Source: Euzebya pacifica (GTDB lineage: Bacteria > Actinomycetota > Nitriliruptoria > Euzebyales > Euzebyaceae). Taken from it: DNA of 64,000 nt. The notes beneath the pieces are model-generated. The model worked only from the letters and a program-made list of their open reading frames with translations. It was not told the DNA's origin and did no database searches. The translations under genes and the position numbers were made by a program. The stretch lies in NCBI RefSeq assembly GCF_003344865.1, contig NZ_CP031165.1:3043910-3107909 (forward strand). The letters run 5' to 3'. This document shows, in pieces, positions 1 to 64,000 of this stretch; the stretch's first letter is position 1, and each line of letters starts with the position of its first letter.

Positions 1-999
1 GTGTACTCCCCGGCCCTGACCGACGTCGTGATCATGGCCCGGGATCGTGCCCACATGTTCGTGACGGGACCCAAGGTCGTGAAGGCCGTGACGTTCGAGG
101 ACGTCTCGCTGGCCGACCTCGGAGGTGCCGACGTGCACTCCACCACGAGCGGCGTGGCCCACCTGGTCGCCGATGATGCCGAGGGTGCGCTGGAGCTGAC
201 CCGACGGGTCCTGTCCTACCTGCCGTCCTCGGCCTGGGAGGAACCACCGCTGGCCGCGCCGGTCCCGCCCGAGGCGATGCCGGAGATCCCCACCGACCAC
301 CGCCAGCCCTACGACGTGCGCGACGTGATCCGCGGGATCGTCGACGGCGGCTCGATGTTGGAGCTCTCCGAGGCGTTCGCCCGCAACATCGTCACCTCCT
401 TCGCGCGCATGGACGGCCGTCCCGTCGGTGTCGTCGCCAACCAGCCGTCGGTGCTGGCTGGGTGCCTCGACATCGCCGCCAGCGAGAAGGCCGCCCGGTT
501 CGTCCGGTTGTGCGACGCGTTCGGGTTGCCCCTGGTGGTCCTGGTCGACGTCCCCGGGTTCCTGCCCGGCACCGGCCAGGAGTCCGCGGGCATCATCCGC
601 AAGGGCGCCAAGCTGCTGTACGCCTTCTCCGAGGCGACGGTGCCGCGGGCGACGGTGATCCTCCGCAAGGCCTACGGCGGCGCGTACATCGTCATGAACT
701 CGCGCAACATCGGTGCCGACGCGGTCTACTCGTGGCCGGGTGCGGAGGTTGCGGTCATGGGTGCAGAGGGTGCGGTCGACGTGCTGTATCGCCGCCCGAT
801 CGCCGAGGACCCGGCGAGCCGACCGGAGTACCTCGCCAAGTACAAGGCCGAGGCCCTGCGTCCCGACCTGCCCAACGAGATCCTGAGCGTCGACGAGACC
901 ATCGACCCGGGTGACACCCGCAGGGTGCTCCTCGGGACCCTCAACGCGGTTCGCGGATCGCTGGAGCCCGGTTTCCGACACGACAACCTGCCGCAGTAG
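1..999 (+). CDS. Acyl-CoA carboxylase carboxyltransferase (beta) subunit, 3' part
   Basis: This is the C-terminal 332 residues of a biotin-dependent acyl-CoA carboxylase beta subunit. The enzyme transfers CO2 from carboxybiotin to acetyl- or propionyl-CoA to give malonyl- or methylmalonyl-CoA for lipid synthesis in the cytoplasm. Family members run to about 510-540 residues, so the gene starts before the window and the GTG at base 1 is only an edge codon. The carboxyltransferase core is clear: PGFLPGTGQE (visible residues 185-194) and the glycine-rich loop AYGGAYIVMNSR (224-235). Substrate choice cannot be read from this part. It lies 38 bp before the enoyl-ACP reductase gene, which fits a shared fatty-acid operon. 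The product is secure; the true start is not visible. Confidence 0.9.
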   Translation: MYSPALTDVVIMARDRAHMFVTGPKVVKAVTFEDVSLADLGGADVHSTTSGVAHLVADDAEGALELTRRVLSYLPSSAWEEPPLAAPVPPEAMPEIPTDHRQPYDVRDVIRGIVDGGSMLELSEAFARNIVTSFARMDGRPVGVVANQPSVLAGCLDIAASEKAARFVRLCDAFGLPLVVLVDVPGFLPGTGQESAGIIRKGAKLLYAFSEATVPRATVILRKAYGGAYIVMNSRNIGADAVYSWPGAEVAVMGAEGAVDVLYRRPIAEDPASRPEYLAKYKAEALRPDLPNEILSVDETIDPGDTRRVLLGTLNAVRGSLEPGFRHDNLPQ

Positions 1000-1037
1000 A
1001 CCGTCCCCGTTCCGGGGTCGACCGGAGGAACCGCCCG

Positions 1038-1835
1038 ATGACCAGCCAGACCACCGACCTGCCCCAGCTCCTCGCCGGCAAGCGCCTGCTCGTGACGGGC
1101 GTCCTCACCGAGGCGTCGATCGCCTTCGCGACCGCCCGCATGGCCCAGCAGCTGGGCGCAGAGATCGTCCTGACCGGGTTCGGCAAGGGCATCCGGTTGA
1201 CGACCCGGGTCGCCGAACGGCTGCCGTCCACCCCCGACGTGCTGGAGATGGACGTCACCGACATCGAGCAGATGGGTGCCGTCGTGGCCGAGCTCGGTGA
1301 CCGGTGGGGTGCCGTCGACGGCGTGGTGCACGCCATCGGCTTCGCACCGGCGAGCGCCATCGGGGGCAACTTCCTGGAGACCCCGTGGGAGGACGTCGCT
1401 ACCGCGGTGCAGGTGTCGACCTACAGCTTCGCGTCCCTCGCCCGGGTCATGGCTCCCCTGCTCAAGGCGGGCGGCGGCGGCTCCTACGTGGGACTGGACT
1501 TCGACGCGACCGTCGCCTGGCCCAGCTACGACTGGATGGGGGTGGCCAAGGCGGGGCTGGAGAGCGCCTGTCGGTACACCGCCCGTGAGCTCGGCGCCCA
1601 GGGCACCCGGGTCAACCTCGTCGCCGCAGGCCCCCTGAAGACCATGGCGGCCCGGCAGATCGAGGGCTTCAAGTCCTTCGAGGACACCTGGGGCGAACGC
1701 GCCCCCCTGGGCTGGGACATCACCGACACCGAACCGGTGGCGCGAGTGGTGTGCAGCCTGCTGGGGGACTGGATGCCCGGGGTCACCGGCGAGATCGTCC
1801 ACTGCGACGGGGGCGTGCACGCGATCGGTGCGTGA
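1038..1835 (+). CDS. fabI: Enoyl-[acyl-carrier-protein] reductase, FabI/InhA type
   Basis: This NADH-dependent reductase saturates the trans-2 double bond of enoyl-ACP in the last step of each fatty-acid elongation round. The 265-residue length matches the family. The protein resembles mycobacterial InhA: a short-chain-dehydrogenase Rossmann start (LLVTG at 17-21, SIAFATARMA at 27-36), the active-site segment YDWMGVAK with Tyr164 and Lys171, and a following NLVAAGPLKTMA stretch. The ATG at 1038 is supported by GGAGGAA at 1024-1030, seven bases upstream. Position 38 bp after the carboxylase gene suggests co-transcription. The FabI/InhA family call is secure; the preferred chain length is unknown. 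Confidence 0.95.
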   Translation: MTSQTTDLPQLLAGKRLLVTGVLTEASIAFATARMAQQLGAEIVLTGFGKGIRLTTRVAERLPSTPDVLEMDVTDIEQMGAVVAELGDRWGAVDGVVHAIGFAPASAIGGNFLETPWEDVATAVQVSTYSFASLARVMAPLLKAGGGGSYVGLDFDATVAWPSYDWMGVAKAGLESACRYTARELGAQGTRVNLVAAGPLKTMAARQIEGFKSFEDTWGERAPLGWDITDTEPVARVVCSLLGDWMPGVTGEIVHCDGGVHAIGA

Positions 1836-1876
1836 GGCGTGGGGGAGCGGCCGCACGTGGCTGCCATGATGGGGGC

Positions 1877-2722
1877 ATGACCACGCTCGGAATCGTCCTC
1901 GGTGGAGGCGGCGCCCGCGGGCTGGCCCACATCGGGGTGCTCCGGGCCCTCGCCGACGTGGACGTGCATCCGGATGTCCTGGTCGGAGTCTCGATGGGGG
2001 CGGTCGTGGGGGCGACCTACGCCGCCCGGTCCGATTGGCTGTCGGCGCTGCAGTCGCTGGACCGCAGCGCCCTGCCAGGCCACGAGAACCTCGTGGACGC
2101 CGAGGGCTTCGACCTGCTGCGCGCGGTGGTCCGCAGCGCGGTCCGGATGGCGCCGAAGGTCGTCAGCTTCGGGGTCAACGGGTACGAGGACTTCGGCCGC
2201 CGGACCATGGCCGAGCTGCTCGGGGGCACCCCGGACTTCGCCGACCTGCGGATGCCCTTCGCGGCCGTGGCCACCGACCTGGCCGGCGGTCGACGGGCCG
2301 TCCTGGACGCCGGGGACGTCACCGACGCGGTGATGGCCAGCGCCGCCCTGCCGGTGCTGACGCGGCCACTGGAGCTGGAGCAGGGCCGCTACCTCGACGG
2401 CGGGTTCGCCGACCCCGCACCGGTCGACGTGGCCCGGGCGATGGGCGCCGATGTGGTGCTGATGGTCCACGTGGGGTCGGCGCCGGTGGGCCTGGGGGAG
2501 GCGACGGTGGACGGGGCCCTCAAGGGTGTCCTGCGCGGTCTGGAGATCGGCGTGGCCGAGTTCGTCCAGTCACGGCTGATCCAGGCCGATGTGGTCGTCG
2601 CCCCGCCGTTCGGCGCCGGCGTCTCGTGGCTGTCGTTCGACCGGGCCGACGACCTCGCGCAGATGGGGTACGACGCGATGCGCGGGCAGCTCGACGCGGT
2701 GCTGGAGCTGCTGGACGGGTGA
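1877..2722 (+). CDS. Patatin-like phospholipase family protein
   Basis: A 281-residue serine lipid acyl hydrolase of the bacterial patatin/RssA type. The oxyanion glycine loop GGGGARG (9-15), nucleophile elbow GVSMG with Ser39 (37-41) and catalytic Asp174 in YLDGGFADP are all present, so the Ser-Asp dyad is complete. No signal peptide is seen, so it probably works inside the cell on membrane lipids or acyl esters; the substrate is unknown. The ATG at 1877 is chosen because the conserved family start follows at once. The stop overlaps the GTG start of the next gene by 4 bp. Confidence 0.88.
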   Translation: MTTLGIVLGGGGARGLAHIGVLRALADVDVHPDVLVGVSMGAVVGATYAARSDWLSALQSLDRSALPGHENLVDAEGFDLLRAVVRSAVRMAPKVVSFGVNGYEDFGRRTMAELLGGTPDFADLRMPFAAVATDLAGGRRAVLDAGDVTDAVMASAALPVLTRPLELEQGRYLDGGFADPAPVDVARAMGADVVLMVHVGSAPVGLGEATVDGALKGVLRGLEIGVAEFVQSRLIQADVVVAPPFGAGVSWLSFDRADDLAQMGYDAMRGQLDAVLELLDG

Positions 2723-3357
2723 GCGCGATGTTCCCCGACCCGCGGCAGGCGCCGGCGGATGCCCCGCTGGCCATCGGTGAGGACTTCCGACCGTCCACCC
2801 TCGTCGAGGCCTACCGCAACGGCATCTTCCCGTGGCCCGACGGCGGCGGCGAGGTGTTCTGGTGGTCGCCCGACCCGAGGGCGGTGTTCGTCGTCGGTTC
2901 GGTCAGGCGGTCCCGGTCGTTGCGGCAGGTGATCCGCAGGGACGACCTCGACGTCACGTTCGACACGGCCTTCCCGGCGGTCATGGCAGCATGTGCCGAC
3001 CGGGCCGAGGAGGGCACCTGGATCACCCAGCGGATGCAGGCGGCCTACGAGTCCCTGCACCGGATGGGCCACGCCCATTCGGTGGAGGTGTGGCGTGACG
3101 GCGTGCTGGTCGGGGGCCTGTACGGCATCGCAGTCGGCGGCGTGTTCACCGGGGAATCGATGTTCCACCGGGTCAGCAACGCCTCGAAGGTGGCGCTCGT
3201 CGCGCTGGACGACCACCTGCTCGACCGCGGCTTCTCCCTGATCGATGCGCAGCTGCACACCGATCACCTCGAGTCGATGGGCGCCCGGATGGTGGACCGG
3301 GAAGCCTTCCTCGACGTGCTCCACGCCGTCCGGGACGCCCCGATCACCTTCCTGTGA
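2719..3357 (+). CDS. aat: Leucyl/phenylalanyl-tRNA--protein transferase
   Basis: Aat attaches Leu or Phe from aminoacyl-tRNA to proteins with N-terminal Arg or Lys, marking them for N-end-rule degradation by ClpAP/ClpS. The 212-residue protein shows the family landmarks in order: GIFPW (35-39), WWSPDPR (48-54), GGLYGIA (132-138), GESMF (145-149) and SNASKVAL (153-160). The GTG at 2719 overlaps the patatin stop in a GTGA arrangement, which suggests translational coupling. An ATG at 2728 is an equally credible start and would shorten the protein by three residues. The gene ends 21 bp from a convergent gene. The function is secure. Confidence 0.93.
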   Translation: MSAMFPDPRQAPADAPLAIGEDFRPSTLVEAYRNGIFPWPDGGGEVFWWSPDPRAVFVVGSVRRSRSLRQVIRRDDLDVTFDTAFPAVMAACADRAEEGTWITQRMQAAYESLHRMGHAHSVEVWRDGVLVGGLYGIAVGGVFTGESMFHRVSNASKVALVALDDHLLDRGFSLIDAQLHTDHLESMGARMVDREAFLDVLHAVRDAPITFL

Positions 3358-3378
3358 CCCGTCGGGTCGGGGGGTGGG

Positions 3379-4746
3379 TCAGCGCTTCTGGGGCGCGCCG
3401 GGGTCGACGTCCACGCCGACCACCCAGACGACCTCGTCGTTGAGGTAGGACGCCCGATCGTCGCCGGCCCGCTTCGGCCGGGCCAGGGCGGCGTCGGCGT
3501 TGACCACCACCAGCGAGACCCGTCCGGCATCAGCGAGGCCGACCAACGTGACCGTGGCCTGGCCGTCGAAGAGCGTCCCGTCGATCGCCTGGACGACCCG
3601 GCCCTCGCCCGTGGCCACGACGGCGACTCCACCAGCAACGTGCCTCGGTCCCCGCACGGTGACCGTGACGGCGTCACCGACCCCCTCGAGGTCGACGACG
3701 TGCGCGGCGGCGTGGTCGACGGCGACCTCCGTCACCTCGCCGCTGGCGAGCGTGCCGGCGCGGCTGATCGTGGGATAGGGAAGGGGTTCGCCGGGGAACC
3801 CGGCGACCTCCCATGCCGCCGTGGCGGCGACGAACGCCACCATCTCCTCGTCCAGGGAGGTGCCGCGCTCGGCCAGGACCGTGGCGTACCCGCCGAGCAG
3901 GTGGGAGTCGGCGTCACTTGCGGCCTGCCACACCTGCCGGATCACGTCGTCGCCGTACCGCTCGGCCAGCCAGAGGTTCCACACGTAGGCCCCGTAGGCC
4001 CGGTCGAACCCGCCCCCGCCGAGGGAGAAGTCCGACAGCGGGAGCTCGGGTCGCGCGGCGAAGTCCTGCAGGTAGGCGGTGCGGGCATCGGCATCGGGAT
4101 AGACGGCCTGCTCCATCCACACGGCCGTGGCCTCGTAGGCCCACGGTTCCCCGTCCCAGGCCATCCGCATGTGGATCAGGTGCGCGAACTCGTGGGCTGC
4201 GGTCGACCTGAGGGCATCGGGCGGGTTGGGCTCGTAGCCGATGTAGTCGTTCTCCAGGACGAGGAACCCGTGGACCGACCGGCACAGGACGCAGGGGTTC
4301 TCCTCGTCGGCTGCCACATAGCCGTAGGGCCCGTCGTCGAGGTCCACCAGGTAGACGTCGACCAGGTCCTGTCCGTGGCGGTCCGTGCCACCCAGGCCCT
4401 CGTCGGGAAGCGGTTCGGGCCACCCGAGGCGCTCGACCTCCGCGACCCACACCTCCTCCAGGACCGTCGCGGTGTCCTTGACGAAGGCGATCGTTGCCGC
4501 GTCCGGTCCCGTGTCGGTGAAGTGGATCCGGAAGTGCGGGGTGTCGACGTGGTAGCGCTGCCCCTCGGGCGCCTGGAACTCGTCGGAGGACCCCTCCGTG
4601 GTCGGTCGCAGGAGGACGGTGCCGTCAAGGGCGTTCCGGGGCCCGTCGGTTTCCGCCGCGACGCCGCCGAACGCCACGACGACGGCGACCAACGCCGGGA
4701 CGACAAGGCTGCGCACGATGTCCACGATAGGACGCCAGCCCGTCAC
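3379..4746 (-). CDS. Secreted HExxH metallopeptidase-like protein
   Basis: A 455-residue protein with an N-terminal hydrophobic segment (about 8-30) that looks like a signal peptide. The centre holds HEFAH (185-189) followed by Glu205 in WAYEATAVWMEQ, the arrangement of a zincin with a downstream glutamate ligand. A CVLC pair (152-155) could form a disulfide after export. The layout recalls the MXAN_6640-type putative metalloproteases, recalled from memory. The rest of the protein is beta-rich with no assigned domain. The start is GTG at 4746; in-frame GTG codons 7 and 10 codons later would also keep the hydrophobic segment. The substrate is unknown. A non-catalytic relative cannot be excluded, but the zinc site appears complete. 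Confidence 0.7.
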   Translation of the reverse strand: MTGWRPIVDIVRSLVVPALVAVVVAFGGVAAETDGPRNALDGTVLLRPTTEGSSDEFQAPEGQRYHVDTPHFRIHFTDTGPDAATIAFVKDTATVLEEVWVAEVERLGWPEPLPDEGLGGTDRHGQDLVDVYLVDLDDGPYGYVAADEENPCVLCRSVHGFLVLENDYIGYEPNPPDALRSTAAHEFAHLIHMRMAWDGEPWAYEATAVWMEQAVYPDADARTAYLQDFAARPELPLSDFSLGGGGFDRAYGAYVWNLWLAERYGDDVIRQVWQAASDADSHLLGGYATVLAERGTSLDEEMVAFVAATAAWEVAGFPGEPLPYPTISRAGTLASGEVTEVAVDHAAAHVVDLEGVGDAVTVTVRGPRHVAGGVAVVATGEGRVVQAIDGTLFDGQATVTLVGLADAGRVSLVVVNADAALARPKRAGDDRASYLNDEVVWVVGVDVDPGAPQKR

Positions 4747-4786
4747 GAGCCGGCGACCGGTCGCAGCGTCACCCGGGCGTCATGGG

Positions 4787-6325
4787 TCAGGCGATCGCCG
4801 GTTCGGCGTCGGCGGGGGCAACGCGACGGCGGCCGAAGGACCACGACTCGGGGTCGAAGGTCGACACCCGCCGCTGGTAGTGGCCCACCCGGCCCGGGTA
4901 GAGGGTGTCGTTGACGCCGTCCTCGTTGAGGTACCAGCTGCCGCAGCCCGACGCCCACACCAGGTCCGCGTGCCGTTCGGCCATCTCCGCGGCGTAGGCG
5001 TCGGCGGCCTGCTGGGTCGGTTCCAGCCAGTCGGCGCGCCCGGCGCGAAGGTGTTCGAGGGCCTGGACGACGTAGTCGGCCTGGGCCTCGGCCATCAGCA
5101 CGACGGAGTTGTGGCCGGTGCCGCTGTTGGGCCCGAGCAGGAAGAAGGTGTTCGGGAACCCAGGGGCAGCCAGGGAGTTGTAGGCCGCTGCGTGGCTGGA
5201 CCAGGCGTCGTGCAGGTCCTGGCCGTCCCGGCCTATGACCTCCATGGGCGCCCAGAAGTGGTGGGCGTCGAAGCCGGTGCCCCAGATGATCACGTCGAGC
5301 GCCACCTCGGTGCCGTCGACCAGGCGGACCCCCGACGGGGTGATCCGCTCGATGCCCTCGGTCGCGACCTCGACGTGGTCGCGGGCCAGGGCCGGGTAGT
5401 AGGTGTTGGAGAGCAGCAGCCGCTTGCAGCCGGGTTCGATCGTCGGCGTCAGCTTCTCGCGGAGGTCGGGGTCCTCCACGGCGCGGTGGATGTTCCAGGT
5501 GCCCGCGCTGCGGAGCCGTGCCGCCGCCCGGGGGTTGCGTTCGAGCATGCGCCACACGCCGTGCTCGAGGATCAGGTTCGTGACCTCGCGCAGGACGCGG
5601 TGGGCCCCCGGGACCCGCCGGAGGAGCAGCCGTTCGAGGCCGGAGAACTCGCGGTCGAGCTTGGGCAGCACCCAGCCGGGCGTCCGCTGGAAGACCGTCA
5701 TCGCGCCGACCTCGTCGACGATGCTCGGGACGATCTGCACGGCCGAGGCCCCGGTGCCGATGATGCCGACCCTCGCACCCTCGAGGTCCACGTCGTCGCG
5801 CCAGTGGGCGGAGTGGAACGCTGGCCCGGTGAAGTCGTCGCGGCCGGGGATGTCCGGGATGACCGCTCGGGTCAGGGGACCCACACCGTTGACGACGACG
5901 TCGGCCTCCATCGTCTCGCCCGCCGCCGTCGTCAGCAGCCAGCAGGCGCGGGCCTCGTCCCACTCCTGCCGGATGATCTCGGTGCCGAAGCGCATGTGGC
6001 GACGCAGGTCGTGGTGGTCGGCGACCCGGTGCATGTAGTCGAGGATGTCGGGCTGTTCGGAGAAGAACCGCGGCCAGTCGTTGGGCTGGCCGCGCAGGGA
6101 GTACACCGGCGAGGGCACGTCGCAGGCACAGCCGGGGTAGGTGTTGTCCCGCCACGTCCCGCCGAGGTCCTCGGCCGCGTCGATGATGACCATCTCGTCG
6201 GCGTGGCCGTCCCGCTTCATCGCCAGCGCCATCGCCATGCCGCTGAAGCCGGCCCCGACGATCACCACGCGCAGCGTTCGGGTGGGGCGGGGTGTGGACA
6301 CCTTGGCGAGGAGCAGGCTCAACAT
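4787..6325 (-). CDS. Flavin-containing monooxygenase, Baeyer-Villiger type
   Basis: A 512-residue NAD(P)H- and FAD-dependent monooxygenase. The first dinucleotide fold is GAGFSG (24-29), followed by GGTWRDNTYPGCACDVPS (55-72), a typical FMO/BVMO segment. The Baeyer-Villiger fingerprint FxGxxxHxxxW is intact from Phe165 to Trp175, and the second nucleotide fold is GTGASA (190-195). It therefore probably inserts oxygen into ketones or oxidises heteroatoms; the substrate is unknown. The open frame extends farther upstream, but ATG 6325 is the start nearest the Rossmann fold. The 46-bp upstream gap holds a small dyad (CACCA and TGGTG, 6339-6353). The family call is secure. Confidence 0.9.
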   Translation of the reverse strand: MLSLLLAKVSTPRPTRTLRVVIVGAGFSGMAMALAMKRDGHADEMVIIDAAEDLGGTWRDNTYPGCACDVPSPVYSLRGQPNDWPRFFSEQPDILDYMHRVADHHDLRRHMRFGTEIIRQEWDEARACWLLTTAAGETMEADVVVNGVGPLTRAVIPDIPGRDDFTGPAFHSAHWRDDVDLEGARVGIIGTGASAVQIVPSIVDEVGAMTVFQRTPGWVLPKLDREFSGLERLLLRRVPGAHRVLREVTNLILEHGVWRMLERNPRAAARLRSAGTWNIHRAVEDPDLREKLTPTIEPGCKRLLLSNTYYPALARDHVEVATEGIERITPSGVRLVDGTEVALDVIIWGTGFDAHHFWAPMEVIGRDGQDLHDAWSSHAAAYNSLAAPGFPNTFFLLGPNSGTGHNSVVLMAEAQADYVVQALEHLRAGRADWLEPTQQAADAYAAEMAERHADLVWASGCGSWYLNEDGVNDTLYPGRVGHYQRRVSTFDPESWSFGRRRVAPADAEPAIA

Positions 6326-6371
6326 GACACGGATTGTGCACCATCGTTTGGTGGCACGTGAAGGTTGGTCG

Positions 6372-7895
6372 TCAGGTGGGGTGGCCCGCGACGAGCACGG
6401 CGGTGGGAGTCCAGTCCCACGGGGCGTCGCTCGTGAGGGGGTCGCCCGGCCAGGCGACGATGTCGGCTCGACGTCCTGGCAGCAGCGCGCCCACGAGGTC
6501 CTCGCGGCCCACCGCGACGTGCCCGCCGATGGTGGCGGCCTCCAGCGCCGTCCGACGGTCGATCGCCAGTCCGCCGTGGTGGTGCTGGGCGGCCCGGATG
6601 CCGCTCCATGGATCCATCGGGGTGACGGTGGAGTCCGACGAGAAGCACATCGCCACACCGTCGGCTGCCAGCCAGGAGAACGGGTTGGTCGTGTCGGCGC
6701 GGTCGCGACCGAAGCGGTGCTCGTACAGCCCGGCCGGACCGTTCCAGGTGGCGTCGAAGGCAGGTTGCACGCTGGCGACCACCCCGAGGCGGCCGAGCGT
6801 GGTCACGTCGGCACGGCTGACGAGCTCGAGGTGCTCGATGCGGTGGCGTGCCGTGCGGACCGCATCGACGCCGCAGACCTCGGCGGCTCGCACGAGGGCC
6901 CGGACGGCCTGGCCGGTGGCCTCGTCGCCGATGGCATGCACGCCGGCGCCGAGTCCGGCGTGGGTTGCCCGGACGAAGAAGTCGGTCACGGCCTCGTCGT
7001 CGTGGAACAGCTCGCCGTTGATCCGGACCCCGTCGTTGGCGAGGTAGGGCGCGCTGGCCGCCGCGGTACACGATCCGATGGAGCCGTCGAGGAACAGGTC
7101 ACCACCCGGTCGGAGGGGGCCGCCGGATTGCCAGGCGAGGTCCGCCCAGTACGCGTGCACCTCCAGCGGCCATGGACCGGTCGCCCAGGCGAGGGCGTCG
7201 GTGATGTCGGACAGCTCGGGAATCCCCATCTCGTGGATGGACGTGATGCCCAGGGCCAACGCCGCCCGACAGGTCTCCTGCCGGGCCCGGTCGATGGCGG
7301 CCGGGCCGAGCAGCCCCACCAGCGCGCCCTGGGCGACGGCGACGGCTTCCTCCAGCAGCCAGCCGGTCGGCAAGCCGTCGATGTCGCGCATGACGTGCTG
7401 GCCGACCGCGCCGAGGTCCAGCCGTGCGAGCAGGCCCCGGTCGACCACACAGGAGTGGCCGTCGACCCTGAACAGCACCGTCGGCCTGCCGCCGGCGGCG
7501 TCGAAGAGCTCGTCGGCGGTCGGTGGCCGCTGCTCGGGCCAGGACTGGTCGTCCCAACCGGTGCCGTGGACGACCGCCGGATCGACGCGCTCGACGTGGG
7601 CGCGGACGCGGGCAAGGGCGTCCTCGAGTGACCTCGCGCCGGCGAGCGCGACCCCGACTCGTTCGAGGCCGGTCGCCGTGGCGTGCACGTGGGCGTCGAC
7701 GAACCCGGGGGTCAGCCACACCGCACCCAGGTCCTCCACCCGGTCGTGGGCGGGTGCGTCGGCCGGGTCGCTGCCCGTCCAGGCGATCTGGTCCCCGTCG
7801 ACCAGCACGGCCCGGTGGGTCGGGTCGATCCCCCCGACGGCGGCGAGCCCGCGGCCCACCCACAGGACGCGTTCGCCCACCCCCGGTTCGGTCAC
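6372..7895 (-). CDS. Amidohydrolase family protein (YtcJ-like, amidohydrolase_3)
   Basis: A metal-dependent hydrolase of about 507 residues in the YtcJ/N-substituted formamide deformylase group. It has the N-terminal beta-sandwich start, then GFVDAHVH with the HxH metal pair (His69, His71), a GHS-containing strand, HRIEHLELV with further histidines and the late aspartate in FSSDSTVTPMDPW. The substrate cannot be predicted; relatives act on imidazolone-, formamide- or carbamate-like bonds. The open frame runs back into prfC. I place the start at GTG 7895, 7 bp after the prfC stop; a GTG at 7880 is an alternative. It probably shares a transcript with prfC, whose function is unrelated. Confidence 0.85.
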   Translation of the reverse strand: MTEPGVGERVLWVGRGLAAVGGIDPTHRAVLVDGDQIAWTGSDPADAPAHDRVEDLGAVWLTPGFVDAHVHATATGLERVGVALAGARSLEDALARVRAHVERVDPAVVHGTGWDDQSWPEQRPPTADELFDAAGGRPTVLFRVDGHSCVVDRGLLARLDLGAVGQHVMRDIDGLPTGWLLEEAVAVAQGALVGLLGPAAIDRARQETCRAALALGITSIHEMGIPELSDITDALAWATGPWPLEVHAYWADLAWQSGGPLRPGGDLFLDGSIGSCTAAASAPYLANDGVRINGELFHDDEAVTDFFVRATHAGLGAGVHAIGDEATGQAVRALVRAAEVCGVDAVRTARHRIEHLELVSRADVTTLGRLGVVASVQPAFDATWNGPAGLYEHRFGRDRADTTNPFSWLAADGVAMCFSSDSTVTPMDPWSGIRAAQHHHGGLAIDRRTALEAATIGGHVAVGREDLVGALLPGRRADIVAWPGDPLTSDAPWDWTPTAVLVAGHPT

Positions 7896-7902
7896 GCCGG
7901 CA

Positions 7903-9546
7903 TCAGGCAGCGACGCGACGGGCCAGGCCCGTCCCGAGTGGCTCGAAGGCGATGTCGGGGTGGTCCCGCTCGGCCTTGTCCAGCGCCACCGAGGACGCGA
8001 ACAGCGCCATGTGGTTGCCCTGGGAGTCCTCGACCACCATGGTCTTGAACTGGCCGCGCAGCGCATCGACGGCGCTGGCGTCGATGCGCCGTGCCACCTC
8101 CCACTGGAGGGGCTGCATCCGCACGGGGCAGCCGAACTCGTGCTCGAAGCGGTGCTCGGCCACCTCGAACTGCAGCTGCCCGACGCCGGCGAGGATGGGC
8201 TCCTGGTCGCCGAACTCCGGCCGGCGCAGGACGTGGATGACGCCTTCCTCGTCGAGCTGCACGAGCCCCTTGCGGAACTGCTTGTAGCGCTTGGTGTCGG
8301 TGGTACGGACCGACACGAACTTCTCCGGGGCGAAGGTCGGGATCGGGGGGAACGTCACCGCGTCGTCGGTGTACAGCGTGTCACCGGGCACGAGGTCGGC
8401 GGCGTTGACCAGGCCGACGATGTCACCGGCGACGGCGAGGTCGACGGTGTTTCGGTCCGCCGCGAAGAGCTGATGGGCGTACTTCAGCTGGTAGGTCCGC
8501 CCGGTCCTGGCGAGCGTGGCGCTCATGCCACGCTCGAAGGTGCCGGAGTTGACGCGCAGGAACGCCATGCGGTCGCGGTGGCGGGGGTTCATGTTGGCCT
8601 GGACCTTGAAGACCTGGCCGGCGAACGGGGCGGCGACCGGGCGGGCGCCGGCGTCGGCCGGTTCGTCCACGGGTGAAGCCGAGGGGGGAGGCGCCAGCTC
8701 GGCGAAGCCCTCCAGCAGCAGGCGCACCCCGAAGTTCTGCAGCGCCGAGCCGAAGAAGACGGGGGTCTGCGTACCACCGAGGAAGGCGTCCTGGTCCAGG
8801 ACCCGCTCCTCCATGTCCAGCAGCTCCAGCTCCTCCTTGGCGGCGTCCCAGCGGTCGGGCGGGCAGCCCTGCGGGTCGGCGGTCGCCCACGGCTCGACGA
8901 CCTCCTGGCCCTTGCGGGCCCCATGGGCGGTGCGGTCGTAGCGGACCAGCTCGTCGGTGCGACGGTCGACGATGCCGGCGAAGTCCGATCCGTCGGCCAC
9001 CGGCCACGTGATCGGAACCGGCTGCAGGCCGATCTGCTCGGTGATCTCGTCCAGCAGGCCGAGGGGCGGCAGGCCGGGCCGGTCGCACTTGTTGACGAAC
9101 GTCACGATCGGCAGGCCCCGGTCACGGCAGACCTGGAACAGCTTCAGCGTCTGTGGCTCGAGGCCCTTGGCGATGTCGAGCACCATCACCGCGGCGTCGG
9201 CAGCGCAGAGCGTTCGGTAGGTGTCCTCGGAGAAGTCGGCGTGCCCGGGGGTGTCGAGCAGGTTGAAGCGCCAGTCCCCGTAGGCGAAATGCAGGACGGT
9301 GGAGGACACCGAGATGCCGCGTTCCTGCTCCAGCTTCATCCAGTCGCTTCGCGCCGCCCGGGCGACCCGGCGCGACTTGACGGCCCCCGCCTCGCCCACC
9401 GCCCCGGCGTACAGCAGGAACTTCTCCGTGAGCGTGGTCTTGCCCGCGTCGGGGTGGGAGATGATCGCGAACGTGCGTCGCCGGCCGACCGCGTCGGTGA
9501 ACGCGGCGGTGGCGATGCTGGCGCTGGGTGCGGGGGTGGAGGACAT
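7903..9546 (-). CDS. prfC: Peptide chain release factor 3
   Basis: RF3 is a translational GTPase that removes RF1 and RF2 from the ribosome after peptide release. The 547-residue protein carries the G1 loop SHPDAGKTT, the G3 motif DTPGH and the G4 motif NKCD in the N-terminal G domain, then EF-Tu-like domain II and the RF3 C-terminal domain. E. coli RF3 is 529 residues. The open frame extends upstream into the dyad-repeat region, but ATG 9546 gives the conserved N-terminus just before the G1 loop. The 346-bp upstream gap presumably holds its promoter; no convincing -35/-10 pair was picked out. The call is secure. Confidence 0.93.
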   Translation of the reverse strand: MSSTPAPSASIATAAFTDAVGRRRTFAIISHPDAGKTTLTEKFLLYAGAVGEAGAVKSRRVARAARSDWMKLEQERGISVSSTVLHFAYGDWRFNLLDTPGHADFSEDTYRTLCAADAAVMVLDIAKGLEPQTLKLFQVCRDRGLPIVTFVNKCDRPGLPPLGLLDEITEQIGLQPVPITWPVADGSDFAGIVDRRTDELVRYDRTAHGARKGQEVVEPWATADPQGCPPDRWDAAKEELELLDMEERVLDQDAFLGGTQTPVFFGSALQNFGVRLLLEGFAELAPPPSASPVDEPADAGARPVAAPFAGQVFKVQANMNPRHRDRMAFLRVNSGTFERGMSATLARTGRTYQLKYAHQLFAADRNTVDLAVAGDIVGLVNAADLVPGDTLYTDDAVTFPPIPTFAPEKFVSVRTTDTKRYKQFRKGLVQLDEEGVIHVLRRPEFGDQEPILAGVGQLQFEVAEHRFEHEFGCPVRMQPLQWEVARRIDASAVDALRGQFKTMVVEDSQGNHMALFASSVALDKAERDHPDIAFEPLGTGLARRVAA

Positions 9547-9658
9547 TGACCAGCAAGGGTGCCACCGCGGCCACCTCGCCGCATGGCCTCCACGCCCGTC
9601 CGCCCAGCCCCGACGGCGGGTCCGACCGCGGTCGAGATCGGCCGTCCACCCGAGTCTG

Positions 9659-9720
9659 GCGTTCCCCGACGATTGTGGGGAGGGGTGCACCCGCGCTCCC
9701 GTTCCTACGATCGTGCCCGA
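9659..9720. repeat. Dyad repeat copy 1 (62 bp)
   Basis: First of two near-identical 62-bp units in the 346-bp gap (9547-9892) between prfC and the MFS pseudogene. It matches the second unit at 55 of 62 positions by eye. Each unit has GGGTGCACCC, a perfect 10-bp palindrome, near its centre and is an imperfect inverted repeat overall: a left arm starting ATTGTGGGG and a right arm whose complement starts ATTGTAGG (copy 2) or a variant of it. It resembles a REP-type intergenic element. No open frame uses it convincingly. Confidence 0.7.
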
Positions 9721-9740
9721 TTGCCGGGCCTGCCAACGAG

Positions 9741-9802
9741 GCGTTCGCCGACGATTGTGGGGAGGGGTGCACCCGCGCCCCCATTCCTACAATTGTGGCC
9801 GG
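9741..9802. repeat. Dyad repeat copy 2 (62 bp)
   Basis: Second copy of the unit at 9659-9720, in the same orientation, with an 82-bp period and a 20-bp spacer. Most of the seven differences fall in the right arm. Here the right end carries the palindrome ACAATTGT. The remainder of the gap (9803-9892) holds a short GTCGGG-type direct repeat tract around 9838-9868 and nothing else recognisable. Confidence 0.7.
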
Positions 9803-9892
9803 GTGCCGAATTCGGGGAGGGGCGAGACGAGCTCCTGTCGGGGTCGGGGTCGGGTCGGGTCGGGGGCCCAGTCCACCTGGCCGCATGGTCGG

Positions 9893-11265
9893 TCAGGTGC
9901 TGGCGGGGGCGGGGGAGGGGTCGGTGGCGTCCCGGCGGGCGGCGCGGACGAGCACGGCGAGGCCGATGGTCGGCAGGACAGCGGCGAGGCCGAGGGCGGT
10001 GTGGAGGGGGACCAGGCCGCTGAGGCCGCCCAGCAGGGCCGTGCCGATCGCGCCGCCGACGAACTGGACCATGTTGACCATCCCCAGCGCGACGCCGAGC
10101 GTCGAGTCGTCTGCGGCCAGCGTCACCCGGTCGTTGAGGGCGACGCTCCCGCCGCTGAAGCCGATGGAGGCCCCCGCGACCCCGAGGACGAGCAGCCATG
10201 GGCTCCCGCCGCCGAAGCCGGCCAGCAGCAGGGTCGCCACGGAGCCTGCCGCAACCGCCGAGGCCGTACGGAAGTGTCCGCCGCCTGCCAGCAGCCGTCC
10301 GACGACGCGGGACCCGACGGCCCCCGCGGCCGCCGCCGGCAGCATGGCCAGGCCGATGCCGAGGGAGGACCAGCCCTGGGTCTCCGCGAGCAGGCTGGGC
10401 ACCGCCAGCAGCGCCGCGAAGTACCCACCGAGGAGCGTCAGCCCGCCGATGCTGCAGGCGCGGATCGCCGGGTTGCCGATCACGGCGTGGGGCAGGAAGC
10501 CGTCCGCTGCCCGGCGGGTGTGGACCCAGAGCAACGGGAGGGACACGAGGAGGAGGCATGCGCCCACCATCCCGGCTGCTGCCCCGGCGGTCGGGGCCTG
10601 GAGCAGCAGCATGACGCCCGACACGAGGGCCGAGACCAGCGCCGCACCACGGGCGTCGAAGCTGCCACCGCGCACGGTGTCGGGTGCCAACGGCACGATC
10701 GGACGGATCAGCAGCACCGCGACCACGGGGATGGCGATCACCCAGCGCCAGCCGAGCAACGTCTCCACGCCACCACCGATGATGGGTCCCGCGCCGCTCA
10801 CGGCTGACACGACCGCGAAGAGGCTGCCGAACACCGCCGAGCGGGCGGGACCCGTCCAGCGGGCGGCCACGATCCCGTTGGCCAGCACCGGCACGGCCCC
10901 CGAACCGATGCCCTGCAGCACCCGGCCGCCCAGCAGGACGGGCAGCGACGGGGCTGACGCGGCGATGGCGGCACCGAGGGCCATGACCAGAACGCCGACG
11001 ACGAGCGGTCGCCGCAGGCCGAAGATGTCGGCCACGCGTCCGAACACGGCCTGGCGACCGACATGGACAGGCTGAACACCGAGAAGATCCAGGCGGCGTC
11101 GCTGACCGTGAGGTCGAGGTCCGCCCGCACGACGGGGATGGCCACCGCGACCGCACTGGATCCGACGACGGTGAGGGCGATCAGCGCCCCGAGCAGCATC
11201 GCGGCGCGACGCGCCGAACCGGGCGTCTCGGGTGGCGACAGCGGTTCGGGTCGGGGCGAGGGCAC
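9893..11265 (-). pseudogene. MFS drug exporter (DHA2/EmrB-QacA-like), frameshifted
   Basis: The gene is split between two frames. The N-terminal frame starts at GTG 11265 (or ATG 11199) and encodes the first membrane helix and a second-helix start ending FSLSMSVA. The downstream frame, from about 11047 to 9893, starts exactly at the loop motif A (FGRVADIFGLRRP) and continues through the remaining helices. Restoring one base near 11048-11056 joins them as SVA-x-AVFGRVADIFG, giving a single exporter of about 455 residues. MFS exporters of this group move drugs or lipophilic compounds out by proton antiport. This is either a real one-base deletion that inactivates the gene or a sequencing error. 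The rest of the frame shows no decay, so the lesion is recent or artefactual. Confidence 0.8.
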
Positions 11266-11329
11266 CCGCGACAGCCTACCGGTGGCCTCCGGCCTTCCCG
11301 CCGGCCGCTCCTTCCCGTAGCGTCGGGGT

Positions 11330-12238
11330 GTGACCGCCGTTCACGAGGCCAGCGGCCTCGACCGTCCGACCCGGCCCCTCGGCAGGGTCGTGGTGGCCGC
11401 GGTCGGCGTGTTCGTGCTCCTCCGGCTACTGCTGCCGGCCGGGGACGGACCCGACGTCGTGGCCCTGCCCGCCGAGGACTCCGTCGAGGCGGCGCAGCTG
11501 TCGGACGGCACGCCGGTGTGGATCGTCCGTGGCAGCGGCGAGGACATCGGGGTCATCCAGGCCCTGGCACCGGAGACGGTCAGCGGGGTCGGCGAGCTGG
11601 TCGCCTGGTGTCCTGCCGGCGACCGGTTCGTCGCCGGGCACCACGGCCGCAGCTTCGCCCCGGACGGGCGGCGATACACGGGGGCGTCCCCCAGCGGGCT
11701 GCCGACCGACCACGACGTCCCACCCGCCGACCTCGTCACCCACACCTGGACGATCCTGGAGGGCAGCAGCGACGTGGGTGATCCGTTGCGCGTGGGCCCG
11801 GCCGAACCCGTCAACCATCCCACCGAGCTGCTGCGACCCACGCTGCGCGGCCCCCTCGATGGCCTGGGACCGCCGGCCGGGTGCCGCATGGACCCGGTCG
11901 TCGACGTCCCTGTCCCATCAGGACCGGCACCGCTGGACCACACCGCGTTCCTCGCCCCGTTGCAGACCGCCCGTGACGGCTGGCAGATCGTGGAGGGCAA
12001 CGTCCTGGTCCAGCCGGACGGCCGTGCCATCTGGTGTCAGGGCACCGCGGCCAGCGGCCCCCCGGGCTGCCGCCCCGACCTGTCCGTCGACGTCGACCTC
12101 GGCGTGGACCAGCGCGACACCCGTGGCGTCTCGACGGTGCTGGACGGCCCGATGGCGGTCAGGCTGGACGGCGGCCGCGTCGTGCAGATCGCCGTGCTGT
12201 TCGGCACGCGGTGGCGCGGAGGTCCCCTGCGCGCCTGA
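11330..12238 (+). CDS. Membrane-anchored protein with Rieske-like ectodomain, function unknown
   Basis: A 302-residue protein with one N-terminal membrane segment (about 18-36) and a large outside domain. Residues about 57-125 follow the layout of a Rieske ferredoxin fold (DGTPVWIVR, then a CPAGDRF turn, then GHHGRSFAPDGRRYTG and a GxxPSGL ending). The canonical CxH and CxxH cluster ligands are not all present, so it probably holds no 2Fe-2S centre. The second half has a cysteine pair (CQG and CRPD). I do not recognise a family name. The GTG at 11330 is chosen because it precedes the membrane segment directly. It is divergent from the MFS pseudogene across 64 bp and ends 3 bp from convergent ppa. 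Confidence 0.55.
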   Translation: MTAVHEASGLDRPTRPLGRVVVAAVGVFVLLRLLLPAGDGPDVVALPAEDSVEAAQLSDGTPVWIVRGSGEDIGVIQALAPETVSGVGELVAWCPAGDRFVAGHHGRSFAPDGRRYTGASPSGLPTDHDVPPADLVTHTWTILEGSSDVGDPLRVGPAEPVNHPTELLRPTLRGPLDGLGPPAGCRMDPVVDVPVPSGPAPLDHTAFLAPLQTARDGWQIVEGNVLVQPDGRAIWCQGTAASGPPGCRPDLSVDVDLGVDQRDTRGVSTVLDGPMAVRLDGGRVVQIAVLFGTRWRGGPLRA

Positions 12239-12241
12239 GGG

Positions 12242-12724
12242 TCACCCCGTTGCGGTGAAACGCTCCGTGTCCTCGGCCAGCTGCTCGAGGGCCGCCGCGC
12301 GATCGCGGAACCCGTCGATCCGGACCGACTTGCCCTCGAGGTCCTTGTAGATGCTGAAGAAGTGCTCCACCTCGTCGAGGAGGTGCTTGGGCAGGTCGAC
12401 GAGGTCCCTGACGTGCTGCCAGCGGGGGTCGGCCTCGGCGACGGTGATCAGCTTCGCGTCCTCGCCCTTGTCGTCGGCCATGTCGAACACCCCGACGATC
12501 CTGGAGGTGATGGTGCAGCCGGGGAAGGTCGGCACGCCCAGCAGGACCAGGGCGTCCAGCGGGTCGCCGTCACCGGAGAGGGTGTTGGGGACGAACCCGT
12601 AGTCGCCCGGGTAGTGGACGGCCGAGAACAGCATCCGGTCCAGCCGGAACCCTCCGATCTCGTGGTCCCACTCGTACTTGTTGCGGGACCCCGCGGGAAT
12701 CTCAACGAACACATCGACGGTCAT
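12242..12724 (-). CDS. ppa: Inorganic pyrophosphatase (family I)
   Basis: Hydrolyses pyrophosphate to phosphate and so pulls biosynthetic reactions forward in the cytoplasm. The 160-residue length is typical of actinobacterial family I enzymes. The family signature DGDPLDA, the upstream DYGFVP active-site strand and the conserved start VEIPAGSRNKYE are present. Two extra upstream ATG codons (12733, 12736) exist, but ATG 12724 gives the usual N-terminus. It follows hrpA on the same strand by 39 bp and may be read through from it. Confidence 0.95.
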   Translation of the reverse strand: MTVDVFVEIPAGSRNKYEWDHEIGGFRLDRMLFSAVHYPGDYGFVPNTLSGDGDPLDALVLLGVPTFPGCTITSRIVGVFDMADDKGEDAKLITVAEADPRWQHVRDLVDLPKHLLDEVEHFFSIYKDLEGKSVRIDGFRDRAAALEQLAEDTERFTATG

Positions 12725-12763
12725 GGCCAGCATCATCGCAGGCGGACACGGTGTCGTCAGGGC

Positions 12764-15700
12764 TCAGGCCCTGCCCGTTCGCAGGTCCAGCAGCCGTTGC
12801 CTGACCCGCGCCTCGCTGATCCGCTCGGCCGTGCCGACCTGCTGGGCGAAAAGGCTGATGCGAAGCTCCTCGAGCTGCCAGCGCACCGACTGGGCCGCGA
12901 TCGGGTCCAGCGAGGGGCCCCTCGTGTCGACGAGCAGCCGCAGCTCCTCCTCCAGGTCGCGAACCAGCGCCATCCCCTCGCGGTCGCGGTCGGGGTTGCG
13001 GCCCATGGTGTCGAGGCGGACGACCATGCCCTGCAGGTAGCGGGGCAGGTGGGGAAGGCGTGACCCACCGGTGCGGGCGACGAACCCGGGATAGACCATC
13101 CGGCCCAGCTGCTGGGCGACGTCCCGCTTGGCGTCGTCGAAGGACGGGGGCAGCGGCTGGCGCAGGCGTTCGCGAACGGTGCCGGCTCGTTGGACGATGT
13201 GCGCGGTCGCCCTGGCGGTCACCACGACCAGCCTGGGGGCACGCTCACGGACGTCCTTGCGGAGCTCGGCGAAGTCCGCTGCGGTCCACGCGGGACCGCC
13301 GGCGTCCTCGACGATCGCGTCGATGACACAGTCCAGGCAGTCCTCGATCACGGCTGGCACGTCGGGGTGGGGCGCCATGGTCAGCTGCAGCTTCTGCTGC
13401 TGGTCGAGCTGTCCGGCGACGACCCGCACCATCGTCGGCAGGGCCAGGCGGAGCAGCCGTCGCGTCCCGGCCGCCATGGCGCGTGCCTGCTCGGCCTCGG
13501 TGGTGACGCTGCGGACACCAGCGGTGGTTCCCTCGTCGACCAGGGTGGGGTAGGCGCGCACCTCGACATCGCCGGCCCGGTTGGACACGACGCGTGGCAG
13601 GTCCCCGAAGGTCCAGTCGGTCAACCCGCGATGTTCGGGGAAGGGCGCGGCCTTCCTGACCGCGGAGCGGAGGTGGGTGGCGACACCCTCCTTGAGCGCC
13701 GACAGGTCGGTCCCGCTCGCCAGCGGCCCCTTGTCGCCGACGATCCGGTACCGCATCCGCAGGTGCGGGGGCAACCTCGCCCCCGCCCAGTCCTGCGGGG
13801 TGATCGTCACGCCGGACAGGCGTGTCAGCTCACGGGCAAGCGCCGGCAGCAGCGGGCCGTCGTCGGGGCCGATGCGCTGCAGGGCCCTGGTGGCGGTGTC
13901 GGGCGCGGGGACGAGCGCGCGACGCAGCGACTTCGGCAGGGCACGGATCAGCGCGACGATCAGCTCGTGCCGCAGGCCGGGGACCTGCCAGTCGAAGTGG
14001 CCCGGTTGGATGCGCGGCAACATCTCCAGGGGGATGTCCACGGTGACGCCGTCGGCCTGCGGGTCCTCGGGATCGTAGGCGTAGTCCAGCGACAGGTCGT
14101 TGCCGCCAACGGTCCACGTGTCGGGGTAGTGCGTCAGGTCCGCGAGGCTGTCGTGCCCACCGGCCAGCAGCTGGTCGACGGTCACGTCGAGCAGGTGCGG
14201 ACGGTCCCGGGAGACACCCCGCCACCACTTGTCGAACGATGCCCCGTTGACGACGTCGGCGCCCACATGGGCGTCGTAGTGGTCGGCCAGGACGTCCTCG
14301 GGGGCCAGCAGCCCCGGTCGTCGGAGGCGTGCCTCGAGCTCGCGCACCCTGGCCACGGTGTCAGCGTTGGCGGCGAGGAACCGATGGCTGTGGTCCCAGT
14401 CCCCGTTGACGAGCGCATGCTCGATGAACATGGCGCGGGCCTGCGCCCGGTCGATCCGCCCCAGGTTGATCCGCCGGCCCTGGACGATCGGCAGGCCACG
14501 GAACACCACCTTCTCCAGGGTGGTCGCGGCGGCACGGTTCCGGCTCCACTCGGGGTCGGAGTGGCTGCGGGTGACCAGGTCACCGGCGAGCTCCTCGATC
14601 CAGCGTGGCCTGATCGCGGAGGCCATGCTCGCCCACAGCCGGTTGGTCTCCACCAGCTCGGCGGCGACGACCCAACCGGGGGGATGGTCGGCGAGCGCCG
14701 ACCGACGGCCCAGGACGAACCGGGTGCTGCGCGTGCCGAGGTACTCGCGGCTGTCCCCGTCGCGGACCCCGACGTTGGACAGCAGCCCGGCCAGCATGGA
14801 TCGGTGGATGCCGTCGTGGTTGTCGGGATCCTTGCTGATGGCGATGCCCAGGTCCTTGACGATTCGCCGCAGCTGGCTGTACACGTCCTGCCACTCGCGG
14901 ACGCGAAGCCAGTGCAGGAACTCCTGGCGGCACCGCTTGCGGAACTGGTTGCCCGACAGCTGGTGCTGCTGGTCGCGAAGGTGGTCCCACAGGTTCAGCA
15001 GCGTGAGGAAGTCCGAGCCCGGTTCGACGAAGCGGGCGTGGTACTGCTCCGCGGTGTGGGCCTTGTCCTGCGGCCGTTCGCGCGGGTCCTGGATCGACAG
15101 CCCCGAGGCGATGACCATGACCTCGTGGACGCAGCCCTCCTCCTCGGCGGCCAGCACCATCCGGGCGAGCCGGGGATCGACCGGCAGCCGTGCCAGCCGG
15201 GTCCCCACCTCGGTGAGGGCCCGACCTCCGGGGGCGGACGCGTCGGGCACGATCGCCCCGAGCTCCTCCAGCAGGGCCACGCCGTCGGCCACCTGCCGCC
15301 GGTCGGGGGCCTCCAGGAACGGGAACGCGTCGACGTCGCCGAGTCCGATGGCGGTCATCCGGAGGATGACGGAGGCCAGGTTGGTGCGCAGGATCTCCGG
15401 TTCGGTGAACGCGGGCCGTGCCTCGAAGTCCTCCTCGGCGTACAGGCGGATGGCCACGCCCGGGCCCAGTCGGCCACACCGTCCGGACCGCTGGTTGGCC
15501 GAGGCCTGGGAGATCTTCTCGATCGGCAACCGCTGGACCTTGGTCTTCCGGCTGTAGCGCGACATGCGGGCGAGGCCCGGGTCGACGACGTAACGGATGC
15601 CGGGGACGGTCAGGGAGGTCTCGGCGATGTTGGTCGCGATGACGATCCGCCGTCCCTTGTGCCCGCTGAAGACGCGGTGCTGCTCGGCCGCCGACAGCCG

Positions 15701-16552
15701 GGCGTACAGGGGCAGGATCTCGGTGCCCTTCAGCTTGGCCTTGCCCAGCGCGTCGGCGGCGTCCCGGATGTCCCGTTCGCCGCTGGCGAACACCAGGATG
15801 TCGCCCGGGCCCTGGTCGACGAGCTCCTCGACCGCCTCGACGATCCCGTCCACGAGGTCCAGCTCCGCGACGTTGCCGTCGCTGTCGGCGTGCTCCAGCG
15901 GGCGGTACCGCACGTCCACCGGGTAGGTGCGGCCGGAGACCTCGATGATGGGCGCGGGGACCCCGTCGGTGGCGAAGTGTGCGGCGAAGCGTTCGGTGTC
16001 GATCGTCGCCGACGTGATGATCAGCTTCAGGTCCGGTCGCTTGGGCAGCAGCTGGGCCAGGTACCCGAGGACGAAGTCGATGTTGAGGCCCCGCTCGTGC
16101 GCCTCGTCGATGATGATCGTGTCGTAGGCGCGGAGCTGGCGATCCCTCTGCAGCTCGTTGAGCAGGATCCCGTCGGTCATGACCTTGATGACCGACCGCT
16201 TGGACACGGTGTCGGTGAAGCGAACGGCGTACCCGACGAGGTCGCCGACGCGGCTGTTCAGCTCCTCGGCGACCCGTTCGGCCACGGCCCGGGCGGCGAT
16301 CCGACGGGGCTGGGTGTGGCCGATCAGGCCGTTGGTGCCCCGTCCCGCCTCGATGCACAGCTTGGGCAGCTGGGTGCTCTTGCCCGATCCCGTCTCACCG
16401 GCGACCACGACGACCTGATGATCACGGATGGCCGCCACGATCTCGTCGGCGCGGTCGGTGATGGGCAGCTCGGGTGGCCGCGACGGCGTCGGGATGGACG
16501 GCGTGCGGTCCCCTGCGGGCCCCCCTCGTGCCCCGGTGGCGGTGCTGGTCAT
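12764..16552 (-). CDS. hrpA: ATP-dependent RNA helicase HrpA (DEAH box)
   Basis: A 1262-residue DEAH/RHA helicase, close to the 1300 residues of E. coli HrpA. The motor motifs are Walker A GETGSGKST (52-60), DEAH (149-152), a SAT motif, and the QRSGRCGRLGPG motif VI. They are followed by winged-helix, ratchet and OB regions and the long HrpA-specific C-terminal domain. HrpA acts on RNA in mRNA processing and in rescue of stalled ribosomes in E. coli. The open frame continues upstream, but ATG 16552 is the first good start before the conserved region. A divergent gene starts 169 bp away. The call is secure. Confidence 0.95.
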   Translation of the reverse strand: MTSTATGARGGPAGDRTPSIPTPSRPPELPITDRADEIVAAIRDHQVVVVAGETGSGKSTQLPKLCIEAGRGTNGLIGHTQPRRIAARAVAERVAEELNSRVGDLVGYAVRFTDTVSKRSVIKVMTDGILLNELQRDRQLRAYDTIIIDEAHERGLNIDFVLGYLAQLLPKRPDLKLIITSATIDTERFAAHFATDGVPAPIIEVSGRTYPVDVRYRPLEHADSDGNVAELDLVDGIVEAVEELVDQGPGDILVFASGERDIRDAADALGKAKLKGTEILPLYARLSAAEQHRVFSGHKGRRIVIATNIAETSLTVPGIRYVVDPGLARMSRYSRKTKVQRLPIEKISQASANQRSGRCGRLGPGVAIRLYAEEDFEARPAFTEPEILRTNLASVILRMTAIGLGDVDAFPFLEAPDRRQVADGVALLEELGAIVPDASAPGGRALTEVGTRLARLPVDPRLARMVLAAEEEGCVHEVMVIASGLSIQDPRERPQDKAHTAEQYHARFVEPGSDFLTLLNLWDHLRDQQHQLSGNQFRKRCRQEFLHWLRVREWQDVYSQLRRIVKDLGIAISKDPDNHDGIHRSMLAGLLSNVGVRDGDSREYLGTRSTRFVLGRRSALADHPPGWVVAAELVETNRLWASMASAIRPRWIEELAGDLVTRSHSDPEWSRNRAAATTLEKVVFRGLPIVQGRRINLGRIDRAQARAMFIEHALVNGDWDHSHRFLAANADTVARVRELEARLRRPGLLAPEDVLADHYDAHVGADVVNGASFDKWWRGVSRDRPHLLDVTVDQLLAGGHDSLADLTHYPDTWTVGGNDLSLDYAYDPEDPQADGVTVDIPLEMLPRIQPGHFDWQVPGLRHELIVALIRALPKSLRRALVPAPDTATRALQRIGPDDGPLLPALARELTRLSGVTITPQDWAGARLPPHLRMRYRIVGDKGPLASGTDLSALKEGVATHLRSAVRKAAPFPEHRGLTDWTFGDLPRVVSNRAGDVEVRAYPTLVDEGTTAGVRSVTTEAEQARAMAAGTRRLLRLALPTMVRVVAGQLDQQQKLQLTMAPHPDVPAVIEDCLDCVIDAIVEDAGGPAWTAADFAELRKDVRERAPRLVVVTARATAHIVQRAGTVRERLRQPLPPSFDDAKRDVAQQLGRMVYPGFVARTGGSRLPHLPRYLQGMVVRLDTMGRNPDRDREGMALVRDLEEELRLLVDTRGPSLDPIAAQSVRWQLEELRISLFAQQVGTAERISEARVRQRLLDLRTGRA

Positions 16553-16721
16553 GGCGTTGGAACGGTACGTGTCCCGGACCACCGTGACAGCAGGGACTAG
16601 TCGTATCCCGTGGGGCGTGGCTACCCTCCGTGTCCCACGGTCGTGCGTACAGTCGACATCAGCCAGTCCCGCCGACTCGGCCTCGGGGTCGACGTACCAG
16701 CCCGTCGAAAGGGAAGAACCA

Positions 16722-18326
16722 ATGCGCGCTCGCGTGCTCGTCGTCGACGACGACGTTGCGGTGCGGACGCTGCTGTCGGTCGTGCTGGACGACGACTCGT
16801 GGGACGTCGTGGTCGCCGGTACCGTCGAGGAGGCCCTCGCCCTGGTGCACGACGGTGGGATCACCGTCGTGGTGCTGGACCGCCACCTCGTCGACGCCGA
16901 CGGGATCGAGCTGCTGGAGGACCTCGGCCAGGCCTCCGAGACCGGGACGATCCCCGTCATCCTGATCAGCGCCCGGGCCGACCACGACTCGCGGGTGGCG
17001 GGACTCGACGCAGGTGCCCTGGACTTCGTCGACAAGGAGATGACGCCCGTCGAGCTGAAGGCCCGCGTCAGGTCCCACGTCAACCACGCCGGACGGCTCG
17101 CGGCCCTGGTGGCCGACCGGGCACGCGATCAGGACCTGCTGATCGACGCGTCGGCGGCGTTGGTGCGGGCCACGACCGCCATCGACGTGGCCCGGACGGC
17201 GACGAGCCGGGCGCTCGGGTGGCCCGACGTGGACCTGGCCGTCGTCGTCGGGTTGGTCGGGCCGGGCAGCGGTCGCGTCATCGCGCTGTCCGGCTCGACG
17301 GTGGGGGTGTCGCTGAGCAGCGGCGCGACGGTGCCACCAGAGGCCGACCGTGCGCTGCGGGCCCAGGCCGAGGCGGGCCCATGGGTGGAACCGGCCAGCG
17401 GGATGGCGTTGTCCTCGATAATCGGGGGCGCGCCGTCCCTCGTGTGCGCGGCCCCGCTCGTCCACGGGGGGAGGACGGTCGCCGTCCTCGGCACGGCAAG
17501 CCTCCGGGGGACCCGTGAACGATCCAGGATCCTGTCGGGCACCGCCGGCCTGGCCCGCGCTGCGGCATCCCGGTTCGGCGAGCTGCTCGCCACGGAGGTC
17601 CGGACCCGCCACGACCTCGAGGCCCTCGAGGCGGCCGTGGCAGGCAACGGGGTCGCGTCGGTGTTCCAACCGGTTGCGCGGGCCGGTTCGCTGCGGGTGG
17701 AGGGGTTCGAGGCCCTGACCCGGTTCGTGGACGGGACGCCGCCCGAACCGCGCTTCCGGTCCGCCGGACTGCTCGGGGTCCGGGTCGAGCTCGAGCTCGC
17801 GGCCATGACCCAGCAGCTGCGTGCTGCCGAGGCGCTGCCGACGGCGTCGTGGGTCGCCCTGAACCTCTCGCCCTCCGTGATGCTGGACCGGCGGTTGCCC
17901 GCCGTCCTGGCACGGACCGACCGGCAGGTCGTCCTGGAGCTGACCGAACACGATCCGATCGAGGACTACGCGGTGCTGCTGCGGGCACTCGCGACCCTGC
18001 CGGGCAGTCCGAAGCTGTCGATCGACGACGCCGGGTCCGGGTACGCCTGCCTGGCGCATGTGCTCGCGCTCGAACCCGACTTCGTCAAGCTCGACAAGGC
18101 CTGGGTTCGCGAGGTCGACACCGACGGGGCCCGGCAGGCGCTCATCTCGGGTGTCCGGGGGTTCGCGGAGGAGCTCGGGGCACAGGTGATCGCCGAGGGA
18201 GTCGAACGGGCCGAGGAGCTGGCTGTCCTGGAGGACCTCGGTGTCGCCTACGTGCAGGGTCATCTGCTGGGCGAGCCCCGGTCCGCCGCCGAGGCACCGC
18301 GGACCACCGGGCCCGGCCTGCCCTGA
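16722..18326 (+). CDS. Response regulator with EAL domain (c-di-GMP phosphodiesterase)
   Basis: A 534-residue protein with three parts. The receiver domain (1-120) has acidic residues Asp9-Asp11, phosphoacceptor Asp53 and Lys105. A middle region (about 135-290) has the size and pattern of a GAF domain. The EAL domain (about 305-520) splits cyclic di-GMP to pGpG. The residues expected of an active enzyme are all present: EAL at 330-332, Asn381, Glu406, Asp435/Asp436, Lys456, Glu492 and Gln512. ATG 16722 is preceded by GGGAAG at 16711-16716. No histidine kinase is adjacent, so the partner is elsewhere. With the HD-GYP gene at 28994-30796 this is one of two c-di-GMP hydrolases in the window. Confidence 0.88.
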   Translation: MRARVLVVDDDVAVRTLLSVVLDDDSWDVVVAGTVEEALALVHDGGITVVVLDRHLVDADGIELLEDLGQASETGTIPVILISARADHDSRVAGLDAGALDFVDKEMTPVELKARVRSHVNHAGRLAALVADRARDQDLLIDASAALVRATTAIDVARTATSRALGWPDVDLAVVVGLVGPGSGRVIALSGSTVGVSLSSGATVPPEADRALRAQAEAGPWVEPASGMALSSIIGGAPSLVCAAPLVHGGRTVAVLGTASLRGTRERSRILSGTAGLARAAASRFGELLATEVRTRHDLEALEAAVAGNGVASVFQPVARAGSLRVEGFEALTRFVDGTPPEPRFRSAGLLGVRVELELAAMTQQLRAAEALPTASWVALNLSPSVMLDRRLPAVLARTDRQVVLELTEHDPIEDYAVLLRALATLPGSPKLSIDDAGSGYACLAHVLALEPDFVKLDKAWVREVDTDGARQALISGVRGFAEELGAQVIAEGVERAEELAVLEDLGVAYVQGHLLGEPRSAAEAPRTTGPGLP

Positions 18327-18406
18327 CCCTGTCGTTCCACCCTCGTGCTCTGGTCCGAGGGGGATAGGGTGCGTGATTCCGCCACGCCTCGACGAAGGGT
18401 TCGACC

Positions 18407-19831
18407 ATGCGGCAGCTCAGCGGTCTCGATGCGATGTTCCTGAGCCTGGAACGTCCCAACACCCCGCTCCACGTGGGGTCGGTGGTCTTCGTGGATCCCA
18501 CCACGGCGGCGGAGGGGTTCACCCACGAGACCGTCATGGACGTGTATCGCAACCGGCTGCACCTGTTGCCGCCCTTCCGCTGGCGACTCGTGACCACACC
18601 GATGGGCCTGGACCATCCGTACTGGATCGACGACCCCGAGTTCGACCTGGAGTACCACGTGCGGCGGATCGCCGTGCCGCCACCCGGTGACGCCAGGACG
18701 CTGGCCGACATCGTCGCGCGCATCCACGCCCGGCCGCTGGACCGGTCCAGGCCCCTGTGGGAGACCTACGTCATCGAGGGCATGGCCGACGGGATGGTCG
18801 CCATCTACAGCAAGAACCACCACGCGACCATCGACGGCGTCTCCGGTGTGGACATCCTCGGCGTCCTCTTCGACCTCGAACCGACCCCGCCCGTTCCCGG
18901 TCACCGCGAGGCCATGACGGGCGAGCGGCCACCGTCGGACGCGGAGATGTTGCTTCGTTCTGCGCAGGGGCTGGCCAAGCTGCCGGGCCGGGCCGGTCGG
19001 ATGGCCGTCCGCGCAGCCGGTGCCCTCCCGCTGCTCGGACGGATGGCCGAGCAGGCGGCCCCGTCGAGGATGCGGTCCCGGATGGGGGAGGGGTTGTTGG
19101 GCAAGCCCCACCTGCAGGCACCCCCGTCCCCGTTCAACGGGACGATCTCGCCCCACCGCCGATGGGCCTACGCGTCCATGCCGCTCAAGGACATCAAGCG
19201 GCTCAAGGACGCCTACGACTGCAAGGTCAACGACGTCGTCATGGCGCTGACCGCCGGTGCGTTGCGCCGCTGGCTGCAACGGCACGACGCGCTGGGCGAC
19301 CAGGCCCTCCAGGCGATGGTCCCCATCTCGATGCGGACCTCCGCGCAGAAGGGCGACGCCGGCAACCAGGTCAACGCCCTCATCGCGCTGCTGCCGACCG
19401 ACGTCGCCGGTGTCGAGGACCGTCTCCGCAGCGCCGCGTCGTCCATGGACGTCGCCAAGGGCGGCAACGCCGTCCCTGCCAGCGTCCTGCGGGACTTCAC
19501 CCAGTTCGCCTCGCCGGCCCTTGCGGCGAGCGCGGCCAGGACGGTGGCCCGGCTCGGCTGGGCCGACCACATGCGGACACCGTTCAACGTCGTGGTCTCC
19601 AACGTCCCGGGCCCGCCCGTACCGCTGTACCTGGGCGGTGCCCGGATGGAGGGCATCTTCCCCGTCTCGGCGATCTACGACGGCATGGGCCTCAACGTGA
19701 CGCTGTTCAGCTACCGCGACGAGCTGCAGTTCGGGCTCGTGGCCGACCGCGAGATGGTCCCGGACCTGTGGGAGATGGCCGACGACTTCACCGCCGAGAT
19801 GGCCGAGATGGCCGCCCTGCTGGACCGGTGA
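18407..19831 (+). CDS. Wax ester synthase/diacylglycerol acyltransferase (WS/DGAT)
   Basis: A 474-residue acyltransferase of the bacterial WS/DGAT family. It uses acyl-CoA to esterify diacylglycerol or long-chain alcohols, making storage triacylglycerol or wax at the membrane. The catalytic motif HHxxxDG is present as HHATIDG (138-144), with PLDRSRPLWE (110-119) and the family N-terminus LSGLDAMFLSLE. The C-terminal domain has the usual NVPGP segment. ATG 18407 has GAAGGG at 18394-18399. The 80-bp upstream gap contains a TAGGGT -10-like hexamer near 18364. Such enzymes are frequent in Actinomycetota. Confidence 0.92.
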   Translation: MRQLSGLDAMFLSLERPNTPLHVGSVVFVDPTTAAEGFTHETVMDVYRNRLHLLPPFRWRLVTTPMGLDHPYWIDDPEFDLEYHVRRIAVPPPGDARTLADIVARIHARPLDRSRPLWETYVIEGMADGMVAIYSKNHHATIDGVSGVDILGVLFDLEPTPPVPGHREAMTGERPPSDAEMLLRSAQGLAKLPGRAGRMAVRAAGALPLLGRMAEQAAPSRMRSRMGEGLLGKPHLQAPPSPFNGTISPHRRWAYASMPLKDIKRLKDAYDCKVNDVVMALTAGALRRWLQRHDALGDQALQAMVPISMRTSAQKGDAGNQVNALIALLPTDVAGVEDRLRSAASSMDVAKGGNAVPASVLRDFTQFASPALAASAARTVARLGWADHMRTPFNVVVSNVPGPPVPLYLGGARMEGIFPVSAIYDGMGLNVTLFSYRDELQFGLVADREMVPDLWEMADDFTAEMAEMAALLDR

Positions 19832-19907
19832 GGATCCTCGGCTAAGGGCTGCCCGACGCCTGCCGACTGGGAAGGCGACCGGACCCCCGACCCCTGGTGC
19901 CCACCTC

Positions 19908-20837
19908 ATGTCCTATCGCCTCGTGACCCGCTCGGACTTCGACGGCCTCGTGTGTGCTGCGCTCCTCGAGGAGCTCGGCCTCATCGACGACATCCTGTTC
20001 GTCCATCCCAAGGACATGCAGGACGGCGTGGTGGAGATCACCGATCGGGACATCACCACCAACCTTCCCTGGGTGGAGGGGGCACACCTCGTGTTCGACC
20101 ACCACCTGTCGGAGACCCGGCGGGTTGGCGAGCAGGCCAACCACATCATCGATCCGGAGGCCCCGTCGGCAGCACGGGTGGTCTTCGACCACTACGGCGG
20201 CGCTGATGCCTTCCCGCGGATCAGCGACGACATGATGCGTGCGGTCGACCAGGCCGACTCGGCGCAGTACTCCCTCGAGGAGATCCTGCACCCCACCGGG
20301 TGGACGCTGCTGAACTACCTGATGGACGCACGGACGGGCCTCGGACGGTTCCGGACGTTCCGCATCAGCAACTACCAGCTGATGATGGCGCTCATCGAAG
20401 CCTGTCGCGAGCTGACCATCGAGGAGATCCTGGAGCTGCCCGACGTGGCCGAACGGGTCGAGCTCTACACCGAGCAGGCCCAGGCGTTCGCCGAACAGCT
20501 TCGCCGCTGCACCACGGTTCGTGGCGAGGTGGCGGTGCTCGACCTCCGTCAGGAGGAGACCATCCACGCCGGCAACCGCTTCATGATCTACGCGTTGTTC
20601 CCCGAGACGACCGTGTCGGTCCACGTGCTGTGGGGCAAGGGCCAGCAGAACACGGTGCTCGCGGTCGGCAAGTCGATCCTCAACCGGACCAACGACGTGT
20701 CCATCGGTGACCTGATGCTGGCCCACGGCGGCGGCGGACACCGCAACGCCGGCACCTGCCAGGTTGCGCACGGAGACGCCGTCGCAACGCTCGACACCGT
20801 CGTCGATGCCCTCAACGGCGCCGTCGTACCCGCCTGA
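19908..20837 (+). CDS. DHH family phosphoesterase
   Basis: A 309-residue DHH/DHHA1 phosphoesterase. The metal-binding motifs are SDFDG (9-13) and FDHHLSE with DHH at 64-66. The C-terminal DHHA1 domain ends with GGGGHRNAGT (about 275-284). Relatives are exopolyphosphatases, nanoRNases or cyclic-dinucleotide hydrolases, so the substrate is not fixed by sequence alone. The unusually long helical insert between the two domains (about 120-215) may set specificity. The gene starts 76 bp after WS/DGAT and is followed by a strong hairpin at 20853-20870. Confidence 0.85.
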   Translation: MSYRLVTRSDFDGLVCAALLEELGLIDDILFVHPKDMQDGVVEITDRDITTNLPWVEGAHLVFDHHLSETRRVGEQANHIIDPEAPSAARVVFDHYGGADAFPRISDDMMRAVDQADSAQYSLEEILHPTGWTLLNYLMDARTGLGRFRTFRISNYQLMMALIEACRELTIEEILELPDVAERVELYTEQAQAFAEQLRRCTTVRGEVAVLDLRQEETIHAGNRFMIYALFPETTVSVHVLWGKGQQNTVLAVGKSILNRTNDVSIGDLMLAHGGGGHRNAGTCQVAHGDAVATLDTVVDALNGAVVPA

Positions 20838-20852
20838 TCACTGGCTGACCCA

Positions 20853-20870
20853 CCCCGGGCCGGGCCGGGG
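20853..20870 (+). terminator. GC hairpin after the DHH gene
   Basis: CCCCGG and CCGGGG arms enclose a six-base loop, 15 bp after the DHH stop. There is no T tract, as is common in GC-rich actinobacteria. It is a plausible transcript end before the acyltransferase gene, read from symmetry only. Confidence 0.45.
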
Positions 20871-20959
20871 GTGACCCCGAGACGACCCGGGGGTGGTTGG
20901 GGGGAGATACGGGGGCCAGCCCCGATTCGCGCCACCTGCCCGAGGACGACGCTCGGGTC

Positions 20960-22357
20960 ATGTCAACGACCTCCTCGCTCCAGCCGGCCGCCACGGCGGC
21001 CACGTCCACTCGTCCCGATGGCGCGTCCCACGATGCCGACCGCACTGCGCGCCTGCGGTGGGTCGATGCGGTGCGTGCCGCGTCCCTCCTGGTGGTCGTC
21101 CTCGGCCACTACCTGATCGCCGTCGTCGTCCTCCGCGACGACGACGTCACGGTGTCGGCCCTGCTCGACATCGCCCCGTGGACCCACCCCGTCACGTGGG
21201 CCGTCCAGGTCATGGCCTGCTTCTTCGCGGTGGGCGCGGTCGTCGCGGCCCCGCGCCTGGCCGACGACCTCGGATCGTCCACGGGCACCGTCTCCGGGTC
21301 CACGTTCCGGTCGGTGTGGCGAGCCCATGTCGCCAGCCGGGCGCGCCAGCTCGTGGTGCCGGCCCTGCCGTTGCTGGCCCTCTGGGTCCTCGGCGGCCCC
21401 GCAGTCGCGGGGCTGTTCGGTGCCGACCTGGTCGGTGTGGCCTCCCAGGCGGCCCTGGTGCCGTTGTGGTTCCTTGCCGTCTACCTGCTCGTGCAGGCCC
21501 TGCTGCCGATGGCGGTGCGGGTGGTCCAGCGGCACGGTGCCCTGCGACCGATCGTGCTGCTGCTCGCGGCCGCCGGCGCCGTGGATGCGCTGCACCTCGC
21601 CGGCGTGCCGTTCGTGGGCTGGTTGAACTTCCCGATCGTCTGGATGATCCCGTCCACCCTCGGTGTCGCCGTGGGCCTCGGGTCCCTCGACACGGTGCGC
21701 CTGTGGCGGGCCGGTGCGGCCGCGCTGGTGGTGGCGCTGGGCCTTGTCGCCCTGGCGGGCTACCCCGTGCCCGTCGTCGGCGTCACCGACGCCGCCCGGT
21801 CCAACAACTCCCCGCCGAGCCTGCTGCTGGCCGTCCACGGCCTTGCCTACGCCTGCACGGCGCTGTCGGTCGGACCCCGCCTGGAGGCGTGGCTGGGCCG
21901 GACCGCGACCCGTCGTCGGGCCCTGGCCGTCGCCGGTCGGTGGAGCATGGCGGTGTACCTGTGGCACATGACCGGCCTGGTGGCCCTCGTGGCGCTGGCC
22001 GTGCGCGTCGACCTGCCCGTCATCGACGCGGTGCTGGCCGTGGAGCCGCTGACCACGACCTGGTGGCTGGTCCACCCGGTCCAGATGGCCGCGGCACTGG
22101 TCGTGACCCTCGTGGTCATCGCCCTCGTGAGCCGTCCCAGCGCGTGGTTGCTCCGACGGTCGGCCGTCCACGCGCTCCCCGGGACGACACGAACGGTCGT
22201 CGCCACCCTGCTGGCGAGCGGCGGGATCGCCGACGTGGTCCTGCACGGGACCGCCGACGGCCGGGTGTGGGGCCCCCTCGCGCTCGTCGTCGCGACGGTC
22301 CTGCTCCACGACGTCCGGGACGAAACACGATCGTCACGAAGGAGGAGCAGGACCTGA
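20960..22357 (+). CDS. Acyltransferase family 3 membrane protein
   Basis: A 465-residue polytopic membrane protein with about ten hydrophobic helices in the acyltransferase_3 pattern. It opens with RLRWVDAVRAASLLVVVLGH, where the conserved early histidine and arginines sit, and ends with short basic loops. These proteins acylate sugars, peptides or surface glycans using acyl-CoA. No donor or acceptor can be named. The ATG at 20960 follows a weak GAGGA. The next gene, a Tat-exported carboxypeptidase, begins 26 bp downstream and is probably co-transcribed. Confidence 0.8.
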   Translation: MSTTSSLQPAATAATSTRPDGASHDADRTARLRWVDAVRAASLLVVVLGHYLIAVVVLRDDDVTVSALLDIAPWTHPVTWAVQVMACFFAVGAVVAAPRLADDLGSSTGTVSGSTFRSVWRAHVASRARQLVVPALPLLALWVLGGPAVAGLFGADLVGVASQAALVPLWFLAVYLLVQALLPMAVRVVQRHGALRPIVLLLAAAGAVDALHLAGVPFVGWLNFPIVWMIPSTLGVAVGLGSLDTVRLWRAGAAALVVALGLVALAGYPVPVVGVTDAARSNNSPPSLLLAVHGLAYACTALSVGPRLEAWLGRTATRRRALAVAGRWSMAVYLWHMTGLVALVALAVRVDLPVIDAVLAVEPLTTTWWLVHPVQMAAALVVTLVVIALVSRPSAWLLRRSAVHALPGTTRTVVATLLASGGIADVVLHGTADGRVWGPLALVVATVLLHDVRDETRSSRRRSRT

Positions 22358-22383
22358 CCGTTCGTGCGGCGAACGTCGTGGCC

Positions 22384-24024
22384 ATGCACTCCTTCTCTCG
22401 TCGTTCATTCCTCGCCGGGGCCGCCGCATCCAGCGCGGCCACCCTCCTTCCGGCCACCGGTGCAGCCGCCCTCGCCGGTGACCTCGTGTCGCGGGCCAGT
22501 CGGACCGAGCCGACCGCGCTCCTCAGGGTCCGCCTCACCGACGCCTTCCGGGAGGTCATGGCCGGGTTCGACCTCACCGAGCACGTGCACGACGGGCAGG
22601 TGGAGGTCGTCGCCTGGCCAGGGGACCGGGCCCGCCTGCGGGCAGCAGGGATCAGCTGGGAGGAAGTCGAGGGCGACCTCGGTGCCCGCTTCGTCGCCGA
22701 CCGCCTCGCAGAGGCCGCGGACGGCCGAGCACGTCCGCAGGAACGCACCGGCTACCGCGTCCTCGACGACTACCGGGCCGACATGGACCGCTTGGTGGAG
22801 CTGGCACCTGACCTGGTCAGGCCGCTGCTGCTGGACAGCCCGCTCACCCACGAGGGACGGGCCATCCACGGACTCGTGATCGGTGCCGACGTCGCGGTGG
22901 CCGACAGCGACGGTCGGCCCCAGGCGATGATGTGCGGTCTGCACCACGCCCGGGAGTGGCCGTCGGGGGAGCTGACCATCATGTTCGCCGAGGCGCTGGT
23001 CGAGGGGTGGCTCGACGGCGATGCCGAGGTCACGGGCCTGCTGGAGCAGCTGTGTGTCTTCGTCATCCCGGTCAGCAACCCCGACGGGTTCGTCCGGTCC
23101 CGGGAAGCGGTCCCCTACGTGGAGGAGATCGCCGTCGTGGAGGGCCTGACCCTGCTGGCCCAGGAGGGCCCCTACCACCGCAAGAACCTGCTCAAGCACA
23201 CTGCGCTGCCCGGGTCCTTCGAGCCCCAGCAGGGTGTCGACATCAACCGCAACTATCCCTACATGTGGGGCGGCGTCGGGGCGTCGGGGACCACGACCAG
23301 CCAGACACACTACGGCCCGGGACCCGGTTCGGAACCCGAGATCGAGGCCCTGACCGGGCTGTTCCGCTCGACCCAGATCCTGGCCGCGATCTCCAACCAC
23401 ACCTCCGGGGACCTGGTCCTGCGACCATGGGGCTGGACCCCCGCCGAGCCGCCGGACGAGGCCGCGTTGGCCGCCCTTGGCGACGACATGGCCGGGCCGA
23501 TGGGCTACACCTCGGGTTCCTGGAACGAAGCGCTGTACCCGGGCACGGGCATCATCGACGACTGGATGTACGGCACGCTCGGGACCTACTGCTACACCCT
23601 CGAGCACGGGTCCTCGTTCCATCCGGTGTACGGCGACAACGTCCCGGGCTACTTCGCCGACAACTGGCAGGCGCACCTGAAGCTGCTCCGATCAGCCGTC
23701 GACACCGCGCAGCACGCCGTCCTGGTCGGCACGGCTGCCCCGGGCACCGTCCTGACGCTCGCGAAGGACATCAGCATCCCCCTGTCCCGCGCCGCCGACG
23801 GCGCGACCCGTGTCGAGGAGCACCTCGAGGCGACCATGGTGGTCGGGGAGGACGGCAGCTTCGCCTGGCACGTCAACCCCTCGGTGGGTGCCGAGACCCT
23901 GGAGTCGGGCGGACAGCCCGAGCACTACGTCCTGACCGCACAGGCGCCCGACGGGACCGTCCGGACCTGGTCCGGCGTGGCGCGACGGGGCGACGAGCTC
24001 GAGGTGCTGACGGCCGAGGGCTGA
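22384..24024 (+). CDS. Tat-exported M14 zinc carboxypeptidase
   Basis: A 546-residue exported peptidase. The N-terminus has a twin-arginine signal (SRRSFLAG, 5-12) and a hydrophobic stretch to about 32. The M14 site is visible: HARE zinc ligands (His188, Glu191), NPDG and RNYPY substrate-binding segments, a later NHTSGDLVLRPWG with the third zinc histidine, and YCYTLEHGSS with the catalytic glutamate. All expected catalytic residues appear to be there. It should remove C-terminal residues from peptides or act on cell-wall peptides outside the membrane. A beta-rich C-terminal domain of about 100 residues follows the catalytic part. It is probably co-transcribed with the acyltransferase gene. 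Confidence 0.88.
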   Translation: MHSFSRRSFLAGAAASSAATLLPATGAAALAGDLVSRASRTEPTALLRVRLTDAFREVMAGFDLTEHVHDGQVEVVAWPGDRARLRAAGISWEEVEGDLGARFVADRLAEAADGRARPQERTGYRVLDDYRADMDRLVELAPDLVRPLLLDSPLTHEGRAIHGLVIGADVAVADSDGRPQAMMCGLHHAREWPSGELTIMFAEALVEGWLDGDAEVTGLLEQLCVFVIPVSNPDGFVRSREAVPYVEEIAVVEGLTLLAQEGPYHRKNLLKHTALPGSFEPQQGVDINRNYPYMWGGVGASGTTTSQTHYGPGPGSEPEIEALTGLFRSTQILAAISNHTSGDLVLRPWGWTPAEPPDEAALAALGDDMAGPMGYTSGSWNEALYPGTGIIDDWMYGTLGTYCYTLEHGSSFHPVYGDNVPGYFADNWQAHLKLLRSAVDTAQHAVLVGTAAPGTVLTLAKDISIPLSRAADGATRVEEHLEATMVVGEDGSFAWHVNPSVGAETLESGGQPEHYVLTAQAPDGTVRTWSGVARRGDELEVLTAEG

Positions 24025-24104
24025 CACCGGGTCCCCGGCTGGCCGGCCAGACGACGGGTGTGCGATCCTGCCCCGCACACCCACCCCGAGCCGAGGAGCA
24101 CGCA

Positions 24105-24557
24105 ATGCCCACGACCATGACCCTGACCGAGCTCGCCGAGGCCGGCGAGACCGACCTCGGCACCAGCGACTGGCTGGAGGTCACCCAGGACATGGTCAAC
24201 CAGTTCGCCGACGCGACGCTGGACCACCAGTGGATCCACATCGACGTCGAGCGGGCCAAGGACGGTCCGTTCGGCGGGCCGATCGCCCACGGGTTCCTGA
24301 CCCTGTCCTTCCTGCCGCACCTGGTGGGCCAGATCCTCCAGGTCACCGAGGTCAGCGCTGGCGTCAACTACGGCTTGGACAAGCTGCGGTTCACCAGCCC
24401 CGTGCCCGTCGGTGGTCGCGTCCGTGCCAACGGGCGCCTCCTGGAGACCCAGCAGAAGGGGCAGGGCATCATGGCGCGGGTCGAGGTGACCGTGGAGATC
24501 GAGGGCAGCGACCGTCCCGCGCTGATCGCCACCTGGCTGATCCTGCGCTACCCCTGA
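24105..24557 (+). CDS. MaoC family hotdog dehydratase
   Basis: A 150-residue single hotdog-fold protein of the MaoC/(R)-specific enoyl-CoA hydratase group. The hydratase-2-like stretch DHQWIHID with the following GPIAHGFLTLSF carries the catalytic Asp and His of the family. It probably hydrates enoyl-CoA or dehydrates 3-hydroxyacyl thioesters. ATG 24105 is preceded by GAGGAG at 24093-24098. It stands alone between the carboxypeptidase and a convergent CHAD gene. Confidence 0.88.
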   Translation: MPTTMTLTELAEAGETDLGTSDWLEVTQDMVNQFADATLDHQWIHIDVERAKDGPFGGPIAHGFLTLSFLPHLVGQILQVTEVSAGVNYGLDKLRFTSPVPVGGRVRANGRLLETQQKGQGIMARVEVTVEIEGSDRPALIATWLILRYP

Positions 24558-24576
24558 GCCACCCCGCGGGCGGCCG

Positions 24577-25533
24577 TCAGGCCAGACCCAGACCGTGCCC
24601 GGCCCACCCCACGAGACGCGCCGCGAACGGCTCCGTCGGTTCGGCGTAGACGAGCGGGGCCAGCAGCATCGCGTCGTGGCGCAGGACGTGTCGCTGGGCG
24701 TTGATGGCCCCGACGACCTGCTCGGTCCTCGCCGCATCGAGCGGCTGCTCGGCGCGGAGCACCTCGGCCAGGACCGCCAGGTCGTGGTCCTCCCCGAGGG
24801 CGTCGGTCAGGTCGTGCAGCAGCGACTCGGTCGCCGACATGACCTCGGGCCACGCCTCCTCCAGCAGCGACACGTGGTAGCGCAGGTACTTGACCCGCTT
24901 GCGCCAGTCGTGCCATTCCTCGGTGGTTGCGTCCGGGTCGTCGTCCAGCGTGTCGCGGAGCTCCTGCCAACGCGTTCGTCCACGCCGGTGGACGCGGGCG
25001 ATGCTCGGCTCGAGGTGCGCGACGGCCATGGCGTCGGGCAGCGGCCAGTCCTCGATCCCGTCGGCGGCGTCCCGCAGGGCCCGGTGCGCCTCGGCCGGCA
25101 GATCGGCGTCGGCGGAGGCCGTTCGGACGCGACGGTACCGCTCGACCATGGCACCACGGACCTCGCTGGCGACCTCCTCGGGGCAGAGGTCGTCGTCGTC
25201 GCGTGCGGCCAGCAGGTCGACGGTCTCCACGAGCGCCCAGGCATCCCGCGCATCGCCGACAAGCCGGGCTGCATCCCGGAAGGCGGCGTTGATGGGGGAG
25301 TAGCCCTCGCCCAGGGCGTCACGGCAGAGTCGTGCCACGGCCCGGACCTTCTTGCAGCGCTTCCGGGCATCGTGCACCCCCTCGTCCCACGGGTCCTCCT
25401 GCTGGTCGTCGACCGCGTCGGCTGGATGGGCCATGCCGGCCGACAGGCTGTCGAGGCCGCGGGCGGCCTGCTCACCGGCGATGCGCCGCAGGGCGCTGGC
25501 CAGGTCCTCCTCGGGCTGGATCACGAAGGGCAT
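24577..25533 (-). CDS. CHAD domain-containing protein
   Basis: A 318-residue, mostly helical protein. The CHAD domain (conserved histidine alpha-helical domain) covers most of it, with the repeated signature VHDARKRCKKVRAVARL near residue 53 and the related WHDWRKRVKYLRYH later. CHAD proteins bind inorganic polyphosphate through conserved basic and histidine residues. No CYTH domain is attached. ATG 25533 has GGAGGG eight bases upstream. It is convergent with the MaoC gene. Confidence 0.9.
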   Translation of the reverse strand: MPFVIQPEEDLASALRRIAGEQAARGLDSLSAGMAHPADAVDDQQEDPWDEGVHDARKRCKKVRAVARLCRDALGEGYSPINAAFRDAARLVGDARDAWALVETVDLLAARDDDDLCPEEVASEVRGAMVERYRRVRTASADADLPAEAHRALRDAADGIEDWPLPDAMAVAHLEPSIARVHRRGRTRWQELRDTLDDDPDATTEEWHDWRKRVKYLRYHVSLLEEAWPEVMSATESLLHDLTDALGEDHDLAVLAEVLRAEQPLDAARTEQVVGAINAQRHVLRHDAMLLAPLVYAEPTEPFAARLVGWAGHGLGLA

Positions 25534-25579
25534 GGCGCCCTCCTACCCCGTGCCGGCAGCCGACACACGGCCATTCGGG

Positions 25580-26197
25580 TCAGCCCACGCGGTTCTCGGC
25601 GGCGGCGACCAGCTCCTGCCCGTGCTCGAGGGCAGCCAACGCGATGGTCGCGATACGGGCGGCGGTGACCCGCCGGGAGGGTCCGGGCTGGAGGAGGTGG
25701 CTGACGAACAGCCGGATGGCCAGCTCGGCCACGATCTCCACCGCGGCGCGGTCGTGGACGGGCCAGCGGTCGAGGACCATGTGGGTGATCGCCCCGCCGG
25801 CCGTCTCGAGGATCTCCGAGGCGTCCGTGGTCACGACGGTCAGCAGGCCGTTGCCCGACTGCCCGGTCAGGACGGCATGGACCAACGGTGTGGCGTCGGC
25901 GTGCTCGAACGCCGAGACGAGGCCGGCCGCGAGAGCACCATGGAGGTCGTGCTCGGCGGCGGCTGCCTCGTTGAAGTCCACCAGCAGCCGCTGCGCGACG
26001 ACCAGCGCGATGGCCCTGGCCAGGCCCTGCTTGTTGCCGAACTCGTTGTAGACCGTCTGCCGGCTGACCCCAGCGGACTGGGCCAGCTTGCTCATGGTGA
26101 CCTCGTGCCAGGGAAGGCTCTGCGCCATGGCTTCGGCACGGGTCAGGAGGGCGGCTCGGGTCGCCGAGATCTCGGGCGAAGTCGTGTTGAACTGCAT
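25580..26197 (-). CDS. TetR family transcriptional regulator
   Basis: A 205-residue repressor-type regulator. The helix-turn-helix (about 35-57) contains VTMSKLAQSAGVSRQTVYNEF, typical of TetR, and the remainder is a helical ligand domain of unknown specificity. The open frame runs on upstream, but ATG 26197 sits just before the DNA-binding domain. The start codon lies within TGACGTCA (26197-26204), an 8-bp palindrome that could serve autoregulation. It is divergent from the amphi-Trp gene across 64 bp. Confidence 0.88.
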   Translation of the reverse strand: MQFNTTSPEISATRAALLTRAEAMAQSLPWHEVTMSKLAQSAGVSRQTVYNEFGNKQGLARAIALVVAQRLLVDFNEAAAAEHDLHGALAAGLVSAFEHADATPLVHAVLTGQSGNGLLTVVTTDASEILETAGGAITHMVLDRWPVHDRAAVEIVAELAIRLFVSHLLQPGPSRRVTAARIATIALAALEHGQELVAAAENRVG

Positions 26198-26261
26198 GAC
26201 GTCACCGAACCCTACCGCCTGCCTCGCCGCTGTCCGCCCGTACCGGACTACGCTGTTCGGC

Positions 26262-26483
26262 ATGACGACGTTGTTCGAATCGAAGTCCAAGCAGCAGATG
26301 AGTCGCGAGGACGCCGCCGCGCTCCTGCGGGACCTGGCCGACGCGCTCGCCCGGCACAACTCCGTGGGCGTCGACCAGGACGGGCGTCGGGTCACCGTCG
26401 CCGTTCCCGACGACGTGACCGTCGAGTTCGAGGTCGAGGTCGGGCCCGACGGGTCGGAGATCGAGCTGGAGATCTCCTGGTGA
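26262..26483 (+). CDS. Amphi-Trp domain-containing protein
   Basis: A 73-residue small protein. The second half alternates acidic and hydrophobic residues and ends GSEIELEISW, the typical C-terminus of the amphi-Trp domain with its final Trp. The N-terminal half is a short amphipathic helix with SREDAAALLRDLADAL. Its function is unknown. ATG 26262 is the only sensible start. A TACGCT -10-like hexamer sits just upstream (26248-26253), so the message may be nearly leaderless. Confidence 0.75.
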   Translation: MTTLFESKSKQQMSREDAAALLRDLADALARHNSVGVDQDGRRVTVAVPDDVTVEFEVEVGPDGSEIELEISW

Positions 26484-26505
26484 CCCAACGGGCCCGCGTG
26501 TCCCG

Positions 26506-27783
26506 CTAGGCCTGCGCGGCCTTCAGCGCCTGCTCGAGGTCGGCGAGGATGTCGTCGATGTGCTCGATGCCGACGCACAGGCGCACCATGTCGGGTGTGA
26601 CCCCGGCGGTGGCCAGCTCGTCCTCTGTCAGCTGACGGTGCGTCGTCGAGGCGGGGTGGGCCGCCAGTGACTTGGTGTCACCGATGTTGACCAGGCGGGT
26701 GAACAGCTCCAGGGCGTCGTAGAACCGTTCGCCGGCCTCGCGACCGCCGGTGATGCCGAACGACAGCAGCGCCGAGGGCTTGCCGCCCGTGTACTTCTTG
26801 GCCATCTCGTGATGGGCGGAGGACTCCAGTCCGGCGTACTCCACCCATTCCACCAGCTCGTGGGCTTCGAGGAACTCCGCGACCGCCTGGGCGTTCTCGC
26901 AGTGTCGTTCCATGCGCAGCGGCAGGGTCTGGATGCCCTGGATGATCTGCCACGCGTTCATGGGCGAGATCGCCGCACCGGTGTTGCGCAGCGCAACGGT
27001 TCGGGCACGACCGATGTACGCGGCCGGGCCGAGGGCCTCGGTGTACACCACGCCGTGGTAGGCCGGCTCGGGGTTGTTGAGCATGGGGAACCGCTCGGCG
27101 TTGGCGACCCAGTCGAAGGTGCCGCCGTCCACGATGACCCCACCGAGGGTCGTGCCGTGCCCGCCGATGTACTTGGTCAGCGAGTGCACGACGATGTCGG
27201 CGCCCCACTTGAGCGGCTTGATCAGGCTCGGGGTGGCGACGGTGTTGTCCACGATCACGGGGACGCCGTGGCGGTGGGACGCCTCGGCGACGGCCTCGAT
27301 GTCGGGGATGTTGCCGGCCGGGTTGCCGATGGACTCGAGGAAGACCGCCACGGTCTTGTCGTCGATGAGCGCCTCGAGGTCCTCGGCGCTGTCGCTGGCG
27401 GCGAACCGGACGTCGATGCCGAGGTCGGGCAGCATGTGCTGGAAGAGGGTGAAGGTGCCGCCGTAGAGCTGCGGGACGGTGACCACGTTGTTGCCGGCCT
27501 TGGCGATGGTGAGGATCGCGTAGGTGATCGCGGCGCTGCCGGCGCTGGTCGCGAGCGCGGCGACGCCACCCTCGAGGGCGGCGAGGCGCTCCTCGAGGAC
27601 CGCCTGCGTCGGGTTCATGATCCGGGTGTAGATGTTGCCCGGGACGGCGAGGTCGAACAGGTCCGCGCCGTGCTTGGCGTTGTCGAACTCGTAGGCCACC
27701 GTCTGGTAGATCGGCACCGCCACGGACTTGGTGGTGGGTTCGGTCTCGTAACCGGCGTGGATGGCGAGGGTTTCGTCGCGCAT
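26506..27783 (-). CDS. metY: O-acetylhomoserine aminocarboxypropyltransferase/sulfhydrylase
   Basis: A 425-residue PLP enzyme of the Cys/Met-metabolism family. It makes homocysteine from O-acylhomoserine and sulfide, the direct sulfhydrylation route to methionine. The cofactor lysine is Lys204 in HSLTKYIGGHG, and the N-terminus ETLAIHAGYE and YTRIMNPTQ segment are MetY-like rather than MetB-like. AGGAGA precedes ATG 27783. It lies 48 bp after metA on the same strand, so activation and sulfhydrylation of homoserine are encoded together. Confidence 0.93.
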   Translation of the reverse strand: MRDETLAIHAGYETEPTTKSVAVPIYQTVAYEFDNAKHGADLFDLAVPGNIYTRIMNPTQAVLEERLAALEGGVAALATSAGSAAITYAILTIAKAGNNVVTVPQLYGGTFTLFQHMLPDLGIDVRFAASDSAEDLEALIDDKTVAVFLESIGNPAGNIPDIEAVAEASHRHGVPVIVDNTVATPSLIKPLKWGADIVVHSLTKYIGGHGTTLGGVIVDGGTFDWVANAERFPMLNNPEPAYHGVVYTEALGPAAYIGRARTVALRNTGAAISPMNAWQIIQGIQTLPLRMERHCENAQAVAEFLEAHELVEWVEYAGLESSAHHEMAKKYTGGKPSALLSFGITGGREAGERFYDALELFTRLVNIGDTKSLAAHPASTTHRQLTEDELATAGVTPDMVRLCVGIEHIDDILADLEQALKAAQA

Positions 27784-27831
27784 GTCAGGTTCTCCTAGCT
27801 GAGCGGATGGTCGGGGTGGACAGGGGTGGGA

Positions 27832-28899
27832 TCAGAGCGACGCGAGGGGGTCGTCGGGGTCGACACCGGACATGAAGGGCACGCCGCGTTCGTGGTCGGT
27901 CAGGCGATAGACGAGCCCCAGCCAGTTGTTGAAGATGGCCTTGCCCGTGTCGGTCCATGTGTTGTCGAGCTCGCCGGACAGGGCCGCCTCGGGGAAGGCC
28001 GGGACCGGGTGGCCGGCCTCGACGGCACGGCCGGCCCGATCGACATGGTCCCAGGCGAAGCGGGCGGCACCCGGTGTCAGGTAGTGGTCGGGGAGGGGCG
28101 GCGCGCCGACGACCTCGCCCGCCAGGTACAGGTCCACCTCGCGCTTGAACTCCTTGAGGAGGCTGACCCGGTCGTACTCCGGGTGCCCCTGCAGGTAGAC
28201 GGTCCGGATGCCGTCGGCGGAGGTACCCATGTGGAAGTCGCCGTCGAGGGACTCGATGAGCACCCGGACGCCGGCTTCGCGCAGCTCGCGGCTGCTGACG
28301 GCGTTCCAGCGGGAGTGGGGCACGTCGAAGCGGCTGTTGGTGTCCAGCAGCAGCGGGTGGGTGTCGTCGACCACGCGGTGCGGGAAGACGCCCCATCGCT
28401 TGTTCAGCAGGCGTCGGCGACGCACGCCGTAGCGCTGCTGCACCATCGCATGGGTTGCCAGGCACGAGCACAGGGTCGAGGTGACGTGCTCGTCGGCCCA
28501 GGCCATCACCTCGCCGAGGGGTTCCCAGAACGGCTCGTCGGCGAGGTCGGGGTTGCTGACGTTGGCGCCCGTGACGATCAGGGCATCCAGCCCCTCCTCA
28601 CGAAGCTTGTCGAACGGCTCGTAGTACTCCTCGATCCATGCACGTGCCTCGGCGCTGCGTTCGAGGCCGGGCACGGTGAAGGGATGCACGTAGAGCTGCA
28701 CGATGGCGTTGGACCCGCCGACCAATCGGATGAACTGTTGCTCGGTCACCTTCAGGGCCGCGTCCGGCATCATGTTGAGCAGCCCGATGTGCAGCTCACG
28801 GATGTCCTGGGTGAGGGCATCCTGGGCAGAGAGCACCGGCTGTCCGGCCTCCGCGAGGGTGCGGAAGGTGGGCAGCCCGGAGTGGGCAACGATCGGCAT
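27832..28899 (-). CDS. metA: Homoserine O-acyltransferase, MetA family
   Basis: A 355-residue acyltransferase that activates homoserine with acetyl- or succinyl-CoA for methionine synthesis. The MetA fold is shown by GLLNMMPDAALKVTEQQF (39-56) and QGHPEYD, whose His238 and Glu240 complete the catalytic triad. The nucleophile should be Cys146 in STLCSCLATHA, in place of the common CWGAQA sequence. This is a divergent MetA, and acetyl versus succinyl preference cannot be read safely. Adjacent metY usually uses O-acetylhomoserine, which favours acetyl. AAGGAC precedes ATG 28899. A palindrome-rich 94-bp leader lies upstream. Confidence 0.88.
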   Translation of the reverse strand: MPIVAHSGLPTFRTLAEAGQPVLSAQDALTQDIRELHIGLLNMMPDAALKVTEQQFIRLVGGSNAIVQLYVHPFTVPGLERSAEARAWIEEYYEPFDKLREEGLDALIVTGANVSNPDLADEPFWEPLGEVMAWADEHVTSTLCSCLATHAMVQQRYGVRRRRLLNKRWGVFPHRVVDDTHPLLLDTNSRFDVPHSRWNAVSSRELREAGVRVLIESLDGDFHMGTSADGIRTVYLQGHPEYDRVSLLKEFKREVDLYLAGEVVGAPPLPDHYLTPGAARFAWDHVDRAGRAVEAGHPVPAFPEAALSGELDNTWTDTGKAIFNNWLGLVYRLTDHERGVPFMSGVDPDDPLASL

Positions 28900-28993
28900 C
28901 GGCGTCCTTGGTCTGACGGGCGCCTGAACCTAACCCGCCACGGACGGCGTCACCACAGTGGCGAACGGTGACAACCGTCGCCCACCCAGGAAA

Positions 28994-30796
28994 TCAGCTG
29001 CCGCCGAGCAGGCCGCCGACCACGCCGTCCACGACATCGCCGACGTCATCGACGACATCCCCGACGACGTCGCCCACGTCCTCGACCACGTCCGGGACGG
29101 GACCGGCCGGTGGCGCGGGGGGCGCGGGTGGCGCGGGTGGCGGCAGTGGCTGGGGGACGGGCTCGGGAAGGACGGTGTCGACGACCTGTTCGACGGTCTC
29201 GACCACCGTCTCGACCAGGTCGGCAACGGTGGGCACGACCGACGCCACGGGGGGCGGCAGGACCTCCTGGACCGACTCGACGGTCGACTCCACGGTGGAC
29301 TCCAGCGCACCCTGGACCTGGGTGACCGGATCGGCGATGGGCTCGGGCAGGGCCTGCACGATCGGCCCGAGCGGTCCCCCGCTCGGCTCGGGTGCGGGAG
29401 TGCTGGTGGCCTGGGGAACCGGCGTCGTCGTCGGGGGCGTCGTCGGCGGTGGCTGGCTGGGCAGCGACGTCGGCGTGTCGGATGGCGTCGGGGTGGGGGT
29501 CGGGGTCGGGGTCGGCTGGGCGACTGGCGTCGGGGTCCGGTCCGGGGTGTCGTCGGGGCTCGACACGGTCTCGATGAGGGTCTGCGCCGCTGCAGCGATC
29601 AGCCCCTCCGGCACGGCGGTGACCTCGCCACCCGCGACGGTCAGCGTCGTGGCCGCAGGGGCGGCGCCCACCACCTCGTCCACCTCCACGACGGGACCGG
29701 CCCCGGCAACGACCGCCACTACACCCGCCCCGGCCAGCATGCCGGCGGCACCGACGCGACCGAACGCCTGGCCGATGGTGCGCAGCGGTGCCGCTGCGTC
29801 GAGCAGTCCGGCGGCGACGCCGCTGGCGGACAGCCCGGCGGAGGGCAGCGCGATGCGGGCCAGGCGATGCACCGGGACGGCGAGGAACGCCCGCACGATC
29901 GCGGGGTCGAAATGGGTGCCGGCCGAGTCGGCGAGCTCCTGCCGGGCGGACTCGAGGGTTCGCGGGGTGTTGTAGGTGCGCCTGGCGGTCATCGCCTCGA
30001 AGGCGTCCGCGACCGCGACGATCCGTCCGCCGAGGGAGATGGCGTCACCGGCAAGGCCGAACGGGTAGCCCGTGCCGTCGAACCGCTCGTGGTGGTGGAG
30101 GATCGCCTTGCCCCAGTCGCCGAGCCACGGGACGAGGGGTTCGGCCATGCGGAACCCGGCGACCGGGTGCTGCTGGATCTGGCGGTGCTCGTGGACGTCG
30201 AGGCGTCCGGGCTTGGTCAGCACCTCCGGTTCGACGACCAGCTTGCCGACGTCGTGGAGCAGGCCGGCCCACGCCAGCTTGTCCAGCTGCGTGCCCCGCA
30301 GGCCCATGGCCTGCCCGACGACCCTGGTGTAGGCCCGTACCCGTTCGCTGTGGCCGCGCGTCCGGCGGTCGTGGGCCGCGATCGCGGCGGCCAGGACGAG
30401 GATGCGTTCGGCGGCGGTGCGCTGGTCCGTCGGGGTCTCCGGCGACCGGGCGAGCGTCACCAGGTCCTTGGTCCGGTTGGCCCGCTGGGCCAGCTCGAAG
30501 CGGCTCGGGGCCGCGTCGGGGAACGCCGTGTCGATGCGCAGCAGCCACGCGAGGGGTGCCAGGCGGGCGGCCAGCCGCGTGACCCCGAACGCAACGGCCA
30601 CACCCACGACCAGCAGCAGCGCGCCGGTGGTCAGGCGACCGAGGGCGCCGACGGGGGCAGGAAGCAGCTGGCGCAGGGCCGTGCAGGCCACCCACGCGGC
30701 AAGCGCGGGGCCGACAACCGCAACTGCGCGCAGCAGGGCGGCCAGGGTGCCCCGTCCACCCCAGCGTTGCCCATCGTGCGACTCGTCCGCCCTCAT
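28994..30796 (-). CDS. HD-GYP domain protein with membrane anchors and Pro/Thr-rich tail
   Basis: A 600-residue protein. Two hydrophobic helices near the start (about 20-40 and 55-75) are followed by an HD-GYP phosphodiesterase domain (about 135-320): HD at 181-182, HHHE at 234-237 and GYP at 243-245. It should hydrolyse c-di-GMP in the cytoplasm. A further hydrophobic, Ala/Gly/Val-rich segment (about 345-375) leads into a long extracytoplasmic-looking region with TPTPTPTPTPS repeats, Pro runs and a Val/Asp-rich end. The tail may span the cell wall or bind a surface partner. ATG 30796 is chosen because it precedes the first helix. The divergent promoter region carries an inverted repeat at 30838-30866. 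Confidence 0.85.
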   Translation of the reverse strand: MRADESHDGQRWGGRGTLAALLRAVAVVGPALAAWVACTALRQLLPAPVGALGRLTTGALLLVVGVAVAFGVTRLAARLAPLAWLLRIDTAFPDAAPSRFELAQRANRTKDLVTLARSPETPTDQRTAAERILVLAAAIAAHDRRTRGHSERVRAYTRVVGQAMGLRGTQLDKLAWAGLLHDVGKLVVEPEVLTKPGRLDVHEHRQIQQHPVAGFRMAEPLVPWLGDWGKAILHHHERFDGTGYPFGLAGDAISLGGRIVAVADAFEAMTARRTYNTPRTLESARQELADSAGTHFDPAIVRAFLAVPVHRLARIALPSAGLSASGVAAGLLDAAAPLRTIGQAFGRVGAAGMLAGAGVVAVVAGAGPVVEVDEVVGAAPAATTLTVAGGEVTAVPEGLIAAAAQTLIETVSSPDDTPDRTPTPVAQPTPTPTPTPTPSDTPTSLPSQPPPTTPPTTTPVPQATSTPAPEPSGGPLGPIVQALPEPIADPVTQVQGALESTVESTVESVQEVLPPPVASVVPTVADLVETVVETVEQVVDTVLPEPVPQPLPPPAPPAPPAPPAGPVPDVVEDVGDVVGDVVDDVGDVVDGVVGGLLGGS

Positions 30797-30837
30797 GTCA
30801 CCGACAGTAGGGGCAGGGTGACGTAGGCGACCATGCC

Positions 30838-30866
30838 GAAAATCGACTAGTCCTTCGTCGATTTCC
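30838..30866. promoter_or_regulatory. Inverted repeat in a divergent promoter
   Basis: GAAAATCGAC (30838-30847) and GTCGATTTCC (30857-30866) form arms that match at nine of ten positions around a nine-base spacer. This is one of few AT-rich spots in the region and lies midway between the HD-GYP gene and the secreted peptidase-like gene. It looks like an operator for a dimeric regulator that is not identified here. Confidence 0.45.
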
Positions 30867-30914
30867 CTTCCGACGGGGGTCAAGCGCGGCGACGGAGGTG
30901 CCGACAGCAGGGGA

Positions 30915-31700
30915 GTGGAGGTCCTCCAACCCGTCTGGGACGAGCAGCCGGCCACGCGGTCCCGCGCCCGGTGGCGCCTCGTCGCGCTGGTCCTCCTCGG
31001 GGCGCTCGCCGTCGCCGCGGCGGGAGTCCTTCCCGGCCTGGCCGTCGCCGGCCCCGACACCAGGAACACCCTCGTGGTCTACGTCGCAGCTCCACCGGGC
31101 AGTGACTTCGATGCCCTCACCGCCGACGCGGCCCTCCACGAGGCCGAGCTCGCCATCGGCTGGATCGAGCAGCAGACCGGCCTCCGGTTCCGTCGAGGGC
31201 CCGGGTTCGCCGAGATCGTCGAGGTCACGGGGAACGCCGGGAGCTGGCTGGGGGATCCAGACGACGCCTACCTCCGGATCCACGAGGCCGTCACCGCCCG
31301 CGTCGGCCCGACCGTCTTCCCGCTGGTCCTGGCCGACGTCACCACCGACCACGAGCGAGCGCCTCGGCGGACGTGCGGCATCGGCGGCCCCGACGGGATC
31401 GTGCTCCTGCTGGGCAACTGTGCCGGCGACGACCTGCGGCGCAGCGCGGTCTGGCCGTCCACCGCCAGCTGGACGATCGCCCACGAGCTGCTCCACGGAC
31501 TCGGTGCCGCCCGGGACTGCGCGCCCCACAGCACCGGCGACGGCCACGTCGACGACGACCCGTGGGACATCCTCAGCGCCGACCGCCCCGCGTCGGCCAT
31601 CGGGCGGGCGGTCACGCTGGACGTGGGGCGGGACGACTACTTCGGGCACGGGATACCCGGCTGCCCCGACATCGCCGACAGCCCGCTCTGGGTCGACTGA
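30915..31700 (+). CDS. Membrane-anchored or secreted HExxH (zincin-like) protein
   Basis: A 261-residue protein with an N-terminal hydrophobic helix (about 22-45) acting as a signal or anchor. The zinc motif HELLHGLGA (His190, Glu191, His194) with a later His205 in RDCAPH resembles HExxHxxGxxH-type metzincins with a longer gap. Four cysteines (154, 169, 202 and one near the C-terminus in GCPD) suggest disulfides outside the cell. No family could be named. The start is GTG 30915. It is divergent from the HD-GYP gene. Confidence 0.6.
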   Translation: MEVLQPVWDEQPATRSRARWRLVALVLLGALAVAAAGVLPGLAVAGPDTRNTLVVYVAAPPGSDFDALTADAALHEAELAIGWIEQQTGLRFRRGPGFAEIVEVTGNAGSWLGDPDDAYLRIHEAVTARVGPTVFPLVLADVTTDHERAPRRTCGIGGPDGIVLLLGNCAGDDLRRSAVWPSTASWTIAHELLHGLGAARDCAPHSTGDGHVDDDPWDILSADRPASAIGRAVTLDVGRDDYFGHGIPGCPDIADSPLWVD

Positions 31701-31775
31701 AGGCCACGTCGACACGGCCCCGACGGTCTCGCTGGCCTTTGCGTTGCCCTGTGGTCGTCGAAGTAGCCTGCGCCG

Positions 31776-33185
31776 GTGACCATACCCACCGCCGCATACT
31801 CCGTCCGCCTCCGTGTCCGCCTCGACAACGTGCCCGGCACGCTCGGACGGCTCGCCATCGCCGTCGGTGAGGTGGGCGGCAACATCATCGCGCTGGAGGG
31901 GTTCGAGGCGAAGACCACCCACCTCGACGAGGACCTGATCGTCAACTGCATCGACGCCGCGCAGATGCAGGCCGTGCACGACGCGCTCCACGGGCTGGAC
32001 GGCTGCGAGGTGCTGGAGTTCGAGGACCGCACCTTCGCGTTCCACGAGGCGGGCAAGATCGAGGTCGTCTCGACCATGCCCCTGCGGGACATGCACGACC
32101 TCTCGATGGCCTACACCCCGGGGGTGGCGCGGGTCTGCGAGGCGATCGCCGCGAAGCCGGAGATGGCGTACACCCACACCATCAAGAAGAACAGCGTCGC
32201 CGTGGTGTCGGACGGGACGGCGGTCCTCGGACTCGGGGACATCGGCCCCGAGGCCGCGATGCCGGTGATGGAGGGCAAGGCGCAGCTGTTCAAGACCTTC
32301 GGGGGCGTGGATGCCTACCCGATCTGCCTCGACGTGCCCACGGGTGACGTCGACGCCATCGTCGAGGCCGTCCAGCGGATCGCCCCGGGCTTCGGCGGCA
32401 TCAACCTGGAGGACATCGCCGCGCCGCACTGCTTCGAGGTCGAGGCCCGGCTGCGCGAGTCCCTGGACATCCCCGTGTTCCACGACGACCAGCACGGGAC
32501 CGCCGTCGTGGTCCTGGCGGCGCTGGAGAACGCGCTGAAGCTGGTCGGCAAGTCCATGGCGTCCCTGCGTGTCGCCATCCTCGGCGTGGGTGCATCGGGC
32601 ACCGCCATCGCCAAGATCATGCTCGCCGCGGGCGTGGGTGACATCGTCGGTGTCGACCGGGGCGGCATCATCCATCCGGGTCGGGAGGGCCTCAACGAGG
32701 CCAAGCAGTGGTTCGTCGAGCACACCAACCGCAACCGGCTCACCGGCACCATCACCGACGCCCTGCGCGGAGCGGACGTCTTCGTCGGGGTCAGCGGACC
32801 CGGCCTGGTGTCGGTCGACGACATCGCGGGGATGGCGACCGACCCCATCGTTTTCGCCCTTGCCAACCCCACCCCCGAGGTGCTGCCGTCGGAGGTCGGC
32901 CACCTGGCGGCGGTGATGGCCACGGGACGCAGCGACTACCCGAACCAGATCAACAACGTGCTGGCCTTCCCCGGCATCTTCCGCGGGGCGCTGGACGCCC
33001 ACGCCCACTCCATCACCGAGGGCATGAAGATCGCGGCGGCGCGGGCGATCGCCTCGTGCGTGCCCGAGGAGGCGCTGAAGGCCAGCGAGGTCATCCCGAG
33101 CGCCCTGGACACCCAGGTCGCCCTCGCCGTCGGCCGGGCCGTGGCTGCCGCCGCGGTGGCCGATGGGGTTGCACGGGTCCGCTGA
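31776..33185 (+). CDS. NAD-type malic enzyme with N-terminal ACT domain
   Basis: A 469-residue malate dehydrogenase (oxaloacetate-decarboxylating) that turns malate into pyruvate and CO2 with reduction of NAD(P). Residues about 8-85 form an ACT-like regulatory domain ([21 protein letters not shown]). The malic domain follows with [31 protein letters not shown] and the metal-binding [15 protein letters not shown]. The nucleotide fold is LGVGASGTA (about 268-276). The ACT domain implies allosteric control, possibly by an amino acid. GTG 31776 is the start. A weak hairpin with a TTT end (31700-31740) lies in the preceding gap. Confidence 0.93.
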
Positions 33186-33209
33186 GCGACGAGGGCGGGC
33201 CCGGGCGGT

Positions 33210-33806
33210 TCATGGCCGTTTCGAGCAGCTCACGCCGTGGACGAGGTCGCCGGTGCGGTAGGACCCCTGGACCGAGTCGCCCTCCCAGTGGGTCCCGACC
33301 AGGGTGAGGGTCCCCTCCGTGGTGCCCGGGTCGTCCAGCACCACACCCGAGACGGTGCCGTCGGGGTTGTCGTCGAGGCCGACGTCCACGATGGCGCGCC
33401 ACCGTTCGTCGTCGGCGTCGGCGAACTCGATGACGACCTCGTCGTCGGCACCCAGGCGCCACTGGCCCTCGAGCGCCTCGAACCCGCTGATACCCAACCC
33501 GTCGATGACGATGGCCCCGCCGTCGGTGATGGTGACGTCGAACGATGTGGGTTCACCGTGGTCCACGTACACCGTGGTGGGCGGGTCGACGATGGTCCGG
33601 TCGTCGAACTCGGCGGCATGGCGGTCGAACGGCGCGGGCCAGGGGGCTTCGTGCCCGTCGACGTCCTCGACCGTCGTCGTGCCGGCCTGCTGATGGGTGC
33701 ACGCCCAGGTGCCGCGAGCAAGCGCCTCGATTCCCGGGCCCCCTCCGCAGGCGTGCAGGACGCCACCGGCGAGGAGGGCCACGAGGATTCGCTGTCGCAG
33801 GAGCAT
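33210..33806 (-). CDS. Putative lipoprotein, function unknown
   Basis: A 198-residue exported protein. A basic start (MLLRQR) and hydrophobic helix end in LHAC, a lipobox that would attach Cys20 to lipid. The remainder is beta-rich and acidic, with a WACTH segment near residue 35 and a final VSCSK that could form a disulfide. No family is recognised. ATG 33806 is chosen because it begins the signal peptide. It is convergent with the malic enzyme gene (24-bp gap). Confidence 0.7.
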   Translation of the reverse strand: MLLRQRILVALLAGGVLHACGGGPGIEALARGTWACTHQQAGTTTVEDVDGHEAPWPAPFDRHAAEFDDRTIVDPPTTVYVDHGEPTSFDVTITDGGAIVIDGLGISGFEALEGQWRLGADDEVVIEFADADDERWRAIVDVGLDDNPDGTVSGVVLDDPGTTEGTLTLVGTHWEGDSVQGSYRTGDLVHGVSCSKRP

Positions 33807-33841
33807 GCTGCTGGAACCATAACAGCAACTCGGGTACGGGA

Positions 33842-34906
33842 TCAGGTGCCCGCGAGCTCCTCGGTACGGCCGTCGGCGTGGCGGGCGAACCGCTTGACGT
33901 CGGGGCCGTGGTTGGGGTCGTTGACGTCCCACGGCCATCCACCGAAGCCGGTCTCGTTGTAGTCGGCGTAGGCCTTCTGGATGTCGGCCTTGGTCGTCAT
34001 GACGAACGGCCCGTACTGCACGACGGGTTCACCGATCGGGCGTCCCTGCAGGACCAGCACCTCGGTGGTGTGGCCGTCGTCGGTGTTGCGGCCGCCGGGG
34101 GCGTCGTCGGTGATGCTGATGGGCACGTCGCACCGGACGACCGCACCCTCCCCACCCTGCACCTCGGTGTCACCGATCCGCACGGCGCCGTCACCGAACA
34201 CGTAGACGACGCGCACGGAGTCGGGGTGGCCGGCAACGGGCATGGTCCACGACGACCCCTCCGACATGCCGAGGTGCCAGATGTTGACGTCGCTGTCGGC
34301 ACGGGAGGCGTAGGAGTGCGGGGGAGGGGCGGGTGCCCGGTGTCCCTCCACGACCTGGCCGGCGACGACGGTGACGTGCACCGGCCGGCCGGCCTCGTCG
34401 AGCAGGGTGTGCTTGGGGATCTCGTGGTCCCACAGCATCGAGAAGTGGGGCTCGACCATCTTGTCGCTGGCGGGGAGGTTGATCCAGATCTGGAACAGCT
34501 CGGTCTCGTTGTGCTGGTCGTTGCGCAGCAGCGGGAACATCTCGGCGTGGACGACGCCGGAACCGGCGGTCATCCACTGGACGTCACCACGACCGAAGCG
34601 GGCGGCCGCCCCGAGCGAGTCGCTGTGGTCCATGTAGCCGCGGCGCATGAAGCTGATCGTCTCGAAGCCGCGGTGGGGATGCTGGGGGAAGCCCGGGACG
34701 AGTGACCCGTGGTACATCGACCAGCCGTCACGTCCGGAGAAGTCCATGCCGATGTTGCGCCCGACCAACGGCGCGCACGGCCCGAGCTCCTCGTCGCCCT
34801 CGGGGTAGTCGTCGTCGTGGTGGACGCAGAACAGGAACGGATCGACGGTCTGCCAGACCTGGCCCAGCTCGACCTTCTGGATGACGGCATCGGACGGTGT
34901 GTGCAC
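33842..34906 (-). CDS. Pirin family protein
   Basis: A 354-residue bicupin of the pirin family. The N-terminal cupin has the metal-binding pattern HPHRGFETISF (His76, His78), His94 or a neighbour, and GSGVVHAE (His120, Glu122). Pirins are iron proteins; some act as quercetinases and others as regulators. The start GTG 34906 has a GGAG ribosome site about eight bases upstream; a longer frame exists but lacks support. It is divergent from the iron-transport operon. A TACAAT -10-like hexamer lies at 34975-34980 and the palindrome GTCACGTGAC at 34950-34959. Confidence 0.9.
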   Translation of the reverse strand: MHTPSDAVIQKVELGQVWQTVDPFLFCVHHDDDYPEGDEELGPCAPLVGRNIGMDFSGRDGWSMYHGSLVPGFPQHPHRGFETISFMRRGYMDHSDSLGAAARFGRGDVQWMTAGSGVVHAEMFPLLRNDQHNETELFQIWINLPASDKMVEPHFSMLWDHEIPKHTLLDEAGRPVHVTVVAGQVVEGHRAPAPPPHSYASRADSDVNIWHLGMSEGSSWTMPVAGHPDSVRVVYVFGDGAVRIGDTEVQGGEGAVVRCDVPISITDDAPGGRNTDDGHTTEVLVLQGRPIGEPVVQYGPFVMTTKADIQKAYADYNETGFGGWPWDVNDPNHGPDVKRFARHADGRTEELAGT

Positions 34907-34949
34907 GGGGCGCTCCTCTGGGGATTGGGTCCGGCGAGGTCGAGTGTGC

Positions 34950-34959
34950 GTCACGTGAC
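34950..34959. promoter_or_regulatory. Perfect palindrome upstream of the pirin gene
   Basis: GTCACGTGAC is a perfect 10-bp palindrome between a TACAAT -10-like hexamer (34975-34980, minus strand) and the pirin start. Its position would let a bound regulator block pirin transcription. No regulator is assigned. Confidence 0.3.
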
Positions 34960-35022
34960 CTCGCGACACCAGCCATTGTACGAATCCAAACAACTACTGC
35001 ACGGACGCATGTCGAGTTGGAG

Positions 35023-35041
35023 TAAGGGGAACCTAACCTTA
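35023..35041 (+). promoter_or_regulatory. IdeR/DtxR-type iron box before the FecCD operon
   Basis: The 19-mer matches the consensus TwAGGTwAGsCTwACCTwA at 16 of 19 positions by eye. It ends two bases before ATG 35044. With iron present, an IdeR-like repressor bound here would shut the transporter operon. No regulator gene is in the window. Confidence 0.8.
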
Positions 35042-35043
35042 GG

Positions 35044-36060
35044 ATGGCTCCCGTGTTCTCCGTCCTGACCCGCCGCCAGCTCGGGCTGCTCCTCGGCGCC
35101 GTCGTTCTGCTCGCCGTCGTCGTCCTCTGCAGCCTTGCGTTCGGTGCCCGCTCCGTGCCCGTCACCGAGGCCTGGCGATCCCTGGTGGACCCCGATCCGA
35201 CGTCCAGCGACCACCTCGTCGTGCGCGACCTGCGCGTGCCCCGGACGATCGTGGGACTGGCCGTCGGTGGGGCCCTGGGCCTTGCCGGCACCGTCATGCA
35301 GGGCCTGACCCGGAACCCGTTGGCGGACCCCGGGGTGCTGGGCGTGAACGCGGGTGCGGCGGTCGGCGTCGTGGTGGCCATCAACGTCTTCGGCATCGGC
35401 TCGGCGCTGGGCTGGATGGGCTTCGCGATGGCCGGGGCCGCTGGTGCGTCCCTCGTCGTGCACCTGCTGGGCGCCCGCGGACGACACGCCTCCCCCGCAA
35501 CGCTTGCGCTGGCCGGCGCGGCGGTCGCAGCCATGCTCACCGCCGTCACGACGGCGATCCTGCTGCTCGACCAGCGCACCCTCGACCAGTTTCGCTTCTG
35601 GGTCGTCGGATCCCTCACCGGCGGGGAGGACCGGGTGCTGGCCGCCGTCAGCCCGTTCCTGGTCGCCGGCGTGGTCCTCGCCCTGCTGCTGGGCCCGACG
35701 CTGAACGCGCTTGGGCTCGGGGACGACGTCGCCGTCTCGCTCGGGCATCGCATCGAGGTGGCTCGCGCCCTCGGGCTGCTCGCCGTCGTGCTGCTCGTCG
35801 GTTCGGCGGTGAGCATCGCCGGACCGATCGGGTTCGTCGGGCTGGTCGTCCCGCACGTGGCGCGAAGCCTCGGCGGTCCGGACCATCGCTGGCTCCTCCC
35901 GGCCTCCATCGTGCTCGCGCCGCTCCTGCTGGTCGGCGCCGACGTCGTCGGCCGTCTCGTCGTCCGCCCGGGCGAGCTGCAGGTCGGCATCGTGACGGCC
36001 CTCCTCGGCGCGCCGTTCTTCGTGGCCCTGGTCCGCCGACGCCGGTTGGTGGAGTCGTGA
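35044..36060 (+). CDS. Iron-siderophore ABC transporter permease (FecCD family)
   Basis: A 338-residue inner-membrane permease with about nine to ten helices. FecCD markers include LRVPRTIVGLAVGGALGLAG (64-83), NPLADPGVLGV and a late GPIGFVGLVVPHVAR. With the next gene it forms the heterodimeric channel for ferric siderophores. ATG 35044 abuts the iron box; GTG 35053, with AGGA eight bases upstream, is an alternative start. It overlaps the next gene by 4 bp (GTGA). Confidence 0.92.
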   Translation: MAPVFSVLTRRQLGLLLGAVVLLAVVVLCSLAFGARSVPVTEAWRSLVDPDPTSSDHLVVRDLRVPRTIVGLAVGGALGLAGTVMQGLTRNPLADPGVLGVNAGAAVGVVVAINVFGIGSALGWMGFAMAGAAGASLVVHLLGARGRHASPATLALAGAAVAAMLTAVTTAILLLDQRTLDQFRFWVVGSLTGGEDRVLAAVSPFLVAGVVLALLLGPTLNALGLGDDVAVSLGHRIEVARALGLLAVVLLVGSAVSIAGPIGFVGLVVPHVARSLGGPDHRWLLPASIVLAPLLLVGADVVGRLVVRPGELQVGIVTALLGAPFFVALVRRRRLVES

Positions 36061-37130
36061 CCGACCTCCTCGACCGAGCGGAGGCGACCTCGGTGCGGGC
36101 GCCGTCGCGGGCCGTGATCCGAATCGGCCCGCTGTCCTGGCGCGTCGAACGCCGGCTCGCGTGGACCAGCCTCGCCCTGCTCGGCGTCCTCCTCGGGATC
36201 TTCGCCCTGTCCATGGTGCTCGGGGACTATCCGGTACCGCTGGCCGACATCCCCGCCGCCGTGCTGGGGCAGGGGCCGGACGACATCCGCTTCGTCGTCA
36301 AGACCCTCCGGCTCCCACGTGCGCTGACCGGTGTGCTGGTCGGGGCCGCCTTCGGGCTCTCCGGTGCCCTCCTGCAGCGGGTGACGGGCAACGTGCTGGC
36401 GAGCCCCGACATCGTCGGGATCACGGCCGGCGCGTCGGCGGCGGCGGTCGCCCTCATCGTGATCGGGGCGACCAGCGTCGCCACCGTCACCCTCGGGGCC
36501 CTCGCCGGCGGCATCGTCGTGGCGGCCCTGGTGTATGCGTTGGCCTGGCGGCAGGGCGTCGACGGCTACCGGCTCGTGCTCGTCGGCATCGGCCTGTCCT
36601 CGGCGTCGATGGCCGTGGTCCAGTACCTCCTGACCCGCGCCGACCTGACCGACGCCAGCCAGGCGATGGTGTGGCTGACCGGCAGCCTCAACGGGCGCAG
36701 CTGGGATCACGTCGTGCCGATCACCCTCGTCCTGGCCGTGCTCGTCCCCCCGACGCTGCTGGGCGGGCGCTCGCTGCGCGCGCTGCAGCTCGGGGACGAC
36801 GCCGCCCGGCAGCTCGGCCTGCGGGTCGAGACCGCACGCGGGTTGCTCGTCCTCGCGAGCGTCCTGCTGGCCGCCGTCGCCGTGGCCGCGGCCGGCCCCG
36901 TCGCCTTCGTCGCCCTGGCCGCACCGGCGATCGCCAGCAGGGTCACCGGCAGCGGTGGGGTCGCCCTCGTCCCGGCCATGGTGGTCGGCGCGTGCATGTT
37001 GCTCGGCGCCGACCTCGTTGCCCAGCACCTCCTGGGCGGCCTGCCGGTCGGCGTCGCGACCGCCATGGTCGGGGCGCCTTACCTGCTGTACCTGCTCTCG
37101 GCCGCCACCCGCTTCGGAGTGACCAGATGA
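36057..37130 (+). CDS. Iron-siderophore ABC transporter permease (FecCD family), second subunit
   Basis: A 357-residue second FecCD-type permease. It has LRLPRALTGVLVGAAFGLSG, NVLASPDIVGITAGASAAAV and GPVAFVALAAPAIASR at the positions expected in the FecD-like partner, again with about ten helices. It starts GTG inside the stop of the first permease and its stop overlaps the ATPase start (ATGA), so the three genes form one translationally coupled unit. Confidence 0.92.
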   Translation: MTDLLDRAEATSVRAPSRAVIRIGPLSWRVERRLAWTSLALLGVLLGIFALSMVLGDYPVPLADIPAAVLGQGPDDIRFVVKTLRLPRALTGVLVGAAFGLSGALLQRVTGNVLASPDIVGITAGASAAAVALIVIGATSVATVTLGALAGGIVVAALVYALAWRQGVDGYRLVLVGIGLSSASMAVVQYLLTRADLTDASQAMVWLTGSLNGRSWDHVVPITLVLAVLVPPTLLGGRSLRALQLGDDAARQLGLRVETARGLLVLASVLLAAVAVAAAGPVAFVALAAPAIASRVTGSGGVALVPAMVVGACMLLGADLVAQHLLGGLPVGVATAMVGAPYLLYLLSAATRFGVTR

Positions 37131-37996
37131 CCGCATCTCCCTCGACCGTGAGTCACCGACGCCAGGCCGACGGACGGGCCGGTTCGGCCGACGTCGTCGC
37201 GTCCGACGGACCGCTCGTCGCCAAGGGGGTGTCGCTGGCCTACGACGACCGCCTCGTCGTTGACGGGCTCGACGTCGTCGTGCCCGGCGGTCGGGTGACC
37301 GTGATCGTGGGCGCCAACGCCTGCGGGAAGTCGACGCTCCTGCGTGGCCTTGCCCGGCTGCTCCGCCCGTCGTCGGGGACCATCCACCTGGACGGGCAGG
37401 ACATCCATCGGATGCCCACCAAGGAGGTCGCACGCCGGCTCGGCCTGCTGCCGCAGGCCCCGATCGCGCCGTCGGGTATCACGGTGGCCGACCTGGTCGG
37501 ACGGGGCCGCCATCCGCACCAGCGCTGGTACGCGCAGTGGAGCGATGCCGACGAGGCGGCGGTGGGCGAGGCCCTGGCCGCCACCGGGACCACTGACCTT
37601 GCCGACAGGGCCGTCGACGAGCTGTCGGGTGGGCAGCGGCAACGTGTCTGGATCGCGATGGCCCTGGCGCAGCAGACCCCCGTCATGCTGCTGGACGAAC
37701 CGACGACCTACCTGGACCTGGCCCACCAGATCGAGGTGCTGGACCTGCTCGCGGCCCTGAACCGGACGCATGGCCGAACGGTGGTCCTGGTCCTGCACGA
37801 CCTGAACCAGGCGGCACGGTACGGCGATCACCTGATCGCGATGCAGGGCGGGCGCATCGTCGTGGAGGGCCCACCGTCGGCGGTCGTGACCGCCGAGCGC
37901 GTCGAGGAGGTCTTCGGGTTGCCGTGCCGGATCATCACCGATCCGGTGTCGGACACGCCCCTCGTGGTCCCGCTCGGCGCCGCCCACCGGAGGTAG
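37127..37996 (+). CDS. Iron-siderophore ABC transporter ATP-binding protein
   Basis: A 289-residue FecE/FepC-type ATPase that powers ferric-siderophore import. Walker A is GANACGKST (62-70), the signature is LSGGQRQR (about 166-173), Walker B VMLLDEPT (about 186-193), then a D-loop and the switch histidine in LVLHDLNQA. An N-terminal extension of about 28 residues is not part of the domain. It is the last gene of the plus-strand iron unit; the converging reductase gene begins 25 bp beyond. Confidence 0.93.
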   Translation: MTASPSTVSHRRQADGRAGSADVVASDGPLVAKGVSLAYDDRLVVDGLDVVVPGGRVTVIVGANACGKSTLLRGLARLLRPSSGTIHLDGQDIHRMPTKEVARRLGLLPQAPIAPSGITVADLVGRGRHPHQRWYAQWSDADEAAVGEALAATGTTDLADRAVDELSGGQRQRVWIAMALAQQTPVMLLDEPTTYLDLAHQIEVLDLLAALNRTHGRTVVLVLHDLNQAARYGDHLIAMQGGRIVVEGPPSAVVTAERVEEVFGLPCRIITDPVSDTPLVVPLGAAHRR

Positions 37997-38021
37997 GGGT
38001 GCGGCGCCGGGGGACGACCGG

Positions 38022-38819
38022 TCAGCGGGCCGTCGTCAACCGCCAGTAGGCAAGCAGCGACCGATGGGTCCCGGCCACACGGGCGGTCCGGGCCACCTCC
38101 CGGAGGGCGTCCACGGTTCGGTGCTCGGCAGCCGCCCAGACGAACACGTCGGGGGTCAGCCGCTCGGCTGCCAGGGCGTCCTCCAGCAGCGTGGTCGAAC
38201 CGGCAGGGGCCCCATTGCGGTACAGCCAGCGGACCTCTGCGTCCCCGGTGTCCAGCAGGGGCTGGCGTGTCGACGGGGAGTCGGTTTCAGCCAGGAGGAG
38301 CGCTGGCATGCCGGGCGGCCGGGCGCGGAGGGCCCTGCCGGCCGCTGGCGTGCCCGTCTCGTCGGCGCAGAGGACCCACCGATCCGCATCCGCTGGCGGA
38401 TGGAACGTGGTCCTCGGGCCCCAGATGGCCACCGGGTCCCCCGGTCGTGCACGGGCAGCCCAGGCAGAGCCGTCCCCCTCGTCGCCGTGCAGGACCATCA
38501 GGACGTCGAGCTCCGCGCGATCGGGTCGGTGGTCCCAGACCGTGTAGTAGGCGCCGACGGCCCGGTCCCGTGCCGGGGTGGCCGCGTGGGCCTCCCACGA
38601 GAAGGACTCGTCCACGGTGAGATCGGACCGGCCGGGTGGGGGCAGGAGGAGGTGGAAGAAGGCGTCGGGGCCGGGGAGGTCGAGGTCTGCGAGCGCCGGC
38701 CCGGTCAGGGTGACGCGGCGCAACGCCCGGTGCACGTCCTCTGCAGCCACCACCCGGGTCAGGAGCGTGCGGATCACCGGCTCGACCTCGGCGGATGTCG
38801 GTGTCGACACGGCCGTCAC
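38022..38819 (-). CDS. Siderophore-interacting protein (ferric-siderophore reductase)
   Basis: A 265-residue flavoprotein of the SIP/ViuB family. It has an N-terminal FAD-binding barrel (about 15-130) and a C-terminal SIP domain with RWVLCADETGTPAAGRAL, VFVWAAAEH and a final LLAYWR. These enzymes release iron by reducing ferric siderophores in the cytoplasm. The start GTG 38819 overlaps the binding-protein stop (GTGA), so the two genes are coupled and likely share the iron-boxed promoter at 40350-40363. Confidence 0.9.
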   Translation of the reverse strand: MTAVSTPTSAEVEPVIRTLLTRVVAAEDVHRALRRVTLTGPALADLDLPGPDAFFHLLLPPPGRSDLTVDESFSWEAHAATPARDRAVGAYYTVWDHRPDRAELDVLMVLHGDEGDGSAWAARARPGDPVAIWGPRTTFHPPADADRWVLCADETGTPAAGRALRARPPGMPALLLAETDSPSTRQPLLDTGDAEVRWLYRNGAPAGSTTLLEDALAAERLTPDVFVWAAAEHRTVDALREVARTARVAGTHRSLLAYWRLTTAR

Positions 38820-40327
38820 TGCTCGCAGGGAACCCGGGCGGAGGCCATGAAGGTGCACAGCTCGGTCGTGGGGACCTGCCACACCCCGTCGGCCCTGCCG
38901 AGGGTCCCGGTCTGACCTCGGTAGGCGGGACTGCCCCCGAACAGGACGTCGTAGGTGATCTCGGCGGTGTCGCCGTCCACGACGACGGCAGTGGGGTGCA
39001 TGGCGATCCCGCCGACCGCGTCCCCAGCCGACGCGTAGGCCTCCAGCGTCCCGCCGACCGCATCCGCGTCCTCGAGGTGCGCGCCCTTCTCGGCCGCTGG
39101 CGCAGTGGAGTCGAAGACCAGCGACCAGGCCGAGGCGGCCGCGGCCTGGTCGTCGTCCTCGAAGGTCACCGGCTCGGCCGTCTCGGCGCCGGCCTCCTCG
39201 TCGTCGACGGCAGCTGCGTCGGAGGAGGACTCGGCGAACGCCGACGGCGGGACTTCGGTGGCGGGGTCCCCGTCCACGGCGGCCTCGAGCTGGGGCACGA
39301 GGCTGTCCAGCAGCGCGGGCAGGCTCAGGAGGCTGCCGAAGGAGAAGGCGCCGGCGGTCTCGGTGTCGAGGAAGACCTCGCGGCCTTCCCGAACGGCGGT
39401 CAGGGTGTCCCGCAGGGCCATGTCGCGGATCGCGGCGTCGTCCTCGGGACCTGCGGTGACCCAGACGATGACGTCGGTGTCCAGCAGGTCGGTCTGCTCG
39501 GCGGAGAAGGACGCGTAGAACTGGTCACCGGCGATCTCGTCGTACACCTCGGGGGTCACGAAGCCCATGTCGGCCAGGAGGCGGGCGCGACCGTCCTCGC
39601 TGGCATAGGCACCGGGCTGCCCGTCGAACGCGAAGGCCACCGCTGCGGACGCCCCGTCGAAGGACGGGTGTTCCGCCCTGATGTCGGCCAGGCGAGCCTC
39701 GATGGCGTCCACCTGCTGCTCGGCCTCGTCGAGACGACCGATGGCCGCACCGATTCGCAGCGCGCGGTCCTGCCATGGGGTGCCGTACGCGACGAAGTCA
39801 GCGGACTGCGCGACCGTCGGGGCGATCGCGCTCAGCAGGCCGTAGTCCTGGTCGGTCATGCCCGAGGACACCCCGACGATCAGGTCGGGGTCCAGCGCCG
39901 CGATCGCCTCGAAGTCCAGCTCCGCGGGGGAGAGGACCGCAGGCTCGGCATCGCCGAGTGCCTCGACCGCCCAGGGCCACACGGCGAACGGCTGCTCGCC
40001 GTACCAGTCGCGGATGCCGACCGGCACCACGCCGAGTGCGAGCAGGTCGTCCTGGTCGTTGAAGCCGACCGACACGACCCGTTCGGGCTCCGACGGCACG
40101 ACCGTCTCGCCGAACTGGTGCTCGATGGTGACCGGGAACACCGACTCGGTGTCCTCGGCGGGCACCGAGCCCGTGGCCGTCGAGCTTGCGGACGAGGAGG
40201 ACGAAGACGACGAGGAGTCGGCGGAATCCTCGGAGGTTGACGCGGAGGTCCCGCATGCGGCCACGAGGACGGCCAGCAGGACGGCCACGATGGGGGCGGG
40301 GACACGGCGGAAACGAGATGCACTCAT
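38816..40327 (-). CDS. Iron-siderophore binding lipoprotein fused to an Mtb12-like domain
   Basis: A 503-residue lipoprotein. The signal peptide ends LVAAC (lipid at Cys25) and is followed by a Ser-rich linker (about 36-52). Residues about 65-345 are a FecB/FhuD-type periplasmic-binding domain (ERVVSVGFNDQDDLLALGVVPVG, LDPDLIVGVSSG) that delivers ferric siderophore to the permease. An acidic Ser/Ala-rich linker then leads to a C-terminal domain of about 110 residues (about 392-503). Its pattern of FDSTAPAAEKGAHLED, VVVDGDTAEITYDVLFGG and DGVWQVPTTELC resembles the mycobacterial Mtb12 low-molecular-weight antigen. That fusion is unusual. The stop overlaps the SIP start. An iron box lies 23 bp upstream of ATG 40327. 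Confidence 0.87.
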   Translation of the reverse strand: MSASRFRRVPAPIVAVLLAVLVAACGTSASTSEDSADSSSSSSSSSASSTATGSVPAEDTESVFPVTIEHQFGETVVPSEPERVVSVGFNDQDDLLALGVVPVGIRDWYGEQPFAVWPWAVEALGDAEPAVLSPAELDFEAIAALDPDLIVGVSSGMTDQDYGLLSAIAPTVAQSADFVAYGTPWQDRALRIGAAIGRLDEAEQQVDAIEARLADIRAEHPSFDGASAAVAFAFDGQPGAYASEDGRARLLADMGFVTPEVYDEIAGDQFYASFSAEQTDLLDTDVIVWVTAGPEDDAAIRDMALRDTLTAVREGREVFLDTETAGAFSFGSLLSLPALLDSLVPQLEAAVDGDPATEVPPSAFAESSSDAAAVDDEEAGAETAEPVTFEDDDQAAAASAWSLVFDSTAPAAEKGAHLEDADAVGGTLEAYASAGDAVGGIAMHPTAVVVDGDTAEITYDVLFGGSPAYRGQTGTLGRADGVWQVPTTELCTFMASARVPCEQ

Positions 40328-40349
40328 GCACCCGTTGTACCGTATGAAG

Positions 40350-40363
40350 TTAGGTTTACCTAA
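40350..40363 (-). promoter_or_regulatory. Iron-box core before the binding-protein/SIP operon
   Basis: TTAGGTTTACCTAA, read on the plus strand, is a palindromic DtxR/IdeR core: 12 of 14 positions match the first 14 bases of the DtxR consensus. It lies in the 37-bp gap between the CBS gene stop and ATG 40327, with TACGGT and TACAAC -10-like hexamers just downstream on the minus strand. Confidence 0.65.
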
Positions 40364-40364
40364 A

Positions 40365-40805
40365 TCAGTCCGACGGTGTGGCCGCGGAACCGAGGTCGGG
40401 GTCCGCCGTCAGGGCCGCGAGCAGGCAGTCGGTCGTCGTGATGATGCCGACCAGCCGGCCGTCCTCGACCACGGGGACGGCGCTGATGTGCCGCGACATC
40501 ATCACGCGAGCGGCATCACCGACGCTTGCGTCAGGACCGATGTGGTGGACGGATGCGGCCATGACCGACGCGACGTCCCGGCCGTGGCCGGACACCGCCT
40601 TCACCCCGTCGAGGGATCCGCACTCGGCGAGGGATCCCTCGTCGATCCGCACGTCGCGGTCGCTCACGATGCCGACGAGCATCCCCTCCTGCACGACGGG
40701 GAGGTGGCGGATGCCGTTGCGCTGCATCGTCGCCCGGGCCTGGTGGACCTCGGTGGTCGGCTCGACCACCACCGGGTCGTTGGCCATCCACTGCCGCACG
40801 GTCAT
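40365..40805 (-). CDS. CBS-domain pair protein
   Basis: A 146-residue protein consisting almost only of two CBS motifs (a Bateman module): RHLPVVQEGMLVGIVSDRDV and ISAVPVVEDGRLVGIITTTD. Such modules bind adenosyl ligands such as AMP or ATP and regulate partners or act as stand-alone sensors. ATG 40805 has a GGAGG site. The gene lies just upstream of the iron-binding lipoprotein on the same strand but is separated by an iron-box promoter. Confidence 0.88.
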   Translation of the reverse strand: MTVRQWMANDPVVVEPTTEVHQARATMQRNGIRHLPVVQEGMLVGIVSDRDVRIDEGSLAECGSLDGVKAVSGHGRDVASVMAASVHHIGPDASVGDAARVMMSRHISAVPVVEDGRLVGIITTTDCLLAALTADPDLGSAATPSD

Positions 40806-40879
40806 CGCTGCGTCGCCTCCCTCGGCGTCGGTAGGATCGATCGGCTGGAGTATGGCCCATCGGTGGGGGAGGACGTTGC

Positions 40880-40960
40880 GTGTCGGGGCTGGAGGAGGAT
40901 CTCGCCGCCGCGCGTGGCGCCGGCGCGGTGGGCGCACTGCTCCGGAACGCGGACGGGTGA
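40880..40960 (+). CDS. Possible 26-residue small ORF
   Basis: GTG 40880 is preceded by a good ribosome site (GGGGGAGG, 40865-40872) with a seven-base spacer. The predicted peptide is short and ordinary, with acidic-Ala-Gly composition (SGLEEDLAAARGAGAVGALL). It sits in the 313-bp gap 40806-41118 between two divergent genes. The rest of that gap holds no other gene I can support. It may be a small protein or a remnant of a longer gene. Confidence 0.25.
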   Translation: MSGLEEDLAAARGAGAVGALLRNADG

Positions 40961-41118
40961 CCGGAGCGTGTCGGGACCGGCGGTCCCGATGTGGGTGCCG
41001 TGAACGCTCGTTGAAGAACGGCGCAGGAGCCGGCTACGGGGCGGATTCGGTCCCGACCGCTGGGTAGAACCGCAGCGCCCCGATCACCCGCAGTCCCCGG
41101 ATCACGAGGTCCTCTTCA

Positions 41119-41838
41119 GTGCTGTCCCCGACCAGCCGCATCCGTGCGTTCGCGTCCCGTCTCGTCTGCATCGTCACGCTGACCGTCGTGTCGATGGTGT
41201 CGCTGACGGCAGGCGCCGCTGCCCACTTCGCCACGATCGGGTTCAGCGACATCACCCTCGGCGAGGGCGGAATGGCCTACGACCTGTGGCTGGACCCCTA
41301 CCACCTGGCGACCCTCCTGCCCCTGGATGCCAACGACAACACGATCGTGTCCGCGGCAGAGGTGCAGGAAGCCGGCGACCTGCTGACAGCCCTCGCCGAG
41401 GACGCGGTCGTCGTGGAGCAGGACGGCACCGCCGTCCCGGTAGCGGCCGGCACCCCCCGCCTCGTCACGGGCGAGGACGTCCCGCAGGACGTGGCCACGA
41501 TCGACGCGGACTTCCCCCTCGTCGCCTTCCACCTCACCGCCGACGGCCCCCTTGACCCGAGCCGTACCTCCATCACCTACGGCCTGCTGCTGATGGACGC
41601 CGCCGAACCCCACCGCAACGTCGGACGACTGCGCGGCCCCGCCGGCACCCAGCCCATCGAGTTCGCCCCCGACCACAACCGCCTGGTCCCCGCCGACCTG
41701 GTCGGCGTCCTGAACGCCCCGTCCTCCCCCCGGCTCGCCGCGGCTGCCCCGATGGGCGTCAGCGCGGTCCTCCTGCTCCTCCTGATTCTCCTCATCGCCC
41801 GCCGCCGCGGGCACGCCCCACGTCCCGCCACCACCTGA
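41119..41838 (+). CDS. Exported membrane-anchored protein, HupE/UreJ-like ectodomain with EF-hand-like loop
   Basis: A 239-residue protein with a signal peptide (about 1-35), a mature start AHFATIGFSDI, an outside domain and a C-terminal helix (about 210-228) followed by a basic ARRRGHA tail, so it should be anchored with the domain outside. DANDNTIVSAAE (70-81) fits a calcium-binding EF-hand loop. The order His-start, lipophilic strand, EF loop resembles the outer domain of HupE/UreJ_2 proteins, but the multi-helix metal-transport part is missing. The GTG at 41119 is the likely start. The stop overlaps the ribosome site of the giant gene 14 bp downstream, which suggests coupled expression. 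Confidence 0.6.
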   Translation: MLSPTSRIRAFASRLVCIVTLTVVSMVSLTAGAAAHFATIGFSDITLGEGGMAYDLWLDPYHLATLLPLDANDNTIVSAAEVQEAGDLLTALAEDAVVVEQDGTAVPVAAGTPRLVTGEDVPQDVATIDADFPLVAFHLTADGPLDPSRTSITYGLLLMDAAEPHRNVGRLRGPAGTQPIEFAPDHNRLVPADLVGVLNAPSSPRLAAAAPMGVSAVLLLLLILLIARRRGHAPRPATT

Positions 41839-41852
41839 AGGTCTGCCACACC

Positions 41853-44800
41853 ATGCGTTCCCTCCTCGCCCTCCTCGTCGTTGCCCTGCTGGGCAGCGTC
41901 CTCGCTGCGCCAACACCGGCCGTGGCCCAGGAGCCTCGTGCCGGCACCGACGTCGGCCCGTCCGACACCACCGGCCCCAGCAGGACCCAGGACATCGGTC
42001 CCGCGGTGCCGTACGCCTTCGTCCGCAACGGCGTCGTGCAGGCCAACATCACCATGACGGGTGGTGCCGGCAACAACACGGCTGGCACCTTCGAGGCGGG
42101 GGCCATCGCCGACCTGTATCCCCGTGACACCGATCGCTACGAGGGGCTGGACTGGACCGAGACGGTCCTTTCCGCCGACCGGGTGACCTCCGCCGGCGCG
42201 GCCGATGACTGGAACCGCGACGGCGAACAGCTCGCGCTCGACGACGTCAACGTCGTGGGGGACACCATCGTGGCGGATGGCTGCATCGACGCGAGCGACA
42301 GCGTCGCCGGATGCACCGACGACCTCTCGATCAGCGTGGCCTACGAGGCGCTGGCCGAGGTCCCGATCGTCAAGCAGACCATCACCGTCACCAACGACGG
42401 TGCGGCCGCGGTGGACCGCACCTTCGGCTACATCGCCGATCCGGACACCAACTCGGGCGGGTCGACGGACGCCTCCATCGCCCCCAACGGCGCGACCAAC
42501 CCCGGTTTCGTGCAGATTCCCGCCGGCGGCTGGGAACGCAACGTCCTGTACAACGGCGCCCTCTTCGCCGACGGCGTCCCAGCGCACGGCATCGCGTGGT
42601 TCGAGGACGAGCCCTACGCGCTGTACGCCGGCAGCAACTTCATCGCCTCGGCGTTCTGGGACCTGTCGGTGCCGGCCGGCGGCAGCGCCGAGCTGAGCTG
42701 GTACCACATCGTGGAGTACCCCACCGACGGGCCCGATGTGGCGGACGCCATCGTGCAGCTGGCCGCAGACATCCCGCAACACGACGACGACGTCATCGAG
42801 ACCGACGAGCGGATCACCGGTCGGGTCGCCGACGTGGACGGCGCCGCGGTCGCCGGGGCCACCGTCGTCGTCCGCTCAGTTGGCGCGGAGGAGGTCGATC
42901 GGGCCACCACCCGCGCGGACGGCACCTACACCCTGCGGGTCCCCCCGGGCACCTACACCCTGACCGCGTCGAAGCTGGGCCACGGCGACGGATCCGGATC
43001 CGTCGAGGTTCCCGCCGACGACGGGATCACCGAGTACACCGTCGACCTCGAGCTTCCGCCCGGTCGCGCCCACGCCGGTGATGGCCTCGTCGTCGACGGT
43101 CCCGTCCGCCAGGGCCAGCCGACCGACCTGACCATCGTCAACGACCGCCTGGCCATGGTCGTGTCCAACGGCACCATCGACGGCCAGCTCGAACCCGTGT
43201 CGCTCGGCAAGCCGCTGGACTGGGCCGTGCACGGGCAGGGCGACGAGATCGACTGGCTGCACCTGCCGTGGATCGACGAGGCACGTCCCACGGGTGAGGA
43301 CTCCTACCAGGCTCGCACCGTCCGGTCGGAGGTCGTGGAGGTCGTCGACGAGGACGACCTGGACCGGGCGGCCATCCGCACCACCGGCTTCTACGACCCC
43401 GACGGCAACGGGGTCCGGGACGACGCGATCAGCGTGGACGTCGAGACCGTCTTCGAGATCGAGACCGGCGCCGACCACATCACCGCCGAGTCGAGCTTCA
43501 CCAACACCGGCACCGATCCCGTCACCCTCTGGATCGGCGACGTGATCGACCACGACGGCGCCGGGCAGCACAGCTTCGTGCCCGGTGTCGGCGTCGTCAC
43601 CCACAACGACGGGCTGGACTACCAGCCGACCGAACCATGGGTCGCCCAGACCGGTGCGTCCAGCGGTGAGTACGGATTCGTCTACACCGACCTGGCCGCA
43701 GCCGACCTCCAGGTCGTCGCGTCCGGGCGGTTCGTGACCACCCAGACCGAGGTCACCATCCCGGCCGGCGGGACCCACACCCTGAGCCGGCGGCTCGTCG
43801 CCGTCGACCGCGGTGACGCCCAGGAGCCCTTCGAGGCCTTCCGCGACGCCTACGACGACCACCTCGCCGAGCTCACCGGCGTGGAGATCGAGCTGGACCC
43901 GGGTGCCGAAACCCTGACGGCGGGACAGGAGACGACCGCCACCGTGGTCGTCCGCAACGTCGGCGAGGATCCGATCACCGGCGTCGACGTCCGGCTGAGC
44001 AGCGCTGGCGGAGGCATCACGGTCCTCGGCACGGCGCTCCGCACCATCGACCTGGCCGCCGGCGAATCCAGCAGCCAGGAGTGGACCCTGCGTGCCGACG
44101 CCGGGGGGCGGGCGCAGATCACCGCCACCGTGGTCCACGACGGACGGGAACGCACGCGCACCGGCCGCATCTTCGTCAACGGGCCGGGCTGGTACTGGGG
44201 GGACAACCACAGCCACTCCATCCACAGCGACGGCTCCGGGACGATCGCAGAGAACGTCGCGTCCGCGCGCGCTTACGGCCTGTCGTGGTTGACCGCCACC
44301 GACCACAACACCCTCAGCCAGGCCAGCGACATGGCGGCGGAGAACCGCGATGACTTCGTGGCCCTCGTGGGCCAGGAGATCACCTGTGGCGACGGGCACT
44401 CGTTGGGCTACGACATCGGTACGACCAACGCCGACCTCATCGCGTGCGGCACCGGTCAGTCGCGCATCGACGACACGAACGCCGCGAACGGCGGCCGAGG
44501 CTTCTTCTACATCGCCCACCCGTACTACCCGGGGCTGGAGTGGGACGACTGGGGCGTTGACGGCCTGACGGGCATCGAGGTGTGGAACGGCTTCTACCCG
44601 CCGCTGCACACCGTCAACAACGGCGCGTTCGCCCGCTGGGACGAACGACTTCGGGCCGGCGAGACCATCCTCGGCATCGCCAACTCCGACGCCCACAACT
44701 CCGGCAAGATCGGCAGCCCGCACATCCGGGCGTGTCTGCCGCAGCTGGCCGCCGACCCGATCGTTGAGGTCCAGCAGTCCGGCTACTTCTACGGATCCAA

Positions 44801-47800
44801 CGGTCCCGACATCGCCATGACCGTCGACGGCGTCCCCATGGGCGGCACCGTCCACGTGCCGGCCACCGGCAGGACCGTCGAGGTCGTCGTCACGGCACGT
44901 GTGGACCACGACGTCGCCGACGTCCTGCTGCACGTCAACGGCGATGTGGCCCGCACCTATCCCGGCCAGGCGCCGGTGACGGGGCCCCAGACGCTGTCGC
45001 ACACCCTCGACGACCGGACCGGTGCGGTCACCTTCACCGTCGACGTCGAGCCCGGCGACTTCCTGCGCGCCGAGGTCATCGCCTGGGGCGACGAGGCTCG
45101 CGACGTCGCGCAGGACTACCGCGCCTTCGGCTTCACCAACCCGGTCTTCGTCGCCGAGGGCGACCCGGCTTCCGACACCACACCGCTGGAGGCCTGCACC
45201 GTCACCGTCGACGAGCCCGGCCCCGAGGAGCCCTATCGGCTCGAGGAGAACTTCGACGACATCCCCGACGGCGAGCTGCCGGACGGCTGGAACCCGGCGG
45301 TGGGCACCTGGCGGGTGGAGGACGGCCGCTTGGTCGGTGGCACCACGACGGAGGCCATCGATCGCCTGACCTTCGGTGAGCACCGTGAGAACTTCCGCTT
45401 CGAGGCCACGATCCAGTTCCGCGAGCGGGCCAACGCCAGCCGCTGGACCGGCCTGATCGTCGACATCGCCCCGGACGGCACCGTGCCGTGGTGGCACGCG
45501 GTCATGCGCAGCGGCTCAACCGCTGGCAACGGCCTGGAGTGGGCCACCCGCACCGCCTCCAACGGCTGGAGCGTCCCCACCAGCAGCGCCGCGCCGTTCG
45601 ACGTCGGCGTCGGCAACGACGTCCGCTTCGCCGTCGAGGTCCGCGGCAACCGGGGGATCCTCTTCCTCGACGGGCAGGAGGTCCTCCGCTACGGCGGGAT
45701 CGAACGCTCCGACGCCGGCGTCCTCGGCTTCGTGCTGGACAAGGCGGTCGTGGAGTTCGACGACATCGTCGTGACCGACATCAGCCCGTTCGAGCCGCTG
45801 ACCCGAGGTTCGGCGCTGGGCACCGTCGCCATGCGTGGCAACAGCGACGCGGCACCCGAGAACACCCTCGCGGCGCTTGAGCAGGCCGTCAGGACCAACG
45901 CCAGGTTCTCCATCGTCGATGCCCGCCTGACCGCCGACGGTGACCCGGTGCTGATGGCCGACGAGACCGTCGACCGCACCACCGACGGCACCGGCCCGGT
46001 CGGATCCCTCACGACCGCCGAGGTCACCGCGCTCGACGCCGGCTCGTCGTTCTCCGACGCCTACGCCGGCCAGCCCGTCCCGACCCTCGCCGAGGCGCTG
46101 GACCTCGCCGACGCCCTGGTCGTCGACGTCCGTGACGACACGGCCGCGGCCGCGGCCGTTGCCGGCCTGCTCGACAGCCGCGACGCCGGCCCCGACACCC
46201 TCGTGCTGGTGGACGACGACACGACCGCACAGGCAGTCCGCGACGCGTCGACCGAACCGCTGCAGCTGGTCCTGGACCTGCGCGGCACGACCGTCGTCGC
46301 CGCGGAGGTCACCGACGGCCCCGACGACATCCGCGCCGTCCTGCTGGATCCGTCGACCCCTGCCGATGTCATCGCCGCGCTCGACGACAGGGGCGTGGGG
46401 ACGATCCTCGCCGCCGAGACCCCCGAAGAATGGCTCGTGGCCGACCGCAACGGTGCGGCCTTCGTCGCCTCCACCGCGCCGGGCCGCCTGGCCGGCGTCC
46501 TCGAGGGCGCCGCGCAGGACAGCCTCGGCTTCGCCGACGACGCCGGGCCCCTCGTCGTCGCCCACCGGGGATGGTCCCGGGTTGCCCCGGAGAACACCCT
46601 GGCCGCGGTGGCCTCGGGGATCGCCGCGGGCGCGGACATGGTCGAGATCGACGCGCACTCCACGCTGGACGACGTCCCCTACGTGCTGCACGACCAGACG
46701 CTGGACCGCACCACCGACCGGTCCGGCGACCTCGCCACCCAGACCGCCGCCCAGGTCGACGGCGCCGACGCAGGCTCGTGGTTCTCACCGGCCTACGCGG
46801 GACAGCACATGCCGTTGCTGGCCCAGGTCCTGGACCTCATCGACGGCTCCGGCACCACCCTGCTGCTGGAGGTCAAGGGTCCCGAGGACCTGCTCGAGGT
46901 CAGCGGGATGGTCGACCTGATCGAGGCGCGGGGCATGACCGACCAGGTCGTGCTGCAGTCCTTCTCCACTGACGTGCTCCAGCACGCCCGCAGCGTGTCG
47001 GACGACCTGGTGCTCGGCCTGCTCACCGGTGGCTTCGGCAGCGACCCCGTCGCCCAGGCGCAAGCCCTCGACGTGGCCTACTTCAACCCGTCGTGGAACA
47101 GCATCGCCGGCGACACCAGTCCCGTGGCGGACCTGCACGCTGCCGGAGTGCGGGTCGTGCCCTACACCGTCAACAGCGCCGCCGACTGGGACCGGATGGT
47201 CCGGGCCGGCGTCGACGGCGCCATCACCGACCGTGCGGGCGACATGGTCGGCTGGCGCGATGCGCACCGACTCGGCATCGAGCCCGCCGTCCTCGTGTCC
47301 CTGACCGCCCCAACCGTCGACGAGGGCGACACCGCGACGAGCGAGGCATCGGCAACGGTGTCCATCGACCGGCCGCTGTCCGCCCCGGTCACCCTGACCG
47401 TCGACACGGTCGACGACACCGCCACCGCGGGCGAGGACTACCTCGCGTTGACCGGACTCGCCGTGACGATCCCGGCCGGGGAGACCCAGGCGTCGGTCCC
47501 TGTCACGATCACCGGTGACGACGTCGTGGAGGGCGACGAGACGGTCACGATCACCGTGACCGCCATCGACGGCGCCACCGCGGAGGGTGGCTTGTCCACC
47601 GCGTCGCTGACCATCATCAACGACGACGCCACCGAGCTGTCGACGGCCGACGTGCAGGTGATCGAGGGCGACACCGGTACCACCGTGGCCCTCGTCCCCC
47701 TCAGCCTGACCGCCCCCGCCGACGCCGACGTGGTCTTCGACGTCGTGGCCGTCCCCGACACCGCGACGCTGGCCGACGACGACTACACAGCGCCCGCTGC

Positions 47801-49787
47801 CACCGGGACCATCCCGGCCGGCACCCTTTCGGGCACTGTCGAGCTCGTCATCAACGGCGACACCGGCCCCGAGGAGGACGAGACCGTCGAGATCCACCTG
47901 TCGAACCCGACAGTGGCCACCCTCGGGGACTCCGTGTCAATCGTGACCATCCGCAACGACGACGCGGCCGTCCGGGTCGCTGATGCCTCGGCGGTCGAGG
48001 GTGACGCACCCGAGACCGCGACCTTCGAGTTCGCCCTCGAGCTGGACCACCCCAGCGCGGTCGACGTCGAGGTGGCGGTCGCCACGGGCGCCACCAGCGG
48101 CCCCGGAGGCGCCACGGCCGGCGAGGACCACACCGACGTCGACACGGTCGTCAGGATCCCCGCCGGGCACACCTCCGCGACCGTGGAGGTCCCCGTGATC
48201 GGCGACGACCTCGACGAGGACGACGAGACGCTCCTCCTCGTCGTGACCGACCCCGTCGACGGCGACGGCACGACCGTCGCCGACCCGACCGCAACCGGCA
48301 CGATCGTCGACGACGACGTGACCATCGTCAGCGTCGACGACGCCGCGGCCACCGAGGGCGAGGACCTGTCCTTCACCGTCCGGGTCGACGCCGACCCGAT
48401 CACCGCCGGCCTCCAGCCGGTGCCCCGGGACGCCAGCGTCGCCTGGTCCAGCGCCGACGGGACGGCCACGGCAGGGGAGGACTACACCGCCGACGGCGGG
48501 AGCCTCCAGCTGCCCAGCGGCACGACCACTGCCACCCTGCTCCTGCCCACGGCCACCGACACCACCGATGAGCCCGACGGCGAGACCGTGACGGTCACGC
48601 TCGCCGACGCGATCGGCGTCGTCATCAGCGACGGCACCGGCTTGGGCACGATCCTGGACCCGGCCGACACCCCCGATCCCGGCAGCGGCGGTGGCGGGTC
48701 CACACCGCCCACCGAGCCCACCGACCCGTCCGAGCCCACCGACCCGGAGCCAACCGACCCGTCCGAGCCCCAGGAGCCCGGCGAGGTCGGGGACGACGAG
48801 GTCAGCCGCACCCACGGCGCCACCCGCGTGGAGACCGCGGTCAACGCCAGCCGCGACCACTGGCCGACGGCGTCGACCCGCACCAACGACCTGAGCGGTC
48901 GTGCCGGCGGGGTGGTCCTGGCCCGTGCGGACGCCTACCCCGACGCCCTGGCCGGCGGCGCCCTGGCCGCCTCCATCGACGGTCCGTTGCTGCTGACCAA
49001 CGGCGATGCCCTTGACCCGATGGTGGAGGAGGAGATCGTCCGGCTGGGGGTCGAGGACGTCATCGTGCTCGGAGGCGACGCGGCCATCGGTCGGGCCGTG
49101 GAGGACCGACTGGTCGAGCTCGGCCTGGACGTGGAGCGCATCGCTGGGGCCAGCCGCTGGGACACCGCTGCGCTGGTGGCCGACCGCGTCGGCCTGCCCG
49201 AGACGGGCGAGGTCGTCGTGGTGCTCGGCGACCACCCCGAGGCTGCTCGCGCCTGGCCGGACGCGCTGTCCGCCGGCGCGCTGGCTGCCTCACCCGATCG
49301 GCTGCCCGTGCTGCTGACCGCCGGCAGCAGCGTCCCCGCCCCGACCATGGATGCCCTCCAGGACCTGGGTGCCCGTCGGGTCGTGCTGATCGGTGGCCCC
49401 GCGGTCATCGACAGCGAGGTCGAGGCGGCGCTCGTCGGCACCGTCGGCGAGGTCGTCCGGCTCGCAGGGCGCGACCGCTACGCCACCTCGGTCGCCGTGG
49501 CCCGCGACGCCTTCGCCCGGTTCGCCGACGACCCCGACGGTGAGTCGATCGACGTCGTGTTCGCGACCGGTGCGGACTATCCCGACGGCCTGGCCGCCGG
49601 CGCCGTCGCCGCACGCCGTGGGGCCCTGGTACTGCTCGTGCCGCCGTCGGACCTGGCAGGGGACTCGCCGACGCTGGCGTTCCTCCGGTCGATCGCCGAC
49701 CGCGTCGACAGCGGGGTGGTCCTCGGTGGCCCGGGTGCGATCGACGAGTCGACACGGGCCCTGCTGGAGGAGGCCATCGCCGGCTGA
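41853..49787 (+). CDS. Giant secreted multidomain surface protein (PHP, LamG-like, GDPD, Calx-beta, CW_binding_2)
   Basis: A 2644-residue protein with a signal peptide (1-26). Domains in order: an unassigned beta-rich region (to about 310); a carboxypeptidase-regulatory-like domain (about 316-390); a second beta-rich region (to about 660); a CARDB-like domain (about 677-776); a PHP metallohydrolase of the CehA/McbA kind (about 778-955, HxH at 786/788, TDHN near 817, SDAH at the end); a LamG-like fold (about 1128-1311); a degenerate GDPD (about 1318-1563); an intact GDPD (about 1567-1803, His1571); four Calx-beta repeats (about 1813-2270); a Pro/Asp/Glu/Ser linker; three CW_binding_2 repeats (about 2316-2644). 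It is probably a cell-wall-bound enzyme releasing phosphate from phosphodiesters, with calcium-dependent beta modules. Substrates are not known. GAAGG lies before ATG 41853. Confidence 0.85.
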   Translation: MRSLLALLVVALLGSVLAAPTPAVAQEPRAGTDVGPSDTTGPSRTQDIGPAVPYAFVRNGVVQANITMTGGAGNNTAGTFEAGAIADLYPRDTDRYEGLDWTETVLSADRVTSAGAADDWNRDGEQLALDDVNVVGDTIVADGCIDASDSVAGCTDDLSISVAYEALAEVPIVKQTITVTNDGAAAVDRTFGYIADPDTNSGGSTDASIAPNGATNPGFVQIPAGGWERNVLYNGALFADGVPAHGIAWFEDEPYALYAGSNFIASAFWDLSVPAGGSAELSWYHIVEYPTDGPDVADAIVQLAADIPQHDDDVIETDERITGRVADVDGAAVAGATVVVRSVGAEEVDRATTRADGTYTLRVPPGTYTLTASKLGHGDGSGSVEVPADDGITEYTVDLELPPGRAHAGDGLVVDGPVRQGQPTDLTIVNDRLAMVVSNGTIDGQLEPVSLGKPLDWAVHGQGDEIDWLHLPWIDEARPTGEDSYQARTVRSEVVEVVDEDDLDRAAIRTTGFYDPDGNGVRDDAISVDVETVFEIETGADHITAESSFTNTGTDPVTLWIGDVIDHDGAGQHSFVPGVGVVTHNDGLDYQPTEPWVAQTGASSGEYGFVYTDLAAADLQVVASGRFVTTQTEVTIPAGGTHTLSRRLVAVDRGDAQEPFEAFRDAYDDHLAELTGVEIELDPGAETLTAGQETTATVVVRNVGEDPITGVDVRLSSAGGGITVLGTALRTIDLAAGESSSQEWTLRADAGGRAQITATVVHDGRERTRTGRIFVNGPGWYWGDNHSHSIHSDGSGTIAENVASARAYGLSWLTATDHNTLSQASDMAAENRDDFVALVGQEITCGDGHSLGYDIGTTNADLIACGTGQSRIDDTNAANGGRGFFYIAHPYYPGLEWDDWGVDGLTGIEVWNGFYPPLHTVNNGAFARWDERLRAGETILGIANSDAHNSGKIGSPHIRACLPQLAADPIVEVQQSGYFYGSNGPDIAMTVDGVPMGGTVHVPATGRTVEVVVTARVDHDVADVLLHVNGDVARTYPGQAPVTGPQTLSHTLDDRTGAVTFTVDVEPGDFLRAEVIAWGDEARDVAQDYRAFGFTNPVFVAEGDPASDTTPLEACTVTVDEPGPEEPYRLEENFDDIPDGELPDGWNPAVGTWRVEDGRLVGGTTTEAIDRLTFGEHRENFRFEATIQFRERANASRWTGLIVDIAPDGTVPWWHAVMRSGSTAGNGLEWATRTASNGWSVPTSSAAPFDVGVGNDVRFAVEVRGNRGILFLDGQEVLRYGGIERSDAGVLGFVLDKAVVEFDDIVVTDISPFEPLTRGSALGTVAMRGNSDAAPENTLAALEQAVRTNARFSIVDARLTADGDPVLMADETVDRTTDGTGPVGSLTTAEVTALDAGSSFSDAYAGQPVPTLAEALDLADALVVDVRDDTAAAAAVAGLLDSRDAGPDTLVLVDDDTTAQAVRDASTEPLQLVLDLRGTTVVAAEVTDGPDDIRAVLLDPSTPADVIAALDDRGVGTILAAETPEEWLVADRNGAAFVASTAPGRLAGVLEGAAQDSLGFADDAGPLVVAHRGWSRVAPENTLAAVASGIAAGADMVEIDAHSTLDDVPYVLHDQTLDRTTDRSGDLATQTAAQVDGADAGSWFSPAYAGQHMPLLAQVLDLIDGSGTTLLLEVKGPEDLLEVSGMVDLIEARGMTDQVVLQSFSTDVLQHARSVSDDLVLGLLTGGFGSDPVAQAQALDVAYFNPSWNSIAGDTSPVADLHAAGVRVVPYTVNSAADWDRMVRAGVDGAITDRAGDMVGWRDAHRLGIEPAVLVSLTAPTVDEGDTATSEASATVSIDRPLSAPVTLTVDTVDDTATAGEDYLALTGLAVTIPAGETQASVPVTITGDDVVEGDETVTITVTAIDGATAEGGLSTASLTIINDDATELSTADVQVIEGDTGTTVALVPLSLTAPADADVVFDVVAVPDTATLADDDYTAPAATGTIPAGTLSGTVELVINGDTGPEEDETVEIHLSNPTVATLGDSVSIVTIRNDDAAVRVADASAVEGDAPETATFEFALELDHPSAVDVEVAVATGATSGPGGATAGEDHTDVDTVVRIPAGHTSATVEVPVIGDDLDEDDETLLLVVTDPVDGDGTTVADPTATGTIVDDDVTIVSVDDAAATEGEDLSFTVRVDADPITAGLQPVPRDASVAWSSADGTATAGEDYTADGGSLQLPSGTTTATLLLPTATDTTDEPDGETVTVTLADAIGVVISDGTGLGTILDPADTPDPGSGGGGSTPPTEPTDPSEPTDPEPTDPSEPQEPGEVGDDEVSRTHGATRVETAVNASRDHWPTASTRTNDLSGRAGGVVLARADAYPDALAGGALAASIDGPLLLTNGDALDPMVEEEIVRLGVEDVIVLGGDAAIGRAVEDRLVELGLDVERIAGASRWDTAALVADRVGLPETGEVVVVLGDHPEAARAWPDALSAGALAASPDRLPVLLTAGSSVPAPTMDALQDLGARRVVLIGGPAVIDSEVEAALVGTVGEVVRLAGRDRYATSVAVARDAFARFADDPDGESIDVVFATGADYPDGLAAGAVAARRGALVLLVPPSDLAGDSPTLAFLRSIADRVDSGVVLGGPGAIDESTRALLEEAIAG

Positions 49788-49802
49788 CCGCCGCACCCAC
49801 AA

Positions 49803-49830
49803 GCTGGCCGGGCCCACGGGGCCGGCCAGC
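49803..49830 (+). terminator. Strong hairpin after the giant surface gene
   Basis: Thirteen-base arms GCTGGCCGGGCCC and GGGGCCGGCCAGC pair with one mismatch around a short loop. It sits 15 bp beyond the stop with no T tract. It probably ends the surface transcript and perhaps that of the converging flavoprotein. Confidence 0.55.
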
Positions 49831-49890
49831 GCGGTGCATGACGATTCAGCACGTCAACCCTGATCGACAGGTGACGGACGGTCGGTCGGG

Positions 49891-50880
49891 TCAGCTCGCC
49901 ATCGCGGTGACCGCCCGTTGCGTCTCCTCGGCCATCACGTCGGCGACGATGGCCGCGGCGGCCTGCACACCGGCGGCTGCCGCGCTGATCACCTGCGCCT
50001 TCAGGTCAGTCACGTTGCCCGCCAGCCACACACCCGGCACCGACGCCGCACCCACGGGGTCGGAGGGATACGCCTTCCCGATCACGACACCGAAGGCCTC
50101 GACGTCCTGGGGGGACACGCCCAGCGCGTCGAGGACGGGGGACCGCGCGACCATCCGCCCGTGTGCCACCAGGGCATCGCACGGGACCACCCGGCCGTCG
50201 GCCAGCCGGACGCCCGTCAGGACGTCGTCCTCGACAACGAGGCCGACCGCCGGGCCGTCCCACACGGGCACCCCTCGTGCCGCGAGGCGCTGGAGGTCGT
50301 CCGCCGATGCCCCCAGGCCGCCGTGATCGACCACCGCGACGTCGTCGCTCCACTGGCGCCACAGGAGGCCGCCGTGCACACCGGCGGGGGACGTGCCGAG
50401 CACCACGATCCGGCGGTCCTGCACCTCCCAGCCGTGGCAGAACGGACAGTGCAGCACGTCTCGGCCGAACCGGGCCTCGATCCCCGGCACGACGGGCAGC
50501 TCGTCGCGCAGCCCGGTCGTCACGAGGAGTCGACGGGCACGCAAGCGCCGCCCGTCCTCCAGGACGACCTCGAAGAGGTTGTCGGGCTGCCGTCGGGCCG
50601 TGGTGGCCACGCCAACCACGACCTGGCCCCCGTAGCCCTCCAGCTCCCGGCGGCCCAACGCGAGGAGCTCCGTCGGCGGCCTCCCCTCGTGGCCGAGGAA
50701 GCTGTGGACCCCTGCGGCCGGGGCGTTCCGTGGTTGGCCGGCGTCGACGACGAGGACGGCTTGCCTCGCCCGTGCCAGGGTGGTTGCCCCGGCCAACCCG
50801 GCGGCACCACCGCCGATCACGAGGACATCCAGGACCGACGACGTTGATGGGTGGGGATCGGTATCGATGTGGGTGTTCAT
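49891..50880 (-). CDS. Thioredoxin-reductase-like FAD oxidoreductase with CPFC site
   Basis: A 329-residue pyridine-nucleotide flavoprotein. It has an FAD fold GGGAAGLAGATT (23-34), a redox pair Cys145-Pro-Phe-Cys148 where TrxB has CATC, an NAD(P) fold around GTSPAG and a C-terminal GNVTDLKAQVISAAAAG. Relatives with CPFC-HGWE are annotated as thioredoxin reductases or related disulfide reductases; no thioredoxin is adjacent. ATG 50880 is clear. A low-confidence short frame ends over this ATG. Confidence 0.88.
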   Translation of the reverse strand: MNTHIDTDPHPSTSSVLDVLVIGGGAAGLAGATTLARARQAVLVVDAGQPRNAPAAGVHSFLGHEGRPPTELLALGRRELEGYGGQVVVGVATTARRQPDNLFEVVLEDGRRLRARRLLVTTGLRDELPVVPGIEARFGRDVLHCPFCHGWEVQDRRIVVLGTSPAGVHGGLLWRQWSDDVAVVDHGGLGASADDLQRLAARGVPVWDGPAVGLVVEDDVLTGVRLADGRVVPCDALVAHGRMVARSPVLDALGVSPQDVEAFGVVIGKAYPSDPVGAASVPGVWLAGNVTDLKAQVISAAAAGVQAAAAIVADVMAEETQRAVTAMAS

Positions 50881-50952
50881 GGAACGACGGTGCCGCAGAC
50901 GTGCTGCCCACGCACGCAGTCTTGCAGTTCTGGCAAGGCGGATCGGTCGAGG

Positions 50953-51627
50953 TCAGTCCGGCGCGACCACCTGCAGGGTGGGCCAGTCGAAGCCGAGGCT
51001 GCGGCGGACCCCCTCGATGCCGACCCCGTCCTCGCCGCGGGTCTCCAGCCGGAGCCCGCTCCCGTGATCGGCCCACCCGCCGACGTGGACGGTGCGCACA
51101 CCGGCGTTGTGGCCGAGGGCCGTCGCGGCGACGAGCTGCTCGTCGGTCATGCAGAAGGCGACGACGACGGTGTCGGGGAGGTAGCGGGTCGGTGGCTCCT
51201 CGTGCGGATCCATCATGCTGATCGGGGCATCGGCGAGGGCCCCGAGGCGGCGGGAGATCCGCTGCCACTGATCCATCCTGAGGGCGCCGGCGCCGATGAG
51301 GTGCAGCGGCACCCCCGCGTGCGCAAGGAGGACGTCGGTGACCCAGCGCTGCATGCCGACCGGGGCCACCAGGAGGACTGGTTCCCCACGGGCTGCCCGG
51401 GCCCACGCGGTGCCGAGGGCCCACCCGACCTGCAGGGCCACGGGACCGCTGAGGGCGGTCACGCCGACAGGCGGCCACCACGGCCACCACTCCGGACGTA
51501 TCGGGCGTCGGGGTTGCCAGACGTCGACGGTGTAGCGGGCACGCGGGCCCGTCCGCTCGTAGCGGTGTTCGAGCTCGTCGAACGCCCTGGCGAGGTGGAG
51601 GCGGAGTCCTCGAACGGCCTTGACCAT
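50953..51627 (-). CDS. DnaB-like protein lacking a P-loop, function unknown
   Basis: A 224-residue protein. The central stretch (about 95-150: RGEPVLLVAP, then GVPLHLIGAGALRMDQWQRISRRLGALADAPISMMD) follows the strand-helix pattern of the replicative DnaB helicase C-terminal domain, including the RLRxGxLxxxxWxRIxxAxxxLAxAPxxIDD-type segment. The Walker A GKT sequence is missing (ALQVGWALG instead), so ATP binding is doubtful. A helical N-terminus (VKAVRGLRLHLARAFDELEH) precedes it. ATG 51627 is favoured; upstream ATGs at 51657 and 51675 also fit. Its role is unknown. Confidence 0.45.
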   Translation of the reverse strand: MVKAVRGLRLHLARAFDELEHRYERTGPRARYTVDVWQPRRPIRPEWWPWWPPVGVTALSGPVALQVGWALGTAWARAARGEPVLLVAPVGMQRWVTDVLLAHAGVPLHLIGAGALRMDQWQRISRRLGALADAPISMMDPHEEPPTRYLPDTVVVAFCMTDEQLVAATALGHNAGVRTVHVGGWADHGSGLRLETRGEDGVGIEGVRRSLGFDWPTLQVVAPD

Positions 51628-51686
51628 TCGGGGAACGCTACATCGTGGGTGTGTCATCCCCCTGCCCGGGGGCATAGGTTGATCCC

Positions 51687-51998
51687 ATGGCAGAACCAGC
51701 GGTCATCCATGACGACGCGAACCATCGCTACACCGTGACACTCGACGGCGAGGTGGCCGGACTGGCGGTCTACCACGACCGTGGGGGCCGGCGGCTGTTC
51801 GTCCACACCGAGATCGCCGACGAGCACGAGGGCAAGGGGCTGGGCAGCGTCCTCGTGCGGGGCGCGCTGGAGGGGACCGAGCGCGATGGCCTGAAGGTGG
51901 TGCCGATCTGTCCGTTCGTGGCCGGCTGGCTGGAACGGCATCCCGAGATGCTCGGCGTGGTCGACGAGGACCGCCGTCGCCTCATCGAGTCCGACTGA
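51687..51998 (+). CDS. Small GNAT N-acetyltransferase (YjdJ type)
   Basis: A 103-residue compact acetyltransferase of the YjdJ/GNAT_2 group. It shows the FVHTEIADEHEGKGLGSVLVRGAL segment with the acetyl-CoA loop EGKGLG and the final VPICPFVAGWLERHPE signature of this small family. The acceptor is unknown. It is divergent from the DnaB-like gene and its last 17 bp overlap the 3' end of the DedA gene on the other strand. Confidence 0.9.
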   Translation: MAEPAVIHDDANHRYTVTLDGEVAGLAVYHDRGGRRLFVHTEIADEHEGKGLGSVLVRGALEGTERDGLKVVPICPFVAGWLERHPEMLGVVDEDRRRLIESD

Positions 51999-52659
51999 CC
52001 GTCCCGTCGGTCCAGGGCAGCCGACCGCGCCGGCGCCACACGTGGCGACCGAGCAGGACGACCGCCACGACCGCTGCGGCCAGGTTCATCCAGTCGGAGT
52101 ACTGACCCGCCGTGGTCCATCGCTCACCGACGACCGCACCGATCCACAGCCACACGGCGTTCCAGATCCCGCTGCCGAGCGCGGTCAGCAGTCCGAAGCG
52201 CACCCGACCCATGCCCTCGGTGCCGGCAGGCAGGGAGATGACGCTGCGCACGAACGGCACGAACCGTCCGGTCAGGACGCTGAGGGTGCCGTGGCGGGTG
52301 AACCAGTCGCTGGCCCGGTCGAGGTCGTCCTCCTCGGTCAGTGGTAGCCGGGTGAGCGCGGAGCGGGCGCGTTGGTGCCCGAGCCGCCGCCCGAGCTCGT
52401 AGTACACGTAGGCGCTGACGGTCGATCCGACCGTCGCCGCCAGCAGCACGACCCAGAAGGACAGCTCACCGCTCGCAGTCAGGTATCCAGCGAACGGCAG
52501 GACCACTTCGCTGGGGACCACGGGAAGGACGTTGTCCAGCGCCAGAAGGAAGGCAACCCCGACGGGTCCGCCCGTCGCGACGACGTCGACGACCCAGCCG
52601 ACGAGGCCGGTGAAGTCCGAGGGGCTGGCGGAGGCAGCGAAGAGGGCGGTCGTGGTCAC
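51982..52659 (-). CDS. DedA family membrane protein
   Basis: A 225-residue integral membrane protein with about five helices and the DedA hallmark GRFVPFVRSVISLPAG. DedA proteins help move undecaprenyl phosphate or phospholipids across the membrane. The start is GTG 52659. The C-terminus overlaps the GNAT gene by 17 bp tail to tail. It is divergent from the DUF2142 gene over 115 bp. Confidence 0.92.
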   Translation of the reverse strand: MTTTALFAASASPSDFTGLVGWVVDVVATGGPVGVAFLLALDNVLPVVPSEVVLPFAGYLTASGELSFWVVLLAATVGSTVSAYVYYELGRRLGHQRARSALTRLPLTEEDDLDRASDWFTRHGTLSVLTGRFVPFVRSVISLPAGTEGMGRVRFGLLTALGSGIWNAVWLWIGAVVGERWTTAGQYSDWMNLAAAVVAVVLLGRHVWRRRGRLPWTDGTVSRTR

Positions 52660-52774
52660 GAGGCCACGCCTACCCGGGGACCGACGTCACGGAACCCGGC
52701 GCAGCGGCATCCTCGCCCGACGGGACATGGACCGACGTTGCCCCCGCAGGCCGACGTGCTCGGACAATGGGGGC

Positions 52775-54415
52775 ATGGACCGCAGGGGGTATCGGGGATC
52801 GGCAGGTGTGCTCGCGTGGCTCGGCTACGCGCTGTTGCTCGTCGGCTGGCTCGCGGCGACCCCACCGTTCCAGGCGCCCGACGAGGTCAGCCACTACGTC
52901 CGCACCTGGGGGCTTGCCGATGGGCAGGTGCTCGGGCTGGCGCCCCAGCCGCCCACGCCACCAGCCGACGTCGCCAACGACCCGGCGCGACTGGCCAGCT
53001 TCTGGTGGGCCTTCGAGACCACCACCTTCGTGTCGATGCCCGAGCACCTGGTGCCCCAGAGCCGCGACTGCGCACGCAACGCCGCCGAACCAGCCACCTG
53101 CGTGGACGTGGCACCCGAGACCCGACAGGACCGGCGCAACGTGTCCACCAACACCGGGACCACGTCGCCGACGTCGGTGGCGGCGCCTGCAGCGCTCGTG
53201 CGACTGGGTGGCAGCGACACCGAGGCGCTGACCTGGGCGCGGGTCGGAGAGGTGCTGGGGGTGCTCGCCACCCTCGGTGCGACCCTGCTGGCGCTGGCGC
53301 CGCTGGGTCGTCGGGTCCTGCCCGGCCTGGCGCTCGGCCTCACCCCCATGGCCGTGTACCTGGGCGCGGTGCTGAACCCCAGCGGGCAGGAGGTCTGGCT
53401 CACCCTCGCCTGCCTGGCGCTGTCGTGGCGAATGCTGCACTCGGGTGGATCCCGGTGGTGGGTGGCCGCCGCGGCAGGGACGGCGTTGCTGCTGCCACTC
53501 GGTCGGCAGCCCGGTGCCGTGTGGGCGCTGATGTCGCTGGGCGCGGCCATCCTGCTGCAGCCCGACGTCGTTGCCGCCGTGCGTACCCGCTGGTTCTCGC
53601 TGCTGGCGTGGGGTAGCGCCTACCTCAGCGGCCTGGGGCTCGGGATCCTCTGGAACGCCCGGACGCAGGTCGACACCCCGGTCGCTGCGGACAACCTCGG
53701 TGGGGCGTCGGCCGAGCTCGTCGGCCGGATCCCGATGCTCCTGCGGCATGCCGTCGGCGAGTTCAACCTGTTCGAGTTCCCCCTTCCCCGAACGATGACG
53801 GTCGGCTGGGTCCTCCTGGTGATCGTGGTCGTCGCCTGGGGTACGTTCGGCCCGCCGGTCCCGACGGCGACAACTCGGGTGGTGGGTCGGCTCGCGGCCC
53901 CCTGGGTGGTCCTCGGGACGCTCGCATTCGCGGCAGCGTTCTGGGTGTTCAGCTACCAGCACACCGGCTTCGACCTGCAGGGCCGGCACCTCCTGCCCGG
54001 GCTGGTGCTCGTCCCGGTGGTCGCGATCATGGCCCGACCGCTGCCCCCGTGGTTGGGCAGCACCATGGCCATCGCGGCCGCGAGTGGGCAGGCCATCGCC
54101 TGGTTCCTCGCGGCACGACGGTTCGCCGTGGGGACCAGCGGGCCGTTGGTGTTCTGGACCGACGCCGCGTGGGACCCCGCCGGGGGGTGGGTGCCCTGGA
54201 TGGTGCTGGTCATCACCGGAGTCGTGCTGCTCGCGGCCGCGGCCCTGCCGGGAGCCTCCCGGAACGTCAGCCCAGCCGGCGCAGCAGGTCGGTTTGGTCG
54301 CGGGACCCCACGGGGTCGCCGTCCCGCAGCAGCTTCAGCGTCTCGGCCTGCACCAGGTCGTTGGCCGGCGTGGGGATCCCGTGGAGCCGTCCGATCAGGG
54401 CGATCTCCCCGTTGA
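52775..54415 (+). CDS. DUF2142 family membrane protein, C-terminus overlapping the next gene
   Basis: A 546-residue polytopic membrane protein. The first outside loop has PFQAPDEVSHYVR, the DUF2142 signature, and about ten to eleven helices follow. Relatives are glycosyltransferase-like membrane proteins found with surface polysaccharide genes; the function is unknown. ATG 52775 starts the first helix. The last helix ends near 54250, and the remaining tail of about 49 residues is low-complexity Arg/Gly/Pro and antisense to the ketopantoate-reductase gene (149-bp overlap). This suggests that the original stop near 54270 was lost. Confidence 0.8.
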   Translation: MDRRGYRGSAGVLAWLGYALLLVGWLAATPPFQAPDEVSHYVRTWGLADGQVLGLAPQPPTPPADVANDPARLASFWWAFETTTFVSMPEHLVPQSRDCARNAAEPATCVDVAPETRQDRRNVSTNTGTTSPTSVAAPAALVRLGGSDTEALTWARVGEVLGVLATLGATLLALAPLGRRVLPGLALGLTPMAVYLGAVLNPSGQEVWLTLACLALSWRMLHSGGSRWWVAAAAGTALLLPLGRQPGAVWALMSLGAAILLQPDVVAAVRTRWFSLLAWGSAYLSGLGLGILWNARTQVDTPVAADNLGGASAELVGRIPMLLRHAVGEFNLFEFPLPRTMTVGWVLLVIVVVAWGTFGPPVPTATTRVVGRLAAPWVVLGTLAFAAAFWVFSYQHTGFDLQGRHLLPGLVLVPVVAIMARPLPPWLGSTMAIAAASGQAIAWFLAARRFAVGTSGPLVFWTDAAWDPAGGWVPWMVLVITGVVLLAAAALPGASRNVSPAGAAGRFGRGTPRGRRPAAASASRPAPGRWPAWGSRGAVRSGRSPR

Positions 54416-55247
54416 GCATCGTGACCTCGGAGTCCGCGTGCCCCCGCACGGCGCTCTGCCATGTGGAGCCGCCCGGGCGTCGTTCGATCCCGATGTCGGC
54501 ACGGGCCACCAGCCCCGCCCGTCGCTGCTGGACCTCCAGGTCAGGGGAGATGCCGGCTGCGGCGACAACCGCCTCGGCCTCGGCACGAACCACACCGTAG
54601 AGGTCATCGAAGGACGCCCTGTCGGTGCCGCAGAGGACCTGCAGGGCGTTGCCGACGTTGCCGAGCAGCTTGGCCCACTTCCGGGCCATGATGTCGTCGG
54701 TGGCCTCGGAGAGGAAGCCCGCCGCCGTCCACGACGCGGCGAGCCGGACGGACAGGTCGTCACGACCCGACGGGTACCGACCGACATCGAGGATCCCGCG
54801 CGGTTCGGTGGCGTACACACGGATGATCCCCGGCTCGAGGTGGACGCCGGGTGTGTTGATCAGGACACCCTGGACCCGGCGGAAGCGCCGCAGGGCCAGC
54901 CGTTCGCCCTCGATCCCGTTGTGCATGCAGGCCACGGGCACACCCGGCCCCGCGTGGGCGAGGAGGTCGTCGAGCACGGGTTCGACCTGATGGGCCTTCG
55001 TGGCCAGGACGACGACGGTGTCCTCGTCGATGTCGGCCTCCGACACGTGTGCGTGCGCCCGGACCCGGACGGTGACAGGGCCGTCCGGTGCCTCCCGGGT
55101 CAACCCGTCATGGCGGATGGCGTCCAGGTGCGCGCCCCTGGCGACCACCTCCACCGCCTGGCCGGACTCGGCCAACCCGACGGCGAGGGCGCCACCGATG
55201 GCACCGGCCCCGACGACGACGGTCCGTGGGTGCGTGGCTGCGGTCAT
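54267..55247 (-). CDS. Ketopantoate reductase family protein (ApbA/PanE-like)
   Basis: A 326-residue NADP-dependent reductase. The N-terminal Rossmann motif is VVVGAGAIGGALA, followed by the central KAHQ (VLATKAHQV) that carries the family lysine, and a C-terminal helical domain with KWAKLLGNVGNAL. PanE makes pantoate for coenzyme A, but this large family includes paralogues with other substrates, so I leave the gene unnamed. ATG 55247 lies 4 bp after the DUF427 stop, so the two are an operon. Confidence 0.85.
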   Translation of the reverse strand: MTAATHPRTVVVGAGAIGGALAVGLAESGQAVEVVARGAHLDAIRHDGLTREAPDGPVTVRVRAHAHVSEADIDEDTVVVLATKAHQVEPVLDDLLAHAGPGVPVACMHNGIEGERLALRRFRRVQGVLINTPGVHLEPGIIRVYATEPRGILDVGRYPSGRDDLSVRLAASWTAAGFLSEATDDIMARKWAKLLGNVGNALQVLCGTDRASFDDLYGVVRAEAEAVVAAAGISPDLEVQQRRAGLVARADIGIERRPGGSTWQSAVRGHADSEVTMLNGEIALIGRLHGIPTPANDLVQAETLKLLRDGDPVGSRDQTDLLRRLG

Positions 55248-55251
55248 CGCC

Positions 55252-55803
55252 CTACCAACCCTGGGTGCCGGGCTCACCCTTGAAGGGCCCGACCACGTCG
55301 TCGGTGATCCAGCCACCGTAGAACCCCCCTGCCTGCGGTCGGACGACCTCGCCGTCGACCGTGCATCGGACCCGATCCGGATAGAACGACACCCACCCGG
55401 CATGGTCGGCGAACTCCGCATAGGGAGAGGGGTACCGCCAGCCGACCGGGTCCGCCGTTCCGGCCACGGCAACGTACTCCGCCCTTCCCTTCCACTCGCA
55501 GTGGCTCGAGCCCGTGGCGACGTCCAGACCCCCGGGCACGATCGAATCGGCCGGGAGGTAGAACGCGGGCGGATGGGAGGTCTCGAGGACCCGGACGGTG
55601 CGGGCGGTCCGGGCCAGGAGGTGGCCGTCGTGGTCGTGTACCTCCACAGTCCGGTCGTCGGCGACGACAGCGGGCGGGCGTGGGTAGTCCCACACCGACT
55701 CCTGCCCGGGCCCGGGGTCCACGGCGAAGGACGGCCGGGACGTTCCCCGGTTGGTCCACTTGTCACGGGCGGCCCGGAGCCAGTCGGGAACGGAATCAGT
55801 CAT
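55252..55803 (-). CDS. DUF427 domain-containing protein
   Basis: A 183-residue protein with a DUF427 beta-barrel (about 60-165). The characteristic PPAFYLPADSIVPG, SSHCEWKGRAEYVAV and GFYGGWITDDVVGPFKGEPGTQGW segments are present. Its function is unknown; the conserved Cys, His and Trp residues hint at a ligand pocket. ATG 55803 is chosen. It leads the pair with the ketopantoate-reductase gene and is divergent from the MmcQ gene over 97 bp. Confidence 0.85.
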   Translation of the reverse strand: MTDSVPDWLRAARDKWTNRGTSRPSFAVDPGPGQESVWDYPRPPAVVADDRTVEVHDHDGHLLARTARTVRVLETSHPPAFYLPADSIVPGGLDVATGSSHCEWKGRAEYVAVAGTADPVGWRYPSPYAEFADHAGWVSFYPDRVRCTVDGEVVRPQAGGFYGGWITDDVVGPFKGEPGTQGW

Positions 55804-55900
55804 GCCCCGATCCTGCCCCGACCCGTCCTCGCCGACCCAGCCTTTCGCACGGCATCGAGCAACCCCGCGGGGACCCCCACCTGTGGGACACTCCCGTGCC

Positions 55901-57481
55901 ATGGCCCATGTGCAGATGTTCGATGACGACGACCCGGTGCTGGCGCGGGTCCGCGAGCTGGCGCTGGCCCTGCCGGACGCCGGGGAGAAGGTCTCCCACG
56001 GGCGACCGGCGTTCTTCACCACGAAGGTCTTCGCCTACTACGGCGGCGCGGTGAAGGTCGATGGCAGGTGGGTGCAGCACGAGCAGAGCGTGATGCTGCT
56101 GCCCGACCCGACCGACCTCGCGGCCCTCCGCCAGGACGACCGGTTCTTCGTGCCGGCCTACCTCGGTCCGTCCGGCTGGATCGGCCTGGACCTCGACGAC
56201 CACAGCGACTTCGACGAGGTGGCCGAGCTGCTGGAGGACGCCTACCGGCGCACCGCCGGGGTCCGCCGTGTCGCACGGTTGGACCGACCCGGTCCTGACC
56301 GACGGGGTCGGGCGTCAGCCCGCCAGGCTGCCGCCCGACACGACCTGCCAGGCCATCAGGCCGGCGACGGCGAGCGCGACCGCCGCGAAGCCGTTCCGCA
56401 GTGCCCCCTCGGGGGCACGATCGGCCAGGCGCGACCCGATGGTCGCCCCGACGAGTCCGCCGAGGCCGAACAACAACCCCAGCGACCACTGGACGGTGTC
56501 GCCCGTGGCACGACCGGCCAAACCGGCCAACGCGCTGATGAGGACGACCAGCTGCGAGGTGCCGACCGCCATGGACATCCGCATGTTCCGGGTGACCAGC
56601 AGCGCCGGCACGATCAGGAACCCCCCGCCCACACCCAGCAGGCCGGTCAGGACGCCGATGCCGCCACCGGCGGCCCCGGTGACGAGGATGCCACCGGACG
56701 CCTGCCGGTCCTCCAGGTCAGGGTTGTCGTCCTCGGCCTCGGGGCTGCGTTGCATCAGCCACACGGCCGTGCCGACCAGCAGCACCACGAAGGCGCCGGT
56801 GAGGATGCGCTCGGGCAGGGCGCTGGCCGCCCAGCCGGCGGCCGCGGCGGTGACCGCAGCCGCCCCACCGAAGGCGAATCCCTCCTTGCACGAGCAGCGA
56901 CCGGCGCGGCGATGCACCACGACGCCAGCCACGGCCATCATGGTGACCGCAACCAGGGACGTGCCCGTCGCCTCGCCGGTGGACAACCCGAGCAGGAAGA
57001 TCAGCGCGGGAACGGTCAGCAGGGAACCGCCGGCTCCGAGCAGGCCGAGGACCGCCCCGACCAGCACGCCGATCGGGACGGCGACGAGGAGATCCACTAC
57101 TGGCTCAGCTGCCCCAGGGCGCGTTCGATGCGGCCGCGGGCGTCCTCGCCGAGCTCCGCCAGGTCGTCGCCTGCCATGCGCAGCATCGCCAGCGGGTCGG
57201 CGGCGACGACGTCCGTGCCGCCGTTTGCCGAGGCCCGCAGGAGGACGTTGCAGGGCAGCAGCGCCCCGATGTCGGCGTCCGCAGCGATGGCCTTGCTGGC
57301 CAGCGGCGGGTTGCAGGCGCCGAGGATCTTGTACGGCCCGACGTCCTCGCCGAGCTTGTCCTGCAGGGCGGACTGCACGTCGATCTCGCTGAGGATGCCG
57401 AAGCCCTCCTCGGCGAGGGCCGCGCGGACCCGTTCCTCGGTCTCGGCCAGGTCGGTGTCGAGTGTGATGGTCATGGTGTAG
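55901..57481 (+). CDS. MmcQ/YjbR-like protein whose frame lacks the expected stop
   Basis: The first 125 or so residues are a clear MmcQ/YjbR domain: MAHVQMFDDDD, DAGEKVSHGRPAFFT, FAYYGG, GPSGWIGLDLD and the final AYRRTAGVRRVARLD. Such proteins normally stop right after this helix. Here the frame continues without a stop to 57481 and the added 390-odd residues are antisense to the TauE/SafE and DUF302 genes. The added part is low-complexity and unlikely to be real protein. The stop may have been lost by a point change (for example CGA for TGA near 56287) or the sequence may have an error. The domain itself has unknown, possibly DNA-binding, function. Confidence 0.5.
   Translation: MAHVQMFDDDDPVLARVRELALALPDAGEKVSHGRPAFFTTKVFAYYGGAVKVDGRWVQHEQSVMLLPDPTDLAALRQDDRFFVPAYLGPSGWIGLDLDDHSDFDEVAELLEDAYRRTAGVRRVARLDRPGPDRRGRASARQAAARHDLPGHQAGDGERDRREAVPQCPLGGTIGQARPDGRPDESAEAEQQPQRPLDGVARGTTGQTGQRADEDDQLRGADRHGHPHVPGDQQRRHDQEPPAHTQQAGQDADAATGGPGDEDATGRLPVLQVRVVVLGLGAALHQPHGRADQQHHEGAGEDALGQGAGRPAGGRGGDRSRPTEGESLLARAATGAAMHHDASHGHHGDRNQGRARRLAGGQPEQEDQRGNGQQGTAGSEQAEDRPDQHADRDGDEEIHYWLSCPRARSMRPRASSPSSARSSPAMRSIASGSAATTSVPPFAEARRRTLQGSSAPMSASAAMALLASGGLQAPRILYGPTSSPSLSCRADCTSISLRMPKPSSARAARTRSSVSARSVSSVMVMV
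56315..57097 (-). CDS. Sulfite exporter TauE/SafE family protein
   Basis: A 260-residue membrane protein with about eight helices and duplicated halves. The first half has GLLGAGGSLLTVPALIFLLG and the second GLLGVGGGFLIVPALLV, the family signature pair. A CSCKEG cysteine pair lies in a loop. In persulfide loci TauE is thought to export sulfite or other oxidised sulfur made by CstB-type enzymes. GTG 57097 overlaps the DUF302 stop by one base, so the genes are coupled. Confidence 0.92.
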   Translation of the reverse strand: MDLLVAVPIGVLVGAVLGLLGAGGSLLTVPALIFLLGLSTGEATGTSLVAVTMMAVAGVVVHRRAGRCSCKEGFAFGGAAAVTAAAAGWAASALPERILTGAFVVLLVGTAVWLMQRSPEAEDDNPDLEDRQASGGILVTGAAGGGIGVLTGLLGVGGGFLIVPALLVTRNMRMSMAVGTSQLVVLISALAGLAGRATGDTVQWSLGLLFGLGGLVGATIGSRLADRAPEGALRNGFAAVALAVAGLMAWQVVSGGSLAG

Positions 57482-57489
57482 TCGCTCAT
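57097..57489 (-). CDS. DUF302 domain-containing protein
   Basis: A 130-residue cytoplasmic protein with the DUF302 fold. It shows AEEGFGILSEIDVQSAL, GACNPPLASKAI and the final IGALLPCNVLLR with conserved cysteines (in GACN and LPCN) that could react with sulfur species. Its function is unknown, but it is often encoded with rhodanese and sulfur-oxidising genes. It overlaps tauE and follows the persulfide dioxygenase-rhodanese gene by 67 bp. Confidence 0.9.
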   Translation of the reverse strand: MSDYTMTITLDTDLAETEERVRAALAEEGFGILSEIDVQSALQDKLGEDVGPYKILGACNPPLASKAIAADADIGALLPCNVLLRASANGGTDVVAADPLAMLRMAGDDLAELGEDARGRIERALGQLSQ

Positions 57490-57556
57490 GTCTGGGACTC
57501 CTTCATCGCGGTGCCTTGGGTTGACTGGATGTGGTTGGGTGACGTGTCGACGTCTG

Positions 57557-58951
57557 TCAGTCGTCGTCGGTGGTGGTGGGAAGATCTGCGGCGGTCCAGG
57601 CGCTCATGCCGCCGAGGAGGTTGGTGATGTTCTCGCGCCCGTGGTGGGTGAGCAGGGACGACGCAACGGTGGACCGGAACCCGCTGCCGCAGACCACCAG
57701 GACCTCGCGGTCGGCAGGCACCTCATCGATGCGGGAGGGCAGCTCGGCGCCGGTGATGAACTGCGCGTCGGGCGCGTGACCGCTGGCCCATTCGCCCGGC
57801 TGGCGGACGTCGAGGACGTGGTACCGGTCGAGGTCGTCGGCCAGGTCCTGGACGGTCACGGTCGGCAGGTTGTCCATGGGCCGACCCGAGGTCCGCCAGG
57901 CGAACATGCCGCCACGCAGGTGGCCGACGGGGCGGTCGTAGCCGATCCGCAGCAGCTCCCACGTGATCTCCTCGAGCTGCTCGGTGTCGTCGACGACCAA
58001 CAGGGTGCGCGCGCCCTCGGGCAGCACGGTGCCGGCCCAGGTCGGGAACGACGAGCCGTAGCCGACGTTGAGGGCGCCGGGGATGTGCCCGCTGGCGTAG
58101 GCCTCCGGCTGCCGGGTGTCGAGGACGATGACGTCCCCGTCGAGGTCGACGTCGTCGACGTTGACGGGCGGCGGCAGGTCCACGGTCCCGACCGGCTGGA
58201 CGCCATCGGCGTTCTGCCCACGCATCCGCGGCCAGTACGGCGGGACGGCCGGGAGGTTGTCCAGCCGCAGGCACTGCTGCACGAAGTCGTCCTTGTTGGA
58301 CACCTCGCGGAGGATCTCGTTGGTGCGGCGTTCGTAGCCGACCGTCGTGACCAGGCGGGATCCGATGGCTCCGCCGCACAGGGAACCGGCGACGTGGGTC
58401 GGATAGACCAGCACGTGATCGGGAAGGGTCAGCAGCTTGTGCTGGATCGTGGCGCAGAAGGCCTCAGCCGACGCCTTGGTCTCCTCCGGACTGCCCAGCA
58501 GGTCGGGACGAGCCAGGTCACCGACGAGGAGGGCACCGCCGGAGAGGAGGATGGCCGGTTCGTCGTCGTCCTGCTGGCCGTCGGTGAGCAGGAAGCTGAT
58601 GTGCTCGGGTGTGTGACCGGGCGTGTGGAGCACGGTCACGCCGACCTCGCCGAGCTCGATGCGGTGCCCGTCCTCGACGGGTTCGTGGTCGTAGCCCAAC
58701 CGGTCGGTGTGTCCCGATCCCAGGGCCGTGGCGCCGGAGCGCTCGACCAGCTCGCGCAGGCCGGACAGGTAGTCGTTGTGCTGATGGGTGTCGACGACGT
58801 ACCGGATGCGGTAACCCTCGCGAGCGGCCAGGTCCAGGTAGGGCGCGACGTCGCGGCGGGGGTCGACCACGAGGGCGTCGCCGGTCTGCTCAGAGGCGAT
58901 CAGGTAGGACGCGTGTCCGAGGGACTCGTGATGTAGCTGTTCCAGCTGCAT
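57557..58951 (-). CDS. Persulfide dioxygenase-rhodanese fusion (CstB-like)
   Basis: A 464-residue protein of three parts. The N-terminal metallo-beta-lactamase-fold persulfide dioxygenase (about 1-235) has HQHND (His56-Asp60), a HTPGHTPEH strand and GDLARPD as iron ligands. The middle rhodanese-like domain (about 265-360) lacks the active cysteine. The C-terminal rhodanese (about 370-455) carries Cys421 in VVCGSGFRS. This matches the PDO-pseudorhodanese-rhodanese plan of S. aureus CstB, which oxidises persulfides to thiosulfate. The gene is divergent from a CstR-like regulator. ATG 58951 has GGAG seven bases upstream. Confidence 0.9.
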   Translation of the reverse strand: MQLEQLHHESLGHASYLIASEQTGDALVVDPRRDVAPYLDLAAREGYRIRYVVDTHQHNDYLSGLRELVERSGATALGSGHTDRLGYDHEPVEDGHRIELGEVGVTVLHTPGHTPEHISFLLTDGQQDDDEPAILLSGGALLVGDLARPDLLGSPEETKASAEAFCATIQHKLLTLPDHVLVYPTHVAGSLCGGAIGSRLVTTVGYERRTNEILREVSNKDDFVQQCLRLDNLPAVPPYWPRMRGQNADGVQPVGTVDLPPPVNVDDVDLDGDVIVLDTRQPEAYASGHIPGALNVGYGSSFPTWAGTVLPEGARTLLVVDDTEQLEEITWELLRIGYDRPVGHLRGGMFAWRTSGRPMDNLPTVTVQDLADDLDRYHVLDVRQPGEWASGHAPDAQFITGAELPSRIDEVPADREVLVVCGSGFRSTVASSLLTHHGRENITNLLGGMSAWTAADLPTTTDDD

Positions 58952-59015
58952 GGGGTGCTCCGTTCGTGCGTGTGGACTGCGGGAGGATGCGAAGAGGTGC
59001 GGAGTGGGTGCCAAC

Positions 59016-59031
59016 ATACCCCTGGGGGTAT
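59016..59031. promoter_or_regulatory. CsoR/CstR-family operator
   Basis: ATACCCC and GGGGTAT form perfect seven-base arms around a two-base spacer. The site touches a TATGAT -10-like hexamer (59031-59036) of the regulator gene. It sits between two divergent sulfur genes and closely follows the operator pattern of CsoR-family repressors, so it should control both directions. Confidence 0.85.
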
Positions 59032-59044
59032 ATGATGCAATCCC

Positions 59045-59317
59045 ATGAACACCGATCGCATACCCACTGAGGCCAGAGCTGACGCCATCAAGCGGCTTCG
59101 TCGCGCGGCGGGACAGCTGCAGGCCGTCGCTCGGGTCCTCGAGGAAGGCGGCGGCGACTGCGTTGCCGTCCTTCGCCAGCTCGCGGCCGGCAAGGCTGCT
59201 GCCGAACGGGCAGGACTCAAGCTGTTGTCGGCTGGACTGGTCGAGTGCCTCACCGAGGCTCGGGAGGACGACCTGTCCACCGAGGAGTTCGAGAAGCTGT
59301 TCATGACGCTCGCCTGA
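59045..59317 (+). CDS. CsoR-family repressor with CstR-type cysteines
   Basis: A 90-residue all-helical repressor of the CsoR/FrmR/CstR family. Copper-sensing CsoR uses Cys-His-Cys; here Cys39 and Cys68 are kept but the histidine position in LLSAGLVEC is Gly64. This two-Cys arrangement matches CstR, which senses persulfide by forming inter-subunit polysulfide links. The neighbouring CstB-like enzyme and TauE support that role. ATG 59045 follows the operator by 13 bp, so autoregulation is likely. Whether it binds copper is open, but the residues argue against it. Confidence 0.82.
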   Translation: MNTDRIPTEARADAIKRLRRAAGQLQAVARVLEEGGGDCVAVLRQLAAGKAAAERAGLKLLSAGLVECLTEAREDDLSTEEFEKLFMTLA

Positions 59318-59377
59318 CCCATCCGTCAGCCGGCACCGAACCCAAACACCCCAACACCCGACCGGGAGGTCACCCAC

Positions 59378-59554
59378 ATGTGTTCACCTGCACGATGCTC
59401 GAACTGTTCGAAGACGACGTGGAGCGGCTGCGGCCAGCACGTCGACCAGGTCATGCGCGGCGTACCGAAGACCAACCGGTGCACCTGCACCGCCGAGGAG
59501 AAGGCACAGGCGCGCCGTTCGGGCTCGCTGATGTCGCGGCTGCTCGGCCGCTGA
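59378..59554 (+). CDS. 58-residue Cys-rich protein, function unknown
   Basis: A short gene read directly from the sequence: ATG 59378 to TGA 59552-59554, with GGGAGGT at 59364-59370 and seven bases to the ATG. The protein has CSNC (7-10), TTWSGCGQHVDQV (with Cys18 and His21) and CTC (35-37), the pattern of a small zinc-binding protein, then a basic tail. I recall small actinobacterial proteins with the same CxxCxKTTWxGCGxH pattern but know no function. It lies between the CstR gene and the guanidine riboswitch. Confidence 0.75.
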   Translation: MCSPARCSNCSKTTWSGCGQHVDQVMRGVPKTNRCTCTAEEKAQARRSGSLMSRLLGR

Positions 59555-59596
59555 CCGGGGCTACCCTGTCGGGCGAGGGTCGCCGGTCGCGACCCT

Positions 59597-59636
59597 CCCG
59601 ACGAGGGGCGCCCGTACCGGCCAGCACGACGGGCGC
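59597..59636 (+). ncRNA. Guanidine-III (ykkC-III) riboswitch
   Basis: The 40-base stretch closely follows the guanidine-III consensus as I recall it: CCxGACGAGG, then GCGCC, GTACC, GG-CAG, AC and ACGG-CGC in order. The pairing core is present: GCGCCCGT (59608-59615) is exactly complementary to ACGGGCGC (59629-59636). The ribosome site GAGGAG (59637-59642) follows at once, so ligand-stabilised folding would control translation of the downstream SMR exporter. The first helix is weaker than in the model (one C-C mismatch). Confidence 0.75.
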
Positions 59637-59648
59637 GAGGAGCTCGTC

Positions 59649-59969
59649 ATGCCATGGATCGTGCTGGTCGTCGCAGGGTTGTTCGAGGTGGTCTGGGCCA
59701 GCCTGCTGGAGGAGACCAGGGGGTTCACCCGCCTCGTCCCGACGGTGGGTTTCGTGCTGTCGCTCGCGGTCAGCATGTACCTGCTCAGCGTCGCGACACG
59801 GACCATCCCCGTCGGCACGGGATACGCCGTGTGGGTCGGCATCGGCGCCGTCGGCGCGTTCGTGGTCAGCGTGGCCGTGAAGGGGGAGGCCACCAACGGT
59901 CCCCAGATCACGGCGATCCTCGCCCTCGTCGCGTCGATCATCGCGGTCAAGCTCACCTCGGCCAGCTGA
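59649..59969 (+). CDS. gdx: SMR family exporter, Gdx (guanidinium) type
   Basis: A 106-residue four-helix membrane protein of the small multidrug resistance family, working as an antiparallel dimer. The coupling glutamate is Glu13 in AGLFEVVWA. TIPVGTGYAVWVGIG (52-66) is closer to the SugE/Gdx clade, which exports guanidinium with two protons, than to EmrE. The riboswitch directly upstream makes that reading much more likely. GAGGAG precedes ATG 59649. A small hairpin (CACCGG and CCGGTG, 59974-59991) follows the stop. Confidence 0.88.
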   Translation: MPWIVLVVAGLFEVVWASLLEETRGFTRLVPTVGFVLSLAVSMYLLSVATRTIPVGTGYAVWVGIGAVGAFVVSVAVKGEATNGPQITAILALVASIIAVKLTSAS

Positions 59970-60002
59970 CAGCCACCGGACTCCACCGGTGCCATCTCCC
60001 AT

Positions 60003-60018
60003 GTGCCCCCGGGGGTAT
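60003..60018. promoter_or_regulatory. Second CsoR/CstR-type operator
   Basis: GTGCCCCCGGGGGTAT matches the first operator (59016-59031) at 13 of 16 positions, with the same right arm and the two-base spacer. It lies 34 bp after the SMR stop and 50 bp before the SWIM gene, next to a TATCAG -10-like hexamer. It could put the SWIM/MoxR cluster under the CstR-like repressor. Confidence 0.5.
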
Positions 60019-60067
60019 CAGGGATCCGCAGGGCGGTGTCGCACCGGGACCGTAGGATCGCTCGTCG

Positions 60068-61417
60068 ATGGGTGACGAGCACTGGGGACCGGAGCGGGTG
60101 CGTGCACACGCCCCCGACGCCGCCTCGTGGGCCGCTGCCCAGAAGCTGTCCCGGTCAGCCGCGTGGTCGGGGCTCGGGCGGCTCGACCAACTCCTCTGGG
60201 GGCGGTGCCAGGGGTCCGGAGCGTCGCCGTACCGGACGAGCGTCGACCTGCAGGGCCCGGCGTTCACCTGCAGCTGCCCGTCCCGGAAGCAACCCTGCAA
60301 GCACGGCCTGTCGCTGCTGCTGGTCTGGCTGGCCGACGTCGACGGGTTCGGCGAAACGACCGACGCCCCCGAGGATGCCTTGGCCAGGGCCCGTCAGCGC
60401 GCGGCCAGGACCACTGCGGCAGGGGACCGGCCCCCGGTCGACCCAGAGGCCCGCGCCCGCCGGGTCGCCAAGCGCGTTGCCCTGATGGACACGGGCATGG
60501 TCGAGCTGCGCCAGTGGCTGACCGACGTGGTCGTCGACGGCCTGGCCGCGACCCGCTCCAGGCCACACGCCTGGTGGGACCTCGTGGGCGCACGCCTGGT
60601 CGACGCGCAGCTGCCCGGCCTCGCCGACCGGGTGCGATCGTTGCCAGCGACCGTCGCCGGCCACGACGACTGGGCGTCCCTGCTCCTCGGCGAGCTGGGA
60701 CGGCTGCACCTGACCGTTGCCGCATGGCAACGGCGCGAGGACCTGGACCCGGCAGACGCCGCGGACCTGCGCACCTTCATTGGGTGGGGCCGTTCGTCTG
60801 CAGAGGTCCTCGACGGCCGTCGCCTGACGGGAAGGTGGACCGTGCTCGGGATCGGCACGTCCGACACGGGCAGGGTGGTGGAGCAGCGGACCTGGCTGCA
60901 CCACCCCGAGGAGGGCCATGCCATCCTGCTGGACTTCGCTGGCGGCAACACCACCCCACCGACCCCACAGCTGCTCGGCAGCGTCCTGGCCGTGGAGATG
61001 GGGGTCTATCCGGGCCGGCCACCCCGACGCGTCCGTTTCGCGGAGGAGCCCCTGACGGTCGGCGAGGCCGACGAGCTGCCGATGGCGGGGGAGGGGTGGG
61101 GGCCCGCGCTGGACGCCGTCGCCGCGCTGGCCGCCGAGGCGCCTTGGCAGGACCGGTTCCCGTGCACGGTGTCCGGCGTGCGGCTCGTCGATGCCGACGT
61201 CGACACCCCACGGGTCATCGACCGCTCCGGCCGGGCACTTCCCGTGCTCGGCCTGGACCCATGGGCCACCCTTGCCGTCACCGGTGGGCGGCCGGTGACG
61301 ATGTTCGGCGAGATCGTCCGCGAGGCGTTCCGACCGTTGACCGTCGCAACCGATGGCCAGCTGCTGGCGGTCCCGGTCGTGCAGGAGGCCACCCGATGGC
61401 AGGAGCGGTGGGCGTGA
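60068..61417 (+). CDS. SWIM zinc-finger protein (YehQ-like)
   Basis: A 449-residue protein with a SWIM zinc finger near its start: CSCPSRKQPCKH (Cys68, Cys70, Cys77, His79). The finger probably binds DNA or protein. The rest is a mixed fold of unknown function, unlike the neighbours but typical for the YehQ-type SWIM proteins found with MoxR-type AAA ATPases and vWA proteins. The start ATG 60068 lies ten bases after a TAGGAT -10-like hexamer. Its stop overlaps the GTG start of the next gene by 4 bp (GTGA). Confidence 0.85.
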   Translation: MGDEHWGPERVRAHAPDAASWAAAQKLSRSAAWSGLGRLDQLLWGRCQGSGASPYRTSVDLQGPAFTCSCPSRKQPCKHGLSLLLVWLADVDGFGETTDAPEDALARARQRAARTTAAGDRPPVDPEARARRVAKRVALMDTGMVELRQWLTDVVVDGLAATRSRPHAWWDLVGARLVDAQLPGLADRVRSLPATVAGHDDWASLLLGELGRLHLTVAAWQRREDLDPADAADLRTFIGWGRSSAEVLDGRRLTGRWTVLGIGTSDTGRVVEQRTWLHHPEEGHAILLDFAGGNTTPPTPQLLGSVLAVEMGVYPGRPPRRVRFAEEPLTVGEADELPMAGEGWGPALDAVAALAAEAPWQDRFPCTVSGVRLVDADVDTPRVIDRSGRALPVLGLDPWATLAVTGGRPVTMFGEIVREAFRPLTVATDGQLLAVPVVQEATRWQERWA

Positions 61418-62892
61418 CGGAGGACTGGCGGTGGAACGACCTCGTGGCCCACGCGACGCTGGGCACCGGTCGACGCGGGGACGTGCCCGAGCGCAGCCTG
61501 CTGGGCATCGCGCTGCCCGGGGACGGCAGCGTGGAGGATCGTGTGCTGCAGGCGGCGGCAGCTGGATGGTCGGCCCGGCGGGCCAGCCTGCGCGCCCACG
61601 CCCTCGAGGCCGTCGATGCGCGCTGGGACGCGCCCGAGGAGGAACCGCTCGGCGTCGCCCCACCCGACGCGTTGCAGCTACTGGACGGCATCCTGTCCGG
61701 CCTGGTCGCCACACCCGACCGCGCCGGCCTGCTGACGCGCTGGTTGACCGTTGCGGGAACGGCCGGCTGGCGGATCTCCAGCGGCCACCTCACCGAGGTC
61801 CTGGACCAGGTGCCCCGACCCCTGCCCGGCGAAGCCGTGGCCGCCATCGGCCGCCAGGGTCGGTGGCTTGCCTCGTTGGGCCAGACCCGGTGGGCCGATG
61901 CCCTCATCGACGTGCCGACCGCCGAGGAGCAGCTCGCGATCGGGGGGCGACAGCGACGGGTCGCCGCGGTGCGCCTCTGGTCCGTCGCGCCCGACCGTGG
62001 GCACGACATCCTCGCCGAGCGTTGGGGCCACTGGTCGGCCGGGGTGCGCACCGACGTCGTCACCGCCGTCGGTGCGCTGGTCCGGTCCGACGACGAACAA
62101 TGGCTCGAGGCAGCCCTGCGTGACGAGACCCCACGGGTGCGGCACGCCGCGGCACGAGCACTCGGCAGGCTGCCCGACAGCCGACGCGCCCAGCGCATGG
62201 CCGAGCGACTGGTCCGGCTGGTCCACCTCGACCCGCCCCGACGGGCCGGATCGGGTGCCGAGCGTTCCCGAGCCGCCACGGTGACGCTGGCGGACGTCAG
62301 GCCCTCGACGGCCGATCTCGTGGATGCGACGGCGGCACCACCCCCAGTGGGCCTCACCGCCTGGTGGCAGGGCCAGGTCCTGTCGGCTGCGCCGCGGCAC
62401 GCATGGGAGCGCCTGACGGGATCACTCGATGCCACCACCGCCGTGCTGGCCGACCACCCGCCCCTGCTGCTCGCGGCCGCTCGGGCCGCCGCGGACCAAC
62501 GGGACGCCATCTTGGCCGAGCGCCTGAGGCCAGCGTTGCTGGCAGCCCACGAGGCACCGGTGCCACCCGGAGCCGTCCTGCCCCCGGGTGGTGACCGCTG
62601 GATGGAGCGGCTGCACGACGTCCTGGCCCTCGTGGACGGGCCGTGGTCGCCGGAACTGACCGACGACGTCGTCACCTGGTGCGCAACCCACCCGCGGCCG
62701 GGCACGGCCCTGGGCACCATGGCCACGCTGCTGGCAACCCGCGCCGGTGGCGTGCTGGACCAACGCCTCGCCGCTGCCCGACCCACGGGACTCCACGCGC
62801 AGATGGTCGCATCGACGATCGACCGCATCAGCCTGTCCCGCTCGTTGTACCGGGCCATCGACCACATGATCCACGACCGGACCGAACCGTGA
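61414..62892 (+). CDS. DUF5691 domain protein with HEAT-like repeats
   Basis: A 492-residue protein (start GTG 61414, AGGAG at 61400-61404; an ATG at 61396 is possible). The N-terminus WNDLVAHATLGTGRR is typical of DUF5691, and the middle has helical HEAT-like repeats (RVRHAAARALGRLPD). This family is encoded between SWIM and MoxR ATPase genes and may be an adaptor. The function is unknown. It ends 19 bp before the AAA gene. Confidence 0.8.
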   Translation: MTEDWRWNDLVAHATLGTGRRGDVPERSLLGIALPGDGSVEDRVLQAAAAGWSARRASLRAHALEAVDARWDAPEEEPLGVAPPDALQLLDGILSGLVATPDRAGLLTRWLTVAGTAGWRISSGHLTEVLDQVPRPLPGEAVAAIGRQGRWLASLGQTRWADALIDVPTAEEQLAIGGRQRRVAAVRLWSVAPDRGHDILAERWGHWSAGVRTDVVTAVGALVRSDDEQWLEAALRDETPRVRHAAARALGRLPDSRRAQRMAERLVRLVHLDPPRRAGSGAERSRAATVTLADVRPSTADLVDATAAPPPVGLTAWWQGQVLSAAPRHAWERLTGSLDATTAVLADHPPLLLAAARAAADQRDAILAERLRPALLAAHEAPVPPGAVLPPGGDRWMERLHDVLALVDGPWSPELTDDVVTWCATHPRPGTALGTMATLLATRAGGVLDQRLAAARPTGLHAQMVASTIDRISLSRSLYRAIDHMIHDRTEP

Positions 62893-62911
62893 TCCCGCCC
62901 GGAGCCTCCAC

Positions 62912-64000
62912 ATGACCGACAACGCCGCCCACCCTGCGGCTGCGCAGCGTCCCCACGCCGAGGACGCCTTCGCCGACGAGCTGGCCGCCATCGGGGCAGC
63001 GGACGACCGGCCGCGTCCCCCGTCGTGGCGCCTGTCGCCGTGGGCCGTCGCCCTCTACCTGCTGGGCGGGACCCTGCCCGACGGCACCGTCATCGAGCCC
63101 AAGTACATCGGCCGGCGACGCCTGATCGAGGTGGCCATCGCCACGCTGGCCACCGACCGTGCGCTGCTGCTCCTCGGCGTGCCGGGGACGGCGAAGACCT
63201 GGGTGTCGGAGCACCTGGCCGCCGCGATCTCCGGCCGGTCGACCCGGATCGTGCAGGGCACGGCCGGCACCCCGGAGGAGGCCATCCGGTACGGCTGGAA
63301 CTACGCCTCGTTGCTGGCCAAGGGGCCATCGTTGGAGGCCATGGTCCCCTCGCCGGTCACGAGGGCCATGGAGGAGGGGTCGGTGTGCCGCATCGAGGAG
63401 CTGACCCGCATCCCTGCCGACGTGCAGGACGCCCTCATCACCATCCTGTCGGAGAAGTCGATGCCGATCCCGGAGCTCGACATGGAGGTGCAGGCGGTCC
63501 CCGGCTTCAACGTCATCGCGACGGCAAACGACCGCGACAAGGGTGTCAACGACCTGTCCTCGGCGCTGCGTCGTCGCTTCAACACCGTCGTCCTGCCGCT
63601 GCCCGACACCGTGGAGGAGGAGGTGGAGATCGTCCGCACCCGGGTCACCGCCCTCGGCGAGTCCCTGGCCCTGCCGGCCGACCTCGACGCGTTGTCGCAG
63701 ATCCAGCGGGTCGTCACGATCTTCAAGGAGCTGCGCGAGGGACGGACCGTCGACGGGCGTGCGGCCGTCAAGACGCCGTCCTCGACCCTGTCGACCGCCG
63801 AGGCGATCAGCGTCATGACCAACGGGCTGTCCCTGGCGGCGCACTTCGGGGACGGCCGTGTCTCCGCAGCCGACATCGCCGGTGGGATCCGGGGCGCGGT
63901 CGTGAAGGACCCCGTCCAGGACGCCATCGTGTGGACCGAGTACCTCGACACCGTCGTGCGTGACCGGGACGACTGGAACGACCTGTACGCCGCCTGCCGA
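62912..64000 (+). CDS. MoxR-type AAA ATPase (YehL-like), 3' end outside the window
   Basis: An open frame of 363 codons to the window edge; E. coli YehL is 362 residues, so only a little is missing. Walker A is GVPGTAKT (89-96), then a Walker B-like CRIEEL, a sensor NVIATANDRDKG and an arginine finger in SALRRRFN. MoxR ATPases remodel partners with vWA proteins. A GGAG site precedes ATG 62912. With the two genes before it this is a SWIM-DUF5691-AAA cluster; a YehM-type DUF5682 protein and a vWA protein would be expected just past the window. Confidence 0.88.
   Translation, partial: MTDNAAHPAAAQRPHAEDAFADELAAIGAADDRPRPPSWRLSPWAVALYLLGGTLPDGTVIEPKYIGRRRLIEVAIATLATDRALLLLGVPGTAKTWVSEHLAAAISGRSTRIVQGTAGTPEEAIRYGWNYASLLAKGPSLEAMVPSPVTRAMEEGSVCRIEELTRIPADVQDALITILSEKSMPIPELDMEVQAVPGFNVIATANDRDKGVNDLSSALRRRFNTVVLPLPDTVEEEVEIVRTRVTALGESLALPADLDALSQIQRVVTIFKELREGRTVDGRAAVKTPSSTLSTAEAISVMTNGLSLAAHFGDGRVSAADIAGGIRGAVVKDPVQDAIVWTEYLDTVVRDRDDWNDLYAACR

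Follow-up and report, generated by a model that had tools for sequence, protein, structure and literature searches.

The enzymes that gave the CehA/McbA family its name cleave carbamate esters (PMC8292978), and the substrates of Bacillus GlpQ include glycerol-phosphate teichoic acids (PMC7086022). In C. difficile, CWB2 repeats are reported to anchor proteins to the anionic polymer PSII (PMC4973711). The combination of a LamG-like domain with a GDPD domain is likewise a widespread secreted module that is already known, and the novelty of the protein described here does not lie in that half. What sets this protein apart from the loci searched is the presence on the same chain of a CehA/McbA-type PHP metallohydrolase. 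It is encoded by a single gene in the window (the whole stretch of 64,000 nucleotides of Euzebya pacifica DNA that was analysed), and it is a real and unusual protein, a variant of the known secreted LamG-GDPD wall enzymes.

Gene, operon and domain layout

The features of the locus are as follows (window coordinates, strand, description and basis).

40893..49878, no strand: segment with the two-gene cassette, missing at the collinear locus in a congener (comparison with L210 of genome G002)
41119..41838, +: 239-aa gene without an assigned family (sequence; GC3 0.92)
41853..49787 including the stop codon, +: gene for the 2644-residue mosaic protein (ATG-start ORF)
41853..41930, +: signal-peptide-like N-terminus, residues 1-26, ending PTPAVAQ (sequence inspection)
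41931..42797, +: domain A, residues 27-315, probably beta-rich (low-confidence structure model)
42813..43049, +: CarboxypepD_reg, carboxypeptidase regulatory-like domain PF13620, residues 321-399 (Pfam, 55.5 bits)
43050..43892, +: domain B, residues 400-680, probably beta-rich (low-confidence structure model)
43917..44129, +: NPCBM_assoc/NEW3-CARDB-like Ig-type domain, residues 689-759 (PF10633, 25.3 bits, cut-off 24.4)
44187..45152, +: CehA/McbA-type PHP metallohydrolase, residues 779-1100 (NCBIfam CehA_McbA_metalo, NF038032)
45261..45773, +: LamG-like domain, residues 1137-1307 (3keto-disac_hyd, PF06439)
45792..46406, +: GDPD1, residues about 1314-1518, catalytically dead (profile and alignment)
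46563..47237, +: GDPD2, residues 1571-1795, intact (Pfam PF03009)
47259..48647, outer limits approximate, +: four Calx-beta repeats (Pfam)
48807..49751, +: three CW_binding_2 (CWB2) repeats at 48807-49103, 49137-49424 and 49458-49751 (Pfam)

The single reading frame of 2644 residues that the initial annotation had placed at 41853-49787 proved exact, on the + strand. Its GC content at the three codon positions (GC1/GC2/GC3 0.72/0.51/0.93) holds along the full length and is like that of the neighbouring genes, indicating that the frame is a real gene; it lies on a 5.80-Mb contig of a 6.37-Mb genome in two contigs. The 239-aa gene precedes it on the same strand with a gap of 14 bases, and the two therefore probably form one operon. 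The 239-aa protein carries a hydrophobic signal-like segment at its N-terminus and a second hydrophobic segment at its C-terminus, has no match in Pfam or NCBIfam and gave no homologue in a search of plasmids; it is a possible membrane partner of the giant protein. The neighbouring genes encode FecCD permeases, a periplasmic binding protein, a redox enzyme, a GNAT protein and a CBS-like protein, with no phosphate-uptake genes among them. The region upstream of the operon contains three loose matches to a PHO box against 4.2 expected, which is not above chance. A perfect 7-bp inverted repeat (CGGGACC-GGC-GGTCCCG, about 40970-40992), also upstream of the operon and inside the segment that the congener lacks, could be a terminator, an operator or a scar.

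Domain scans recovered every part that had been named from the sequence, namely the PHP domain, the LamG-like domain, two GDPD domains, four Calx-beta repeats and three CW_binding_2 repeats, and added a CarboxypepD_reg domain, a NEW3/CARDB-like domain and two N-terminal domains of about 280 residues that had been missed. The LamG-like segment, scanned alone, matches 3keto-disac_hyd (28.7 bits, cut-off 26.8), so that its description was apt as to the concanavalin-like fold and this is its formal family. The Calx-beta profile aligns with four tandem stretches (91.9-105 bits) in which the acidic motifs are visible, and the CW_binding_2 profile with three tandem stretches (145 bits in all, each above the cut-off). 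Together with the signal-like N-terminus, the three CWB2 repeats support the predicted secretion and wall anchoring of the protein.

Domains A and B gave nothing above the cut-off in Pfam or NCBIfam, and BLASTP similarity between the two is absent. Outside the regulatory and Ig-type domains, no homologue of either was found in 296 Actinomycetota genomes, a search in which few candidates were scored per genome and which gave one marginal stretch at E = 0.006. No convincing homologue was present among 72,556 plasmid records, and a contig scan by exact 8-residue patterns gave none. Single-sequence structure models of the two domains have pLDDT values of 37 (A) and 41 (B), too low for use, and a Foldseek search with the latter, low-confidence model returned no match at E < 0.001.

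Catalytic residues of the PHP and GDPD domains

The PHP domain matches NF038032 with 144 bits (curated cut-off 80) over profile positions 1-314 of 315. Its site is complete (H786, H788, H818, E842, H849, H889, E909, D946 and H948), these ligand columns being the ones that are invariant in a 22-sequence alignment of the mosaic protein and 21 relatives. The domain thus lies above the cut-off of the CehA/McbA family and carries its conserved residues; the characterized members of the family are carbamate hydrolases. The initial view of both enzyme families as acting on phosphate esters is therefore not borne out, given the carbamate ester cleavage by the named CehA/McbA enzymes (PMC8292978).

The Pfam GDPD profile scores 205.6 bits on the mosaic protein over two stretches, as had been proposed, but only one of the two domains appears to be a working enzyme. 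In GDPD1 the first catalytic histidine is replaced by M1327, the metal-binding glutamate by I1354 and the second histidine by A1369, and the E-x-K motif has become D-x-R (D1425 and R1427), just past the well-aligned region; the strong match is confined to the N-terminal ~95 residues. Since both catalytic histidines, the metal glutamate and the E-x-K motif are all replaced, GDPD1 is a dead enzyme of homologous fold. GDPD2 aligns with profile positions 1-242 of 244 of PF03009 (145 bits, cut-off 23.6) and keeps the H-R-G, P-E-N-T, E-x-D, H-D and E-x-K motifs (H1571, R1572, E1580, E1598, D1600, H1613, E1673 and K1675), with nothing lost in the catalytic columns that never vary across the aligned GDPDs. 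It also matches solved UgpQ-type enzymes over its full length (2pz0, E = 3e-30; 2otd, E = 2e-28). Judged by these residues, only GDPD2 of the pair is intact. Substrate binding by GDPD1 is a conjecture, and the domain could instead be decaying. In a tree of N-terminal GDPD halves, GDPD1 falls among LamG-linked GDPDs, and a sister relation to GDPD2 has a support of 0.0.

Relatives within the genus and in other bacteria

The mosaic protein is present in one of four species of the genus, the three others being without it. Congener G002 is collinear on either side (78-82% identity at the DNA level over window 34180-40892 and 49879-54827) and has ~970 bases in place of the 9.0 kb that hold both genes. 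The ~970 bases contain other small ORFs, one of them Clp N-domain-like by eye. No direct repeats of at least 9 bases flank the cassette, which could either have been gained in E. pacifica or lost in the congener.

The E. pacifica genome has CW_binding_2 matches in a large number of long ORFs, at least 155 in all, and such matches occur in only 2 of 14 control genomes; given its at least 155 matches, CWB2 is taken to be the standard anchor of this genome. The envelope of E. pacifica may be built largely on CWB2 proteins. A second protein of the same genome (L105) and one of a sister species (L020) resemble the mosaic protein in joining GDPD to CWB2 repeats, but are about 670 aa long, with one GDPD domain and without LamG, PHP or Calx-beta parts. 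The genome also encodes a 675-aa fusion of an endonuclease/exonuclease/phosphatase (EEP)-type domain with a GDPD domain (L104:11450-13474). Two further GDPD genes lie near this fusion (L104 4506-8375), in one of which, a 946-aa frame, the GDPD match covers the N-terminal half only.

When 84,980 species genomes were scanned by means of a LamG-like domain alignment, 80 named loci were kept, nearly all from Actinomycetota. LamG and GDPD stand on one chain in 77 of these 80 loci, mostly directly adjacent, and PHP is on the LamG-GDPD chain in none of the 80; single chains with LamG and GDPD were also found in four sampled Actinomycetota genomes. The Actinomycetota proteins (Occultella, Isoptericola, Micromonospora, Embleya and others) share with the mosaic protein the direct succession of a LamG-like and a GDPD domain, with identities of mostly 41-58% for LamG and, in the pairs measured, about 43-56% for GDPD2, but they have no PHP half and no dead GDPD1, and nothing in them matches its Calx-beta or CWB2 parts. 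The nearest LamG domains are those of Occultella and Isoptericola (57-58%), outside the mosaic protein's own order, suggesting horizontal acquisition or wide loss.

In Bacillota loci L191-L197, LamG and GDPD stand ~220 residues apart. Over this insert Pfam is blank in the four proteins scanned (L191, L192, L194 and L195), and profile comparison identifies it as the C-terminal part of a GDPD domain (probability 96.4%, E = 1e-9). The same insert occurs in a GDPD protein of the Acinetobacter indicus plasmid pB18-5 (L251:2333-4729, E = 7e-30), where the GDPD profile itself touches it (E = 1e-4). The degenerate insert is thus common to Bacillota and Pseudomonadota. The proteins of Bacillota (Paenibacillus, Clostridium and Ruminococcus) and of the Acinetobacter plasmid have the same succession of LamG, dead GDPD and live GDPD as the mosaic protein, from which they differ in having no PHP domain. 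What remains of the barrel in their degenerate domain is the C-terminal half, whereas GDPD1 keeps the N-terminal half, and the two show no resemblance. Since different halves are kept, common descent of the dead-live arrangement is not shown and independent decay is possible. The Paenibacillus protein (L194) is surface-anchored, as the mosaic protein probably is, by three C-terminal SLH wall-anchor repeats. An analogous two-enzyme surface protein of 1799 aa in Clostridium sp. MSJ-8 (L192:6706-12102) has the order calcineurin-like phosphoesterase, Laminin_G_3, LamG-like, degenerate GDPD and GDPD.

The reverse search covered 54 regions around Actinomycetota PHP matches, 52 of which gave a PHP ORF by profile, with the mosaic protein as a positive control; none of these 52 PHP loci has GDPD on the PHP ORF. 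Being absent from the 80 LamG-GDPD loci and the 52 Actinomycetota PHP loci, the PHP-GDPD fusion is unobserved in the material searched, and a literature search on the domain combination found no report. The suggestion that the domain order has no described match is borne out to the extent that no relative of the same order was found in the loci searched. These comparisons, drawn from a limited genome sample, do not amount to proof that the joining of PHP to GDPD is unique to this lineage.

Proposed function and alternatives

The protein is probably a secreted, non-covalently wall-anchored mosaic hydrolase whose two enzyme halves were joined in this lineage. By family analogy, the CWB2 trio would most likely tether the C-terminal end to an anionic polymer of the wall, with the Calx-beta repeats forming a calcium-stiffened stalk or spacer. 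LamG, GDPD1 and GDPD2 would act as one module, in which the LamG-like domain and dead GDPD1 may help to bind substrate while GDPD2, from its fold and catalytic residues, would release glycerol-3-phosphate by hydrolysing glycerophosphodiesters or the termini of glycerol-phosphate polymers. The PHP half, presumably carried on the orphan beta-rich domains A and B, could be a separate metallohydrolase acting on another, non-phosphodiester ester or amide-like bond, and PHP and GDPD2 may cooperate.

The initial annotation had proposed a surface-bound phosphodiester scavenger, in which PHP and GDPD would both act on phosphate esters; such an enzyme would degrade a polymer or a phospholipid headgroup as far as phosphate. 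Other families of the PHP type include phosphoesterases, and the solved chain nearest to the PHP domain, 3e0f, is titled 'Putative Metal-dependent Phosphoesterase', a weak match (E = 2.6e-4). The calcineurin-like phosphoesterase in a comparable place in the Clostridium LamG-GDPD protein and the joining of GDPD to an EEP-type hydrolase in E. pacifica itself also point this way. Carbamate ester hydrolysis by the characterized CehA/McbA enzymes (PMC8292978), the dead GDPD1 and the missing Pho-type context make such a scavenger unlikely, and nothing was found in support of the processive action ascribed to it.

Remodelling of the cell's own wall, with GDPD2 trimming a teichoic-acid-like glycopolymer rather than scavenging, would accord with the wall anchor on the same chain, with the binding of C. 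difficile CWB2 to an anionic polymer (PMC4973711) and with the activity of GlpQ on glycerol-phosphate teichoic acids (PMC7086022). A protein missing from congeners is a poor fit to a core wall function, however, and GDPD2 is nearest to UgpQ-type solved enzymes, so that this role is judged quite improbable. A recently assembled surface protein under weak selection, its enzyme parts incidental, might be expected from a genome with so many CWB2 matches, from the dead GDPD and from the occurrence in one species of four, but is judged very improbable in view of 2,644 open codons of typical GC3 and complete catalytic residues in both PHP and GDPD2.

A bolder form of the favoured wall-anchored mosaic hydrolase, advanced here only tentatively and with little expectation that it is correct in full, is a two-step surface degrader. 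In this scheme PHP would strip a substituent or caps off a glycerol-phosphate polymer or a lipid headgroup, GDPD1 would serve as a captured-substrate or allosteric domain, and GDPD2 would cut the phosphodiester thus exposed. If it is true, the dead-beside-live GDPD arrangement seen in three phyla would be a general device for handling substrate that has no name as yet, with domains A and B as new families of binding domains.

Domain shuffling as such is ordinary in CWB2-rich bacteria. The recurring, unannotated degenerate GDPD of LamG-GDPD proteins in other phyla offers a case in which the retention of a pseudoenzyme next to its active partner can be tested, and the linkage of PHP to a phosphodiesterase on a wall-anchored chain may hint at the class of natural substrates of CehA/McbA enzymes.
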